Both the position numbers and the translations under genes were made by a program. A DNA stretch of 64,000 nucleotides from Yamagishiella unicocca (lineage: Eukaryota; Chlorophyta; Chlorophyceae; Chlamydomonadales; Volvocaceae): assembly GCA_003116995.1 (NCBI GenBank), contig BDSL01000020.1, positions 434,001-498,000 on the forward strand. Reading direction: 5' to 3'. Position 1 is the first letter of the stretch, and each line of letters starts with the position of its first letter. Below the pieces are notes generated by a model, which saw only the letters and a list, made by a program, of their open reading frames with translations, was not told the origin of the DNA and made no database searches. This document shows positions 1-64,000 of the stretch, piece after piece.

Positions 1-2550
1 CCTCTGCAACCAACTTAGCTACTGGTGCAACGGGCCATGGGCACGTTATGCCGATGCGGACCTGATGTTTGTTGCCGCGCAGCCACTTTATCCATAACTC
101 CACATTTCCTCCTTTCCCACTTTCCTTTTGGGCAGTTCGCGTATCACGACCTGCGGACTACGAGCTGAGGGGCGGCCTGGATGACTTCCAGCTGCATGCA
201 GTGTAACTACCGTACCCAGGATTGCTGCTGCTTCCCTAAGGAGCAGCCGCCCCAGCGTGGCATGTTCTGTAGCGGATTGGCATGGTCTGTCCCGTCGGCC
301 CGGGGCCAATGCCTACACAATCCGCACCTTTTGACTTGTGCTGGTGCCTGGCAGCTGCTTGCTGCGCGACAATTTCTTTGTTACAGCCTAGCACGCAAGC
401 AATCTCACTCTCGCATGTCAATGCAACCTCGTGCAATCCTCAGAGGTAGCCGACGAGGCAAGTAAGTGCCCGCAGTGCATTGCATCCGAGAGATGGGTGT
501 CTCAGCCACGCCGCATAAGGCACGGACGGCCGCCTAACTCACCGTCACAACTTGGTGCCCTGCCAAGGCGATAACGCGCGGTATTGAGGAGCGCACGACC
601 CACGGGTCCTGAAGGGTACCATACACGACCAGACAAATCTCGGCGCCGACGTTTTTTGCTCCTTTGGTGACCCCGACATCGCGATGGGATACTCCCGAAT
701 TCTTACACACCACACAACTGGCGCACGACGGCTCAACCGTTGTGTGTTATGACGCGACCAAGACTCCGACCCGTTTCCGATAAACAGGGAGAAGACGGTA
801 GACAGTACGGCATCTATCGACTCGCATGGCACCACAAGGTCAGGCCCTCCAGCACCCCTGAACACATGCAACACGGTCTTCAAGGGTCTTCATGGCGGGG
901 CTTCCCAATGCAGCGAGCTTCACGAGCTGCCAGCCCCACTTGACGCGTATCCGGTCCCGTGATGTTTATAACATGCAACAACACACTGGTGACATTCCAC
1001 AAGTTGCTACTCGACTCACAGTGAAGGTGAAAGCAAAAGACTCACGTACTGCACGACTCGGAGGAGCAGCGGCGGCAAACGGCAAACAGCATAACCAAAC
1101 CATACCAAGAATGTACTGCACTTCTACGACAAAAAGGTATTCACAATGCACGATCTCACGTGCCGCGCTGCGATGCTAGAGGTACAAGGAACACGATCTA
1201 CCGAACGTACGGAAAGAAAAATGACAAATGATTCGACTCAAAAACACCAGACAGGCGCGCGACGGCGGGATATCGTACCCATCTGTACAAGGGAGGCCTA
1301 TTTTTCCATCCAGTAACTTGGTTTTTTGGGCAATGATGAACGTCGCCGCACGCTGTGTCACTTGGCAAAAGACATGGCGCTGCTGCATGGCTGGGGGCTA
1401 TTATGAGCCGACCCTGCCATGCAACATGCTCGCACACACGATGTGCCCATGCGGCAATCGCTTGCGCCATGTGTCCCGGACAGCTCTGCACCTGCAGCCT
1501 CCCTGCTCGCCTTCCGGCCGCCGCCGCCGATTGCCCTTTCACTCGCTGGGTCGCTCGCTTGGCAACCGACTGACCGGTCAACGGACCAAAACCGACCCCC
1601 GGGACGCAAGAGGCGGAGCCAAGCATTCGGATTCGAGCAGCTAATGTGCCTGTATCCGTACCAAAAAATCTCTCTCGAAATCCGTTCAAGAGTAAAGAGT
1701 CTCGTCTCGCGCACCGGCCGAGACCTGGCACCCGGGCCCAGAGGGCCCAGTCCAGTGCGCGTCCGCTGGTGCCGCATCTCAAGGCGGCCAGGGGTGAACA
1801 ACATACCGCGCCTCGTGGTGTCATGAGTGGGTGTGCTAAAAAGCATTGGTTGCAGTGGTAGCATAATCAGCCCAACAGCGCGCGCCCCACTACCCTCACA
1901 CTTCCAGTATCAGTCCTTGAAATGAGGAAAATCCATCCACCATATTGCTACACGTAACCCTTTTGAGGTTGGTCCGGGCCCTCGGCAAACCTGATGAATG
2001 GCTGCCATAGCATTTTGGCGCGCTTTTGCCTCTACAGCCCGACCGCTCAAATGGCCCTTCGCGAGCTGCCGTGCACCCTTACGCCATATCGCTAGCCGTA
2101 CACCCCCTGCGTCTCATACACCGTACTATTACAAAATTGACCATTACCACTGCTCCCACACGCGCACTCCCCACGATACACTCGTCAGAGAATCCGAAAA
2201 TCCACCTGGTCCCGACCCGCATCCAAACGAGGCCCACAGGCAGAAGACAGACAGACGGCGATGGCTGCCTAATACCTCCCAATTAAACGGCGCCCGCGAC
2301 GGAAAAGTAGTGATAGTGCGACTCGCCGTTTCGGACGAGTAAGCGGGTAGTCAAAATACTACATCGTCGTTGTGAGGCGCACCGCTTCCACCAGTGCACA
2401 ATACGTTCAAAAGCCACAAACACAGCCGCCAGGGCCCGTAACCCCCAGCATCCACCGCTGCTCCACACACGCCCCCAGGGGCAACCGGCTGCTGCCGGCG
2501 CCCCTCAGGACGTCACACCCACCCCTCCCCCCGCCCTGCGAATCCCCGCC
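1..2550. other. Left-edge spacer without supportable gene
   Basis: Open frames here (the longest about 208 codons on the minus strand, 1198-1824) overlap one another on both strands. They lack recognisable domains and do not join into a phased exon chain. No RNA gene or long repeat was seen. The stretch is downstream of the minus-strand MYB gene. Confidence 0.5.
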
Positions 2551-2554
2551 CCCG

Positions 2555-2669
2555 ATCCCACCGACCTTAAACGATGCCTCCCACCGACCTTAGTTAAGCG
2601 ACGCCTCCCACCGACCTTAGTTAAACGATGCCTCCCACCGACCTTAGTTAAGCGACGCCTCCCACCGAC
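2555..2669. repeat. 27-bp tandem repeat, about 4 copies
   Basis: Units of the form CTCCCACCGACCTTAGTTAA plus GCGACGC (or ACGATGC) repeat four times just downstream of the MYB stop codon. The copies differ by only a few bases. The repeat may lie in the 3' untranslated region or just beyond it. Confidence 0.9.
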
Positions 2670-2673
2670 ATAT

Positions 2674-2787
2674 ACACAATGTCGCCCATTCCCCACCATG
2701 TACGAAGTCCGGTGCACAGAAGCTCAGCTTACACAACGTCGCCCATTCCCCACCATGTACGAAGTCCGGTGCACAGAAGCTCAGCTC
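2674..2787. repeat. 57-bp tandem duplication at the MYB 3' end
   Basis: Positions 2674-2730 and 2731-2787 are near-identical. The right copy runs into the MYB stop codon (minus strand, 2786-2788), so the duplication is immediately 3' of the gene. Confidence 0.92.
2729..2733 (-). terminator. Candidate TGTAA poly(A) signal of the MYB gene
   Basis: TTACA on the plus strand reads TGTAA on the minus strand, about 53 nt after the MYB stop. TGTAA is the usual poly(A) signal in Chlamydomonas and Volvox. It sits at the junction of the 57-bp duplication. The assignment rests only on the pentamer and its position. Confidence 0.35.
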
Positions 2788-3706
2788 AGCGGCCGCCGTC
2801 TCGCCCGGGCTGCCCCGCGCCGCCACCCGCTGCGGCACCGCCAGCCTGAGCGGCCGCCACTAGGCCGCACCCGTCCGCCCCACCGGGCGGACTCGCCTGC
2901 ATCTCCGTCGCCCACGGCAGGTGGGCCTTATCCATCAGGCCGTCCAGGTGCCAGTCCGCGGGGCCGCTGTCCACTGCGTCGTGGTGGTGGTCGTCATCCG
3001 CCGCCGCCAGGTCGCTCATGCTGCCCGTCAGGGGCGACATGTCCACCGGCGTGGGGATACCCATGGGGTTGTCCCCCATGAACACGCACAGACCATGCGA
3101 TCCGCCCAGGCTGAGGAAGTCGAACGCGTCATGCTCCTGGGCCCCCAGCTCCTGGCCCCGAGGGGTAGGATGCGAGAAACCGTACTGCTGGTGGTTGTGG
3201 TGGTGGTTGTGGTGGTGGTTGTGGTGGTGATCGTGGTGCGAATGGGAGGGTAGGATCTGGGTCGGACCCAGATGGAGGTCATGGATGCTGTGTGCCGCGG
3301 GGAAGGCCGCCGCTGCGGCGGTGGGGTTCCAAGTGGCGCCAGTCGCAAGCGCGGCACCGCTGCCACCCGGGCCGCTGCCCAGGCGGAGCTCCCACATCAT
3401 GCCATCGTCCGGATGGGCGTCCACAGCTGGCGCCTGCGCGTCGGGGCCGGACTGCAGGCCCAGGGCGCCGGAGGGGTGGTGCTGCTGGTGCTGCTGGCGG
3501 GCGTCGAAAAAGGCACCGTGCGCCATGGTGGCAGCATGGCCCTGCAGCTGCTGCTGCAGCGGCTGGTGGCCGCAGCCGTGCTGCTGCTGCCGGTGCTGCG
3601 AATCGCCGCCGACGCCGGCGGCGCCCCCCGCCTGACTGCCCAGGGTCGCCACGCGCCCCAGCCCCATCGCGACCAGCAACTCCACGGGCTGTCCAGACGA
3701 GGGGCC

Positions 3707-3737
<31 letters not shown>

Positions 3738-6700
3738 GCCCGCGGCTGCTGCTGCTCCTGCTGTTCTGATGCGGCGGCTGCGGCTCCAGTAGGCGGGAGG
3801 GACCACTCGGCCAGGGCAGCTGCCGCTACATCCGCGGCTGCGCCTGCGGGCGCAGCAGCACCAGCCACTACAGCGCCGGCGGTAGCGCGATCGGCGGCCG
3901 ACGGCCCGTGCCCGCCGCGGTCTGGGTCCAGTCCGCGCGGCGGACTGTCCTCCGGCGAGCTGCCGCTCAGGATAAACATGTCGTGTGCGGAGCGCTGCTC
4001 CCGGATGGGCGACGCCATGAGCAGCTCTGTCAGCTGGATGCTGCCGCTGTTGGCGAGCATGTGGCGCCGCAGGCCGGGCGGCGACGCGGGGGATATGGCG
4101 GCCATGGCGGCCGACGCCGCGAGGGCCGCGGCCTGCTCCTGATGCTCCAGCTGCTGCATGCGGCAGGCCAGCTTGGAGCGAGGCAAGCGCTGGCTGGATT
4201 CGGAGCTCGACCGGGAGGCAACCTCGCCCGACAGCCGCCGGGAGCCCGGGCCGGTTGAGCCGCGCATGGGCTCGATGGCGCGCGGGGAGGGCGCCGGGGA
4301 GGGGAAGGGCTCGAAGGCAAAAGCGCGGGAGGTGGCGCCGGCGGCGGGGGCCGGGGCCGCGGCCGGGGCCGCGGCGTGGCTTTCGAGCCTCATGCGCATG
4401 CGCTTCGGCGGGGAGGCGCCGTCGCTGAATCGGGCCATGCCACCAGCGGCGGCCGCCGCCGCCGCCGCGGCGGCGGCGCCGGAGGTGAAGGCGGTGCCCG
4501 CCGACCTGGTGGTCTGCAGCATGGGCGTCTCCTGGGCCGCGGCCATTGGGCCCATATGGGAGAACGGGGACGCCGCAGCTGCAGAAGCTGCGGGGTTGAC
4601 CGGGCCGCCGGCCGTTAGGTAACCCACGGCAGGCCGAGCCTCAGAAGTTGCCGCGGTCCAAGGATACGGCAAAGGGGGTGGAGCAGCGGCCGGACAAGTG
4701 AGCCCACGCGGCGGCAGCGGGGGCGGAGCCGCCGCTGCGGGCGCTGCGGGCTGCTGCCGCTGCGTCTCGGCCGTTGCGGCGTTGGCTGCGCGCTGGGCCT
4801 CAGCCGCTGCGGTCTGGTGGAACAGGGTGAGCGCGGCGCCCGCGGCGATGGCCGCCTGCTCCGCCGGCAGGTGACGCATGAAGTACTGCTGCAGCAGCGC
4901 CAGGCGCTGCGCGTTTGTGGAGTCCCGGTCGCGTTCCGGGGCTGTCTGCCCTGGCTGCTGCGGCTGCACCTGTTGCTGCTGCGGCTGCACCTGTTGCTGC
5001 TGCGGCTGCACCTGTTGCGGCTGCTGTTGGCCGCCCTGGAGCCCGTAGCCAACGAGCACCTCGGGGAGGGCCGGCTGCACCTGTTGCTGCGGCGGCGGAG
5101 ACAACCACTGTCCCGGCGCCGGCGGCAGCGGCTGCTGGACGCCGCCCAGAGCGCCGCCTGGGCCCAGAGCGGCGAGCAAGCCAGGAGACCCGTCGCCCGC
5201 GAGGGACAGGCCGGGGCTGCTGCGCAAGTAGCCGCCGGTCGCCACCGCCGCGCCGCCTGGGCCGTGACCGCCGGAGCCCAGGCCGAAGCCGCCGAGTCCG
5301 CCTTGCGGAAGCGGCGTCGAGTTCGACCCGCTGCGCGACCCTGCCAGGTGCGTGGCGTTTTGAGGGGCGGGCGACGGGCTCGGAATCATGCCGGGCAGCA
5401 GCGGCCCACCCTGGGGATGATCTTCTGCGGCGGCGGCGGCGGCGTGGCTCAGGGCGGGGCTGGCTGCGGCTCGCGGTTGCGGCAGGAAGCCGGGCACGGC
5501 AGGGACCGCGATGGGGCTCCAAGCGGAGCTGAGAGGGTGAAGGTGAGGTTGAGGGTGGTGCAGAGAGAGGCCGTAGACGTCGGCGGCGGTGGCGGTCGGC
5601 GCTGAGGCGGCCGTCTGGAGCCCCAAGATGCTGTTGTTCGCCGGCTGCCCGCCCGGCAAAGCCATGGCTGCGGCAGCAGCAGCAGTGGCCGCAGCGGCGG
5701 CGGCAGCGATTGCTGCTGTCGCCGCTGCGCTTGTGGGCTGCTGCTGGCTGCACGCGGAAGCCGAGCTGGCCGCGGCGCGGCTACCCCGCCCGCGGCTGCT
5801 ACTCCGCCGGCCGCTGGCGTTGCGGCCGCCGCCGCCTGCGGCGCTCGAGGTGGTTGTACCGCTGGCCGTCATGCCGCTGTGCTCCATGCTGCGCCGCTGG
5901 CGCTCCCTGCCCTCGCTGGTGGCGGTAGCCCAGCCGTCGCCGCTGCGACGCCTGCGAGGCGACGGCGTCACCGCCATCGCATCCGCGGATTGCGGCGGGC
6001 GCTGGTGGTGCTGCTGGCGCTGCGCCGGTGCGTCTGAGGCGCCGTCCGCACCCGCCGCCGCGGGTGCAGTGGGCGTCGCCAAACCGAGGCCCAGCCCCAG
6101 TGACAGGGCAATGGCGCGCCCCATCTCCACGCGTCGCTTGAGGTAGGAGTTCCAGCGGTTTTTTACCATGTTGTCGGTCCTGGGGGCGGAGCGGGTGCCG
6201 GCGTGAAGCGAGTTCGCTGTGATGTGTCTCAGCGCGCGACGTGCGGCAGGCGTGCCAGCTCGCCGCTCCGCGCGCCCCGTGTAACGCGTGACAACTCCTC
6301 CGCCGCCATTACAACGAACCCTGACGTGCTCCCCATGCAAGACCCCCAACCCGCAAGGCGCCCGAGGGAAGCGCGCAAGCAGGCGGCAATGCCGAGCAGG
6401 GTCCTGACTGGCGATGGCGACCACAAGGCACGTTACCGCGAGCCTTGTCTCCCACACAACGCCTCCACGCCTCCACATCAGCCACTGTATCCCACGGTCT
6501 GCGCCGAGGACCCGCGTCCTGATCTGCCACCATCATATTCCTACCCCCCCCCCGTCCCCCGCCGCGCACCTGCCAGCCAGCTCCCGGGCGATGGCGCTCC
6601 ACTTGTTGCCGTAGGTTGCCTGCATCTCCACGATGCGCTGATCCTCCGCGGGCGTGAAGGCGCTGGTCAGCAGGTCGCCTCGCAGCTGGTTGACCCAGCT

Positions 6701-8129
6701 GCGACGACGGGGGAGGGGGGAGGGGTTGGAGACGGGGGGGGGGCAGCAGCGTCGTTCGGGGCGGGGGCGAAGCACGGCGAAGGGTGGACGGGAGAAGGCG
6801 AGGAATGGGTGCTGCGGTGCGTGTGGCCAGGATGCAGCGGGATGGCCTGAGGCGGGAGGGTGGTGTCCGAGAGGGCGTCGTAAGGCCCCAAACACCGCCA
6901 CGGCCTCAAAAGAGGACCAGGCGCAGGGAACAAATGGCGATGTGGGTCCTTAGAGTTTTGCGGGGGCAGCTTGCGGGGAGGACGGGAGCGGGAGGGCTGC
7001 ATGGCACGGCAGCGACAGAGCGTGGACGACGCGAGCGGGGGGGGGCTGCTCGAGGGGGGGCATGGAAAGCGTGGCGCACTGCGCGTGTAGGGGAGGCACC
7101 TTGTAAACCATGGACTCCCAACTGCATCAACCAGCCTGATGACGGCATCAGTGGATTGGGGCTCGCCTCTGGGAGTACTCACCGGAGCCGACAACTCTTC
7201 CCCGTGCGACTGGACAGGCCGGCCGCAATCTCCGTCCACTTGTTGGCGCCGTGGGCTTCCACGAGGGTGCGTAGGAGCTCGTCCTCCTGTGCATTTGAAA
7301 ATGACACCTCGTTGGTGGGCTGCGGCGACCGACTTACAGGTTCGCGATGGCATGCGGGAATCGGCATGCGCACGCATGAGATGCGGTTGTGGTGATGCAA
7401 ATACAATAGGAACAGCGGCAGATATCCGAGTGTGCTCATGGGATGTGGCAGCTGGAAGCGATCAGAGGTTTAGTGACGCGCGATGGTGGATAAATGCGGT
7501 GGATAAATGCGTTGGTGGAAGGGTGGAGCAGGTGGAGCAGGCACGGCATGGGGGGGGCGCAGCAGTTTCGAGTCGGCTGCTGACGTGACAACCCCTCGCA
7601 ACCACATGTGAACGCGCGGTTCAGCTTTGCAGCAAAATAGCAATAGTATGCGATGCTAAGTCTGGCAAGTAACACTAAATTATTAGCAAGGGAGACCACC
7701 GAAGCTGACTCGGTCCACGCAGTTGCAACAGGTTTTAGACGTAAGGCTGGAAGGCCCAATAGCCGTCGCTTTACGTAAGCAAGCAGGTGCGGTTCACTGT
7801 AGCGCCCACATGATGCAGAGCAGCTGTTACGACCAAGCACTCCTTTGGTCGATGCGGCCCATAAAACCTCGGTATCATGATAGGCCTGGATTATGACTTG
7901 CCTCTTTGCTCCAAGCCCTGTATGGTGTTCGTGCTAGCGGGTCACCCAGCGATGCGGAGCCGTCGGTTCCGTGCGACCCCGACGTTGCGCGCGCAGCGGA
8001 AGCGCCCCTCCGACTGGAGGTCGCCTCGTGATCGGGCATTTCTTCGCAACCAGAGCTTTCCCCCGTATCGGTGGTTGACATGCTGGGGCTGTCGCAGCCG
8101 TCACCGCCGCCTTGGCGCCACTTCTCCAT
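2786..8129 (-). CDS. R2R3-MYB transcription factor with long low-complexity C-terminus
   Basis: Predicted nuclear DNA-binding regulator. Four exons join in phase: 8129-7902, 7319-7183, 6698-6570 and 6179-2786, giving about 1295 residues. R2 lies at about residues 83-127 and R3 at about 136-180. The hydrophobic anchors are F83, W104, W123 in R2 and F136, W155, W174 in R3, with spacings of 21/19 and 19/19. R3 ends with TDNMVKNRWNSYLKRR, the typical recognition helix. After the MYB repeats, about 1110 residues are rich in Ala, Gly, Gln, Pro and Ser, with poly-Gln and His/Asn tracts near the C-terminus; these look disordered. Exons 2-4 are well supported by the MYB fold. Exon 1 (acidic, Ser-rich) is inferred from an ATG, matching phase and a GC-AG intron (AAAGAG then GCAAGT), so the true start could differ. 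The target genes cannot be told from sequence. Confidence 0.85.
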
Positions 8130-10095
8130 TTTAGCTGAAGGTGGCGCCGAATTTTTGGTGTAGTTAATACAAACTGAAAATGAAAAGGAATATCTAATTG
8201 CGGTATACCAAATCTACATAATATTGTACACAAAGATTTGCCAAATTGATAAATGACAGCGTGAAGGTACGAAGTCAACGAGTGAAACTCTACGCACCAA
8301 TATTACTCCTACAACCAGTACCGGCTTACAGCTACCAGGAGCCCTTGTCCATCTAGGGAAGCGGAATATTGCCGATTGACGGCCGGCGCCCGCCCTTCCA
8401 AATCCAAGCCCTAGACCGAGCCCTACTATGGCTTGCAGTAAGCGGAAATATAATGGAGCCACTTTCGGAAGTGCACATGGATGTCTTGGATCTTGCATAA
8501 TGCGTCAACTGGGTGCCTCGAGGAAGGCGATATTGTCGTTGTACGAGTAGGCCAAGTCAAGTACCGGTGTCGGTACTCGCCGCGAACAACTGCTTACTGC
8601 ACTAGGCCAGCACCAGATTTACAGCATAAATGGGGCTGTGCTGGTGCTTGCATGCATTCATGGACGGGGCCACGCGGTGGCTGCAGGAAAGGCCTGGAAG
8701 CGACCAGGAGGCGATGGCGGACGCACGCACTTTCCAATGTGCGGGCATCCTTGCAGGTTCCTGCTAAGCCGCGTCCCATGCATTGCACGCATTTGCACCA
8801 GTAATAGGCAATTATGAATTATCACGGTAAACACACATCGCGCCTTTGACCCTGCTGGCATACTGACTTAAAAACCCCAGAATCTTCATACGTGTCATTC
8901 ATGCACAGGACCACCTGCACAGCGGCAAGCGGAACCACCAGTCACGCTAGGAAGCACACGCACGCATGTGGCTGGGTCGAGCACCGGGACAGTAAGCAGG
9001 GCCCAAGTGGGGCCGGATGCGGTGCGGCGCGGTACGGACAGCGCGGGAGGTGTGCGGTACGATGTACCAGGGATGCCGGTACGCGAGGAAGGAGGGAAGG
9101 TAGCCATGTGCTGGGGCTACCGACGTCGTCACCGCTGTCATCAGCGGGATTTGGCGGGATTGCTTCGAGCGTGCAGATGCGGAAATCCGTGAGAGCAGTA
9201 CCTAGCCTGGTTATGGGGCGGGGGCGGCTGTTGCAGCAGCGATGCGGGGGGGAAGGGAGAGGCGTGCGGCAAAAACATACGGCTGACGTGTGCTTTTGGT
9301 TGTTGGGGCTTTGCGGGACCGCGGGAACAGTAAAAGATTATCTTCATGGGTAATGTGATGCTCAGGAGCGACCTTCTGGCTGGGAGTACACGGGAGTACC
9401 AGTATGCCCGAAGCGTTTGGAGGGGCGGTGACGACGACCCTGCTTGTTACACACCCCACTGCCGTGTCGTTCGACTGCTACCGGTAGCAGCCCTAGCTTG
9501 GCAGCTACGTACGGCACTCCGCATCGCCGTATCGCTGCTCCGATACGACCTAAACGGCATGGGTCCCAGTACCACCGGCGCCGGCAACCAACGCAGGTCA
9601 GCTCAACCTTCCTCGGGCCGTTGGGTGGCCTGAGAATCTTAAAACCCTGGTTGCGGGCAGCACCAAACGCACAACCACACTTCGGCGCCTCTCCGGCCCC
9701 CCTGGAGAGCTCCGTCCCTTACCCGACCAATCTTCTTAACATCAGCCAATTGTTGGGACTGGGAAGCCCGAGATTAGTGGTGGCGCGGTTGAGCCGACAG
9801 CCCGCCGACGGGCCACATCCACAGGTTTCTCGCTAGTCAACCCAAGTTTTCCGGCATGCGCACTCGACCGCGTGTCCACAAAACTATGCGCCAGCTAGTT
9901 TCTGCCCTCCGTTTCCCATGTCATGTAACCCACCGCAACCTGCCACAACACGACCGCGCCGTCGTTCCGTCACACCGCCGCCGAACGGGCTTCCCTCACT
10001 CCACCCTGACGACTGACGACTGACGACCCCAACTCGTCAGATCGCAGCGCGGCTTGCACGCCATGGTGCGGTATGGCGGCGGGCGTCAATGTTTT
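8130..10095. other. Spacer between the MYB 5' end and the NEMF 3' end
   Basis: This probably contains the MYB promoter (minus strand, upstream of 8129) and distal 3' sequence of NEMF. No open frame here has a recognisable domain or phased splice partners. The segment about 8150-8300 is clearly more AT-rich than the flanking exons. Confidence 0.5.
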
Positions 10096-10241
10096 CCACC
10101 ACCACCACCACCACCACCACCACCACCCACCACCACCACCACCACCACCACCACCACCACCACCACCACCACCACCACCACCACCACCACCACCACCACC
10201 ACCACCACCACCACCACCACCACCACCACCACAACAACAAC
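10096..10241. repeat. (CCA)n microsatellite, about 135 bp, ending in CAA units
   Basis: An almost pure CCA trinucleotide run with one phase slip near 10126, ending in three CAA units. It lies about 250 bp downstream of the NEMF stop. In the direction of that gene it reads TGG/GGT repeats, possibly in the transcript tail. Long reading frames across it (His, Pro, Thr, Gly, Trp or Val homopolymers) are artefacts of the repeat. Confidence 0.97.
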
Positions 10242-10494
10242 CCAATCCGTCAGGGCTCGTATGCGCACACCACCCCTACACGCACCCACCCATACACACC
10301 CACCCACACACCCACGCACACACATCAGCAGTCCCCCCCCGCGAGCAGCCAAAACACAGAACTCATACACAAAAGAGTGTACCCCCACCCAAAAGAAGCC
10401 TACTTGTCCCTTGTGTAACGGGTTTCCTGTCATCCCCACCCCACCCCACCGCGGTCCCCAGGAGGCGCTCCTCCTCCTGCACCCAGCCGCAGCC

Positions 10495-13400
10495 TCACTC
10501 GGCATTCCCTCCCTGCCCCGCTACTCGTGCCTGCGCCTTGGCCTTCTTGGACTTCTTCTCCACCGCCTTGAGCTTCTGCAGGCCGGGCATGCTGAGCTTG
10601 ACTCCCGGCCCCACCAGCGCGTTGATGGCGTCCATGTCCGGCACGGAGCGCAGCACGTCGCGCTCGCGGGGAACCACCTCCGACCCGCGGGTCAGCAGCT
10701 CGATGGCCTGGCGCGCGGCCCTGCCCTTCTTGACGGTGCCTTTTGAGGGGACAGGGTCGGTGGGTACCACAGGAACGAGTGTTTGACACACGAGAAGAGG
10801 GTTGGGTAGCCCAGAAACGCGTAGGGGGTGGGCGGGCGGGATCGGGTTGTGTTTCGAATCAAAACGGACCGGTTGCGAGAGTCCAAACGGAAACGAACAA
10901 ATAGAACGGCGGACATAAACACCAGGTAAGCCGCCTGCCAGACGCGGCCTCGATACAGGGTTCAGGCGGGGATGCCGTGCGAAGCGGAGGCACCTAGGTT
11001 ACGGTACGACGACGCCGGCGGCGGGTTCGTCCTCACCCACCCGGCGTGACCTTGACCTTGTACTTGTACGACTGTAGCGCCGAGTACGGCCCGCACACGG
11101 GCACCGCGTACAGCAGCAGGTCCTCGAGCCGCGGCACCCCGGTCAGGCTGTCCAGGAGGCTCAGTCGAGCTGCGTCCTCGTCCGCCAGAGGCGCCTCCAC
11201 GTTTTCCTCAGCCAGCAGGGCGGCGATCTCCGCCTTCTCGGCCTCTGAACCGGGGGCGGAGGAGCGCGGGGGCGGAGGAGCGCGGAGGCGGAGGAGCGCG
11301 GGGGGGGGGAGTTTTATATATTATATAACAGAGAATCCGCGAATCCACGGCTGACAAACCGAGGGCAGTGAAGGGGGTGAAGTCCCGGTTACATGACATA
11401 GGAGATGGAGGGCAGAAGCCAGCCGGCAAGTAGTTTTCGGACACGCTGTTGAGTGTGCGTGCCGGGACGGGGTGGGGGCAGAGGACTGTGGGGGAGGGAG
11501 CGAGGGCAGTAGATGTGGGCGCGGGAGGGAGGGGGCGATGTGGGTGCCTCGCATGCAGCCGCACTGGACTGGGTAGATGGCGCGCCAGTGGCCGCCACCG
11601 GGAGCGGGCGCTAGGGGTGCTAGGGGTGCAGGGGCTGGCGGGCGTGTACGGCAGAAACTGCGCGGCGTCGCCCACCACCCTACCGGAGAGCAAAACACTG
11701 CACTGCACTGCACTGCAACACACTGCATTACACTGCAACACACTGCATTACACTGCACTACACTACAGCACACTGCACTACACTGCAGTACACTACAATA
11801 CGCTACAATACGCTACAGTGCACTACGGCACACAAAGCACTGCTCCATCCCGCTCCATCCCGCCCCTCCCCTCCCCGAACCCTAGGGCCAGCAGTCCGCA
11901 CCCGTCGTCCCTTCCGGCGCCTCCACCTCCTCCTCCGCCCCGTCATCTTCCGCCTCCACCACCTCCTCCTCCGCAGCCGCAGCAGGAACGCCAGCGCCGG
12001 CACCGGCAGCAGCCCCGGCTTCCGCGCCGCCCGCCGGCGCCTCCGCTGACGTCGTGGCGGCGCCGACGGCGGCGGCGGCGGCGGCTTCGCCTCCCGCCCC
12101 GGCGGCGACGTCGTCACCCCCTGCCGCCGATGACGCGCCATCGTCACCGCCCCCACTGCCGCCGTCATCGCCATCGCCGCCTGGACGAGCAGCAAACTGC
12201 TTTCCAGTCGCCCTCACAATGGCCTGCGCAGGGACCCGGGGCGGGGGGGGGCCGTTGCTGACAACACGGCAACACACGGTTGACGAACTACCCTGGCCGC
12301 AGTGACCGGGGGGGGCCGTTGCTGACAACACGGCAACACACGGTTGCCCAGGCGCCTGCTGCCCAGGCGCCGGGGCTACCGTATCCGGATGGCGGTGGGT
12401 GGACCGCCCGTTGTGCGGCTGTGCTGGTTGGTCGCTGTGGCAGAAGGGCCACTGGGGCGGATACCCCTTGGCAGCTTACAAGGAAGAAGCAGCGGTGGCG
12501 GGGGAGGTGGTGCGACACCGGCAGTAGCGGTGGCGGGGGAGGTGGTGCGACACCGGCAGTAGCGGCGGCGGGGGAGGTGGTGCGACACCGGCAGTAGCGG
12601 CGGCGGGGGAGGTGGAGGTGCGACCCCCCTCTGCAAGACGGCAGCTGCGGCGCGCCCGAGCGCACCTCTCCCCAGAAGCCGCGCTTCACCGAGGCACTGA
12701 CAGGACAGCGCGCTTGGCCGCTTTCTTCCGCTGCGCCGCGCGTTTGGCGTCGCTAGCTTCAGTATCACCCACACATGTTCCCCCGCCAGCACGGCCCGAC
12801 AGCAGGAGGCCGATCTACCGTTCCGAAACCACCTTCTTGGGTGGCTCGATGGCTCCGCAACCACCACGTTAACATCTTAACACAGGACAGGGCAACTACT
12901 AACAGAAACCACTTTTGCCCGGACCCAGCTAAAACGGACGGTTACATGAATGCACGTGCGCAGCCCCACCTGCTGCCGCTCGTCCTCATCCCCCGCCAGC
13001 ACCGCCCGCCCCTCCAGCCGGGTCGTCTCTCGCTTCTCCTTGCGCTCCTTTCGCCGGTCGCCCCGCGACTTCTTGTCACCCGCACTGCCCAGCACCGCCA
13101 GCGCCATCGCCCGCTCGTCCTCATCCTGCGGGTGGTCGCGGTCGCGGTTGTGGTTGGGTTGCCGGTAATACAGTTGTGAGCGGTTGCAATTGCGGTTGCG
13201 GTTGCGCGTACACGTGCGGCTGCAACGCACGGACGAATGTATACAATCTCATTCCTCTTGTGCGCCCAGGGTGCCCTTCCCCCTTTTCCGCCCTCCGTTT
13301 CTGATGTCGTGTAACCGGGTCTAGCCGCCATCCCCCTTCTCCGCACCTGGTCGGCGTACTTGTCCTTGACCCGGGCCTGCTTGCCCTTCTTGCCACGTTG

Positions 13401-16400
13401 CGAAGCGGCAGGAGCCGCGGCGGCAGCAGCGGCGGCAGCGGCGGCGGCAGCAGCCGCTGCAGCAGCGGCGGCGGCGGCCTTGCCACCGCCCGCCTGCTGC
13501 CCAGCCTTACCGCCGCCCTTGCCACCCTGCTGATGCTGTGGCGGCGCCAGCGGCCCGCCCTTACCCCCCCCTGCAGCTGCTGCGCCCTTGCTGGGTCCCG
13601 GCCCCGGCGCCGGCCCCGGCCCCGAAGCCGGCCCTGCCGCCGCCGCCGCCGCGGCGGCAGCGGGCGGCGCTGCCTTGCCTGCAGCTCCCGCTCCAGCGGC
13701 TCCCTTGCCGGCCGCGGCGCCGGCGGGGCCCTTGGCGGCGGTGCCGCCGCCGCCCTTGCCGCCAGCACCTGCGCCCGGCGGCGGCGCCGGCGCGCCCGAG
13801 GCGACGATCGTGTATTCTTCATCCTCGCCGCCGCCGCCGGCGCCGCCGCCGCCGGCGCCTCCGACGCCTCCCTGCTTCTTCATCACTGCGCGCTCCTTCG
13901 CGCTGAGGTGCCTCCGGCCGGCGGCGCCGGCGGCGCCGCCGCGGCTTCCGGCGTCCCCACCCGCCGCCGCCGCCGCCGCGGGCTGCTCGTCCACTGCCGC
14001 CTCCTCATCGCCGCCTTGGTTGAGGCCGTAGCGGTCGTAGACCGCCGCTGCCGCGGCCGACGGCGCGGCACCGTACGGCATGTCGTACGACCCCTCAAGG
14101 AAGCGGTCGAGTGGTGACGGCGCCGCGCCGGCGGCGCCGGCGGCCCGCCGGCCCGACGCTGACGCCACCGCCTGCTGGGTGAGGCCGTCGTTGTTGCCGG
14201 CGCCGCCGGCGGCGTCCTCAATGGGATCGTCGTCCGGTATCTCCACTGTGGTGCCGTACACAGGACGCGGCAGGGTGGGCCGTAAAGTTATAATGGATTG
14301 TTGGGGGATGGGCACAGGACGCGGCAGGGTGGGCCGTAAAGTTATAATGGATTGTTGGGGGATGGGGACGGGAGAGAACAGAAGCTGGCGGCGTAGTAAG
14401 GCAAGACAATATTTTCCTCTTTTCCACACTGCAGGGCCACGCCCCAAAGACCAACTGTCTAACCGAACCGCACGTGCACCACCAACCGTCCCGTCCCGTC
14501 CCGCCCACCAGCTCACCGTCCTCTTCAGCGTCCGACCCCCCGCCGGCGGGCCCGCCGTACGCCGGGCCCGGCCCGCCCACCACTGACGCCGCATCCGGGT
14601 CCAACCCGCGCACCGCCCTCTCGCCCAGGTGGGCGGGGATGCTGCTGTCGTCCAGCCTGTTGGCGGTTGGGCGGTTGGACGAGGTGACATGTGGGTCAGG
14701 TGCGGGATGGCTGGGTTTTGGTTGGGCCACACGGTTACTGCGGTCGAAACCCCTCTGCCTCTTGCTTTCACTCCGCCCGCTGCTGGTCCTCCCTCCCACC
14801 CTCCCACCCACTGCAGGCAAACGCGTGCCCGAAAACAGTTCGTCGGTCGGCTATTCTCGTTCCTGCCCTCTGTCTCCTATGTCTTGTGACCGGGTCTTCT
14901 AGACAGACACCCCCCCTCACCCCTTCACCTGAATAGGAAGCCAAAGCCCATCACCAGCGGCTGCGGCGGCAGGAAGTTCTTCTTCCCGCGGATCATGAAG
15001 GAGCCAGTGACCAGGTACTCACCGGTGGGGGCGGTTTTGGAGACCTGCGGGTGGTGGTTGTGGTGGTTGTGGGCGGTTAGGACGTGCGGGGTGGTTAGGA
15101 TGGTTGTTGGTGCTGGTGAATCAGAGATGGGACGGTGTGGGAGGCGGACGGCCAGGAGGAGGGGGGGCGGCATAAACACCGGTTACGCGACGGAAGGCGG
15201 GGGCAAGCCCCAGAGCGCATCACGCAGCGCGAGGCTCTCCGAGTTGGGTCGTCGGTGGACAGGCCGGTGCCCCAGCCCTCAAACCAACACCCACGCCAGC
15301 AACCACCCCAGCAACCACACCCCAGCACCCACATCAGCAGCAACGCAGGCCCAATCCCCGGCCCCCGCTCCGGCTCCCCCCGCCGCCCCTCCCCCCCTCC
15401 AACTAGTTTCTGCCCTCCGTCTCGCATATCGTGTACCCGGTGTAACCATCCTCGCCCCATTCTCTCCTGCCCCCCTGGCTGCGCCCCGCCCCCTCCTCAC
15501 CTGGTTGTGGTGCACCCACCAGGCGCTGGTCACGATCTTGGAGTCCCAGGCGCGCGAGCGGCACATGCAGGCGCACCCGGCCTGCTGCAGAGTCAGCGGG
15601 GGAACGGGCTGGTCGGGGAAGGAGTTCTTGACGATGGTGGAGGAGGCGCCTGCGGGAGGGGGGGCCCGGTAAGGGGGATAGGGGGAGGAGGGGGGAGAGG
15701 AGGGGGAGGAGGGGGGAGGGGGTAAAAGGAAGCCCCGTGTGAGGGTGTGGGGGCTGTGGACGGGGCTGTGGGATGTGATGCTGGTGCTGATCTTGGAGGA
15801 AGGTGAGCATGGGGTGAGAATGGGATTTGCGTTCAGGTGTGTGGCGAAAAGGTACTGAACGGGTGGCGGTTCCTTTCCAAGCGAGCTTGTGCCCATCCAT
15901 CCCCTCTTCCCCCCTCTAGTACCTATCCGCCCCCCCCCCTCCTCCCTCTCCCCCTCCTCCTCCCCCTCCTCCCCCTCCTCTTCCTCCTCTTCCTCCTCTT
16001 CCTCCTCCCCCTCCTCCACGGGCTTCCTCTTGTAACCCCAACCCACCCCTCCTCCTCCTCACTCCCCACCCCTCCTCCTCCTCCTCCCCCCCTCCGTCCG
16101 TGCGTACCGTGCAGCTCCGCGTGTACGTACACGTCCCCCTTCCTGAAGTACCTCTTGACCAGCAGCTCGTTCTGCTGCGCGTCCCGCCCCGAAACCACCA
16201 GGTAGTTCTCGGAGGAGATGAACCAGTGGAAGCGCTCGAACCACATGGGCTTGCGCACGGGCTGGAGCGCGGCGGGGGCGGAGCGAACCTGCGGGAGGGG
16301 GGGGGAGCGGGGCCGAGGGGGACGGAGGTTGGGGGAGGGGGAGGAAACCCGTGGGTCGGCACTCCAGAAATTAGTGAACTCGACTGTGCAAGCCTGGGAC

Positions 16401-19400
16401 ACTCGTTGTTTTGCGTGCTGGAGAGCTTGCCACAAATATTTAGGAGTTGGTGTTTAACGGTTTTATATGGTTTTACGATTTACGGTTTTAGGGTTTTACC
16501 GTTTTAGGGTTTTAGGGGTGGTAGCCTGGAGTGAGTGGTGGCCCCTGGCCGGGTCCCCTGTTGGCTGCCCGCTATCGCCCCCCTCTCCTCCACCGCCGCA
16601 ACCTACTACCAACCCAACCCAACACCAATCAGTCGGCGGCAGGCTTCCGAGAAAGGGACTCTCGGGACCAGCCGGCGCATCACCACTGGCAGCTGCCAGT
16701 CGCCATGACGGGAGTGACATCGTTGCCGCCCCACCTCCGTAACCCACACACCCATACCCCCCCCACCCCACGGGATGGGTTTCCCTCGCATATCCCCATC
16801 GCACCCCACTACAGCGCAACCCAGCGCACCCCAACACCCCCACCTGCTTGAGCTGCGCCTCCGCCTTCTTCTCCGCCGCCGCCAGTGCCGCCTGGTTCGC
16901 CGCCACCGTCTTGCCATGCTTGGCCAGGTGGCGGCGGCGGGTGTCGAAGTAGGCGGAGGCGTTGGCGTGGGCGGACAGGGACAGGTCCACAGGCACCTGC
17001 ACCAGGGGGGGCCGGGGCAGGGGCAGGTAGAAAAGGACCGGTTAGTCGACATGGGAAGCATAGCGGAGGCACGCTGAAGCAGCAGCTTGGGTGCCAGGCG
17101 CTGGGTACGAAGGCACGCGGCAAAGGGGAAACAGGGTACGATGCGGCACGACGAACAAGGCTTGGTTTACGAGCCGCCACCCCGCACCCCACACCCCGCC
17201 CCCACCTTGACAGCCTTCCTGGTCATCGCCTCCTCGTCCCCGTCGTCACCCAGGTCGTCCAGGCTGTTGGCCAGCATCAGCGTCACGCCGTTGTCGGGCA
17301 GCTGCAGCGACACGATGAGCGAGGCGACTGGGTTGCCAGCGCGGCGCTCGTCCCGAATGAGGGTCTCCAGGTCGGACCAGTCCATGCCTGGGGGGGGGGG
17401 AGAGGAGGGGTGGCATGAAAATCGTTGACGCGAAAAGAACAGGATAGTTGGCGCATGGTCGGCGGACATATAGGAGAGGAGAGGTGGAGTGGGGGGTAAA
17501 GGATAGTCCGCGAATTCACGGCCGACAAACCAAGGGCGATTTAGGTGGTGGTCCAGGGTGCGGGGGGGTTGCGGTGCGGGGAGGGGAGGGGTGCACCAGG
17601 CAGGGAGCAGCGGGTGTTGGGGTTCTGGTCTCACGGTCATGGTGTAGGGGGGTGAGGGGGGTGAGGGGGGTCCGGGGGGTAACGGGGGGGTGAGGGGGGT
17701 TAAGGGGGGGTAAAGGGGGTAAGGGGTGTAAGGTGGGTTGAGGTGGGGTGAAGTGGGTTGAGGTGGGTTGAGGTGGGTTGAGGTGGGGTAAGAGGGGGTA
17801 AGGGGGGGGTGAGGGGGGGGTAAGGGGGGGTTAGGGAGGGTGAGGGGGGTGAGGGGTTCTCGCCAGGTGTGGGGTAGGGGTGATTCGTGGCGCGCATGCG
17901 ACACACGCCCATACCGGCATACCGGACGCGCACTCCCACCCCCGCGCTAGCAGGCACGTCCCTTGCTTCCTTGGTAGCTGCAGTCAGCCCACCCCACACA
18001 CCCGGCCCGGGCGGTCCCCACCTGTGGCCAGCGACTGGTTGACTGCCGCCAGCGCCGCATCCACTGCCTCCAGGTTGTAGGTGATGAGCTGAGCCTTCAG
18101 CTCGCACTCGTCAGCCTGGCGGAGGAGGGCCTCGGCGCGGGAGCCCTGCGGGGAGGCGGGGGGTTACAATGAAAGAACCGGTAACTCGACGGGGGAAATG
18201 TAGCGGGTGCATAGCGGCCGGGGGGGGAGAGGATGGCGAGGGGTAAGAGGCGGGGGGGGAAGGAGGGGGTAAGAGGCCGGGGGGAAGAGAAGGGAGTAAG
18301 AGGCGGTACTTATTACGACCATATGGTCTGGAGGCCAGCCCGCGAGGAGGCATCCTTGCCTCCGCCGTACACCGATTGAGTCCGCGGCTTCCGAACTTCC
18401 CGGGTGCTTCTTCCTTTCTTTCTTGTTTCCCAACCAATCGACCGTGTGGAGCCGGTGGAGAGCGGTGGAATCCGTTTCCTGAACCACCCGCCAATGCAAC
18501 TGCATCCACGAGTTCCCTCAGGACCCCCACCCCCTCAACCCCGGGTAACCGGTTCATCTTTGTAACCCCCCCAACCCCGCAGCACCTCAAAACCCCCCTC
18601 CGCCCCCTCGCCCTCACCCCCTTACCTCCCGACATACACACCTTCATCCCCACCCCACCCCCCAGCTACACTTCCCATGCCCGAGTAACCGGTTCTTTTC
18701 TGTAACCCACCAGCACACCCACCCACGCACCCACCCACCCACACACCTGGTCCAGCTTGATCTTGTCCAGCCGCGACATCGCCGCCTTCTCCGCATCCGC
18801 CCGCGCGATGTCCACACGCTGTCCCTCCACCTTGGAGAAGAACTCGTCCAGCCCGTCATCAAAGGTAGGCAGCTCCAGGCAGGGCTGCGCGGCGTACGGC
18901 AGCAGCGGCAGTGGGTTGAACTCCGCGAACACCAGCTCGCCGGCGGCGACCGCCGCCGCGGCGGCGGCGGAGTCCAGCGGCGGCGCCGCCGCCGCTGGCG
19001 GCTCCGGCGGCTCCGCCGGCTTCGCGTCCTCCTTGGCGCCCTTCTTGTCCTTCTTCTTTCCGGCCTTGGCGCTGCTGCCTGAGTGAGGAGGCGGGAGGTG
19101 TAAGGCCCGGGAGTGAGCGAGAGGCGTAAGGCCCGGGTGCGAGCGAGGGCTACCGGGCGGTAGGGACAGGCAGGCGCAAGGCCACCGCGGCCCCCACCAC
19201 CACACACGCAAAGTCATCCACCAGGGTCACACGCCCCCTCGTTATCTCAGATTATCGCAGATTGCGCTCTCCAGCCACAGGCAGCGCCCCCCCCTTCCCG
19301 GTGTTCATGCCCCCCCCCGCCCCCCGGTATGTTCCGGGCATCCACGGGTCTCCCTCGAACCGCCCCCCGGGGACTCGGGAGCACGGGTTTGTCTGCTGCC

Positions 19401-19625
19401 TGCCCCCTCCCCCCCCCCCAAACACCCCGCTACATTTCCCCAGTCGCGTTACCGGTTATTTCATGTACCCCCCACCCCGCTGGCCTACCCGGCGCGGTGA
19501 GGGTGATGTAACCCCGCGGCACCTCCCCCGCCTCCAGCCGGGCAAACCAGTCGTCAAGACGCCCCAGCGCCGCCAGCAGCGCCTTCCGTACATCCTCGGC
19601 AAGCACGCCGCTGGGGACAGCCGCC

Positions 19626-19657
<32 letters not shown>

Positions 19658-22600
19658 CGGCGAGGTAGCGTCTGCGGAAGCCTCCGCAGCGTCGCCGTCA
19701 GCCTCGTCCTCCTCACCTCCGACGCCCAATCCGACGCCGGCGGCGGCGGCGCCGCCGTCGACGGCGGCGCCGTCAGGCGTGGCGGCGGTGACGGCGGCGG
19801 CGGTGGCGGCTGCGGCGGCACCGGCGGATCCCTCCGGCGGGGGAACCAACGCGACGGCGGCGTTGGGGTCTAGGCCGGCGTCCATGACCACGTGCTCCGC
19901 AATGGTGGGCCCGTACGGAAGTACGGCAGTGATGAGCGCTGCGCGGCGGCGGAAGGGGGGTTCAAGTTCGCGAAAGTTTGTTCCGGGACCCAGCAGCGAC
20001 AGCGCCCCCAGCCCCCCACGCGCTCAGCTGCAGCACCTCGCCGTACCATCACCGCCGTCAACCCCTGCCTTCCCAACTCGCCCTCCCCCCCTTTCCCTAC
20101 TCGGTTACTCATTCCACGGGCTTTCCTCAACCCCGCCACTCCCCCCCGCACCCTCGGTTGTCCAACTTCTCAGTGCCGACCCACGGGTCACCTCCCATAC
20201 CCCCCCGCCACCCCCCGCACCCTCGGTTGTCCTACTTCTCAGTGCCGACCCACGGGTCACCTCCCATACCCCCCCCCCGCCCCCCCCCGCACCCTCGGTT
20301 GTCCTACTTCTCAGTGCCGACCCACGGGTCACCTCCCATACCCCCCCGCCACCCCCCGCACCCTCGGTTGTCCTACTTCTCAGTGCCGACCCACGGGTCT
20401 CCTCTCATACCCCCCCCCGCCACCCCCCGCACCCTTGTAGTTGGCCGCCCTGCCCACCGCCCCGTCCAGCTGCTCCCCCGTGATCGTGGTCGCCAGCCTC
20501 ATCGCCGCCATGGGGTAGGGGTGCCGGGCCATGATGACCAGGCCCTTGTCGTCATCGCGGTGGGAGCGGAGCAGCGTCAGCACCTCGTAGTTGGTGTCGG
20601 TGAGCACGATGTTACCCTGGGGGGGGGAGGGGGGGTAAGTGATAGGCGGGGATTCGAGGGAGACCCGTGATAGGCGGGGATGGGAGGGGGTTGCGGCAGG
20701 GTGGTGGTAGAGGCTAAGTGTTTTAGGAGGCGGCTGGCCAGCCCGGGGGTCCCAAGGGCACAACGCGTTTTCGATCAAACAAAAAAGAAGGCAAGAGCCC
20801 TGGGGGTTTCAGGGTTGGGGTTTTAGGGTTTTGAAGGTTGTTTAAAAGGTTGTTTGGGATTCTTTTTAGGGTTTAGGTTCGTGTCCGGGGCTCACCTGGG
20901 CGTACATCTCGAGGATGAGGTGCACGGCACCGGGCCCCGACCCGAGGGTCAGCTCCATGCAGCGGTCCACCCCCAGCTGCCGCACCGCCTCCACGCGCCG
21001 GGTGCGGCAGTGCTTGCGCAGCTTGAGGGTGAAGTTGGAGGGCAGCTCGGAGGACTTCTCGCGCAGGACCTGGGCGGCCGGGGAGTGGCGGAAAAGCCCC
21101 GGGGGCCGGGGGCCGGGTACGGAGGTGAGTGTGTGTATGTGTGTGTGTATGTGTGTGTATGTGTAGTTTGTGTTCCCCCCCTCGTCATTCGCCGCTTGTG
21201 CGCTCGGAGCTCATCCCGTGCGAGCCCGCGTGCGGTCCCAGGCGGCGGTGCACTCTCCCCCTCAGACGAAGATCAGACCCTCCTCGCGATTCCACGTATC
21301 CGCTCTCTCCTCTCCCGCATCCTTTTTCCTCTTACACTCTCCCAACACTACTACAAACCCTACAATCCATCCAGCCACCCATCCAGCCATCCACCCAGCC
21401 CTCTACCCAGCCACCCACCCAGCCACCCACCCACCCACGCCCATGGGGAGTGCCTCAGGGCCGGGCAGGGCCGGGCAGGGCAGGGAGGGTGGCTGGGCGG
21501 CAGGGTGGGCGAGGCGGGGGCTCTCAAAAGCCAACTCCTGTCCACCCTTTCTTGCCCTAGGGAACCCCTCTGCCGATGTCCTCTACCTCCTCCCCGCCCC
21601 TTCCCACCAAACGATTCCCAATTGGGTTTTACCACTCCTCAGTGCCGACCCACGGGTCTCCTCCCATTACCCCCCGCCCCCCGCACCTTTGTCGTATGGA
21701 ACCTGGATCCGCTCTCCAGCAGCAGGTACACCTTCTCGCCATCCTCGCCGCTGCGTGCAAGCTTGACGACGTAGGTCTGGGGCGAGGGAAGAGCGGGGAG
21801 GGGGGAGGGGGGTTAGCAGAAAAGGGGAGAGGGGGGAACAGGGGGAGGGTTGTGTGGGGGGGCCCCTCAGCCCGACTCAGCACCCTGGGTGGCGGGTACC
21901 GCTGATGGAGCTCGTGGATGACCCATGGGTCCCCCTCCGCCTCTCGACACCAGTGCCCCTCCGCTCTTCATTGATGTACACACTCTCCTGCGTGCACCCC
22001 CACCCGCCTGCGTGCACTCTCTCCCTCCTGCGTGCATCCCCTCCCGCCTACGTGCGCCCCTCCTCCCCCGACCCACCACCGCCCTCCCGCCCCGCTGCTG
22101 TGTCCCACCGCACTGAGCACACTCGCCCTGCAGTGTCGGCCTGAACACCCAATGCACGTGATGAATGGCAACACACCCGGCGGCACCGCTCGCGGCGGCC
22201 CACCCAGCAACCCGATGAGGCCCGACACATCGGCCGCCGCTTGGGCTGGCCTTCCCGGCTGAGCGGCTCGACTAGTCCACACACACACGGACACACACAC
22301 ACACGGAAAAAAACACACGGACACACTGGTAGGTGTAACTGAACCCACCCGCTGCCGGCTCCGATCGTCGTACTGGACCGCGCACGTGCCCCCAAAACCC
22401 TGCCTAACCGCCCCTCCTCCCCGCCTCCCGGGCTCCCCCGCCCTCTCTACCCCCCACGCTGTCCTGCACTCGCTTCCCCTCCGCCCCCCTCCCGGCGTCA
22501 CACCCACCTGTCTACCCAAGTGGTCGCCCCTAGCCCCACCCCCTCCCACCTCCTCCCCCCTTCCTCCCCGCCCCCTCCCCTTCCCCCGCCCCCTCCCCCC

Positions 22601-22711
22601 CACCTTGGGCGTGAGGTCATATATGTTGGCCACCCGCAGCCCCAGGATGCGCTGCCGCAGGCAGGCCACCTCGGCCGCCACGTCAGCACTGCTCATCCGC
22701 TGCTTCACCAT
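10495..22711 (-). CDS. NEMF: NEMF/Rqc2-family ribosome quality control factor
   Basis: NEMF/Rqc2 binds stalled 60S subunits, recruits the Listerin ligase and directs CAT tailing. Phased exons: 22711-22604, 21776-21687, 21069-20896, 20616-20433, 19938-19489, 19078-18747, 18145-18022, 17387-17206, 16996-16844, 16288-16108, 15649-15501, 15044-14929, 14656-14517, 14245-13347, 13125-12970, 12223-11902, 11244-11041 and 10739-10495. This gives about 1402 residues, against about 1076 in human. NFACT-N holds D10 and the D101-R102 pair in QLGVDR, known to be needed for CAT tailing. A coiled-coil region follows. NFACT-R is nearly textbook: [43 protein letters not shown]. The C-terminal domain ([20 protein letters not shown]) is intact. 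Exon 14 is a roughly 300-residue Ala/Gly-rich insert, which explains the extra length. A Lys-rich exon probably lies near 12690-12760 but its borders could not be resolved. Confidence 0.95.
11331..11366 (+). repeat. Intronic repeat family E, copy 1
   Basis: Core GAGAATCCGCGAATCC followed by ACGGCTGACAAACCGAGGGC. It lies in the NEMF intron between exons ending at 11902 and beginning at 11244, on the acceptor side. Relative to the gene it is inverted. Confidence 0.85.
11379..11450 (+). repeat. Intronic repeat family B, acceptor-side copy in NEMF
   Basis: CCCGGTTACATGACATAGGA, then GATGGAGGGCAGAAG, and further on TTTTCGGACACGC. The same order of blocks recurs in inverse gene orientation on the donor side of the NEMF intron starting at 14928. 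Confidence 0.8.
11698..11830. repeat. Degenerate 5-mer/10-mer repeat (CACTG/TACACTGCA)
   Basis: Runs of CACTGCACTG, ACACTGCATT and CACTACAGCA in the NEMF intron preceding the exon at 11244. It is imperfect and appears to have expanded by slippage. Confidence 0.85.
12243..12346. repeat. Direct duplication of a ~38-bp block
   Basis: GGGGCCGTTGCTGACAACAC followed by GGCAACACACGGTTG occurs at about 12246 and again about 62 bp later, just upstream (gene sense) of the NEMF exon beginning at 12223. Confidence 0.9.
12489..12620. repeat. 35-bp tandem repeat, about 3.5 copies
   Basis: Units contain GGCGGGGGAGGTGGTGCGAC followed by ACCGGCAGTAGC. They lie in the unresolved NEMF intron region between exons at 12970 and 12223. 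Confidence 0.92.
13283..13320 (-). repeat. Intronic repeat family B, donor-side copy
   Basis: On the minus strand it reads CCGGTTACACGACATCAGAA then ACGGAGGGCGG, within the first 70 nt of the NEMF intron that follows the exon ending at 13347. Sense orientation at the donor. Confidence 0.8.
14260..14367. repeat. 54-bp tandem duplication next to an NEMF splice acceptor
   Basis: Two near-identical copies starting ACAGGACGCGGCAGGGTGGG at 14260 and 14314. They begin about 15 nt from the acceptor of the NEMF exon starting at 14245. Confidence 0.92.
14818..14900 (-). repeat. Intronic repeat family B, donor-side copy with extended block
   Basis: On the minus strand: CCCGGTCACAAGACATAGGA, GACAGAGGGCAGGAAC, then GTTTTCGGGCACGCG. 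It starts about 30 nt after the donor of the intron following the exon ending at 14929. It matches the 11379-11450 copy block for block. Confidence 0.82.
15055..15500 (-). mobile_element. Candidate introner: NEMF intron with inverted terminal motifs
   Basis: The donor side (about 15405-15450, minus sense) carries GGGTACACGATATGCGAGAC and GGAGGGCAGAAACTAG. The acceptor side (15169-15192) carries GCATAAACACCGGTTACGCG in the opposite orientation. The two ends are therefore related and inverted, though divergent. Inferred to be an introner-like intron; no transposase is encoded. Confidence 0.45.
16342..16366 (+). repeat. Intronic repeat family C copy
   Basis: GGAAACCCGTGGGTCGGCAC about 55 bp from the acceptor of the NEMF exon starting at 16288, inverted relative to the gene. 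The same core begins NEMF introns at 21686 and 20432 in sense orientation. Confidence 0.8.
16486..16517 (+). repeat. Interstitial telomere-like octamers (TTTTAGGG)
   Basis: Four contiguous octamers: TTTTAGGG, TTTTACCG, TTTTAGGG, TTTTAGGG. They lie in the NEMF intron between exons 16844 and 16288 and are preceded by degenerate versions from about 16460. TTTTAGGG is the Chlamydomonas-type telomere unit. Confidence 0.85.
17413..17460 (+). repeat. Intronic repeat family A copy, acceptor side, NEMF
   Basis: GCATGAAAATCGTTGACGCG then ACAGGATAGTTGGCGCATGG, 25 bp from the acceptor of the exon at 17387 and inverted relative to the gene. It closely matches 30494-30540 on the donor side of a peptidase intron. 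Confidence 0.85.
17502..17537 (+). repeat. Intronic repeat family E, copy 2
   Basis: GATAGTCCGCGAATTCACGG then CCGACAAACCAAGGGC, in the NEMF intron upstream of the exon at 17387. Inverted relative to the gene, acceptor half. Confidence 0.83.
18146..18746 (-). mobile_element. Candidate introner: NEMF intron 6 with ~47-bp inverted repeats
   Basis: The intron between exons 19078-18747 and 18145-18022 has related blocks near both splice sites in opposite orientation. Donor side (18708-18662, minus sense): GGGTTACAGAAAAGAACCGG, TTACTCG, CATGGGAAGTGTAGCTGGG. Acceptor side (18162-18208, plus sense): GGGTTACAATGAAAGAACCG, GTAACTCGAC, GGGGGAAATGTAGCGGG. Roughly 85% of about 47 positions agree by eye. 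A third partial copy sits at 18542-18568. Terminal inverted repeats within an intron are the hallmark of DNA-transposon-like introners. No coding capacity was seen, so any mobility would be non-autonomous. Confidence 0.6.
19429..19470 (-). repeat. Intronic repeat family A copy, donor side, NEMF intron 5
   Basis: On the minus strand: GGGTACATGAAATAACCGGT then AACGCGACTGGGGAAATGTA, starting about 18 nt after the donor at 19488. Sense orientation. Confidence 0.88.
20141..20431 (-). repeat. ~70-bp tandem repeat x4 carrying donor-like sequences
   Basis: Four units in NEMF intron 4 share, in gene sense, GGTGCGGGGGG, then GGAGACCCGTGGGTCGGCAC (or GGTGACCCG...) and TGAGAAGTAGGACAACCGAG. Each new unit begins again with GAGGGTGCGG, resembling the true donor (AAGGGTGCGG) at 20432. 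NEMF intron 2 (donor at 21686) starts with a single copy of the same block. Confidence 0.9.
20821..20876 (+). repeat. Second interstitial telomere-like patch
   Basis: TTTTAGGG followed by TTTTGAAG and, 30 bp on, TTTTTAGGGTTTAGG. It lies in the NEMF intron between exons 21069-20896 and 20616-20433, about 20 bp from the donor. More degenerate than the patch at 16486. Confidence 0.65.
21639..21686 (-). repeat. Family C block at the donor of NEMF intron 2
   Basis: Immediately after the exon ending at 21687 the intron reads GTGCGGGGGGCGGGGGGTAA, then GGAGGAGACCCGTGGGTCGG and CACTGAGGAG. This is essentially the same intron start as intron 4 (20432), although the exons are unrelated. Confidence 0.85.
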
Positions 22712-23065
22712 CCTGGCAGCACGTGCTCCCGCTCCTCCCGCTCCTGCTACCGCTCTTCCTCCCTTTCCTCCTCCTCCTCCTCGCGCTCCCGCTCCTCCTC
22801 CTCCCTCGCCTCCTCCTCCTCCGAGTGAGAAGCCGCCCCCTCCGCCTCCTCGCGAGGGACCGCTGCGGCTAGCGGTCTGAGGGCCGCTGGGCGCGGATCA
22901 CCGCCGCGGCACAGTCGCCGTGGCGCCGGTGCTGCCCGGGCCGCCTGTCAGCTACAGCCGCCTGCCCAGCTACAGCCGCCTGCGCAGCTGCTCGCGCCCA
23001 CCTGCCGCTCGTCGCTCGTCCTACCCGATGCTGCTGCAGCGCTGTGGCGTGATGTGGTTTGGGCG

Positions 23066-23160
23066 TGGGTGTAGTTGGGCTGGGTTGGGTTGGGTTGGGT
23101 TGGGCTGGGTTGGGTTGGGTGCGGTTGGGTTGGGTGCGGTTGGCGGTTGGCGGTTGGGGG
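23066..23160. repeat. GGGTT/GGGCT pentamer-rich tract
   Basis: Runs of GGTTGGGTTGGGCTGGGTTG, strongly G-biased on the plus strand, in the 5' flank of NEMF. Confidence 0.85.
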
Positions 23161-23280
23161 TGGGGCAGGTGGCTAGGGGAAAGGCGGGTGGCATGGGGCG
23201 GTGCAGGCTGGTTGGCACCGTGTGAAGTGGACCATGGGGAGGACGCTGCGGTGCGGTGGTGGTAGCGGCGGAACTAGTGA

Positions 23281-23359
23281 CGGAACCAAGTGGCGGAACC
23301 AAGTGGCGGAACCAAGTGGCGGAACCAAGTGGCGGAACCAAGTGGCGGAACCAAGTGGA
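23281..23359. repeat. 13-bp tandem repeat x6
   Basis: Unit GGCGGAACCAAGT is repeated six times almost perfectly, about 570 bp upstream of the NEMF start codon. Confidence 0.95.
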
Positions 23360-25558
23360 CAGGGTGGGTATGGGTAGAGCGGTGGGGAATGTGGAGGAGT
23401 TGTGGGCTGCGTGGGAATGCAAGGGGAGTTGGCGCGCATGTTTGGCGACGGGGCTGCAGAGTGCCCAGCAGTCCCCCCTGCCGCCCGCTTGCCCTCAACA
23501 TCCCCCACGCCGCAAGCAGATTGGCAAGGCCTAGTCTGTTATTGTAAGCGCTTAGTTGCCGTCGCAGCCGACCCTCGCACGGTCTGCGTCAGCAGCAGGT
23601 TGCGTCGGGAGGCGGCGGAGAACAGCTGCCATCCATTGATATATGATTTTTGCTTTCCGACTTATATAAAGCACACTCGTAAGTGCGTTCGCTTTTGCTA
23701 TGAGCAGCTTAAATTTGAGGATGGTTCTGGCCGATCGCCGCAGCGCACTGACCTTTTCCGGTCGGGCTACCAGCTCCCTGCCACCAAGAATCAATCTATT
23801 GTATTGCGTTCCGAAAGCAAGGAAATTTGCAGTGATCTGTGCTTGTTTCAGATTTGGCACAACCGTGGGAGAACGTAAGATAGGTTTCGTTACAGACAAT
23901 ACGAGTTTGATCAACGCACTTATTTCCAATGCTCGTAGAATGGTAAAATATCAGTGGACCGTTTGGCCTGCGCCGATCCGATGGAACCTGTGAACGGTTC
24001 CAACAGCTTTCTGACTAGCTGCCTCTACCTTAAACCTACCTGTGGTGCGCAGACATAGTAGCTCCCCTTAATCATTTGCAAGGGGGGTAAATCGTTATAG
24101 TCAGGAAGGTCCACAGATGTTGGAATGCAGTTCACGCAACGTGCTCTTTGTGCCTGGCACTGGCTTAGCTCATGTGTAAGATCCGAAACAGCCTAAGTTC
24201 TGAAAAATATAAAGGTGACACATTTGTTGAAGCGTGTCTTCAACTAGAGGAAGACGCCTGCCCGCCGCCACCGGCGCCATCGATTCACGTTTACAGCCCA
24301 CAAAAATCACCAGCATACGCGGGCGTGAGGTTCCGGGCTCCAATTGGATAGACAACGGACGTACTTTAGGCAAAACCACGGCAAAGCCCGCTAACAACAC
24401 GGCAAGCTGAGCTGGGTACTAGGCCTCCGATTTCTACCACCAGACAGCGGGGCACGCAACGTAGCACATGGAGTGACACCCGGCTGAAAGGCAAACCCTG
24501 AAGGGGCTGACTGGTATTGGAACATGCTTGTAGGGGCTAGTATAGGCTAGCTGGGTCCCGAGGAAGGGGATATGGGCAACGCTGGCAGGGAATATAAGGA
24601 CTCCCACCTGCTCCCAACTACTATCAATATCCGCGTCAGAAGCGTGAGCCTGCATGTGGGTGGCCAGTGTTAGTCGGGCATACCCTGGCACACCGCGCCA
24701 TGGACCGTTATGTACTCCCTGGATTCTCGAGGACCAGGCTAAAACAGGCTAGAAGCATGCACCTGCGTGCATAATCGGCGAGGTAGAAGCTGGTAGAAGG
24801 CAGTATGGAAGGCAGATAGGTTGCGAGGTAACGGCTCAGAAACACACTTTCATGCTCTGAATGGCGTCATTTGTGCACTTGCAGCTTTCCTGCGGCCTCA
24901 AGCGAGGGTAAGCGAAGCTTTTGAGGGGGCCACGGGGTAGGCTGATCACAGCGTCCCTGGTGTGCCGTACCCGGGCTTCGTTGCATCCGTCCTTATTTTG
25001 CTGGCGTAGAAGGCGAAAAACCCAACTGGATGCGGATTAACAAGGGCTGCGGTATAGAACATGGGTATCAGGCAAGCTCTCGCGCTCTGGGCACGCTAGG
25101 ACACAGCTAGACACCAACTTGCAGGAGCCAACCATAAATCACAACATGACACACGTCGATCATCCTTTTCAAAGAAGCGATATGATCTCCAGGCGTGGTG
25201 CAAGCTGATGTGTGTGAACGGTGTGTTGAACACTAGATTATCCGCATTCGCTATCCCCCAAATAAACATCCGCAATAGGGCATTCGCAATTGACGACTGC
25301 ATTCTACTTTTTCCCTTTCAATACAGCAGATCATTTTATGGTACACAGGAACGCAGCACTTAGAGGACGGCTTCGTACCGACCGTGTCAGTTATTATATC
25401 GCTCGTTCTTATGCCATAGTGAACCGGATATAGTCTCTTACCGTGCATCCTGTTGATGCTTTACAACATAACATTGCTGAAGCGCCGTGGTCAATTTGAT
25501 CAAGTTCACGGACAGGTGTGGTGGTGTCCTTCCATTGTCGCGCTCCAATCAACAGCCG

Positions 25559-28500
25559 ATGCTCACATCCGTATTGCAGCGCAGCAATTGTCTGCCCATC
25601 GCTGAGAGCAGTCGGGTGCTCCGAGTCGCCATCGGTGCCGCGCCAGGCCACACGTTCACATCCCGCTCCCTAGCAACCATCGGAATGGGCGGCCGCAACA
25701 GCAAGCACCAGAACCAGCAGCGTAACCCTAGCCAGCGCGGCAGGGCTGCTGCGACGGCGGTGGAGGTCCCTACGGAGCCAGCCAAGGTAAGGATGGTGAT
25801 GCTGTGTCCATCCCATATGCGGTCGCGCAAGAGTCGCGGCATGTTGCTGACTGCGCCTACGTCACAACGTCTTTGGACGCCCCTTTCCTGGTCCCAGCGC
25901 GTAGAGGCACATATTAGCCCAGCATGCGGCGTATGTTTGGCCCCCACCCCCAGCCATCGTCCGGGCACGGAACACGGCCTGCATCTGATCCTTTTGTCGC
26001 CGATCGCATGTCTCTCTATGGATTGGTTTCTACAGGGCGGCAGTCGGATATGTGGGGGTATGCAAGGGAGCCTCAGCCCTTGCCGCCCCAATGACCCCGA
26101 CCGCCGAACCGTCCAGCCAGCGCCCTCCCCCCCCCCCCCTACGCCCAACCGCACATGCCACGCCACGCGGCAGACCCCCTCACCACCCGCCGCGCCCTCA
26201 CCCCCTGCCTTCCCGCATTCGACCGCCGTACGTGTACGGCACCAGGCGTACGATGCGCTGTGCGAGCGGCTCAAGGAGATCTCCGCGCTGCAGGGCATTA
26301 GCGGCCTGCTGGACTGGGACGAGATGGTGGGTTGGGTTGGGCTGGTTGCGGTTGGGTTTCGGAGCGGCGGGACCCGGGCGTCTTACCCCGGATGTGCCCC
26401 AGAGGAGAAGCGTGGGGGAATGATCCGTGCGTGGGGAGGTTGGAGGCTTACCCCGCGGTCGTAAGCAGCTGCATGCGGCCGGGGACGCACTCGCCGCATC
26501 TGCGACCTGACGAGCCACGATGCCCGTTGCTTGGTGGGAGGTGCGCTGGGGGTGTAAGTGGCGAAGAAAACCGCGTTAACGACGTAGGAGGAGGCGAAGC
26601 GACCGGCGATAGCGCGGTGGGGTGTGTGTGTGTTGTGTGTGTGTTTGGGGGAGGGGGTCAGCTCTCTCGACCGACATTATTATCGTCTTGTTGTGCTGCA
26701 TACGGCCCGCAGACGGTTGTCTGGTCGTACGCTGCGTCTCATTAAAGTACAGGAGGGCCCGCTCTCTCCACCACCCCACATCGCATACTACTGATCAGTG
26801 CACGGATGTCATCAGGGGCGCTACCGCTCACTACCCCCCGCTCACTGACCCCCGCTCATTGACCCCCGCTCACTGAACCCCGCTCACTGAACCCCGCTCA
26901 CTGCCCCCGTCCGCCGCCCCCCCCACCCTTTCCCTCCCGCTCCCAGGTGATGATGCCCTCAGGCGCAGCAAACAGCCGCGGCACGCAGAAGTCCGCGCTG
27001 GCGGGGGTGCTGTACGACAAGGAGACCGAACCCCAGGTACGACATCGGCTCGGTGCGGGGGGAAGAGGGCGGGGAGGAGGGGGTTTCTGGAGGCGCCAAA
27101 CACCTTGTCCCCCCTCCCGGCCATACAGGGCCACTCATGCGACGACGTCCTCTCACCCCCCCCCCACCGCCCCCACACACCCCCTTCCCCCCTGCGTGGC
27201 TTGCTTGCTGCTTGCTTGCTGCTTGCTGGCTGGCTTGTTAGCTTTAGCTTCTACTTCTAACCCATCCTGTGTTGCTTGCTCGGTACCAGATTGGCGCACT
27301 GCTGGCGGTGCTCAAGGACGCGCCGGCTGGCAGCCTGGACGCGATCCAGGTGGGGGCCTTATGATGGGTGTGCATGTGTTTTAAGTAAGCTGTGTGTGTT
27401 TTAAATACGTGTAAGCTGTGTGTGTGTGTGTGCATGTGTGTGTGTGTTTTGAGTGCTAGGCTGCCGGCCGCATCTCGGCCCCCCCTTTGCCGCCCTCGGT
27501 TTGTCAGCCGTGGATTCGCGGATTCTCTTATCAACCCCCCTGCTGCACCGCACCGCTGCCGCGTGCCCAACTTCCACCGTCCGCATCCACGCCGTCGCCG
27601 ACGCAACCGTTGTCGTTGATCCAACTAACGAACCCTCAACCGACTCAACCACCGCGCAGGCTGCAGTGGTTCGCGACGCCAGCCGCAGCTACATCAAGCA
27701 GACCGCTCTGCCCAAGGTGAGTGGGGGGCGCGGACACCGGACGGGGGTGGGGTTGCAGAAAAGAACTGGTTACTTGACGTGGGAATTGTAGCTGGGGGTA
27801 ATTCTCCAGGCGGTATCCATCAGCCGTCCAGGGCGAAGGGGGGGATAAGTGTTAGTCCATCCCCCTTCCCTTCCCCTGCTCCCTGCTTGCGTGGTGGTCT
27901 GGTTCCGTAGCACGAGGACGGAGGTGGAGGCGAGCGGAGGCGTGGAGGAGGGGCGTGGCTGGCTGCCTGGCTGGCTGCCTGGCTGGGTGCGGCATAGGAT
28001 CCAGCAACGGGCGGATGCGAGGGCTCGGGGGGCTGAGGAGCCCATCCCTGGACCGCAGCCTTCTTGACAGCCTCCTGATAAAAACACACAGACGCGTGGG
28101 GCCGCCGTCACAACCCCCCGCGGCCCCCTCGCTTGTCCCCTCATCCCCCACAGGAGCTGGCCCAGCGTATCGCTCGCCTGAGGTCGGACAGCTACGCTGT
28201 GCGTGGGTGCTCCGAGGGGAACAAGCTACGGGCTGGGAGGCGGTGGAATGGGAGGCGGTGGAATGGGAATCGTCGCGGGAATGGGAATCGTCGCGGGACA
28301 GTGAATGGGCGGGTGCGGGGTTGCAAGATTGGCCAGGGAGCCTGCTAGTCGTAGTCTTGGATCTCGGCGTACCCGTGGTACGGCAGTTTGCCGCGCGGGT
28401 CATCAAAACCCTAACCCGCCATCGCCCCACCCGCAGGCCTGGGTCAAGGCCAAGCAGGAGAACGACTTCTCCTTGTTCGCGCCCTCCCTGAAGGAGTGGG

Positions 28501-31019
28501 TGGAGATCAGCAAGGAGAAGGCAAGGTGAGCCGATGGGAGGGCGGCTGGCCCTCCTCCTCCTTGCCTTCCTCCTTGCCTTCCCTCTTGCCTTCCTCCTCC
28601 CCGCCAACCCGCGCCGCCCCGCCGACGCTCCCCCCCTCTCCACCATTGTTGGCCCACGGGTTTCCTTCCTTTGGCCCGGCCTCCCCCTTCTCCACCCTGC
28701 CACCCCCACCCCACCGCACTACCCAAACCCCAGGCTCATCGACCCCTCAAAGCCCGCGTACGACGTGCTGCTGGACGACTACGAGAAGGGCCTTACGGGA
28801 GAGCGCCTGGACCAAGTTTTCTCGCAGGTGCGGTGCCGTACTGCACTGTACGGCGAACCTGCGCCCCTAGCCATCCAGTTAGGCTTCCAGCTTTTCCTTT
28901 TCGTTACGTCGCACTGTGTGTTGGTGCCCTGCCCCGCCACCGCCACTGCCGCTGCCACTGCCCTGGGGCCCCTCGTTTCTGCCCTCCGTCTCCTACGTCG
29001 TATAACCGGGTGTCCGCGCCACCCCCATCCCCGCCCGAAGCCTATGCACCAGCTACACCTCCCATGTCGGGTAACCGGTTCTTTTCTGTTAAACCCCCCC
29101 CCGCCCCCTTTTCTTCTCGAATACGTTGCCTTATCACCTTACACTACGATTCACCTCCCGGCGCCTTGTCCGCTGCGCCCCAGGTTCGTGAGGGTCTGGT
29201 GCCCTTGATCGCCGACATCAAGAGCCGGGGTCGCAAGATCGACACGACCTGGCTGGAGGGCGAGTACGATGTGGACACGCAGGCGGCGCTGTGCAAGAAG
29301 GTGCGGCGGGGGGGCGGGGCAACGGCGTGTGGGTTGTACGGGGCAAATAAAGCACGGGGTGGGGTGGCATAAAGACCGGTGACACGACATGGGTACAATA
29401 GCTGGCGGGGTGGGGTGGAGTGGAAGCTGGTGAAGCGGCGAAGAAGAAGGAAAGCTAGGCCCTCTCCCCCAACGTCGCCTAGCGGCTCGTGTAGCTTTTC
29501 TCCTCCTTCCCCCATGTCGTGCAAAGGGGTTTTCTCCCCCCTCCTCCCCTGGAGCCCAGGTGGCTCTGGACCTGGGCTTCAACCTGGACAACGGGCGGCT
29601 AGACGTGTCTGTGCACCCCTTCACCGGGGGGGCGCACAGCACGGATGTGCGCATGACCACACGGTTCAAGAAGGACGACTTCGTTGAGGGGCTCACGGGT
29701 GGGTGGGGGTGGGGCGGGAGGGGGGAGGGGGCGGGGCGGGGCGGGGCGAGGGCGGACCTGAGGGAACCTAGTGCGGTTGGTTGAGGGTGGGGCTGGTGGG
29801 TTGGGGGGTTCGAGGGAGACCCGTGGATGTCCGGGGGGAGTGCGGTGAGACCAGCCGTGGCACTGATCGGGGCGTGTGTCGCGAGGTACGACACCATATC
29901 ACGTGGCGGTCTGCCGTACAGGGGAAGGTAAGAACCCAAGCCCTTGCTAAATGCTCTACTTCCTTCGTTGGGGGCCATCCCGTCAGCCGGGCAGCCGCCC
30001 AGCCAGGGAGTCGCAGCTTGGGGGGAGGGGTCTCCTCGTCGATCCCGCACCAGCGGTCCCCTCCCCTATACAGCCCCTTCACTCGTAAAGTCCTGTTGCT
30101 TGCATACCGGCATACCGGCATATCCTTCGCGGCCCCCCCACCGTTTCCCGCCCCTTGCAACCAACAACCGCTCATCAACCATTAAACCCGACTCCTGTCA
30201 TGCCCCCTTTCAACCCCGCCCTTCGTCCCGCGCTCCAGGCGCCATCCATGAGACCGGCCACGCGCTGTACGAGCAGGGCCGCAATCAGGAGTACGACGGT
30301 CTGCCGGTCAACGCCGCGCTGTCCATGGGCATGCACGAGAGCCAGAGCCTGCTGTGGGAGCGGATGGTGGCGCTGTCCCCGAGCTTCGCCGAGTACCTGC
30401 TGCCGCTGCTGAAGGTGGGGGTTTCGAGGAAGAGAGGAAGGGGGGGGTGTACCTGCTGCTGCCGCTGCTGAAAGTAGGGGGTTGGGGCGGGTAGCATAAA
30501 AACCGTTTACGCGACAGGGACAGGATAGTTGGCGCATGGTCGTCGGACACCGATTTTGTGGGCGCATGCTGGAGCACTGGGTGTAGAGGGGGAGGGGGAG
30601 GAGGGGGCGCAGGTGCCAGGACGCGAGTGAGGCAGCGAAACGTGTTTACAGGTGGCGGGGCCAAAGCAACGAGGGAGTCCGAGCGGGACCACCGATCGGT
30701 CGGTGGGATGAAAGCCCAAGGGGGGGGGGGGCACGGCAGGTGGTCCTCTCTTTTTCTTGTTTCGGTCATCAGCGCCTCCACTCCATCCCTGCATGACGGC
30801 GCACCGGCCCTGCCACCTGCCTGCCCTCGTGTGTGTGTTGTGGTGTGGTGCGGTGTGGGCCCATCCCTCCCTGCCCCCCTCCCCTCCCTGCCCCCCTCCC
30901 CCCAGGAGCGCTTCCCCGAGCGCCTCGCCAGTGCCACCCCGGAGCAGCTGTACGACGCTGTCAACGTCATCACTGAGCCCTCCCTCATCCGCGTGGAGAG
31001 CGACGAGGTGGGTGGCGGA

Positions 31020-31050
<31 letters not shown>

Positions 31051-32098
31051 GCTGGTTCGGCGAGTGGTGCACGGTGCAAGGTTGTTCTCGGGCTTTGCAT
31101 ACGCCTTCCTTCTTTTCCATCTTTTCCTTACAACTCCCTCCCTCCCGCGCTCCCGGCCCCCCCCTCCCCCCCCAGGTGACCTACCCGCTCCACATCATCC
31201 TGCGTTACGAGCTGGAGCGCGGGATGCTGGACGGCAGCATTCCAGTGGAGGAGGTGCCCAAGGTCTGGAACGACAGGATGGAGTCGTACCTGGGCACCCG
31301 GCCACCCAGCGATGCCAAGGGCTGCCTGCAGGTGCGGGAGCGGGGCGGGAGCGGGCGGGGGAGGAGGGGCCGAGGCCGGGAAGGGGGCGAACCACAGGGC
31401 GGACGCACTGCTACAGCCGCGGCTTCCGACTTCCTCTAAATCCACGTACCAGCTGCGCACCAGGAATCCCGTCCCGCCGCCCAAACCCCCCTCCGCTTGT
31501 TTTTTTATTTTTTGCCACCCCCCCGCTCTTGCCTCTGCCTGATCAGGACATCCACTGGTCCATGGGCGCCTTCGGGTACTTCCCCACCTACACGCTGGGC
31601 GCCATGTACGCCACTCAGATCTACGACGCGGCCGTCAAGGAGATCCCGGATCTCGATTCCAAGATCAAGGCGGGCGACTTTAAGCCCCTCAAGGTGGGTG
31701 TCCGTCACGGCATCGGCCATGTAGGCGGGCGGGCAAAGGAACGCAACGCGACGCTTCCTCTCCCTGTGCCTATCTACCTATCTATCCCATACCTATCCCA
31801 TCCATCCTGTCTGTCTATCTGTCAGGCGCAGCGGAAGCGCCGCACTTCCATCCGCAGGTCGACATCCCCCCACAAAACAAATAGCGAAACAAACCCGCAA
31901 CTTGCGATTAACCCTCCCCCCCCACCGCCCTCGTTCCGCGGCCCCCCGCAGCTGTGGCTGAACGAGAAGATCCACAAGCTGGGCTCCCTGTACGGCAGCG
32001 GCGACGAGCTGATGACGGTGGCCACGGGCGGGCCCCTGGACCCCGCCATCTTCCTGGCGTACCTCAAGTCCAAGTACGTCGCCCTGTACAAGTTGTAG
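25559..32098 (+). CDS. M32-family metallocarboxypeptidase (Taq carboxypeptidase type)
   Basis: Zinc-dependent removal of C-terminal residues from peptides. Fifteen exons join in phase: 25559-25786, 26246-26326, 26947-27036, 27290-27349, 27660-27716, 28154-28198, 28437-28525, 28734-28827, 29184-29300, 29560-29698, 30239-30414, 30906-31007, 31176-31331, 31547-31693 and 31952-32098. The product is 575 residues; bacterial relatives are about 500. All M32 motifs are visible in order: HPF, DVRMT, the zinc site HETGH (H337, E338, H341), HESQ (E367 as third ligand), IRVESD, and GCLQDIHW. The first exon encodes a Ser/Arg/Ala-rich leader (MLTSVLQRSNCLPIAESSR...) not present in bacterial enzymes; it may target a plastid or mitochondrion. 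Upstream (25487) or downstream (25685) ATGs are alternative starts. Confidence 0.95.
26557..26590 (+). repeat. Divergent family A motif, peptidase intron 2
   Basis: GCGAAGAAAACCGCGTTAAC then GACGTAGGAGG. It resembles the AACCGGTTACGCGAC core in sense orientation. Confidence 0.5.
26824..26909. repeat. ~15-bp tandem repeat in peptidase intron 2
   Basis: About six units of CCCGCTCACTGAACC with small variations, within the pyrimidine-rich stretch before the acceptor of the exon at 26947. Confidence 0.92.
27492..27527 (-). repeat. Intronic repeat family E, copy 3
   Basis: GCCCTCGGTTTGTCAGCCGT then GGATTCGCGGATTCTC, acceptor-side half of peptidase intron 4. It is the near-exact reverse complement of the copy at 11331. 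Confidence 0.88.
27751..27795 (+). repeat. Intronic repeat family A copy, donor side, peptidase intron 5
   Basis: GGTTGCAGAAAAGAACTGGT then TACTTGACGTGGGAATTGTA, 34 nt after the donor at 27717, sense orientation. Confidence 0.88.
28970..29096 (-). repeat. Family B and family A blocks, acceptor half of peptidase intron 8
   Basis: TTTCTGCCCTCCGTCTCCTA then CGTCGTATAACCGGG at about 28978-29010. It is followed by CACCAGCTACACCTCCCATG, TCGGGTAACCGGTTCTTTTC at 29047-29087. Both are inverted relative to the donor-side copies in other introns. Confidence 0.85.
29301..29559 (+). mobile_element. Candidate introner: peptidase intron 9 with degenerate inverted ends
   Basis: Donor side 29366-29406 reads GGCATAAAGACCGGTGACAC then GACATGGGTACAATAGCTGG. 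Acceptor side about 29490-29540, reverse-complemented, reads AAACCCCTTTGCACGACATG then GGGGAAGGAGGAGAAAAGCT. CACGACATGGG is shared exactly and the flanks partially. Weaker than NEMF intron 6. Confidence 0.4.
29808..29834 (+). repeat. Intronic repeat family C copy, peptidase intron 10
   Basis: TTCGAGGGAGACCCGTGGAT then GTCCGGG in the donor-side half of the intron, sense orientation. The matching inverted copy is in the PA14-gene intron at 62349. Confidence 0.82.
30393..30480 (+). repeat. Duplicated exon end and splice donor in the peptidase gene
   Basis: The end of exon 11 with its donor (GTACCTGCTGCCGCTGCTGA then AGGTGGGG, 30393-30420) is repeated at 30449-30480 as GTACCTGCTGCTGCCGCTGC then TGAAAGTAGGGG. 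Reading on from the real exon into the second copy meets an in-frame stop, so the downstream donor would truncate the protein. Confidence 0.85.
30491..30540 (+). repeat. Intronic repeat family A copy, donor side, peptidase intron 11
   Basis: GTAGCATAAAAACCGTTTAC then GCGACAGGGACAGGATAGTT and GGCGCATGG. Sense orientation. It shares most of about 48 bp with the NEMF acceptor-side copy at 17413. Confidence 0.87.
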
Positions 32099-32179
32099 GC
32101 AGGTCACACGTGGGGCCCAGGTCTCCCGTACATATCGCTATCATGCAGGGCAGGCTGGCAGGCTGGCGGATGAAGGGGG

Positions 32180-32210
32180 GTACAAAGAAGAACCGGTAGC
32201 TCGACATGGT
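32180..32210 (+). repeat. Family A copy downstream of the peptidase stop
   Basis: GTACAAAGAAGAACCGGTAG then CTCGACATGG, 80 nt after the stop codon, thus in the 3' untranslated region or an intron within it. Confidence 0.8.
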
Positions 32211-32462
32211 GGTGGGGGGACGCAGTTAAGCGCCTGTGGGAAAGGGGAGAGGCTTTTTCCTGGGGGACCGTCTTGTGTTTGGGACGCGGAGGGGTGTCGT
32301 GGTTATGCAGCCGAAGTGCGAAGGGGCGAGGCCGCTGAGGGTGTCTGGGTCGCTGGCGATGGACACAATGTTGCCGGAATGGCAGTGGAAGAGCGGCCAA
32401 GAGATATAGATGCGGAGAGAGATATGAGCAAGTGATGCAACCAGGCATAAAATACACGCTAC

Positions 32463-32467
32463 TGTAA
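32463..32467 (+). terminator. Candidate TGTAA poly(A) signal of the M32 peptidase gene
   Basis: TGTAA about 365 nt after the stop, in AT-richer sequence between the two convergent genes. Assigned by pentamer and position only. Confidence 0.4.
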
Positions 32468-32502
32468 TTAATGCTGGATTGCCCTACAACTTTCCATTTG
32501 GT

Positions 32503-32634
32503 GGAATGCATATGCAGTGGCAGCGGTGGCAGCCATGTCTCATTGCTAGGAATGCATATGCAGTGGCAGCCATGTATATGCAATGTATAGGCAGGAATGC
32601 ATATGCAGTGGCAGCCATGTCTCATTGGCGGAAC
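32503..32634. repeat. Imperfect direct repeats (GAATGCATATGCAGTGGCAG)
   Basis: Three copies of GAATGCATATGCAGTGGCAG, two of them followed by CATGTCTCATTG, in the space between the convergent peptidase and LEA genes. Confidence 0.92.
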
Positions 32635-32867
32635 CGTTGTTTCTCCAGACTTGGGTTATTATACCCTCGCAATGTTGAGCGCGCAACCATGTGTAGGCCA
32701 TAACAAACCTGAAATGCGTCCGTCCTGTGCAAGTTTTATGCTGTTTTCCTCTTCAGTCAACGACCCTGATTGATCATTTAACAGACAAGATGAATGCTGT
32801 CTGGCCGAGATGATAACGCTTCGGGCGAGATGCCCTGTCAGGACGCGGCACATTTCACCGTTGACAG

Positions 32868-32872
32868 TTACA
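32868..32872 (-). terminator. Candidate TGTAA poly(A) signal of the LEA-like gene
   Basis: TTACA on the plus strand, that is TGTAA on the minus strand, about 270 nt past the LEA-like stop codon. Assigned by pentamer and position only. Confidence 0.4.
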
Positions 32873-33142
32873 ACACACATCATCTTGTCGCGGAGCGACA
32901 CCTCCTTTCTTCATCAATCACTCAACACCACTTTTCATCCTACCCGTCCTCCTCAACACCGAAACTGCAACCCGGCCGAAGCAGGCCCTCACGTCCGCCG
33001 CACCCGTACCCACATCGCCCACGAGCTGTCAACCGCACTCTTCAGGTAACTCGAGGCCAGGCGTTGCAAAGATGAGCGCCGCCGCGCCGTGCCGTGCGCC
33101 TTAAAAGCAAAACACGGTTTGCGTTGGGAGCCGTGCAACCGC

Positions 33143-34755
33143 TCACGAGTGGATGCCCATGCCGTGCTTGGCCTTCTCGGTGGTCTCCTCGGCGCGCTGG
33201 CCGGTCTGCGGGGAGAGGCATCGGGGAGACGAAGAGTGAGCGGCTTGCAGGTCACTTGCGACGGCAAGAGTCTGCTCCACAGTGTGGTGGTGCTCCCAAA
33301 CAGTGCGTCAGCAGGGCGGCTGGACACATCGTAGGAGGAGAATAAAAAGCGGAAAGCATTGCCTAGTTACGATATCCTGCATGCGTCCACCACGCCATTT
33401 CCATGTTCTACATCCCGTGATCACCCCGCCAACTGGGAGCGGTCCCTCGACTCACCCCCTGGATGTTCTCCTGGGCGACGTGCGACGCCTTAGTGGCCTG
33501 TTGGGGAGGGGGGAGGTCGGCGTGAGGGGGGACCCGGTGGCGGGCGGCGGAGGGGTCAAGTGAGGAGGGGGGGCGACGACTGGGAGGCGGGAAGTGGCGG
33601 CGGTGGCTGTATGTGTATGCTCACCAGAGGCAGCTCGGACGTGGGGAAGAGCCAAGGCGCTGCCCAGCCAGGTGGGTGCCGGCTACACGGTAATGACGGC
33701 AGGGAAATTTGGAAACCCCCACCACAACGGCACTTGTATTGCCTTACGCCTCTCGTCAATATTCATGCTGCCCACAGATTCATGCCACCCACAGGCCGTG
33801 GGTGGCAAGTTGTACCGCGTCCTCGTCAATATTCATGCTGCCCACAGATTCATGCCACCCACAGGCCGTGGGTGGCAAGTTGCACCGCGTCATTTCCCCC
33901 CTTCCTCCTCGCACCCCATATCACTTCTTGGGAGCTGCGCCCTACCAAATCATTCTCCAATCCCCTGGCAAGACCCTCTCTCCCTCCCTCCGTCGCTTCT
34001 CACCACTCCCTCCCTCCCCCGCTGCTCACCGCCGACTCCGTGGAATGCTGGCCGCCCATGACCGTCTCCTTGATCTGGTCGCCGGCTTGCTGCGGTCGAG
34101 GAGCAGCGGGCAGAGAGCCGGTCGGCGCGTCCCATGGGTCGGTCGGTTGGACGCTTGCAACAGCAAATGTATGCTGCCAATTACCGGTATATGCAAGGCT
34201 TTTTGTGGGATCCGGCATCCAACAACACACGACCCGCGTCACGACACATCCGAGCAATATAAGGCCCTCAATTCAGTGCAACCAAGGTGCCTAGCGCTAG
34301 CTCGCCACCCCAACCCAGCTTTCCAGCGTACAACCGTAGTGCGTCTCTCCGAAACTGTTTTCCCGCTATAATTTATTTTCCTTTTCATCGCTGTCGCGAT
34401 ACGCGCTCCGACGCTGCCCACCTGGGCGGAGTGGGTCGCGCCCGTGACGGCCTCCTCGACTCGGTGGCCGGCCTGCGGGTCGGAAAGAGGGGCGGATCGC
34501 CGGACGGGGTCAGGCCGCGATCATTCCGTCGGGCGCGGACTTCTCCAGCAAAGTATGCACAGCAGGACGACCATTCCCGCTGAAGCAAACATAGTGCGTA
34601 GTGGGCGAAGTCGAGCAACAGAGCGCTTGCTGCTGCGGCCCGCGGCTGCGTGCAGCTGCTGGGCGGGCAGCCGAGAGCCGGCTGCCCAAAGCGCGTCGCG
34701 GCTGGCTGAGCCCTGCTGAGCTCACCTTCTGGATGGTCTCCTTGATCGCGTCCAT
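33143..34755 (-). CDS. Small LEA-like (late embryogenesis abundant) protein
   Basis: Five short exons join without a phase break: 34755-34726, 34472-34422, 34089-34030, 33497-33456 and 33205-33143. All introns are phase 0. The product is 81 residues: very hydrophilic, no Cys or Trp, rich in Ala, Glu, Lys, Thr, Gln and Gly. It starts MDAIKETIQK and repeats a motif of the type AGxxxxEAVTGATHSAQ / AGDQIKETVMGGQHSTESA / TGQRAEETTEKAKHG. Such segments are expected to form amphipathic helices on drying, as in group 3 LEA and COR proteins, which protect membranes and enzymes under desiccation, cold or salt. No signal or transit peptide was seen, so the cytosol is most likely. Each exon holds about one repeat unit. 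Assignment to LEA is by composition and motif style; a small helical protein of other function cannot be excluded. Confidence 0.75.
33752..33891. repeat. 70-bp tandem duplication with hairpin, LEA intron
   Basis: Two near-identical units start with CTCGTCAATATTCATGCTGC. Each contains the perfect inverted repeat GCCACCCAC-AGGCC-GTGGGTGGC. They lie in the LEA-like gene's third intron. Confidence 0.93.
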
Positions 34756-36171
34756 GGTGATGAGGGCTACGCTGCTGGGCGCGAAGAAGAGGACAGTAGG
34801 AATGCCTGCAGGCGGGTGCAGGGAGACAGAGTTGTGAGGTGCGGCGAGCAAATGGTTGGTTTGTTTCCCGTCGCGGCTGGCGCGGTCTCGGAAGCGGGCC
34901 GCCGCGCAAGCAATCAAGCAAGCAGCCGCGCACCTGTTGTTAGGTATTGAGCGAGTAGGATTGCGGTGATCGAAGAAACTTACACTTCGTTAGCGGTGAA
35001 GACGCTGGCTTAAGTAGATCTGGGCGCAAGAGCTGGTACCGGTGGGCCCTGTGCGCGGCGGTAGTTGTGCTTGCATCATGGGCTTTGGACGGAGGGGAAT
35101 CGGCAGATTCCTGATTGAGCTGCTGCTTCCGTAATGCCCGTTTCACCTCCGTTTACCTCATTCACCAACCTTGGGCCTCGGGAACTTCACCTATTGCGTA
35201 GTAGTAGGGCCTCCGTTGCGCCGCAAGAGTACGGGAACCGGGGGTCGGCGGAGCCCTTCACGGACACGTCAGCAGCGCCCGTGGGACGGCTCCTGCAGCT
35301 GCTCTTTGCGTTTGCGCTGCTCGGCTGCTGCCTTTGTCTTCCGAAAGGCCGCAAGGAATCCAACCAAACAAAAAGACAGTTCCAACTACGTGGCATACTG
35401 CGCTTTACAAGAGCCGCGTGCTTCGTAGATGGGGGTAAATGCCGTTGCTTGCGGCGTGCACCGGCATGAGAGAGGATCTGGCCAAAAGATGTCTATTAGG
35501 CGTCAGCGTTTGATTGGTGCCATCGCAAATGAGCCCGCCCCTGGGTTGTCGCGCATAGCGGCAAGAGGCCTCGCTGCTCCCTGGCGCGACAATCTCGATC
35601 AGGGGCGGGGAGCAGCCGAGAGGCTGGTCCACGCGGCGATTGCAACGCGCGGACGCTGCTCCGCAACGAACTAGGCGTTATGAACCTGAGATAGGCCATA
35701 CAAGCACAGGCTCAGATAGCTTAGGTTTAGAGCCAAACCAACGTCCTCGTCAGCCTTCCACGGTCTTCGATAGTCCCTCTCGCATCCCTTGCGCAAGTCA
35801 TAGCAGTTACGTTGTTTTCAGGGGACAGCCCCCCAGCAGTTTCGTCACAAGCTGTCGCTCCAGTGTAGTTTCCCGCTATCGTCCAGTAGTTGCATTCTCT
35901 GCACCGGCGGTTTCTCCCACGTCTGCCCTCCTTGCTTGCGAGCCAAGACGGCTTCATGACGCTTTCGGTGCGGTCTTCAGAACCCACATCCAAAAGGCCT
36001 AACAACTGGCCCGCGGGTCGCCGCACCAAAATCGCTGCAGGCCCTTTCAAACCCCGAGAAAATCAAACCAGCAATCCGAGGACGGTTTGAAGGGCGCGCG
36101 CTCGAAACCTTTCTGCCCTTAAAACTAAAAACCAGAATAATAACAGCCTAGACGTCTGTTTGTGCCGATAG
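34756..36171. other. Divergent intergenic region, LEA-like and F-box/LRR genes
   Basis: Short overlapping frames only; none has a recognisable domain. It must contain both 5' untranslated regions and promoters. An in-frame TAG directly precedes the F-box ATG at 36172. Confidence 0.5.
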
Positions 36172-37571
36172 ATGAGCGATGCCATGCTCATAACGACCGC
36201 GGCTGTCGCGTTGTTCGCGTTCGGCGCCGGCCACCTCGTCGCGCTGCGCCTCACGGACCCAACCCTCATCCGCAGACAGCAGCGCCGCGCCCAGCGGCTC
36301 CTCATACGCGTCCTCCTGCAGCACGAGCGCCGAGCCGCGCAGCAGGCGCGCCAGCAGCAGTCCGCTGCCGCCGCTGCGGCTCCGCAACCCGAACCCCTAC
36401 CACAACAACGCCGTCGCGACAACACCATCACGGACACCGGAACGCGCGGCCGCGACCAAGACAGCGGCAGCTACGATCCCGGCGACTATCCGACTCAGCA
36501 GCAATCGCAACAGAGTTCGCTAGCAGCAGGCGATCCTCGTCCGCGCCGCGAGGCGGCGGGCCAGCCCCAAGCTCCGGCTCATCCTGCGACTGCGGCTTCA
36601 GCCAAGAGGCGTCGGGTACGACAGGAGCCGGCAGCAGCGGCGGCGGCGGCGGCGGCGGGATCAGACATTCGCCGCCGGCTGCCGGGGCGAGAGGCCGAGT
36701 CAGAGGGGCGCAATGTCAGCCCACAGGAGCCCCTCTCCCAGTCGCCGTACAATAGCGGCGCCGTCGGCGCAGCCGCCAGCGGGCGCGACGTGGCGGCGGT
36801 GGCGGCGGCGGCTGGCAGTAGCGGCGGCGGCGGCGGCGGCGGCAGCGGGCGCCCTGCTGGTCAGCAGCTGGCTGCCCGGATGCGCCCCTTCGGGCCGGTG
36901 GCTGCTGAATGTCGGGCTGCTGGCGGCGACGGTGGCGGCGGCGGCGGCGCCGCAGAGGGCGCTCGTGAGGACGGAGCGGATGCTGCGGGTGACGGGCCCA
37001 GCGGAGGCGCGCGGAGCAGCGGGGTGATGGCGGCGACTGGTGGCGGCGGCGGCGGTGGCGACAGGGGTAGCGGTGGCACCGGTGGCGGTGGCGGTGATGA
37101 CGATGCGGCTCCTTCGGGCCGCTCGGACCCACAGCTGCCGCGGCGGCGGCGCCAGCTTCCCCGCGGGGTGCTGTCGTACATGACCCGGCGCCTGGCGGCG
37201 GCGCTGCTTCGCCCCCTGGTGGGGGTGCAGCTCAGCACCTCCGCCTCCGCCTCCGCCTCCGACGGCAGAGAAGAACCCGCTGTTTCCTCCGCGGGTGAAG
37301 CCGGCGGCGGCGGCGGCGGCGGTGGCGGTGGCGGTGGCGCCGGAGCCGTACAGCCTGTCGACTTGCGGCGGCGACGCCTGCGACGCCGCCGTCGCGGCGG
37401 CAGGCTGGTGGTGCGGAATGACCCTGACCTGATGTCTTCAGCAGCGCGGTGTGGGGTGCTGAGGGGGGTTGCTGCAGGTGCCCTTGGCGCAGCCACCGGT
37501 GACCACACACCCACACCGGGCCTCCATAGGGCCCAGGAGGTTGGGGTTCGGGATGCAGTGGAGGCGGAGCC

Positions 37572-37619
<48 letters not shown>

Positions 37620-38396
37620 GGGGGGTGACAGCGCTGGCGGCGTACGGCTCGATGAGCGGGGTCGGGATCCGGATTTGGGTCGGGAGCGAGGAGGGGATGG
37701 CGGTGGCAGGGATCCGGTCCCTGCTGCCGCCAGCAGCATCAGCAGCGGAATTCCATGTCGTACTCTCTGGCGGCCGGTGCTTGAGGGGCCGGTGTGGCCG
37801 CCGACGCCGCCGCCGTCGCCTGACGGCCTCCTGCCGCTGCCGTCGCCGCGCGTGCCAGCAGCGACTGCACGTACGCCGCCGTCGGCGCTGTACGTCTCAT
37901 CTCTGCCATCAATGTCGGCGGTGGCGTCGGCGGCGGTGGCGTCAGCGTCAACGGCGGCGTCAGCGTCAGCGGCGCCGTCAGCGGCGGCGGCGGCGGCAGT
38001 GCCGCCGACGCCACCTCCGCCACCTCCGCCGACGCCACCTCCGCCGATGCCCCTTTCCCTTTCGCCGCCGCCCATCGTGCAGCTCCTTAAATCGCCGCCG
38101 CCACCGGCGCCGCTGCAGGAGAAGCAGGGGCAAAGGAAGGGCGCAGAGTCCGGCTGCCTTCGCGCGCCCCCAGCGGCGGCGCCGGCGGCCCCGGCGGCGC
38201 CAACCCGTGAGGCCCAGTACAGACCCGCGGGTCGGTGCTGGGACAGCCTGCCACACGCGCTTCTTGTCGACATTGCCCGCTTGGCGGGTGCCCCGGAACT
38301 GCCCGAACTGCAGCCGCCGTACGGCCCCCCCGCGCACATGCTACAGCCGTTGCCGGCGCCGTACGGTACGGACGAGCTGCTGCGTGACCTGTCGCT

Positions 38397-38428
<32 letters not shown>

Positions 38429-41400
38429 CTGATGAGCAGGAGGCCCGGCGGGCCGCCGTTGAGGCGCGTTTGGCGCTGACGGCGGCGGCGGCGGCGGCGC
38501 GACGCGCGGCGGCGCCGCCGGCGCCTGCCGCCACACTGGCGGCGCTGCGGCTTGTGTGCCGGCGCTGGCGGCGTGCAGCGGACGAGAGCGTTGAGGCGCT
38601 GTGTCCGGGGCAGTGGCCCCACCGGCTGGTCGGGTGAGTGGGTGGGTCGGCGCCACCGGCGGCTGGTTCTTGGGTTGGGTTGTGGGGGTTTGATAAGAGA
38701 ATCCGCGAATCTTGGGTTGGGTTGTGGGGGAGGTAAGGTTACTGGGTTGCTGGGTGGGGAAAGTGATGAGCCAGCCAGCCCCCTCCTAGCCGCCCCGCGT
38801 CAGCGCACTGGCCATCAAGGCGTCCGAAGCCGTGCCTGCGAGCCGAGGCCCACAGCACCCTCCCCGTCTTCCCCGCCCTGCCCGCAGGCACAGCTTCCAA
38901 AGATCCAAACCCCATGCCGCGCACGGCACATCCCATCACCCAGCCGTCACCCTCTTCACCTCACCCCCCTACTCACTCACCCACATCGCTGGCAATTCCC
39001 ACTTCCGTGCGAAACCTACCGTACACATACACACACATAAAAATACCCACCCCCCTGGCCCTCCGCCTCCCCCGCGGCCTCCCCCGCGGCCTCCCCCCCG
39101 CCTGCTCCCCTCTCCCACCTCGCTCTCCGCCCTCCCTCCCTCCCTCCCTGCCTCCTCCACAGCCTGGAACGCTTCCCCCGGCTGCGCCGTCTCGACCTGG
39201 GCGCCCTGGGAACCGACCCCGCACCGCTCAGCCGTATGGCGGGCCTGCTGCGCCACCTGCGGCCGCAGCCGGCGGCGGCGGCTGCTGGTGCCCTGCTGCC
39301 GCCCCGGCCGCATCCGGGAGCAGGATCGGCGGCGGGTCTGAGGTCGACGCTGCAGCACCTCACGCTCAGCAAGGAGTGCCTGGTGGTGGCGGGGTGAGGA
39401 GGGGAGGGTGGGTTTGGGGTTTGGGTTGGGGTTGGGGGCTACAATTAAAGAGCCGGTAACGCGACTGGGGAAATGTAGTTGGTCCATAGCCCTTCAGACA
39501 TCGGGACGCGCGCGCATGCTACTGGACGGCCACACATTGGTTGGGGGTAGGGGTGGGGGCGTCAGGGGGCGGGACGGCGCGGATTGGGGATGGATGGACG
39601 CGTAGACGGGATGCGGTACGATGGTACGATGGTACAGTGATGGGATGGGCGGCTGAGGGGGCGCACGTCGAAGGGGTCGGGGGTGGATGGAGTGAACAGA
39701 GACAGAGGGTGGGCGCTGATGAGTACGACGACGCATTGTCGTTCGTCCTGAGAGTGCAGGTCCTTGGGGCCTTATGACGTGCCCTTCAAAAACACCTTTT
39801 GCCCCCCCAGCAGCCCCCTGTGGCCCCCCGCGTACGCACCCCCCACCGCTCTCCTGCTCCCCGTCCATTCCTCCGAAACCACAGCCCTCACTCCCACGCA
39901 GCCGCCTCATGTACGACATCATCAGCAGCGCCGTCAGCGGCTCCCAGGCCGTCCTCACAGTCCCCGCCGGGCTGGGGGAGCTCACGCAGCTGCGCTCGCT
40001 GGCCATCGTACGGGGCACCGGCGGCGGCGGCGGCGGTGGCGGCGGGCTGCGCGCGCGTTCGTACAGCAGCGGCTACCACACCTGGCGTCCGCTGCTGCCG
40101 GACACGTGGCACGAGGCGGTGGCGCGAGCCAGGCGCCGGGCGGTGGCGGCGGCAGCGGCGGTGGACGAGCAGTGCTATGAGGGCGGCGGCGGTGCTGATG
40201 GCGGCGGCAGGGGGCTGATGCCGTACGGGGTCAGCGTGGCGGGCGCGGCGGCAGGTGCAGCGGCAGCGGCAGCGGGCGGGCGGCGGCTGCGGGCGGCGGC
40301 CGCCGTCGCGGCGGCGGAGGCGGAGATGCTGCGAGCCAGCTGGGGCGCTGGCGGCAGCGGCAGCGGCGCAGCGGCGGCGCCACTCAGTGAGCATGACGTC
40401 GCGATGCCGTACGATCTCGACGGAGCCGCCGACGCTGGCGGCGGCTTCGACGGTGATTGGGATTCTGGCGGCGGCGGCGGCGCCGCCGCCGCCAGCTACG
40501 CGCCGCTGCCCGGGCGGACCCCGGGGCTGCCGCCGCTGGCGGGTGCCGGTTGGTGGTCGTGGGATGAGGGCGGGGGGGACGGTGGGCTGGGGCCGGAGGG
40601 CTCCCCGGCGGAGCGGCTGCACATCAGGCTGCGGGACGAGGTGCGTCTGGCTGGTGGGCTGGCTGGGTTAGGCCAAGGAGGAGGTGGAGGGCGGGTGCAG
40701 CCGTGACAGTAGTTACAGTGGGCTACAGTGGGCTACAGTGGGCTACAGTAGTTACAGTGGACTACAGTGGGCCCCAGACCATAAGGTAGAGCCCGTCGGG
40801 CGCATCGCCTGACGACGCTGAAAGAGGCGCAGGAAGAAGATTAAACCAGTCGACCCTGTGTATGTGTGTGTGTGTGTGTCTCTACGTGTTTGCTCGCGTG
40901 TGTATGTGCCCGTGTTCGTGTGTGCGTGTGTGTGCGTGTGTATGCGCGTGTTCCCACCTAACTGCCTGTCGATGCGCGCTGCCAACCGTGCTGCTGCGAT
41001 TACATACCCCGCCCGCACCACGTGCTGCGGCACCAAGTACGGAAGCAAATACGGCACCATGTAGGGAAGCATTTACGGCACCAAGTACGGCATCAAGTAC
41101 GGAAGCAAGTATGGAAGCAAGTAATGAAGCAAGCAAGCAGCCGTGGCTCACCCCCCTCACCCGCCCTGCTGCCGCCATCCGCCGCCCGCAGGTCAGCCGG
41201 CTCGTGCGGCTGGAGCAGCTGGAGGTGTGGGACGTGGAAGCGCCGCTGAGCCACCTCACGAGACTCGCACCCGCACCCGCACCCGCACCAGCGCCACGTC
41301 ATCAGCCGACCGCTGCGGCAGCGCCGCCGGACCAGCAGCTGGTGGGGCACGAGGATCACCGGGGGCAGGGCGACTCCACAGCAGCACCAGCAGGAGCAGC

Positions 41401-44370
41401 AGAAGCAGCAGAAGCAAGAGAAGCAGCAGCACCAGCAGAAGCAACGGCGGCTGGTGCTGGCGCGGCGAGCGGCAGCAGCAGTAGCACCGCCGGCAGCAGC
41501 AGCAGCAGGAGCAACGGGGGGGGAGGCGGCAACACAGTGCTGCGGCGGCTGGCGCTGCACGGTCCCGCGAGCAGCTCCGGAACCACGGCCGCCGACCTGC
41601 GCTCCATGGGGGCGCTGCGGGAGCTGGTGGTGGGGGAGGCGCGGGCCAGTGCGCTGGCAGGCATTGCGCGGTCGGTGAGTTGATCGGGGGGGAGCTTGAT
41701 TCGGGGGGGGGGGTTGATTGGGGGGGGAGTTGATTGGGGGGGGGAGTTGATTGGGGGGGGAGGAGTTGATTTTGGGGGGAGTTGATCGGGGGGGAAGTTG
41801 ATTTGGAGGGAAGTTGATTGGGGACCGTCGATGTGGATTACTGTGTAGTTGCATGATGCAAATTGGCTGCGTGGGTGCCGGACTTCCGCGCACCCAGGTG
41901 TACACGCGCCTCCTCCTTTTGTCGTCTGCGATCCATCATGTCCCCTACCTAGGGCATCCACCTCGCAAGAGAGACGGCATCCGCAAAAGCACACGCCGCT
42001 AAGGGGAACTTGTGTTTTCTTACTCCCATGATCCCCCTGAACGCGTACACAAGTACGTCACAAGCGGCTGGGTTGTACCCCCCACGTACGAAACACGCAC
42101 GTTAAGCTCTCTTACCACGCTCTCTTACCACACACACACATACACACACACAGAGTAAGCAATGTTTTCCTGCCGCAGAAGTTACATGAAAGTACGCAAA
42201 TGTTTTCGACATCCAGTCGAAACCCGCAGTACATACACACACACACACATAACCCGCGTCCCCCGCCCCACCCCCCTCCTCAACTTTCCCTCTCTGCCTG
42301 GCACGTGCGGCAGTGCGCGTCCTTACCGCACCTCACGCGCTTTGAGGCGCTGCGCTACAGCCGCGCCCGCGTGCTACTGCCGGGCTTGGTGCCAGACCTC
42401 GACTCGGCGCTGCCCTTCCTGGCCGGAGTGAAATCGCTGCGGCTACACCCAGCCCGGCAGCCCAGCCTGGGTTTGGGCTTGGGCTTGGGTTTCGGCCCGG
42501 GGCCGGGGCCGGGACAAGAGGAGGAGGAGGAGGAGGCGGGGCTCGGCGGCGGTGGCGGCGGTCCCGCAGATGACGGTGGAGGGGGCGGCGGGGGCGGCGG
42601 CGGCGGCGGTGGCGGCGGCGGCGGCGGCGGTGATGGCGCTGTGCTGGCGGTGCTGGCGGTGCCGCCACTGGCAGTGCCCCGGAGCATGAGGAGCTTGGCG
42701 GGTGAGTGCTGAGTGGTGCTGAGTGGTGCTGAGTGGTGCTGAGTGGTGCTGAGTGGTGCTGAGTGGTGCTGGAGTTCGACAGGGGAGCGGCGGAAAGGGG
42801 GGTGGATCGGGAAGGAGGTAGGGGAGGGGACGAGAGGTCAGGCAGGGGCGCGTGCACGCCTCTTGAGGCTGGTTCGTTGGCCCACACCGGCTGTGGCGTC
42901 CCGCCCTCCTCCCCCCCCCGGGCCCGCAGGCGGCTTGGCCTCCCTGGACCTGAGCTTCAGCGGGCAACTGGAGCTGACCCGCGGGTCGCTGTCCGCCCTC
43001 ACCGCCCTCACATCCCTGTGTCTGCGCGGGTGCGCCCTGATCCGCGACCTGCAGCAGCCAGCGGCGCCGCAGCAGCAGCCGCCAGCGGCGGCGGTCCAAG
43101 TCCCTGCGCCGGTGGGTGTGGCGGCGATGGCGCAAGCGGCGGGGCTGCCTCAGCACGCGGCACAGCAGCTGCAGCAGCCTCAGGCTCAGGCTCAAGCTCA
43201 GGGTGAGGGAGCGGCTGAAGCAGGCCCCGCATTAGGGCCCGGTCTCGGCGGTGGTGTCGCTGCTGCTGCTGCTGCTGGGGATGCGGCCGGCTCTCCGCCC
43301 TGGTGGCCGCGGGAGCTGCTGCACCTGACCTCCCTGCGCCGGTTGGATCTGGCGGGTGGGTGGAGGGGCGGGGGGGGAGCTGTGTGGCCGTGTTGGGTTG
43401 TGTACCGCTGGTAAAGGGTGCTTGTGTCTCGGCGGCATCCAGCCCCCCAGTGCTGGATCACCGAGGTGTTCACCAGCAGGGCCCCCCGCCTGGGTGGCCC
43501 CCCGCCTGGGTGGCCCCCAGCCCCCCCCAGCCATTGTCGGCCGTGGATTCGCGGATTCTCTTCTCCCCACCCCCCAGCCACCACCCAATACACACCAGCT
43601 CCCCCCTCCTGCCACCCGACCGCAGGCTGCCGCCTAGGCCCCTCCCTGCCCGACGACTGCCTGCTGCCGTACACTGCCCACCTGTCGTACCTGGATCTCG
43701 CGCACAACGGCCTGGAGGACCTGCCACCTAGCCTGAAGGTGCGGCCGAATGAGCTGGGGGTCCGCACCCCACCCCAACCCCGTCCCACCCCCACCCCATC
43801 CCAGCCCCATCCAAACCCAACCCACGCCGCCCACCCACCTCAACCCGCCGCACTTCGTGTTCTTCAGTTTCCACGTCAGCTGTTTCAGCTTGTTTCAGCT
43901 ACCTCCATCCAGGCAGCCGGGCAGCCTGTCGTACCTGAGTCGTCCGGGAACAGCACCTGCGCGCGGGCGTGTGGTGAGGCGCCCACAGCCGCGGGTGCCA
44001 GCCGCACCCCCAACACGCATGACCTGCCGCTGCCGACCACATCCCACCCCCACCACCCCACCCACACACAATTGTATTCCAGGCGAGCTCGTCGCGCTTA
44101 CCTGCTCGTCCCGCTCGTACTCGCCGGTACGACCCCCTCGTGACGCCAGGTGTGTACGGCCTACCTACCCTCACACGTCCTCGCCCCCTCCTGCCGCCGC
44201 CGCCTCCGCATTCGCGCCCACCCGCAGGCGCTCTCATCACTCCTGGTCCTCCGCCTGTCGTACAACAGGCTGGCGCGCCTGCCTGGCGGCCTGCTGGCGG
44301 CGACCCACGCGCCGTCGCCGCCGCCGCCGCGGCCGGGCTCTCCACCTTCGCATCGGCGAGCTGCGCCCTA

Positions 44371-44412
<42 letters not shown>

Positions 44413-46920
44413 TGCGCCAGCCGCCGGGCTTGGGCTGCTGGGTCTTGATGGCTGGGACCCTGCCCATATAAATGACGCGCCGCCTGCTAATGGCGGCGGC
44501 GGCGGTGACGGTGGTGGTGGGGGTAGGGGTGGCGGCGGGTGGCTGCTGTGGCCTCGAGCCGTGCGTCGTGTGCGCCCCCTCCAGCCGCATCATCACCACC
44601 GGGGTCTGCTGGTGCTGGACCTGGCGTTCAACTGCATCCGGGAGCTGGACCGGGATGTCAGGTGGGGGCGGGGGGGGGGGTGGCAAAGCTGTGTTTTGCT
44701 GGTCCCAGCAGGTAGATAGAGTGGTAGTAGTCCAGGTCCCTCTTACCCAACGCGTTGTGACGCCGGCAGCGGGAACATCTGTTCTCACCGGTTTTTCCCC
44801 CTCGTACACGGGCTTTCCTCGCGACACCCCCCCCTCTGTCCATCGACGGCTCGGCCTTCATTGTCCATGCCTCCCCCAAACACTCGTAAACATTCCCACA
44901 GCCAACCAAACACTCGTAAACATTCCCACAGCCAACCAAACACTCGTAAACATTCCCACAGCCAACCAAACACTCGTAAACATTCCCACAGCCAACCAAA
45001 CCCGCGTCGTATATCTTGCAACCGCACGGACCACCCACACGCAATGTACCCCCCCCCCCCACTAACCGGTCGCGTTACCGGTTCTTTTATTGTAAACCCA
45101 CTACCCGGCTGCGTCCGCTCGCCCCTCCCCTCCCTCAGCCGCCTCAATGATCTGCGGCTGCTGGACCTGTCGTACAACCCGCTGACCGCCCTGCCGCCCA
45201 CCTTCACGGCGCTCTCGCGGCTGCGCGCTCTGAGCTTGAGGGGCAACCTGCTGCGGGTTTTCCCGCCGCCAGTGGCCACGGTGGGTGGTGGCTTGTGGGT
45301 GGTGAGGGCTGGTTGGTTTTGGTTTGGATGCTGCATTGAGCGGGGGGGGGGGGTTGCGGTGGCTGGGTTGGTGGTTTGCAAAGGGGAGAAGCATCAGAGT
45401 GAGGTTGCGGGTCCCACACGGCGACTTCCGAGGAGCGCGAGGTCGAGGTGGCGCCAGTCATCGGCGCGACTGCGCGGCTGGAGGCCGTCCAGACCCAGCA
45501 GGCCTAGAGCGCCCAGGCGCACCTCTGCCCTCTTCCTCCTCCCTCCTCCCTCCTCTCCCTCCTCCCCCTTCTCCCCTTCCCCGGTTTTCCTTTCGTACAC
45601 GGGTTTTCCTTGCAACCCCCTCCCCCCTTCCCCCTCTCCCCTCTACCACGGTTTCCGCGCCATTGCCCGCTGCCCCCCCTCCTTCCTCGAAACCCTCCCC
45701 CCCGCCAGCTGTCCCACATGTCGTACCTGGACATCGGGGCTCAGCTGACGCTGCGTCACGAGCCGGGCCGCGGCGTGGGTTTGGTGGGGCGGCGGGAGGA
45801 GCAGCGGCTGGCTCGCAACTGCCTACAGGACCACTCGCTCACCTGGGCACCGTGGGACGAGGCAGCTACAAGAGACTCAGCAGGCGGCGGCGGTGGCGGC
45901 GGCGGTGGCGGCGGCGGCGGCGGCAGCGGTGGCAGTGGCAGCGGCGGCGGTGGGGTTGCAGGCCGGGAGGTGATAGGGCCTTCGGGTGGGCGTGCGAAGC
46001 TGGCGGAGAGGGAGGCGGGGGTCGAGCAGACGGAGGAGGCGGCGGTGAGCGAGGCGGCGCGGCGGCAGGCGGAGAGGGAGGTGGAGATGGAGCAGGAGGA
46101 GGCTGCGTCGTACACCGGCGCCTTCGGATACAGCGCGGCGTTGCGGGAGGCGCTGGGGGTGGCGGGGACGCGTGCTGCTGCTACTACTGCTGCTACTACT
46201 GCTGCTGCTACTGCTGCTGCTACTGCTGCTGCTACTGCTGCTGCTACTACTGCTGGTGGTGGTGGTGGTGGTGGCAACGGCGGTGCAGGCGCAGCCTTAT
46301 TGCCCGGCGGGGGCCGCCGCCACCGGCCGGGTGGCGGTGCTGATGGCGCTCCAGGGAGCCCGCCACCTGGGGTTGCGCCGTACATTAGTCATACCGACGG
46401 CGGCGCTGGTGGCTCGGGGCTGCTGGGGGCGCTGGGGGCCATGCTGGTGGGTGCTGCGGGCGCCTGCATGCGCGGCAGGGGGCGCACAGCGGGGGCCGGA
46501 CCCGGTGAGGGGCCGGAGGCCGCCGGCGGCGGTGACGGTGACGGTTCCGGCGGCGGTGGCGGTGGCGATGGTGACGGGTTGGCTCTGTTGGCGAGTGATG
46601 AGGAATCGTTGCGGATGCCGGGTGCAGGGGCTGTGGCTGCGGGTGCGGGCGCAGGTGCGGGTGGTGGCGGGGGGGACGGCGGGCCGGTTCCCACGGGTAT
46701 GGGCGCCACCAGCAGCAGAGGGGCGCAGGACGGCGGCAGGTCCACGGCGGCGGCAGCGGCGGCGGCGGCGGCGGCGCTGCGGCCAGGTGGGCCCTGCGCG
46801 CTGCCGGCGGAGCTGGTCGCGCTGCCGCGGCTGCGGGTGGTTGTTGCGGACCTGCAGCGGGACAGCCTAGGGGTGTGTGAGGCGTTGCGGCGGGTGGGGG
46901 TCGATGTGAGGCTGTTCTGA
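36172..46920 (+). CDS. Giant F-box / leucine-rich repeat protein, N-terminally membrane-anchored
   Basis: Ten exons join in phase: 36172-38633, 39163-39393, 39902-40640, 41192-41674, 42314-42701, 42930-43355, 43626-43738, 44228-44661, 45139-45280 and 45709-46920, giving about 2209 residues. Residues 5-27 form a hydrophobic segment (LITTAAVALFAFGAGHLVAL), then a basic helical stretch. An F-box is seen in two halves: DSLPHALLVDIARLAG near residue 690 and LAALRLVCRRWRRAADESVE near 790, split by about 85 residues that include a Gly-rich run. LRRs follow from about 820 to 1806, the clearest being LSYLDLAHNGLEDLPPSLK, LLVLRLSYNRLARLPGGLL and LRLLDLSYNPLTALPPTF. F-box/LRR proteins usually present substrates to SCF ubiquitin ligases. 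Long Ala/Gly/Pro inserts and a Thr/Ala tract (46175-46255) interrupt the domains. Stop at 46918-46920. The substrate is unknown. Confidence 0.85.
38692..38711 (+). repeat. Intronic repeat family E, copy 4 (partial)
   Basis: GATAAGAGAATCCGCGAATC, 58 nt after the first donor of the F-box gene; sense orientation at the donor side. Confidence 0.8.
39439..39489 (+). repeat. Intronic repeat family A copy, donor side, F-box intron 2
   Basis: CTACAATTAAAGAGCCGGTA then ACGCGACTGGGGAAATGTAG and TTGGTCCATAG, 45 nt after the donor at 39394. It is almost the same sequence as the donor-side copy of NEMF intron 5 (19429). Confidence 0.9.
40765..40840 (+). repeat. Dispersed ~75-bp repeat (family D), copy 1
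   Basis: CAGTGGGCCCCAGACCATAA, GGTAGAGCCCGTCGGGCGCA, TCGCCTGAC, then CTGAAAGAGGCGCAGGAAGA. It is preceded by CTACAGTGGG repeats from 40711. F-box intron 3. Related copies at 58753 and 59924. Confidence 0.9.
41678..41824. repeat. G-rich repeat GGGGGAGTTGATT, F-box intron 4
   Basis: About eight degenerate copies of GAGTTGATTGGGGGG directly after the donor at 41675 (the donor itself reads GTGAGTTGATCGGG). Strong G-strand bias in the transcript. Confidence 0.92.
42708..42770. repeat. 10-bp tandem repeat GCTGAGTGGT x6
   Basis: It begins within the donor of F-box intron 5 (GGTGAGTGCTGAGTGGTGCT), so the donor-like string GAGTGGTGCT is multiplied. Confidence 0.95.
43533..43560 (-). repeat. Intronic repeat family E, copy 5
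   Basis: ATTGTCGGCCGTGGATTCGC then GGATTCTC, acceptor-side half of F-box intron 6, inverted relative to the donor-side copy at 38692. Confidence 0.85.
44878..44997. repeat. 30-bp tandem repeat x4, F-box intron 8
   Basis: Four copies of AAACACTCGTAAACATTCCC then ACAGCCAACC, essentially perfect. Each contains an acceptor-like TTCCCACAG. The real acceptor is about 140 bp further on. Confidence 0.97.
45061..45098 (-). repeat. Intronic repeat family A copy, acceptor side, F-box intron 8
   Basis: ACTAACCGGTCGCGTTACCG then GTTCTTTTATTGTAAACCC, 40 bp before the acceptor at 45138, inverted orientation. Confidence 0.88.
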
Positions 46921-49356
46921 CGGGCAGATAGGGCTGGCTGGCTGGCTGGGGTTGATGGGGCTGGGCGGCGCGCCGGGGGGTCGCTGAAGGGGGCCTTGGC
47001 GGGGTTTGGGTTGGGGGTGGCGAGAAGACCTCGTTGACGATGTAGGACAGGGGGCAAAGGGGGGGCGTAAGGACGTGGTTACACGACGAGGAAACGGAGA
47101 CAGAAACTGACAGGGGGCGGGGGCAATAAAACCGGTTACGCGACAGGGGGGGGGGTACGCGACGGGGGGGGGGGGGTGATGACGTGAAGTTGCGAAATGG
47201 AGGCAGCACAGCAGTGTATCCTACGTCGCGAATCTTAACAGTGCTTGTGGGCGTTTGTGGACTGGGCGCTTCCTTTCCTTGTGGAGCGGCATGATGCTGA
47301 TTGCTGAAGGATAAGGGGCTACGCTGATGCAGACTGCACCACATGCAGCGGGTCAACCCAGGAAGGTTATTATTGGTGTTGGTGTTGGTGGTGTTGGTGT
47401 TGTTGCGTGGTTGCTTTTTGTTTGTCTTCCGGGGGGTTGCCGTCCGTGTTAGGTACCCGGCCGGGTCGCGATGGCTTACCTTCGCACCTGGAGCGGCCGG
47501 GTGCCCCTAGCTGCTTGCTGGCCACGACGCCACGCACCTGCCTGTGAAAACGAGCTTTACGTCAACCGCCCTAGGCGCCACCTGCCGAGATAGTCGCCAA
47601 TTCGGTGCACAAACGGAAGTACGGTCAAGCGGTCATGGGTTCCGTAGGGGACATACGGACATTCGGCGCTTTATGTTACGACTGCGCAGCGCGCGGCGAC
47701 CCTTCCCAGCTGCAGGCGGCAAGCTTCTATGCTGCCGGATTACACTCCTGTGCATCCGGAATCTTGCAAACCGTGAAACCGTGGGTGCGTTGGATCCGGT
47801 TACTTTGCTCGCTTGATGGTTACGTACGGTCGCGACGAACTAGGCTGACCGCCGCAAACTCCAAGCGCCAAACTTAATCGAAATTATATTGTGGCATAAG
47901 GGAGTGAAATCAAGTGAAATTAAAAGTTGCGTCATAAGGGGAAGTAAAAGCCACGCGACTCTTGCAACAGAGGCGTTGGTGCAGCCCCATTACTCGTGCA
48001 TCTGATTTGTCTTTGGCTACAACCCTGGAGCCTAATAGCCGAATACCAAGGTTAGCTCATGGAGGTACATTTGAATCCTGCTGCTAAGTACCAAAGTAAT
48101 TGGCATCTTCGTATCAGACCCGGTTTGGGAACAAAGTATGGATGGCCTGAGGAAATACCCAGAGTGTATGGCGTCGCATAGAAGGCGTCGCCTAGAGGGC
48201 GTCACATTTCACATTTTACGTCTGGTTGCGTGGGGCGGAACGCGACAGGGCGACCACGTGTCGTCCAGAGGTTACAATGTCCGCATGCCCAGGACAAGAG
48301 GAGGGGCCCATAGACCAAGACGCGAGACCTCACCGTACCAGGATCACGCGCTAGTATCCTGGGCACTTTCCTGTGCCCATGGGGGCGCCTGCTGGGTTCA
48401 GTCATGTTGAGGTCACGGACACGGTCCCCTCCCATTGTTCTGGTTTCGCCCGGGCTTGAGGACGCTGAAACCACCTTCGTACTTTGCCTTTTCGGGGAAG
48501 TGGGAGGGCTACAAACTTCGTAGCCTACGGCTAAGTGACACATGTACTACCGTGTATTACAACTCCGTAGAGTGGCGCCATTACAGTTTCAGCATGGAAC
48601 GAAGATCAGTACGGATATTTAGCTCACAGGAGGATGGAATTGCATGCAGCCAGCACCAAGCTATGGCAAGGTAATACCAGGCGAAGGTTGCTGGCTTCTC
48701 GGAAGCAATGCGCTTCCGCAATGATAGCATAATATGAATGTAATGTGGCATTTGGTATAGTTGGACTATTAAAGGTCTCACTCACTTGTTCTTTACGTCG
48801 TACATTCTCCGGCAGCGTCGCATCGATGCGAGTGCGCAGTTCTATAACGCATATACTAAATATAAGATGTTAAATTGTACTCAAGCCCTGGCATATTATG
48901 TATGCGTGTTTAACAACCCTAAAGCAGATAATGGTAACACTTTACACATGTGATGAAGTCGGCGCATCATGCGTCGGAATCAGCAGTTCATCTCATTGAC
49001 ATGGTTATCTATGCTTAATTACAGCCTGCTGTCTGATGTTTCAATTCCCTTGAAATCGACAGTCGGCGCTTGGCGGTCGCACACACCGTCATCGCGTTTA
49101 ACCCGTTAGCCACTGGAAGGCTTTCTTGAGCTGAGAAATAAATGTTTCGTCATCTGCTGGATAGTGCTACTGCAACAAGTAGGGAAGCGAGCTGACTTAC
49201 CGCAGAGGTGGTTTACGTATCAAGAACCGCGCTCTTCAACAGCTTGACACCCCGAACTCTGCAGTAGGAACGGGCATCCGATTTTCATCATTGCGACTAT
49301 ATGCTGCAGCTTTGTACACACGCAAGATTCCGTAACTACGGCTGCTCTTCTAAGCA
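46921..49356. other. Spacer between F-box/LRR and cyclase genes
   Basis: The first 300 bp carries further family A/B motifs (47091-47147) and G-rich tracts. From about 47.5 kb the sequence becomes more AT-rich, with short frames of at most about 110 codons and no recognised domain. Confidence 0.5.
47091..47147 (+). repeat. Family B and A motifs downstream of the F-box stop
   Basis: GTGGTTACACGACGAGGAAA then CGGAGACAGAAACTGAC, followed by CAATAAAACCGGTTACGCGA. These lie outside the coding exons, 3' of the gene. Confidence 0.8.
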
Positions 49357-52300
49357 ATGGAACCTCTACATATTCGGCAGTCTGTTTGCGGGACTAGTAG
49401 TCAGGGTGAACGGCCATCTTATGTGGGCTTGAGGGACCCGCAGACGGGCTCAAAGTTCGATACGCGGGGCAAGCCGAAAGCTCGGCAACACGATTTCGCG
49501 CCACAGTCCGAGACGCAAGCCCTACGTACGCTTGGCGGTGGCAATGCTCAGAACTGGACCTGGCTTGGTCCATTTTCGCGAACGGTTAGTCGAACGGCCT
49601 CAACGCTGCAAAGTAGCTATCATGTAATGGCTGGAATTGTTTGGATGGCCACCGAATAGTGACTAGCAATGTATGAGCCCACTTGCGAAATGCAGCTTCC
49701 TTCATAGCTTTACTCGCTCTCCGGCCTGGCCCTGCCTTATCACTTGTCTTTTTACGCAGCACATCATCAACGTTTTCGCATGGACACCACGATATGATGC
49801 CGGTGCATTGTTCCGCCCACAGGTCCTACTCAGCATCATCCGTTCCTCGCCATGGACCCTCGTCGGGCCACTTGCCTTATTCCTGATATGTACAGCACTG
49901 GGCGTGTTCGGCGTGATGGCAGCGTCAAAGAATGCAGTCCATGTGGAGCGCGGTAAGCAAATGAGGGCAGCGGGGGCCGCCTCGATTGCACTGCACTCCG
50001 TGACACCCCTTCAGCTGCCTGCTGCTGCGGGGCGGTCTCGTGTCACCCCAACGAACGAAACTTGGATGTGGATGCGTGTCGATGGGCGCCGGCTCGGGAG
50101 GGGCATGTCGAACGGGGGCTGACGGCAGCAGGTAGATCAGCTGGGGGCCCCGTGCTGCGCGGAAAAACAAGCAAACGGTTTGTTTGTTCACAGCCACGTA
50201 ACGACGCTCGGCTTATACTGCCCTGCCGACTCTGTCTGCACAACCCCATACGTTGTGGGTATTGCGGCTGCTACCGGTATTCTCGGGTAATCACCATTTT
50301 CCCGGCATTGCCGATCCCGACACCTTCCAGCTTGATGTATGGTCGAGTTTCCGTGGGGCCCTCCGCGCCGCCCGCTCCAGGGATGGCCACGGAGCTGGCG
50401 ATGGACGCCGCCCGGCGCATGGAGCTCCAGATCCAGCAGGCCTTCACGCCCACCCTCACGCTGGAGGTCCTGATAGAGCAGAACCCCTCCTTCCCGGCGG
50501 TACAGAAGGTCTTCCCGGACGTCGCAGCAGCGCTTCTCACTCGGGTGGGTGGCTGGGTGGGCAGGTGACTTGGTGACTGGGTGGGCGGGTGGCTTGTAGG
50601 CTGGCTGGGTGGGCGGGTGGCTTGGAGGGTGGCTGGGTGGGCGGGTGGCTTTGAGGGTGGCTGGGTGGGCAGGTGGCTTTGAGGTTGGCTGGGTGGGCAG
50701 GTGGCTTTGAGGGTGGCTGGCTGGCTGGGTGGGCAGGTGGGTGGCTGGGTGGGCAGGTGGGTGGCTGGGTGAGTGGGTGGCTGGTTGAGTGGGTGGCTTG
50801 GAGGGTGGCTGGTTGGGCAGGTGGCTTGTAGGCTGGCTGGGTGGGCGGGTGGTTTGGAGGGTGGGCAGGTGGGCAGGTGGCTGACTGGCTGGCTGGCTGG
50901 CTGGGCAGGTGGGTGGCTGGGTGAGTGGGTGGCTGGCTGGGTGAGTGGGTGGCTGGTTGAGTGAGTGGGTGGCTTGGAAGGGTGGCTTGGCGGGTGGCTG
51001 GGTGAGTGGGTGCTTGGGTGGGTGGCTGGGTGAGTGAGTGAGTGGGTGGCTTGGAGGGTGGCTTGGGGGGTGGCGGGGTGAGTGGGTGGCTGGGTGAATG
51101 AGTGGGTGGGTGGGTGGCTTGGTGGGTGGCTTGGCGGGTGGCTGGGTGGCTTGGAAGGTGGCTTGACGGGTGGCTGGGTGAGTGAGTGAGTGAGTGGGAG
51201 GGTGGCTTGGCGGGTGGCTGGGTGGGTCGGTGTGCGGTCGGGTTGCAAGGAAAACCCGTGCGGTTGGGCGAGTGGGTTACGAAAACGAACCGGTGGGTGC
51301 GGCCACTGCGTGCGGCTCGGTTGCCCTTTTGCAAATGCGGCTCGGTGCGGCGAGCACCCCACTCGGGGGGCCGGCGGGGGAGCACGTGAACGGTGGAGGG
51401 ACAGGCGTTGTTCGCTCCTTCCCACGTAGCATGACTGAACGTATCAGTGGGGGCACGTGAGGTTCGGACGGAATGCAGGCGGTGCGAACCGAGACGTGCG
51501 CATTCAAAGTTGAAGAGCGAGTGGGTACTGCATCCAGCAGGGCAAGCCTGCCCGTTTTGCATGCCGCTGCCCCCACAGGCGCCCCGATGCGACCCCGCCC
51601 TGCTGCTGTTGCTGTCAATGCCCCCTGCCGCAGGTCCTACCCGGAACAATTGCCAACATCCAACTCGCCCCTGGCTTGGTGATCCAGGCCATCTACCCGC
51701 TGACCGGCAACGAGGCAGTGATGGGCCTGGACCTGCTGGCATCGGTCAACTCAGGTCAGTGAAGTAACGGACGACGGCGGATCGATTCCGGATCGATTCC
51801 GGATCGATTCCGGATCGATTCCGGATTGGTACACATGGAACGCAGCGCTCTGCCCTGCCTGAGGCGGCAGCACCGGAAGGCCTGGTTGCCCAGGTCGCTC
51901 TGCCCTGCCTGAGACGGCAGCACCGGAAGGCCTGGTTGCCCAGGTCGGTTGGAGAGGGAACCCGTTGGTCGGCACGGCACCAATGAGATGTATACGTCGG
52001 ACCAAGTCCAAAAACGTTCCGAAAACTCCTTTGCTCAGGGGGAGGTGGGAGGTGGGAGGTGGGACTACTACTGGATTGCTGCTGCCATCCATCTGCTGTC
52101 GAGCGCGGCGTGTGCCGGTATTGCGCCCGACCGGCGGCGCGCACACACGTGACCGGGTGGGACCGGGTCAGCTGCAGCCGAATATGAGTTGGTGATACAG
52201 CGCCGCGCGCAGGGTGAAATGGATAAGCGGCCGCGACTACCTGCTATGGCGGGCTTCTGTGCGCCGCAGCGTCGGATTGCCGTTAGTACTGCTTGTTATG

Positions 52301-55300
52301 GAGGTACCGGCAGCTAGCTAGGATAGCACTGGTACCGGCAGCTAGCTAGATAGCACTGTGATACACATCAGCAACTGACGCGCCCCTCCTCCCCCGGCCG
52401 CCCCGGCCGCCCGCCCGTCTCCCACGTACGGAAATTCACGGACCGCAGACCCCTTGCGCCGTGCCGACACGCTGTGGTCTGTGGAGTCCCGCAACCTGAC
52501 CGTTGTCGGGCCGTACAAACTGCTCCAGGGAGGGTACGGCGTCCTGGTACGGCAGCCCGTGTTCATCAGCAACGTCAGCGAGCACGACACCTTCGGCGCC
52601 AACGTCACCACCGCGGATTGCGGTCCCTGCTGGGACGCCGCCACCCGCACCAGGTTCTGGGGCTTTGCGCAGGCCATGGCTCGGCTGGACGGCCTCCTGC
52701 AGGTGGGTGCGGGAAGCAGGGGGGTGACGCGGCGGCCTCGTCACTGAACCTCACCTACCCTTTTTTGAGAAGGAAGCGTCGATTTGGCATTTAGGTGCAA
52801 AAACCGCCAAAGCGAGTAGTGATGGATATGTGCCTTTCGTCGGCGATCCACTAAGTGCCCACACTGCCCGTGTGTTGCTAGGTAGTTAGGTGATGTAGCC
52901 TGTACGTCATTTCCCGTTGCATAACTAACATAACTCGCGCCCGCACTTCCTTTACACACACCCATGAAGGCCTGAATTAATATCCCATTCCCGCCTGCCC
53001 TCGTGCATTACTGTCGTCGACGCTGTTGGGTCACGGTGTTACGGCAGGGGTCTGATAACCGCATGCTGACCCTCCAGAATTACGTGAGTGTGTTTTATAA
53101 ATGCTGAGCTGAGCCGCGAAGGAGACGGAGCGCAAAGAGACCAAGGAATCCGGAGGCAAGGCGAGGCGTCAATAGTTACCGAAAGAAGCCCAGAGTGTGT
53201 CCACGAGCAGCCAGAATTCCGATTATGTAGACGCTGTCCGCGCAGCGCTCCGGCAACCAGAAGGACGGTGGCGGGCGGCTGAGCTCCAGTAGCGACCCTA
53301 ACAACCGACGCCGCGCTGCTGCGGCGTAGGCTTGGCGCGAAGCTCCGACAACGACTAAGCCTAAGTACCTAGTAACCTATCCTAGTGCGCAAAGCAGGGG
53401 TATATGTAACAACATCGCGTGCAATGCCAGTAACAGACAGAGTGCCCAGCACAGGGCACGTGAGTGTGTGTGCATGCGTGCGCTTGCCGTGCATGTGGCG
53501 GTCGCGGAGGGGCTACGGCGTGGCGGAGGGCACCTTGCCCCTGCTGCTGCATGTGCGCTGTTTGGGTTTATTTCCGCGCTCCTGGATGCACGGCCTGCGG
53601 CGCAGGGCGCAGTGCAGCCTCGCTGGATCACGCCGCCCCCCCAGAAGAATGCGCATGGTCCAGTTCCTATATTCGCTGACGCTCCAACAGCACGCTATTA
53701 TCATTTATTATTGTGCGAGTGGTCAATTGCCGCATCGTACGTCAACGCAGAAATCTGCCGCAGTCAACGCCTCCCCGCAGCCGCACAACGCACTTTTACG
53801 GTTTACGGTTACTACTGCTCCATCTTTCCGCAGGGCCCTTGGCACCTGACGCGGGTCCTGACGGACGGCTCCCAGCTAATCATCGCGACCGGGACCTCGG
53901 GCTCCTGCAGTCAGAGCGATTGCGTCTCAAGAGACGTCCGGCTCCCAAACGCGGTCTGGCGGCTGTACCTGGGCAAGGACGGCGGCTGGGCTCCTGACTG
54001 GGGGGGCCTGCTGGCCCTGGTGGTGATCGGCAGCTTCATAGTTGCAATGCTGCTGTTCTGCTTGCTGGTGGCGGGCCACCGCCATCACGCGCTGCTGCGG
54101 GCCATGTTCCCGGCCAAGGTGCTGCGAACCCTGCAGCAGGTGCGCAGCGTGATGAGTTGGTTGGAGTGTACGCAGAGTACGGCGTTTGGCCTTTGCGACA
54201 GCGGTTGCGCGGGTGTGCTCGATGTCTGGGTGGGGACAGGGCTAGCGTGTTCCATCCAGCGTGGTTCTGGCAACCACGTGCGTGGTTCAGTGTTACGTCG
54301 GTCACGGCAGTATGGGTGCGGGGACGGCGATGGCTTGATGATGTCTTGGTAGGGGCCCCAAGCCATGCATATCACTCGACGGCCGGCCTGCGGCCCTACC
54401 TGAATGAACTCGCCTGACCCCCTAAATGACCCGCCTGCTGCCCGCCGTCCCACTCGTCACCTTGCTTGGTGCTGTCAGGGCAACAATTTCTCCGAAGAGT
54501 TCAACTCCGTCACGATCCTATTCAGCGGTGAGCTAGATAGCGATGTTGGACCATCTAAGATACCGAGTGCGACCATCTAGCTTATTAGCACGCACAGCAG
54601 CAGCAGCTAGGACAGCCGCGTCCTGCTTGACCGGCGGGCGGACGACCGTCACTGTCAATACCTGCTTTCAGATAGAACGCACGCATGCGTGCATGTGAGC
54701 ACTAATAAGGGCGTGGTTCAGGGTTTTCAGGGCGATTGCCGCCGTGTCGCATACGGTTGCGACCCATTCGGTTGGTTCACAGTTACGTACGGCACCCACG
54801 TATGTCGCACATTTTGCGCGTCGGGGTAAGTGTGTCCCGGAGCGAAGTCACTACGCCTTGCCGCGTGCTTGGGGCTTGGGTGGTCGGCTGCCACACGCGG
54901 CTGAAGCACGACGTCTCCTTTGCCGTGCCGCGACAGCACATTTTCGGTCCTGCCTTCATGGGGGCTGGCGGGTCATGCATTGGGTGGACGCACTCGGCAT
55001 TTTGGCTCAGAGCTATGAGGCGAGCACGCGCGCACCAGTAGACCTGATCCGCGAGAAGCCACCGGATGGACAACCACAAACCGACTGACTGACTGACCGA
55101 CTGGCTAAAACAAGTAACGTCCCTGCATGCTATGAAGAACGGAGTAGCGTTTTCATTTAGGATGCAGAAGCGAAGAGTCGCCCTTGACCTTGACCTTGAC
55201 CTTGCGTACGTCTGGTGTGCGCCTGTGCAGACATCGTCAGCTACACCACGATCAGCAGCAGCCTCAGACCTATTGAGGTGGCGGAGATGCTGAATGAGCT

Positions 55301-57420
55301 ATACTGCGAGTTCGACGAGCTGGTCGACAAGAACCGCTGCTACAAGGTCGAGACCATAGGTGGGTGAAGCACAAGGTCGTCGAGTAACATCTACGGGCTT
55401 GCTGAGTGTCGCGAGTGAGCTCGATTGGAGACATACAAAGCCGACTCACCTAGCTCACACAACAAACCAACTGCTGCAGGCGACGCCTTCATGGCGGTTG
55501 GCGGTTGTCCGCACGCCGAGGCTCCGGAGGTGGCTGCGGAGCGCGCCGCCATGATGGCCTTGGATATGGTGCTGACGGCCGCCAGGTTCCGGAGCTCCAA
55601 GGGGCACTGCCTGAGGATCCGAGTCGGGCTGGCAAGCGGTGAGCCACTGGGCGAAAAAGTATAATACACAGGAAGTGACGTAGCTATCCGTAGCTAGGAC
55701 AGGAGGCGCCGCTAGCTGGCGCTGTGCCTGTGGTGCGTTCCGGGTGGTAGCCTGTGGTGGCCGACCTATTATCCTCGTGCTGCCTTTTTGCGCCACCCCC
55801 ACGGCAGGGCCGGTCGCCGCCGCAGTCATCGGCCGCAAGATGCCCCGCTACTGCCTGTTCGGGGATACAGTGGTGAGTGGCTGGCGGCGATGAACACACA
55901 TGCATACATACATACAGTAGTACCCAATGATCCGCCGGCGACCGCATGGCTTGATGGCGCGACAGTGGGCTCCCCACCTAAAGTTATCCCAAACATACAA
56001 GGAAGCCAGCAACCTACCTGATCTCAAGCCAGCAACCTACCTGATCTCAAGCCAGCAACCTGCCTGATCTCAAGCCAGCAACCTGCCTGGCTGGCAGTGG
56101 ATGGCACCGTGCAAGACCGCTTCTGCTCCCATGATTGCATGTATGCCCGCCATCGCCCCTAACCTCGCTCATCTCACCCTCGGCTGCACGCACCGTCGGC
56201 CCTCTCGCCCGCTCCGCCCCAAAATCCGACAGAACCTGGCCAGCCGCATGGAGAGCACGTCCCAGCCCATGCGCATCCAGGTGTCAGCCAGCACTGCGGA
56301 GCTCCTCCGCGCCTGTGCCTCCGCATCGTCGCTCTGCCTGCTGCCCCGCGGCCAGGTTCACGTAAAGGGCAAGGGCGACATGGAGTGCTTCTGGCTGGCG
56401 GCCGCTGACCCGAACCAGCCGGATCTCTCAACGGTCTCAGATTCCAACATGGACCTCTGGAGGAGCCTTCATAAGACCGCCGACTGCCCATCCAGGCCGA
56501 CGCCTACTGTCGACGGCGGGAATCGAACCCCAACGCGCCCCGTGTTCGCCTCAGGCTCCGGCGCACCCACCATCGCGCCTGCTGCCGTTGACATCCGTCT
56601 GGCGTCACCACGGAGCGACAGCTGCAGCCAGCTGGAGGCGGCCGTGCCGCCCGAACTCCGCTGGACGGCGTCGCATCTGTTTTATCGGGACGGCGGCAGC
56701 AGCAACAACAGCTGCACCAGCAGCCACGCCGCCGGAGCCAATCCGCCGCCGGCTTCACAGCCACCAGGAGGCGGAGGCGGAGGCCGCCGCGTGGCAGCCC
56801 TTGCGATGTGCGTGTCGATGCCTGGGACCGTGGTCGTACCGCCTGCTGCTGCCGCTGTTTGGAACTCCAGGGAGGCCCCTCGCGTGCCCGTGGCAGCGCC
56901 GGCAGCAGCAGTCTCGCCCCGGGCCGCCGCCGTGTCCCCAGTTGGCCGCTTCTCCAGGTTGTCGAACAGCGGCGGCGGCGGCGGCGGCGTCCAGAACGGC
57001 GGCAGCAGCCACCTGCTCCGGGGGCTGCTCAGAGCAGGGGCGCTGGCTGCCTCCGGGGCCTCCGCCGCCTCTGCCCCCGACACCACCTCGCTCGCCATTG
57101 TCGACACCACCGCCGCCGCCGGCGGCGGCGGTGGTCGTCTCCTGCAACCGCCGCAGCCTCCACTGCACGGCGGGCAGCCAACGCAAAAGCAGCAGCAGCC
57201 GCAGCTGGGGCAGCAGCAGCTGCAACAGCAGCAGCAGGTGGTTGTGTTGGGTGTGGCGCGGGAGCTCTCGTGTGGGCAGATGGTGGTGAGGGAGGCGTCC
57301 ATACTGGAGCGGGAGTCGGAGGGCGAGCCGGCTGACGCGGCCTGCCTGGATTCCACTAGCTCCGGCATCGCTCAACCGCCGTGCTTGAATACGGCGGTTG
57401 ATGCAGCGGCGCTGTCGTAG
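49357..57420 (+). CDS. CHASE-domain receptor-type guanylyl cyclase (class III nucleotide cyclase)
   Basis: Predicted to make cGMP in response to an external ligand. Twelve exons join in phase: 49357-49584, 49823-49952, 50381-50544, 51634-51754, 52449-52702, 53048-53083, 53834-54139, 54479-54527, 55231-55359, 55480-55638, 55808-55872 and 56233-57420, giving about 942 residues. TM1 (about 88-110, VGPLALFLICTALGVFGVMA) and TM2 (about 369-391) flank a CHASE-like sensor with PGLVIQAIYPLTGNEAVMGL and LLQGGYGVLVRQPVF. The catalytic domain starts TILFSDIVSYTT. Metal Asp are D430 and D474, base-specifying residues E470 and C541 (VETIGDA, RYCLFGD) are of guanylyl type, and N548/R552 are present, so one chain supplies the full homodimer set. 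The last about 340 residues are Gln/Ala/Ser-rich and unlike any domain I know. Exon 1 and the start codon are the least certain part. Confidence 0.88.
50545..51233. repeat. ~690-bp G-rich minisatellite, cyclase intron 3
   Basis: Irregular array built from GGTGGCTGGGTGGGCAGGTG-like units with almost no C runs on the coding strand. It starts at the donor itself. The transcript would contain dozens of GGG runs able to form G-quadruplexes. Confidence 0.93.
51779..51826. repeat. 11-bp tandem repeat x4 (GGATCGATTCC)
   Basis: Four perfect copies of GGATCGATTCC about 25 nt after the donor of cyclase intron 4. Confidence 0.96.
51847..51946. repeat. 50-bp tandem duplication, cyclase intron 4
   Basis: GCTCTGCCCTGCCTGAGGCG, GCAGCACCGGAAGGCCTGGT, TGCCCAGGTC is present twice with a single G/A difference. 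Confidence 0.96.
52303..52357. repeat. 28-bp duplication, cyclase intron 4
   Basis: GGTACCGGCAGCTAGCTAGG then ATAGCACT, twice in tandem (second copy one base shorter), about 100 bp before the acceptor. Confidence 0.93.
56005..56090. repeat. 23-bp tandem repeat x4, cyclase intron 11
   Basis: Units of GCCAGCAACCTACCTGATCT plus CAA, the last copies with TGCCTG in place of TACCTG. Confidence 0.95.
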
Positions 57421-58752
57421 GCATAACGAGGTGACCGATGAAACGTGTCTGACGACCGACCGGCGCGGAGGGCGAGGTCTACAGGCACTTTACATACACC
57501 CCCCGCCGCCTCGCCGGGGCGCCCCTCCACCTGATGACTTGCAACGCATGCACCGACCGAGCGACCGACCGACCTCTCTAGTAGTGTTACACCTGCGTGT
57601 GGACTTATTCTGCGGCTGCGGCTGTCTATCCATAAACTAAGGTTTCGTTCGTTACCTCCACACACACATTCGTCCACCTTTTGATAGCCGGTCCCGCCCT
57701 CCATGCCACGAGGTGCGCCCCACCATGCAAATGCCCCGCCGGTCCAAGCGAGTGACAAACGACTTAGCCTACAGCAGTTAGTACGGATGTTGGGTTGGCC
57801 TCTCAAGGAGGGCCCAAGCAAGGAGCGAGGGCAGCTAGCAGACATCGATCGGCGTGTTCCGTTCGGCGGGCAAGGTCGTTAGCTCGCCCCTCCCTTCGCA
57901 ATAGTTGCCGCGACTCGATCATGCGAGCATTGCTTTGCAGCCGGGCTTGGCTTAGCCTTAGCAGCATGTGTACAAGGGTGGTGCTGGTGGTGCTGGTGTA
58001 CTAGTTAGTTGATGGTTGCGGTACGCAGGCATTTTTTGGTTGTCAATTGCGATGGGTGTGGCTGCGGTGCGAGCTGCGCTAGTGATGAGCTGCTGTTTTA
58101 TTGGCTGTGCGCCTTGACATGCACGCACGGGTGGTACTCTGTTTCCTTGCTTGAATGTATGGGTAAATATTCATGCGCAGATATTTTTGGATCGTGGGAA
58201 TATATCGGCGTACCTTCGTCCGGGAGGATGTAGGTTGCATGCCCCACCTCCGCGGCGGAGCGACGTCTAGTGCCGCTGGGTTGTGCGGTGACCGCGTATG
58301 CGACCGCCTGCGATTGCCTTACACATGTTTTACGCAGATCCGTGGCTCGTGACGCCCCTGGGTATCTTTTTCAGGTGATGATTTACCACGCACAGTCCTC
58401 ATCAACCCAGGATCCTGCACGCACGGCGGCTGTGCCCGCTGAATGCCTCGCCTTTGAAATCGCAATATCCTCGTACATGCAGATGCGATGCGTGCTCGCA
58501 CGTACGTACGGTGCGTGATGACTCACAGCAGGCCGCGCGCTGCAGGCGTCATCCACCTACCTGCTGCTACCTGGTGCCGAGCCAAGCTTGCTTGCTCCCT
58601 GCCCATTGCTCTCTGCCCCAGGGGCAGCGTGTTGTATGTCTACCGTGTTGTCTACCGAGTGGACTGGTCGGTTGTGTTATGGTATGGCGGTACGGCACTA
58701 CTGGTTAAGAAGGAAGGAAGGAAGGTGGGTGGGTGCGAGTAGTAACTGTTAC

Positions 58753-58834
58753 GATGGGCCCCAGACCGCCATAGGGTAGAGCCATGCGTCGGGTGCGTCG
58801 CATGATTGCACTGAAAGAGATGCAGGAAGAAGAA
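58753..58834 (+). repeat. Dispersed repeat family D, copy 2
   Basis: GATGGGCCCCAGACCGCCAT, AGGGTAGAGCCATGCGTCGG, GTGCGTCGCATGATTGCACT, GAAAGAGATGCAGGAAGAAG. Same order of blocks as at 40765; intergenic. Confidence 0.88.
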
Positions 58835-59295
58835 AACAGTGCTTCGGGGCGCTGGCTCGCGAGGACTCACGAGCGGCACGTTTCGCCGATCGAGGCGGTG
58901 CAGGGCGGTGTATGTGTCAATCGGTTCATTAAGCTCGCCTCCGTAAGGGATGCGAAGGGTTTTGCGACGATATGGGCCGGAAATGTAGACTGTGCGCGCG
59001 TGCGTGTCTGCTTTTGCGTCAGGCAAAAGCAGACAGGCTGCAAGTAAACGTACTTGGAGGCGGTTTCGGGGCCGGCGGTAGTGCGTGTGCGCCCGTTTAG
59101 CTGGTGCGCTCGCTCATTTTGTTGTGCGCACGTGCGGTGGGAGGAGTCAAGGAGGGTAGATGCCGGCCCCGCCGCCGGCCCACCTGCCGCGCTCTTGGGG
59201 CTTGCGCAATTCGCACTGTTGGGTGGCGATTGAGCGAGCTGAGGTGCGTGGGCGGGAATGGGTCAAAGACGTTCAAGGCAACAGCGCGTGCTCGG

Positions 59296-59424
59296 TGGCA
59301 CTTCGTGCTGGATGCATGATGGTCATTGAAGGAGGCTACGGTGGTCAGGGGTGGTCAGTTCGAGTGGCACTTCGTGCTGGATGCATGGTGGTCATTGAAG
59401 GAGGCTACGGTGGTCAGTTCGAGT
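59296..59424. repeat. 69-bp tandem duplication
   Basis: TGGCACTTCGTGCTGGATGC, ATGATGGTCATTGAAGGAGG, CTACGGTGGTCAG at 59296 and again at 59365; the first copy has an extra GGGTGGTCAG. Confidence 0.94.
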
Positions 59425-59923
59425 GCCGCGGCGCAGGCAGGCGGGGCACAACACTGGAGGAGTTGCAAGCCTATCTGGCGTCGCGTTTTTTATCGGTACG
59501 GTGCATGGTGAGTTGATGCGGATTGCGGAGTAGTTATCGGGTGCGATGTCAGACGATGTTAGGCGATGTTAGGTAACTACTTCGAACTACATAAGAACCT
59601 CATACCTCTCCGCGGGGACAACTACACTGCGTTGCGCAAGCAAGGGCGCAGTCTACTGGATGGCTTGCCGTTGCAGCCGCTGGTATCTTCACACCGCCGT
59701 ACGATGTAGAACCCAGCCACAGGCGGGCAGAGAACCGATGACCATAAACACATTAGGCCAGACCGTCTGCGGAAGTTGCTAGGGAGGCAGCGGGATGGGA
59801 ACAGAAAGTGTGGTCGTGGTATCCAGGTGGGTCGCGAAACGTGGCGGTCGCGAAACCTAGCATGCTCCCAAGTGGGTCCCACGCGGGTCGAGTAGTAGTG
59901 ACTGCTGCAGTGGGCTAACTGTC

Positions 59924-59995
59924 GCAGTGGGCCCCGGACCAGAAGGTAGAGACATCGGGCGCATCGCCTGACACTGAAATAGACGCAGGAAGAAG
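59924..59995 (+). repeat. Dispersed repeat family D, copy 3
   Basis: CAGTGGGCCCCGGACCAGAA, GGTAGAGACATCGGGCGCAT, CGCCTGACACTGAAATAGAC, GCAGGAAGAAGG. Preceded by GTAGTAGTGACTGCTGCAGT, as copy 2 is by AGTAGTAACTGTTACGATGG. Confidence 0.88.
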
Positions 59996-60683
59996 GACAA
60001 GTCGAGTGTCAAAGCGCGTTCGCGGGCCCCATGGTGCTGGCGGGTTCCGGGGTCGTAACGGGTTCCAAAGGCAAGACGCAAGCGGGCTATGTGAAGTGTT
60101 GCTATGCATGGCGAGCTGACCGGTCTTTTTAGATCGTATACCGGTAGCCTCTAGCGCCGCCTGGCAGGTGCCTGGGAATGAGAGCCCCTGCCGTCGGGTG
60201 GCTCGCCCGGGTGGCTCGCCCGGACCTACATTGATCCCCTCTCCAGGGGCCCGGAGAAGGAGGGCCTTTGGGGCTGCCAGTCTCGCCCTTTTAACTTGAC
60301 TTAGTGGAAGGGCTTCCTAGTGCCTTAGTGACTAGACTCGCCTCCCCTTCCAGCCACCCTCGCCCACTCGCGGTATGCGTTGATGAGGGAGGGCGCAGCA
60401 GGGCCCGGCTACCGGAGGGGAGAGCGGCGCGGTCCCGCTGGTCGCTGGGACCTAGCGCGGGCCTCGATGCGCCATCTGGAGGGTCGGGTGCGTTGTTGCG
60501 GCGGCTAGCTTCGTCGCGTGACTAGTGATGATGACTCAGGCGGGCGGGTGGACTTGCGGCCTTGGCTGCTGCTATTGCTGCTGCTGAGCTTGTGAGTAGT
60601 CGCGGTGTTTGGATTACACTGAGCGGATGGGGGGAGGTGAGCAGGCCAAACCCCCCGGACATATTTACTTGTTTAACGGGATG

Positions 60684-60768
60684 CGGTTTGTAACGTAGCC
60701 CTTGAACACTTCGTCTTCACGATCACGGTTTGTAACGTGGCCCTTGACCACTTCGTCTTTATGATCAC
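60684..60768. repeat. 43-bp tandem duplication
   Basis: CGGTTTGTAACGTAGCCCTT, GAACACTTCGTCTTCACGAT, CA at 60684 and again at 60727 with four substitutions. Confidence 0.94.
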
Positions 60769-62095
60769 TGCGACCAAATATCTGCGAACATCATCATTAT
60801 CGCACATCGTCGCACACCGTCCCTGCACGCCGCCCGCAACCATCCAGCCAACCATGCACTTCGTTTGAGGATTGTCAGTATAACGTTAATAAAAAGGAAC
60901 ATTGTAAACGTTCAGAGAACTACCTACCGCCAATATCGCAATTGTGCTGTCGTCGGCAACGTATATTACAGCAAGTTCACACCAACCGCTGTCGCTCCAG
61001 GCTCCGGGCACCGCTGCCGAACACCGGCTGCCCTGCCCGATCGCGCGGCGTATGGCGGCGGTGATTTGCGTGCACTCAACCAATCGATCGCCCACTTTAC
61101 TTGCGCCCCGCAGCCGCAGCCGGGCGCCGTTCGCATCTCCCACACATGCAAGATGAATATATGTCCGTTCCGCACACCCCGCTGTAGTGTACGTACCCGT
61201 GACGCCCCCCCTGGAGTCCTGGACCCCCGGGTCGCGTCCATCTGGCGCTGGCAGCAGCAGCCCCCTCCAGGCGCGGGCCTTATGTGGGGGAGCACTGCAG
61301 GCCCACCCTTCCCCCCGCACTGCCGCACATGCACATTCGCGGCTTACCGGTAATTTGATACACACCTCCTCAGCGCCCGGATCCAGTGGGTTGCATCCAT
61401 GGATCGCACCAGTGCCTGGATCCAGTGGATCCCAGCAGCGCCCTCCGTCACGCTCCTCGGGCGCCAGGGTTCGGGCGCACTCCGCGGCAGCTGCAACTGC
61501 AACTGCAACTGCGGCTGCGGCGCCCCCCCCCCCTTTCTCCCCCTCATGCGTCATGCCCCCCTCATGAGTATCACACGTGACCTCCCGATGAACGCGTCAA
61601 GTGGGTGGGCTTATTTTCACCAACCTCCACCTTCCACCCACCGCTAGCTCATGCCATGGTGCGGGAGGAGGTGGAGTTAGAGGGCGTCAAAAATAAATGT
61701 TCGGCCGTGTAAACGTCGGGCCCGCTGTTCACTAAGTTTCCCAGCCCAGAGGCGCATTGACACACTGCTCGCTGCCCGCGCCCTGCACGCCGCGCCCCAT
61801 TGCTTGGAACCACCCTGGATCCGGATCCGGGGCCCCGTGAATCATGCTTTGGATCCATAAAAACCCATCCGGTGCAGGTCCCCCATGAGGAAAGGAATCC
61901 CATCCCCCGGCTCCCCACGCACGGGTTTCCTCTCTCATGCATCCCCCCCGCCCCTCACCCCCACCCGCAGGCTATCGCATCCATATTTCCTTTGTCGCGT
62001 ATGACAAACACACCAGCGAGCGCTTCTAAGCCACCCATCGATCGAGAGGGCCCCCCTCGAGATGCCAAGATAGACCGGCTTCCGCAGCAGCCGCC

Positions 62096-64000
62096 CTAAG
62101 GCGCGAACATGTTCTCGATGAGCATGCTGCTGCCGTCTGCCGGAGCGCTCACCGAGCCGTCAAACACCTGCAGTCGCGACCTGCTCGTCACACTGTGCCA
62201 TTCCAGCGCCAGCAGCTGCCGGTAGCCGGCAGCCAGGATGGTGGTGTTGGGGGCGCCGGACTGGCGGTTGAAGACGTCACCGTACGGCCCGCTCAGCGAG
62301 TAGAACACCTGGAGGAGGAGGAGGAGGAGGCGGAGGAGGAGGAGGAGGGTTCGAGGGAAACCCGTGGATGTCCGAAAAAATCGTTTAAAACAGAAGTTTT
62401 GAGATGCATGCGGGAGAACTGGGTTGGGGATACGAAAGCCGAAGGTCGTAATATGACCTTTGGCGGCTAAGCTATATCGGAGGAGGAGGAGGGGGGCCGG
62501 GGGAAGTAAGGGTGGGAGATTGCGGGCAGGTAAGATCGGTTTTCAGTGTGTAATTTGTACCCCCCCCTCCAGGATCCGCGCACTGACCCGCTGCCCTCCC
62601 ACGTAGACAGCGGTGTCGAGGCTCAGCGCCGCCCGCACCGCCAGCAGCCCGCCGGTGAAGCTCCGAGACCACCAGGCCCAGCAGCGGACGTACAGCCCGT
62701 CTGGGAGGATCATCGTGGGGTAGATGTCCTGCGGAGGGACGCGCGAGGGGGAGGGGGGAGGGCGGTAAGCGGGGGATGGCATAAAAAACCGTTGATGCGA
62801 AAAGGACAGGTAAGCGGGGGATGGCATAAAAACCGTTGATGCGAAAAGGACAGGTAAGCGGGGGAGAGGGGAGACGGCATGGGGTGAGATGTCTGCCACG
62901 AGCCGGCGCCTTCGCAGTCTCCACTCCCCACACCCTCAACGCCGCCTACGGTACCAAAACTGAACCGAGTGTGGTATGGGACCTTTTTTCCCCCGCATCG
63001 CCCCCCCCCACCCCCCCGCTTCCTTTTTGGACCCCCCCGCCCATACACACACGTAAGGCCCAGCACTCACCACTATTCTCAGCGTGAGATTGCGGCCCGC
63101 CAGGCACGTGGTGCTCCAGGGGCAGGGAATGGAGGTGGCGTCAGGTGACGGCAGCTGGAAGCTCAGCATGGGAGGCACGTCCTGTGGCCTCGGCAGCGTC
63201 TTCACCTGCCCCAGAGCCATGGCTGGCACGTCGTCCGGTCCCCACACGTCGCACTGCATGGACGGCGGCGGTACGACGGCGCCCTGCTGCTGCGGGGCCT
63301 TATACCAGGGGGTGCCGGCGATGAGGGACTGCAGGGGCTGGTAGGTGCTGGGTGGCGGGAAGGCGCAGGGGGCCCACTGGAGAAGGAGCGTGGAGGAGGA
63401 GGCGTTGCGGAGGGCGAAGCGGAGCTGAAGGGAGTGGCTGGCGGCGGCGCTGCCGGAGGGGTCCAGGGTGACGCAGGGGGTGGCACGGGTGGATTCGGAG
63501 GGGTTGGCGGCGTTGGAGGCGGCGGTGTCGATGGTCTCGTGCAGCAGCATACCGTCCAGGTAGAGGGAGCAGCGGGCGCAGCTGACCTGCGGGGGGAGGG
63601 GGAGGGCAGGGGGCGCGGGAGGGGGGTTAGGGCGTGGAGGAGATGGAGGAGAGGGGGTGGGGGTGGTGTCCGGGTTAGGGGATGGAGGAGAGGGGGTGGG
63701 GTGGTGTCCGGGCTAGGGGTTAAAGGACGGAGAGGGAGAGGGAGCGGGAGGCGCGAATCAGGAAAATCGCCGGTCTGAGCCGCAAAATCCATCGTGAGGT
63801 GACACGAGCTCTGTTTCAGTGCTCTCAGTTCTGAGGGGCCCGGACCGCCACCTACTTTGAACATCACAGGCAAGTCGTCTTGGGGCGCCTGGATGTACGT
63901 GGTCGCCATGCCGTACAGCGGTCCGCTCGCAGCCGCCGCCGCCACGCCCGCGTCGCCTCGGACGCCGCCGCCGCCGCCGGCCAGCGCCGAAGCGAGCGCG
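62096..64000 (-). CDS. PA14-like domain protein, 3' part (runs off the right edge)
   Basis: Exons 63856 and upward (open at the window end), 63586-63071, 62728-62588 and 62308-62096 join in phase 0; the stop is at 62098-62096. The visible part is about 337 residues. Residues around VMFKVSCARCSLYLDGMLLH, then SLQLRFALRN and LLLQWAPC followed by PLQSLIAGTPWY, follow the order of a PA14 domain: beta strands, a YLDG turn, a spacing strand, and a 'W' strand ending before a Pro-rich loop. PA14 domains bind carbohydrate in secreted or surface proteins, including algal and fungal adhesins. The remaining C-terminal part (WAWWSRSFTGGLL..., NRQSGAPNTTILAAGYRQLL) is not a family I recognise. Several NxS/T sites and paired Cys fit an extracellular location. 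The start, any signal peptide and the full domain plan lie outside the window. Confidence 0.65.
62349..62372 (+). repeat. Intronic repeat family C copy, PA14-gene intron
   Basis: TTCGAGGGAAACCCGTGGAT then GTCCG, acceptor-side half of the last PA14-gene intron and inverted relative to the gene. It matches 29808. Confidence 0.85.
62777..62854 (+). repeat. Family A motif, tandemly doubled, PA14-gene intron
   Basis: GGCATAAAAAACCGTTGATG then CGAAAAGGACAGG occurs twice, 46 bp apart, near the acceptor of the exon at 62728 and inverted relative to the gene. Confidence 0.9.

What the first reader, a model, noticed from the sequence alone, without database searches (positions are those of the whole stretch)
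15055..29559. Introns of unrelated genes share inverted end-motifs: candidate introner family
Sequence shows: the AACCGGTTACGCGAC-type motif and its relatives recur at about 14 or more sites in or next to introns of NEMF, the M32 peptidase, the F-box/LRR gene and the PA14-like gene. Donor-half copies are in gene sense (19429, 18664, 27751, 29366, 30491, 39439). Acceptor-half copies are inverted (18163, 17413, 15169, 29046, 45061, 62777). That is the pattern of terminal inverted repeats. Known: introners in Micromonas, dinoflagellates and other eukaryotes are TIR-bearing elements that insert as spliceable introns. Inference: a non-autonomous element has seeded or colonised many introns here. 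Exceptions: copies after two stop codons (32180, 47123) and a weak sense copy late in cyclase intron 3 (about 51275).
Basis: partly seen in the sequence, partly recalled or inferred. Interest (0 to 1): 0.9.

Follow-up and report, generated by a model that had tools for sequence, protein, structure and literature searches.

The report
G-tract retroposons that mimic introners
In the sampled DNA of this green alga, the repeated motifs at intron ends are mostly independent, one-end-truncated mobile-element fragments rather than the two ends of one intron-making element; they were likely copied from RNA and likely primed on G-rich tracts, which are common just inside intron ends.

Summary
In detail: all 12 named intron-end copies are recovered in introns in the stated orientation, and the genome has 5,448 matches to the 15-mer against 478 for a reversed control. 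The introner reading does not hold. Copies have a fixed end beside a G-rich stretch (144 of 161) and a ragged other end. Outer and inner flanks match each other better than swapped flanks (158 of 167 copies testable, 0 of 10,000 permutations); 45 copies have clear 7-25 nt duplications, for example a perfect 21-nt pair at 38668-38730. Of those 45, 39 lie wholly inside one called intron, so there the intron existed first. Only 11 of 92 copy-bearing introns have copies in both orientations, and only 2 of the 11 share a subfamily. Eight related subfamilies behave alike. On the opposite strand they are 5'-truncated elements with a fixed 3' end, as expected of target-primed retroposons. Introns start G-rich and end C-rich, which explains much, not all, of the mirrored orientation. 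The partner enzyme and the full-length element were not found. New variant of a known kind.

The parts
38668..38730 (+). 22-nt fragment of subfamily G (38690-38711) between two identical 21-nt copies of TCTTGGGTTGGGTTGTGGGGG, inside a called intron of the F-box/LRR gene region; clearest truncated insertion in the window
62331..62496 (+). subfamily D copy (62348-62472), antisense to the called gene, with a 19-nt imperfect duplication
39418..39560 (+). subfamily B copy (39440-39538), sense, donor half, with a 22-nt imperfect duplication
29355..29418 (+). subfamily A copy (29365-29407), sense, donor half of an M32 intron, with a 13-nt exact duplication
30492..30581 (+). subfamily A2 copy, sense, donor half of M32 intron 30415-30905
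27753..27809 (+). subfamily B copy, sense, donor half of M32 intron 27717-28153
29035..29091 (-). subfamily B copy, antisense, acceptor half of M32 intron 28828-29183
28972..29012 (-). subfamily C copy in the same intron and orientation as the B copy beside it
32181..32209 (+). short subfamily B copy downstream of the M32 stop codon
26246..32098 (+). M32 peptidase gene, 14 hand-read exons; the gene finder adds an upstream exon and, in one run, an exon extension
18662..18705 (-). subfamily B copy, sense, donor side of a NEMF intron (donor called at 18710; by my reading at 18748)
18164..18220 (+). subfamily B copy, antisense, acceptor side of the same NEMF intron; one of the two same-subfamily pairs
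17399..17487 (+). subfamily A2 copy (17411-17470), antisense, acceptor side of a NEMF intron, with a 15-nt duplication (one mismatch)
19426..19467 (-). subfamily B copy, sense, donor side of a NEMF intron
15169..15191 (+). weak subfamily A copy, antisense, acceptor half
9797..9930 (-). subfamily C copy; 134 nt match other copies in the genome
45058..45108 (-). subfamily B copy (45066-45094), antisense, acceptor side, with a 12-nt duplication (one mismatch)
47110..47155 (+). short subfamily A copy (47122-47148) with a 13-nt duplication (one mismatch); gene context uncertain
62777..62862 (+). two A2 copies in tandem, antisense, acceptor side

Best explanation
The motifs are the fixed ends of short, one-end-truncated repeats that sit beside G-rich tracts, 45 of 158 tested with clear target-site duplications of their own, and they are likely 5'-truncated retroposons (SINEs or LINE tails) inserted by target-primed reverse transcription. 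Shown: one fixed end, usually after a G-rich stretch; a ragged other end; duplications of 7-25 nt that include the G-rich stretch; eight related subfamilies; nearly all sampled copies in called introns. Inferred: the RNA is complementary to the motif as written and ends C-rich; a nick leaves a G-tract 3' end that pairs with it and primes copying; early stops give the ragged end; repair gives the duplication. Introns here start G-rich and end C-rich, so insertions after donors read in gene sense and insertions before acceptors read antisense, which imitates terminal inverted repeats. Copies are more strictly oriented than G-tracts are, so selection on splicing or a further target feature probably adds to it.
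For: Fixed end within 6 nt of the consensus start in 67 of 72 copies, inner ends spread over 28-113 nt (limited by consensus length); the same raggedness in all eight subfamilies. At least half G in the 15 nt before the fixed end in 144 of 161 copies against 29 of 161 random positions. Anchored duplication score 6.04 against 4.13 (sd 0.144) for swapped flanks, 0 of 10,000, 158 of 167 copies tested, 45 in the top 5% where 7.9 are expected; subfamilies D-G replicate A-C (the D-G run still held the tandem F array). Perfect duplications: 21 nt at window 38668-38730, 16 nt in L006, 16 nt in L013. 39 of the 45 wholly inside one called intron. Two-orientation introns 11 of 92, 2 sharing a subfamily. 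G-tracts away from copies are themselves 74-83% inward; their distance to splice sites and intron/intergenic ratio do not differ significantly from those of the copies.
Against: The partner reverse transcriptase was not found: three flanks read belong to chromodomain elements of LTR type and the LINE flanks could not be fetched. No promoter, tRNA relation or Rfam family; no convincing RNA fold in subfamily D. Only 45 of 158 copies have a clear duplication; unanchored scoring with G down-weighted is weak (35 and 112 of 5,000 permutations reach it). Duplications in G-rich DNA are partly compositional, which the swapped-flank control only partly removes. Copies are more inward than G-tracts (P 2e-6 to 0.004). 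The full-length element and its 5' end are unknown.
Confidence: 0.75

Rival explanations
1. TIR-bearing introners: a non-autonomous DNA transposon whose two inverted ends bring donor and acceptor regions inserted into exons and made these introns.
For: Strong mirrored orientation: 130 copies inward, 11 outward. One NEMF intron has the same subfamily at both ends. In four copies a duplication spans a splice junction.
Against: 81 of 92 copy-bearing introns have copies in one orientation only, and 9 of the 11 others pair different subfamilies; duplications flank single copies and 39 of 45 lie within one intron; inner ends are ragged; introns stay long without the copy.
Confidence: 0.04
2. DNA-level patching: fragments of a few repeats were captured at breaks in G-tracts during repair or replication (template switching), without a dedicated retroposon.
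For: Strong G-tract adjacency, many very short pieces such as the 22-nt one at 38690, mosaics of several pieces in one intron, no partner reverse transcriptase identified.
Against: One fixed end per subfamily with the other end ragged and long, sometimes perfect duplications are hard to get from random patching.
Confidence: 0.12
3. Intron-end signals: a structural or splicing element kept by selection, with donor and acceptor copies pairing across the intron.
For: Copies lie near splice sites and in complementary orientation.
Against: Only 11 of 92 introns could pair and 2 of these share a subfamily; in the four background samples most introns lack a copy (161 of 171); copies carry insertion duplications.
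Confidence: 0.04

Closest known systems
Chlamydomonas SINEX-1 to SINEX-6 and their partner LINEs (RandI/Dualen, L1-1_CR), as tabulated in PMC3747384 (passages and table pieces seen)
   Same: Short non-coding retroposons of a related green alga
   Different: The tails listed there are (A)n, (ATT)n and (CTTT)n for SINEs, and A-, CA-, TAA-, ATT-type and similar for green-algal LINEs; no C- or G-tract end is listed. I could not compare the sequences themselves.
Introners (PMC9860276: abstract, passages and section 7 seen)
   Same: Short non-autonomous repeats in introns of algae, with target-site duplications in some families
   Different: No inverted ends, ragged far end, variable distance to splice sites, insertion inside existing introns
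MITEs (definition as in passages of PMC12477314)
   Same: Short non-coding repeats in and near genes
   Different: No terminal inverted repeats seen in the subfamily consensus; duplications of 7-25 nt rather than a fixed short length
Microsatellite-targeting non-LTR and Penelope-like elements (recalled, from no call)
   Same: Insertion into a simple-sequence target that fits the element's end
   Different: Target here is a G-tract or G-rich repeat, mostly in introns; elements are short and non-coding

Membership tests
Introner | insertion itself creates the intron, with splice sites in the element or its duplication | tested here: not met
   39 of 45 clear duplications lie wholly inside one called intron; introns stay long without the copy. 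Five called ones cross a junction, four of them after my reading of the NEMF donor; in the three whose sequence I printed (L006 donor, C2, L019) the duplication repeats the splice site.
Introner | intron absent from orthologues that lack the element | not testable with these tools
   no genome of a related alga could be searched
Introner | many introns highly similar over much of their length | tested here: not met
   6.7% of sampled intron bases resemble another sampled intron (the sample is small and enriched for copies)
TIR DNA transposon / MITE | inverted repeats at both ends of one element | tested here: not met
   opposite copies rarely share an intron or a subfamily; inner ends ragged
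TIR DNA transposon / MITE | target duplication of short fixed length | tested here: not met
   7-25 nt, median 15
Non-LTR retroposon (SINE or LINE tail) | fixed 3' end and variable 5' truncation | tested here: met
   (read on the strand opposite to the motif)
Non-LTR retroposon (SINE or LINE tail) | variable-length target-site duplications | tested here: met
   clear in 45 of 158 copies
SINE | polymerase III promoter or descent from a small RNA | tested here: inconclusive
   no ARAGORN hit and no Rfam match above gathering score in four C copies; none in the window at gathering score; promoter boxes not searched systematically
SINE | defined full-length unit | tested here: inconclusive
   subfamily C reaches at least about 300 nt and D runs on past my model in at least two copies; no end found
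SINE | 3' end shared with a partner LINE | not tested

The most novel reading that the evidence does not exclude
A retroposon superfamily that uses the G-tract next to splice donors, and the complementary C-tract before acceptors, as its priming site, and so duplicates splice sites: in L006 a perfect 16-nt duplication spans a donor, in C2 (L034) a perfect 15-nt one spans a donor, in L019 one spans an acceptor. It could be a source of the long introns of this algal group, and an insertion at an exonic AG|GTG-G-tract could make a new intron out of the two duplicate copies.
Probability: 0.15. Interest if true: 0.8.

Novelty: new variant of a known kind. Interest (0 to 1): 0.5.

Why it matters
It shows that independent insertions at composition-biased intron ends can imitate the inverted-end signature used to recognise introners, a warning for genome-wide introner screens. 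It offers a testable contribution to the long introns of core-Reinhardtinia algae, whose driver is left open in PMC8226300 (passages seen). And it gives a concrete target rule to test: a G-tract 3' end priming on an RNA that ends in C.

Tried and rejected
Inverted-end pairing: rejected, two-orientation introns are few and of mixed subfamilies. A fixed element length: rejected on recheck. The sharp ends at query 112, 137-138 and 177 (13 of 39 non-self matches start at 173-179) can be the ends of the truncated query copies themselves, and one search shows copies on C26 and C50 running on past the last; so subfamily C is at least about 300 nt and no full length is claimed. Conserved fold in subfamily D: 8 pairs, one with a change on both sides, covariation term +0.53, not convincing. 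The chromodomain LTR elements as partners: only chance-level matches to their flanks (best E 0.42). First gene-finder settings over-predicted tiny exons and were replaced. The tandem F array at 20142-20435 gives false duplications; its copies were taken out before but were still. One search stopped on a printing error and was repeated. Nine paper searches listed no paper whose title or abstract describes this family; most subscription journals are missing and repeat databases could not be searched.
Full report
What was checked. The window is C20:434001-498000 of a 133.4-Mb genome in 1415 contigs. Its M32 protein is closest to volvocine algae among the 120 hits listed (79% identity to Volvox reticuliferus, 78% Pleodorina starrii, 77% Chlamydomonas reinhardtii), so the host is taken to be an unnamed volvocine-type green alga. 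The 15-mer occurs 17 times in the window (up to 3 mismatches) against 1.62 by chance and 5,448 times in the genome (up to 2 mismatches) against 478 for the reversed pattern.

Gene structure. No annotation was at hand. I read 14 M32 exons by hand (one boundary corrected) and trained a small gene finder from them; its final form returns those exons exactly. It fuses some neighbouring genes, was not tested on an independent gene, and puts one NEMF donor at 18710 where I read it at 18748. All placements carry this uncertainty. Thirty of the sampled loci were chosen because they carry the exact 15-mer; only the window and the four 50-kb samples were chosen without regard to it, and the window itself comes from the finding.

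Anatomy. Aligned copies share one constant end. In 67 of 72 copies it lies within 6 nt of the consensus start, while inner ends spread from 28 to 113 nt. The 15 nt before the constant end are at least half G in 144 of 161 copies, against 29 of 161 random positions in the same loci. All-against-all comparison of introns brought out four more subfamilies with the same plan (D, E, F, G). Seven of the eight consensus sequences, all but G, hold GCATGC further in. At 12 bits the eight profiles find 172 copies and none in reversed sequence.

Length. Subfamily C was walked outward: copies L054 and L057 share about 247 nt, and the tables together show copies of about 300 nt on C50. Sharp ends in single searches can be ends of the query copy, so I give no full length. 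Subfamily D copies L021 and L002 also look alike beyond the modelled 127 nt.

Duplications. If each copy is a complete insertion, the sequence before its fixed end should recur after its inner end. Of 167 copies (L022 and the tandem F array left out) 158 could be tested: mean score 6.04 against 4.13 (sd 0.144) with flanks swapped between copies, 0 of 10,000 permutations as high. Forty-five copies exceed 95% of swapped pairs, 7.9 expected. Their duplications are 7-25 nt long (median 15, mean identity 92%); 39 lie wholly inside one called intron, 5 cross a called junction, 1 is intergenic. Earlier tests on A-C and D-G agree. An unanchored test with G matches down-weighted is weaker: 35 and 112 of 5,000 permutations reached the observed value. 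The clearest window case is a 22-nt G fragment between two identical 21-nt copies of TCTTGGGTTGGGTTGTGGGGG (38668-38730).

Why it looked like inverted repeats. Of 171 copies (L022 left out) 63 are sense in the donor half, 67 antisense in the acceptor half, 7 antisense in the donor half and 4 sense in the acceptor half; 22 are in introns cut by a locus end, 6 intergenic, 2 exonic. Without the tandem F array it is 59, 67, 7, 4, 22, 6 and 2 of 167. Introns without copies start G-rich (48% G, 18% C in the first 20 nt) and end C-rich (46% C, 24% G in the last 20), and G-tracts away from copies are themselves 74-83% inward. Distance to splice sites (P 0.23) and intron/intergenic ratio (P 0.07 to 1) do not differ significantly between tracts and A-C copies. 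The copies are nevertheless more inward than the tracts (79 against 3 for A-C; P 2e-6 to 0.004), which is not explained by tract position alone. Subfamily F leans to donors (15 of its 19 copies in complete introns, some from a tandem array).

Why not introners. Only 11 of 92 copy-bearing introns hold copies in both orientations, and 2 of the 11 share a subfamily. Introns with A-C copies stay longer than the others after the copy is subtracted (378.5 against 295 nt, P 0.004). Where duplications are clear they are mostly inside the intron. Comparison with orthologues, the decisive test, could not be made.

How it most likely works. On the other strand the elements have a fixed 3' end joined to a C-rich tract, a variable 5' end and variable duplications, which from general knowledge is the trace of target-primed reverse transcription. 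I infer that a nick exposes a G-tract 3' end, that this pairs with a C-rich RNA end and primes copying, and that copying often stops early. Whether the source is a SINE or the tail of a longer LINE is open. No tRNA or Rfam relation was found, and the three reverse-transcriptase elements examined are chromodomain LTR type.

A side effect. In L006 and C2 (L034) a perfect duplication spans the called donor, and in L019 one spans the called acceptor, so the splice site is present twice. This could give alternative splice sites and, in principle, new introns; neither was shown.

Known relatives. The Chlamydomonas SINEs and green-algal LINEs tabulated in PMC3747384 (passages seen) end in A-, T- or CA-type repeats, none in C. 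Introners are described in PMC9860276 (abstract, passages and section 7 seen). PMC8226300 (passages seen) reports unusually long introns in this group with an unknown driver. Nine paper searches listed no description of the present family by title or abstract.

Noticed in passing
window 20142-20435: Tandem array of a 69-nt unit (about 4 copies, 94% matches) that contains a subfamily F piece inside a NEMF intron: a retroposon fragment turned minisatellite.
   Followed up: partly
L006:1175-1248, L034:1336-1430, L019:1475-1540: Target-site duplications that span the called splice junction, so donor or acceptor is present twice.
   Followed up: partly
window against C2, C3, C4, C5:1000001-1050000: Copy density is very uneven: 28 of 65 called introns in the window, 10 of 171 in the four samples, none in C3.
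   Followed up: no
subfamily F, sampled introns: F lies almost only on the donor side in gene sense (15 of 19 copies in complete introns, part of them one tandem array), while A leans to the acceptor side (22 of 33).
   Followed up: no
whole genome: At least 150 reverse-transcriptase matches, many in near-equal long open frames (about 1,356-1,570 aa); three examined end in Tf2-type SH3 and chromodomains (LTR type).
   Followed up: partly
window 32503-32620: Tandem repeat of a 45-nt unit with ATGCATATGCAGTGGCAGCC downstream of the M32 gene.
   Followed up: no
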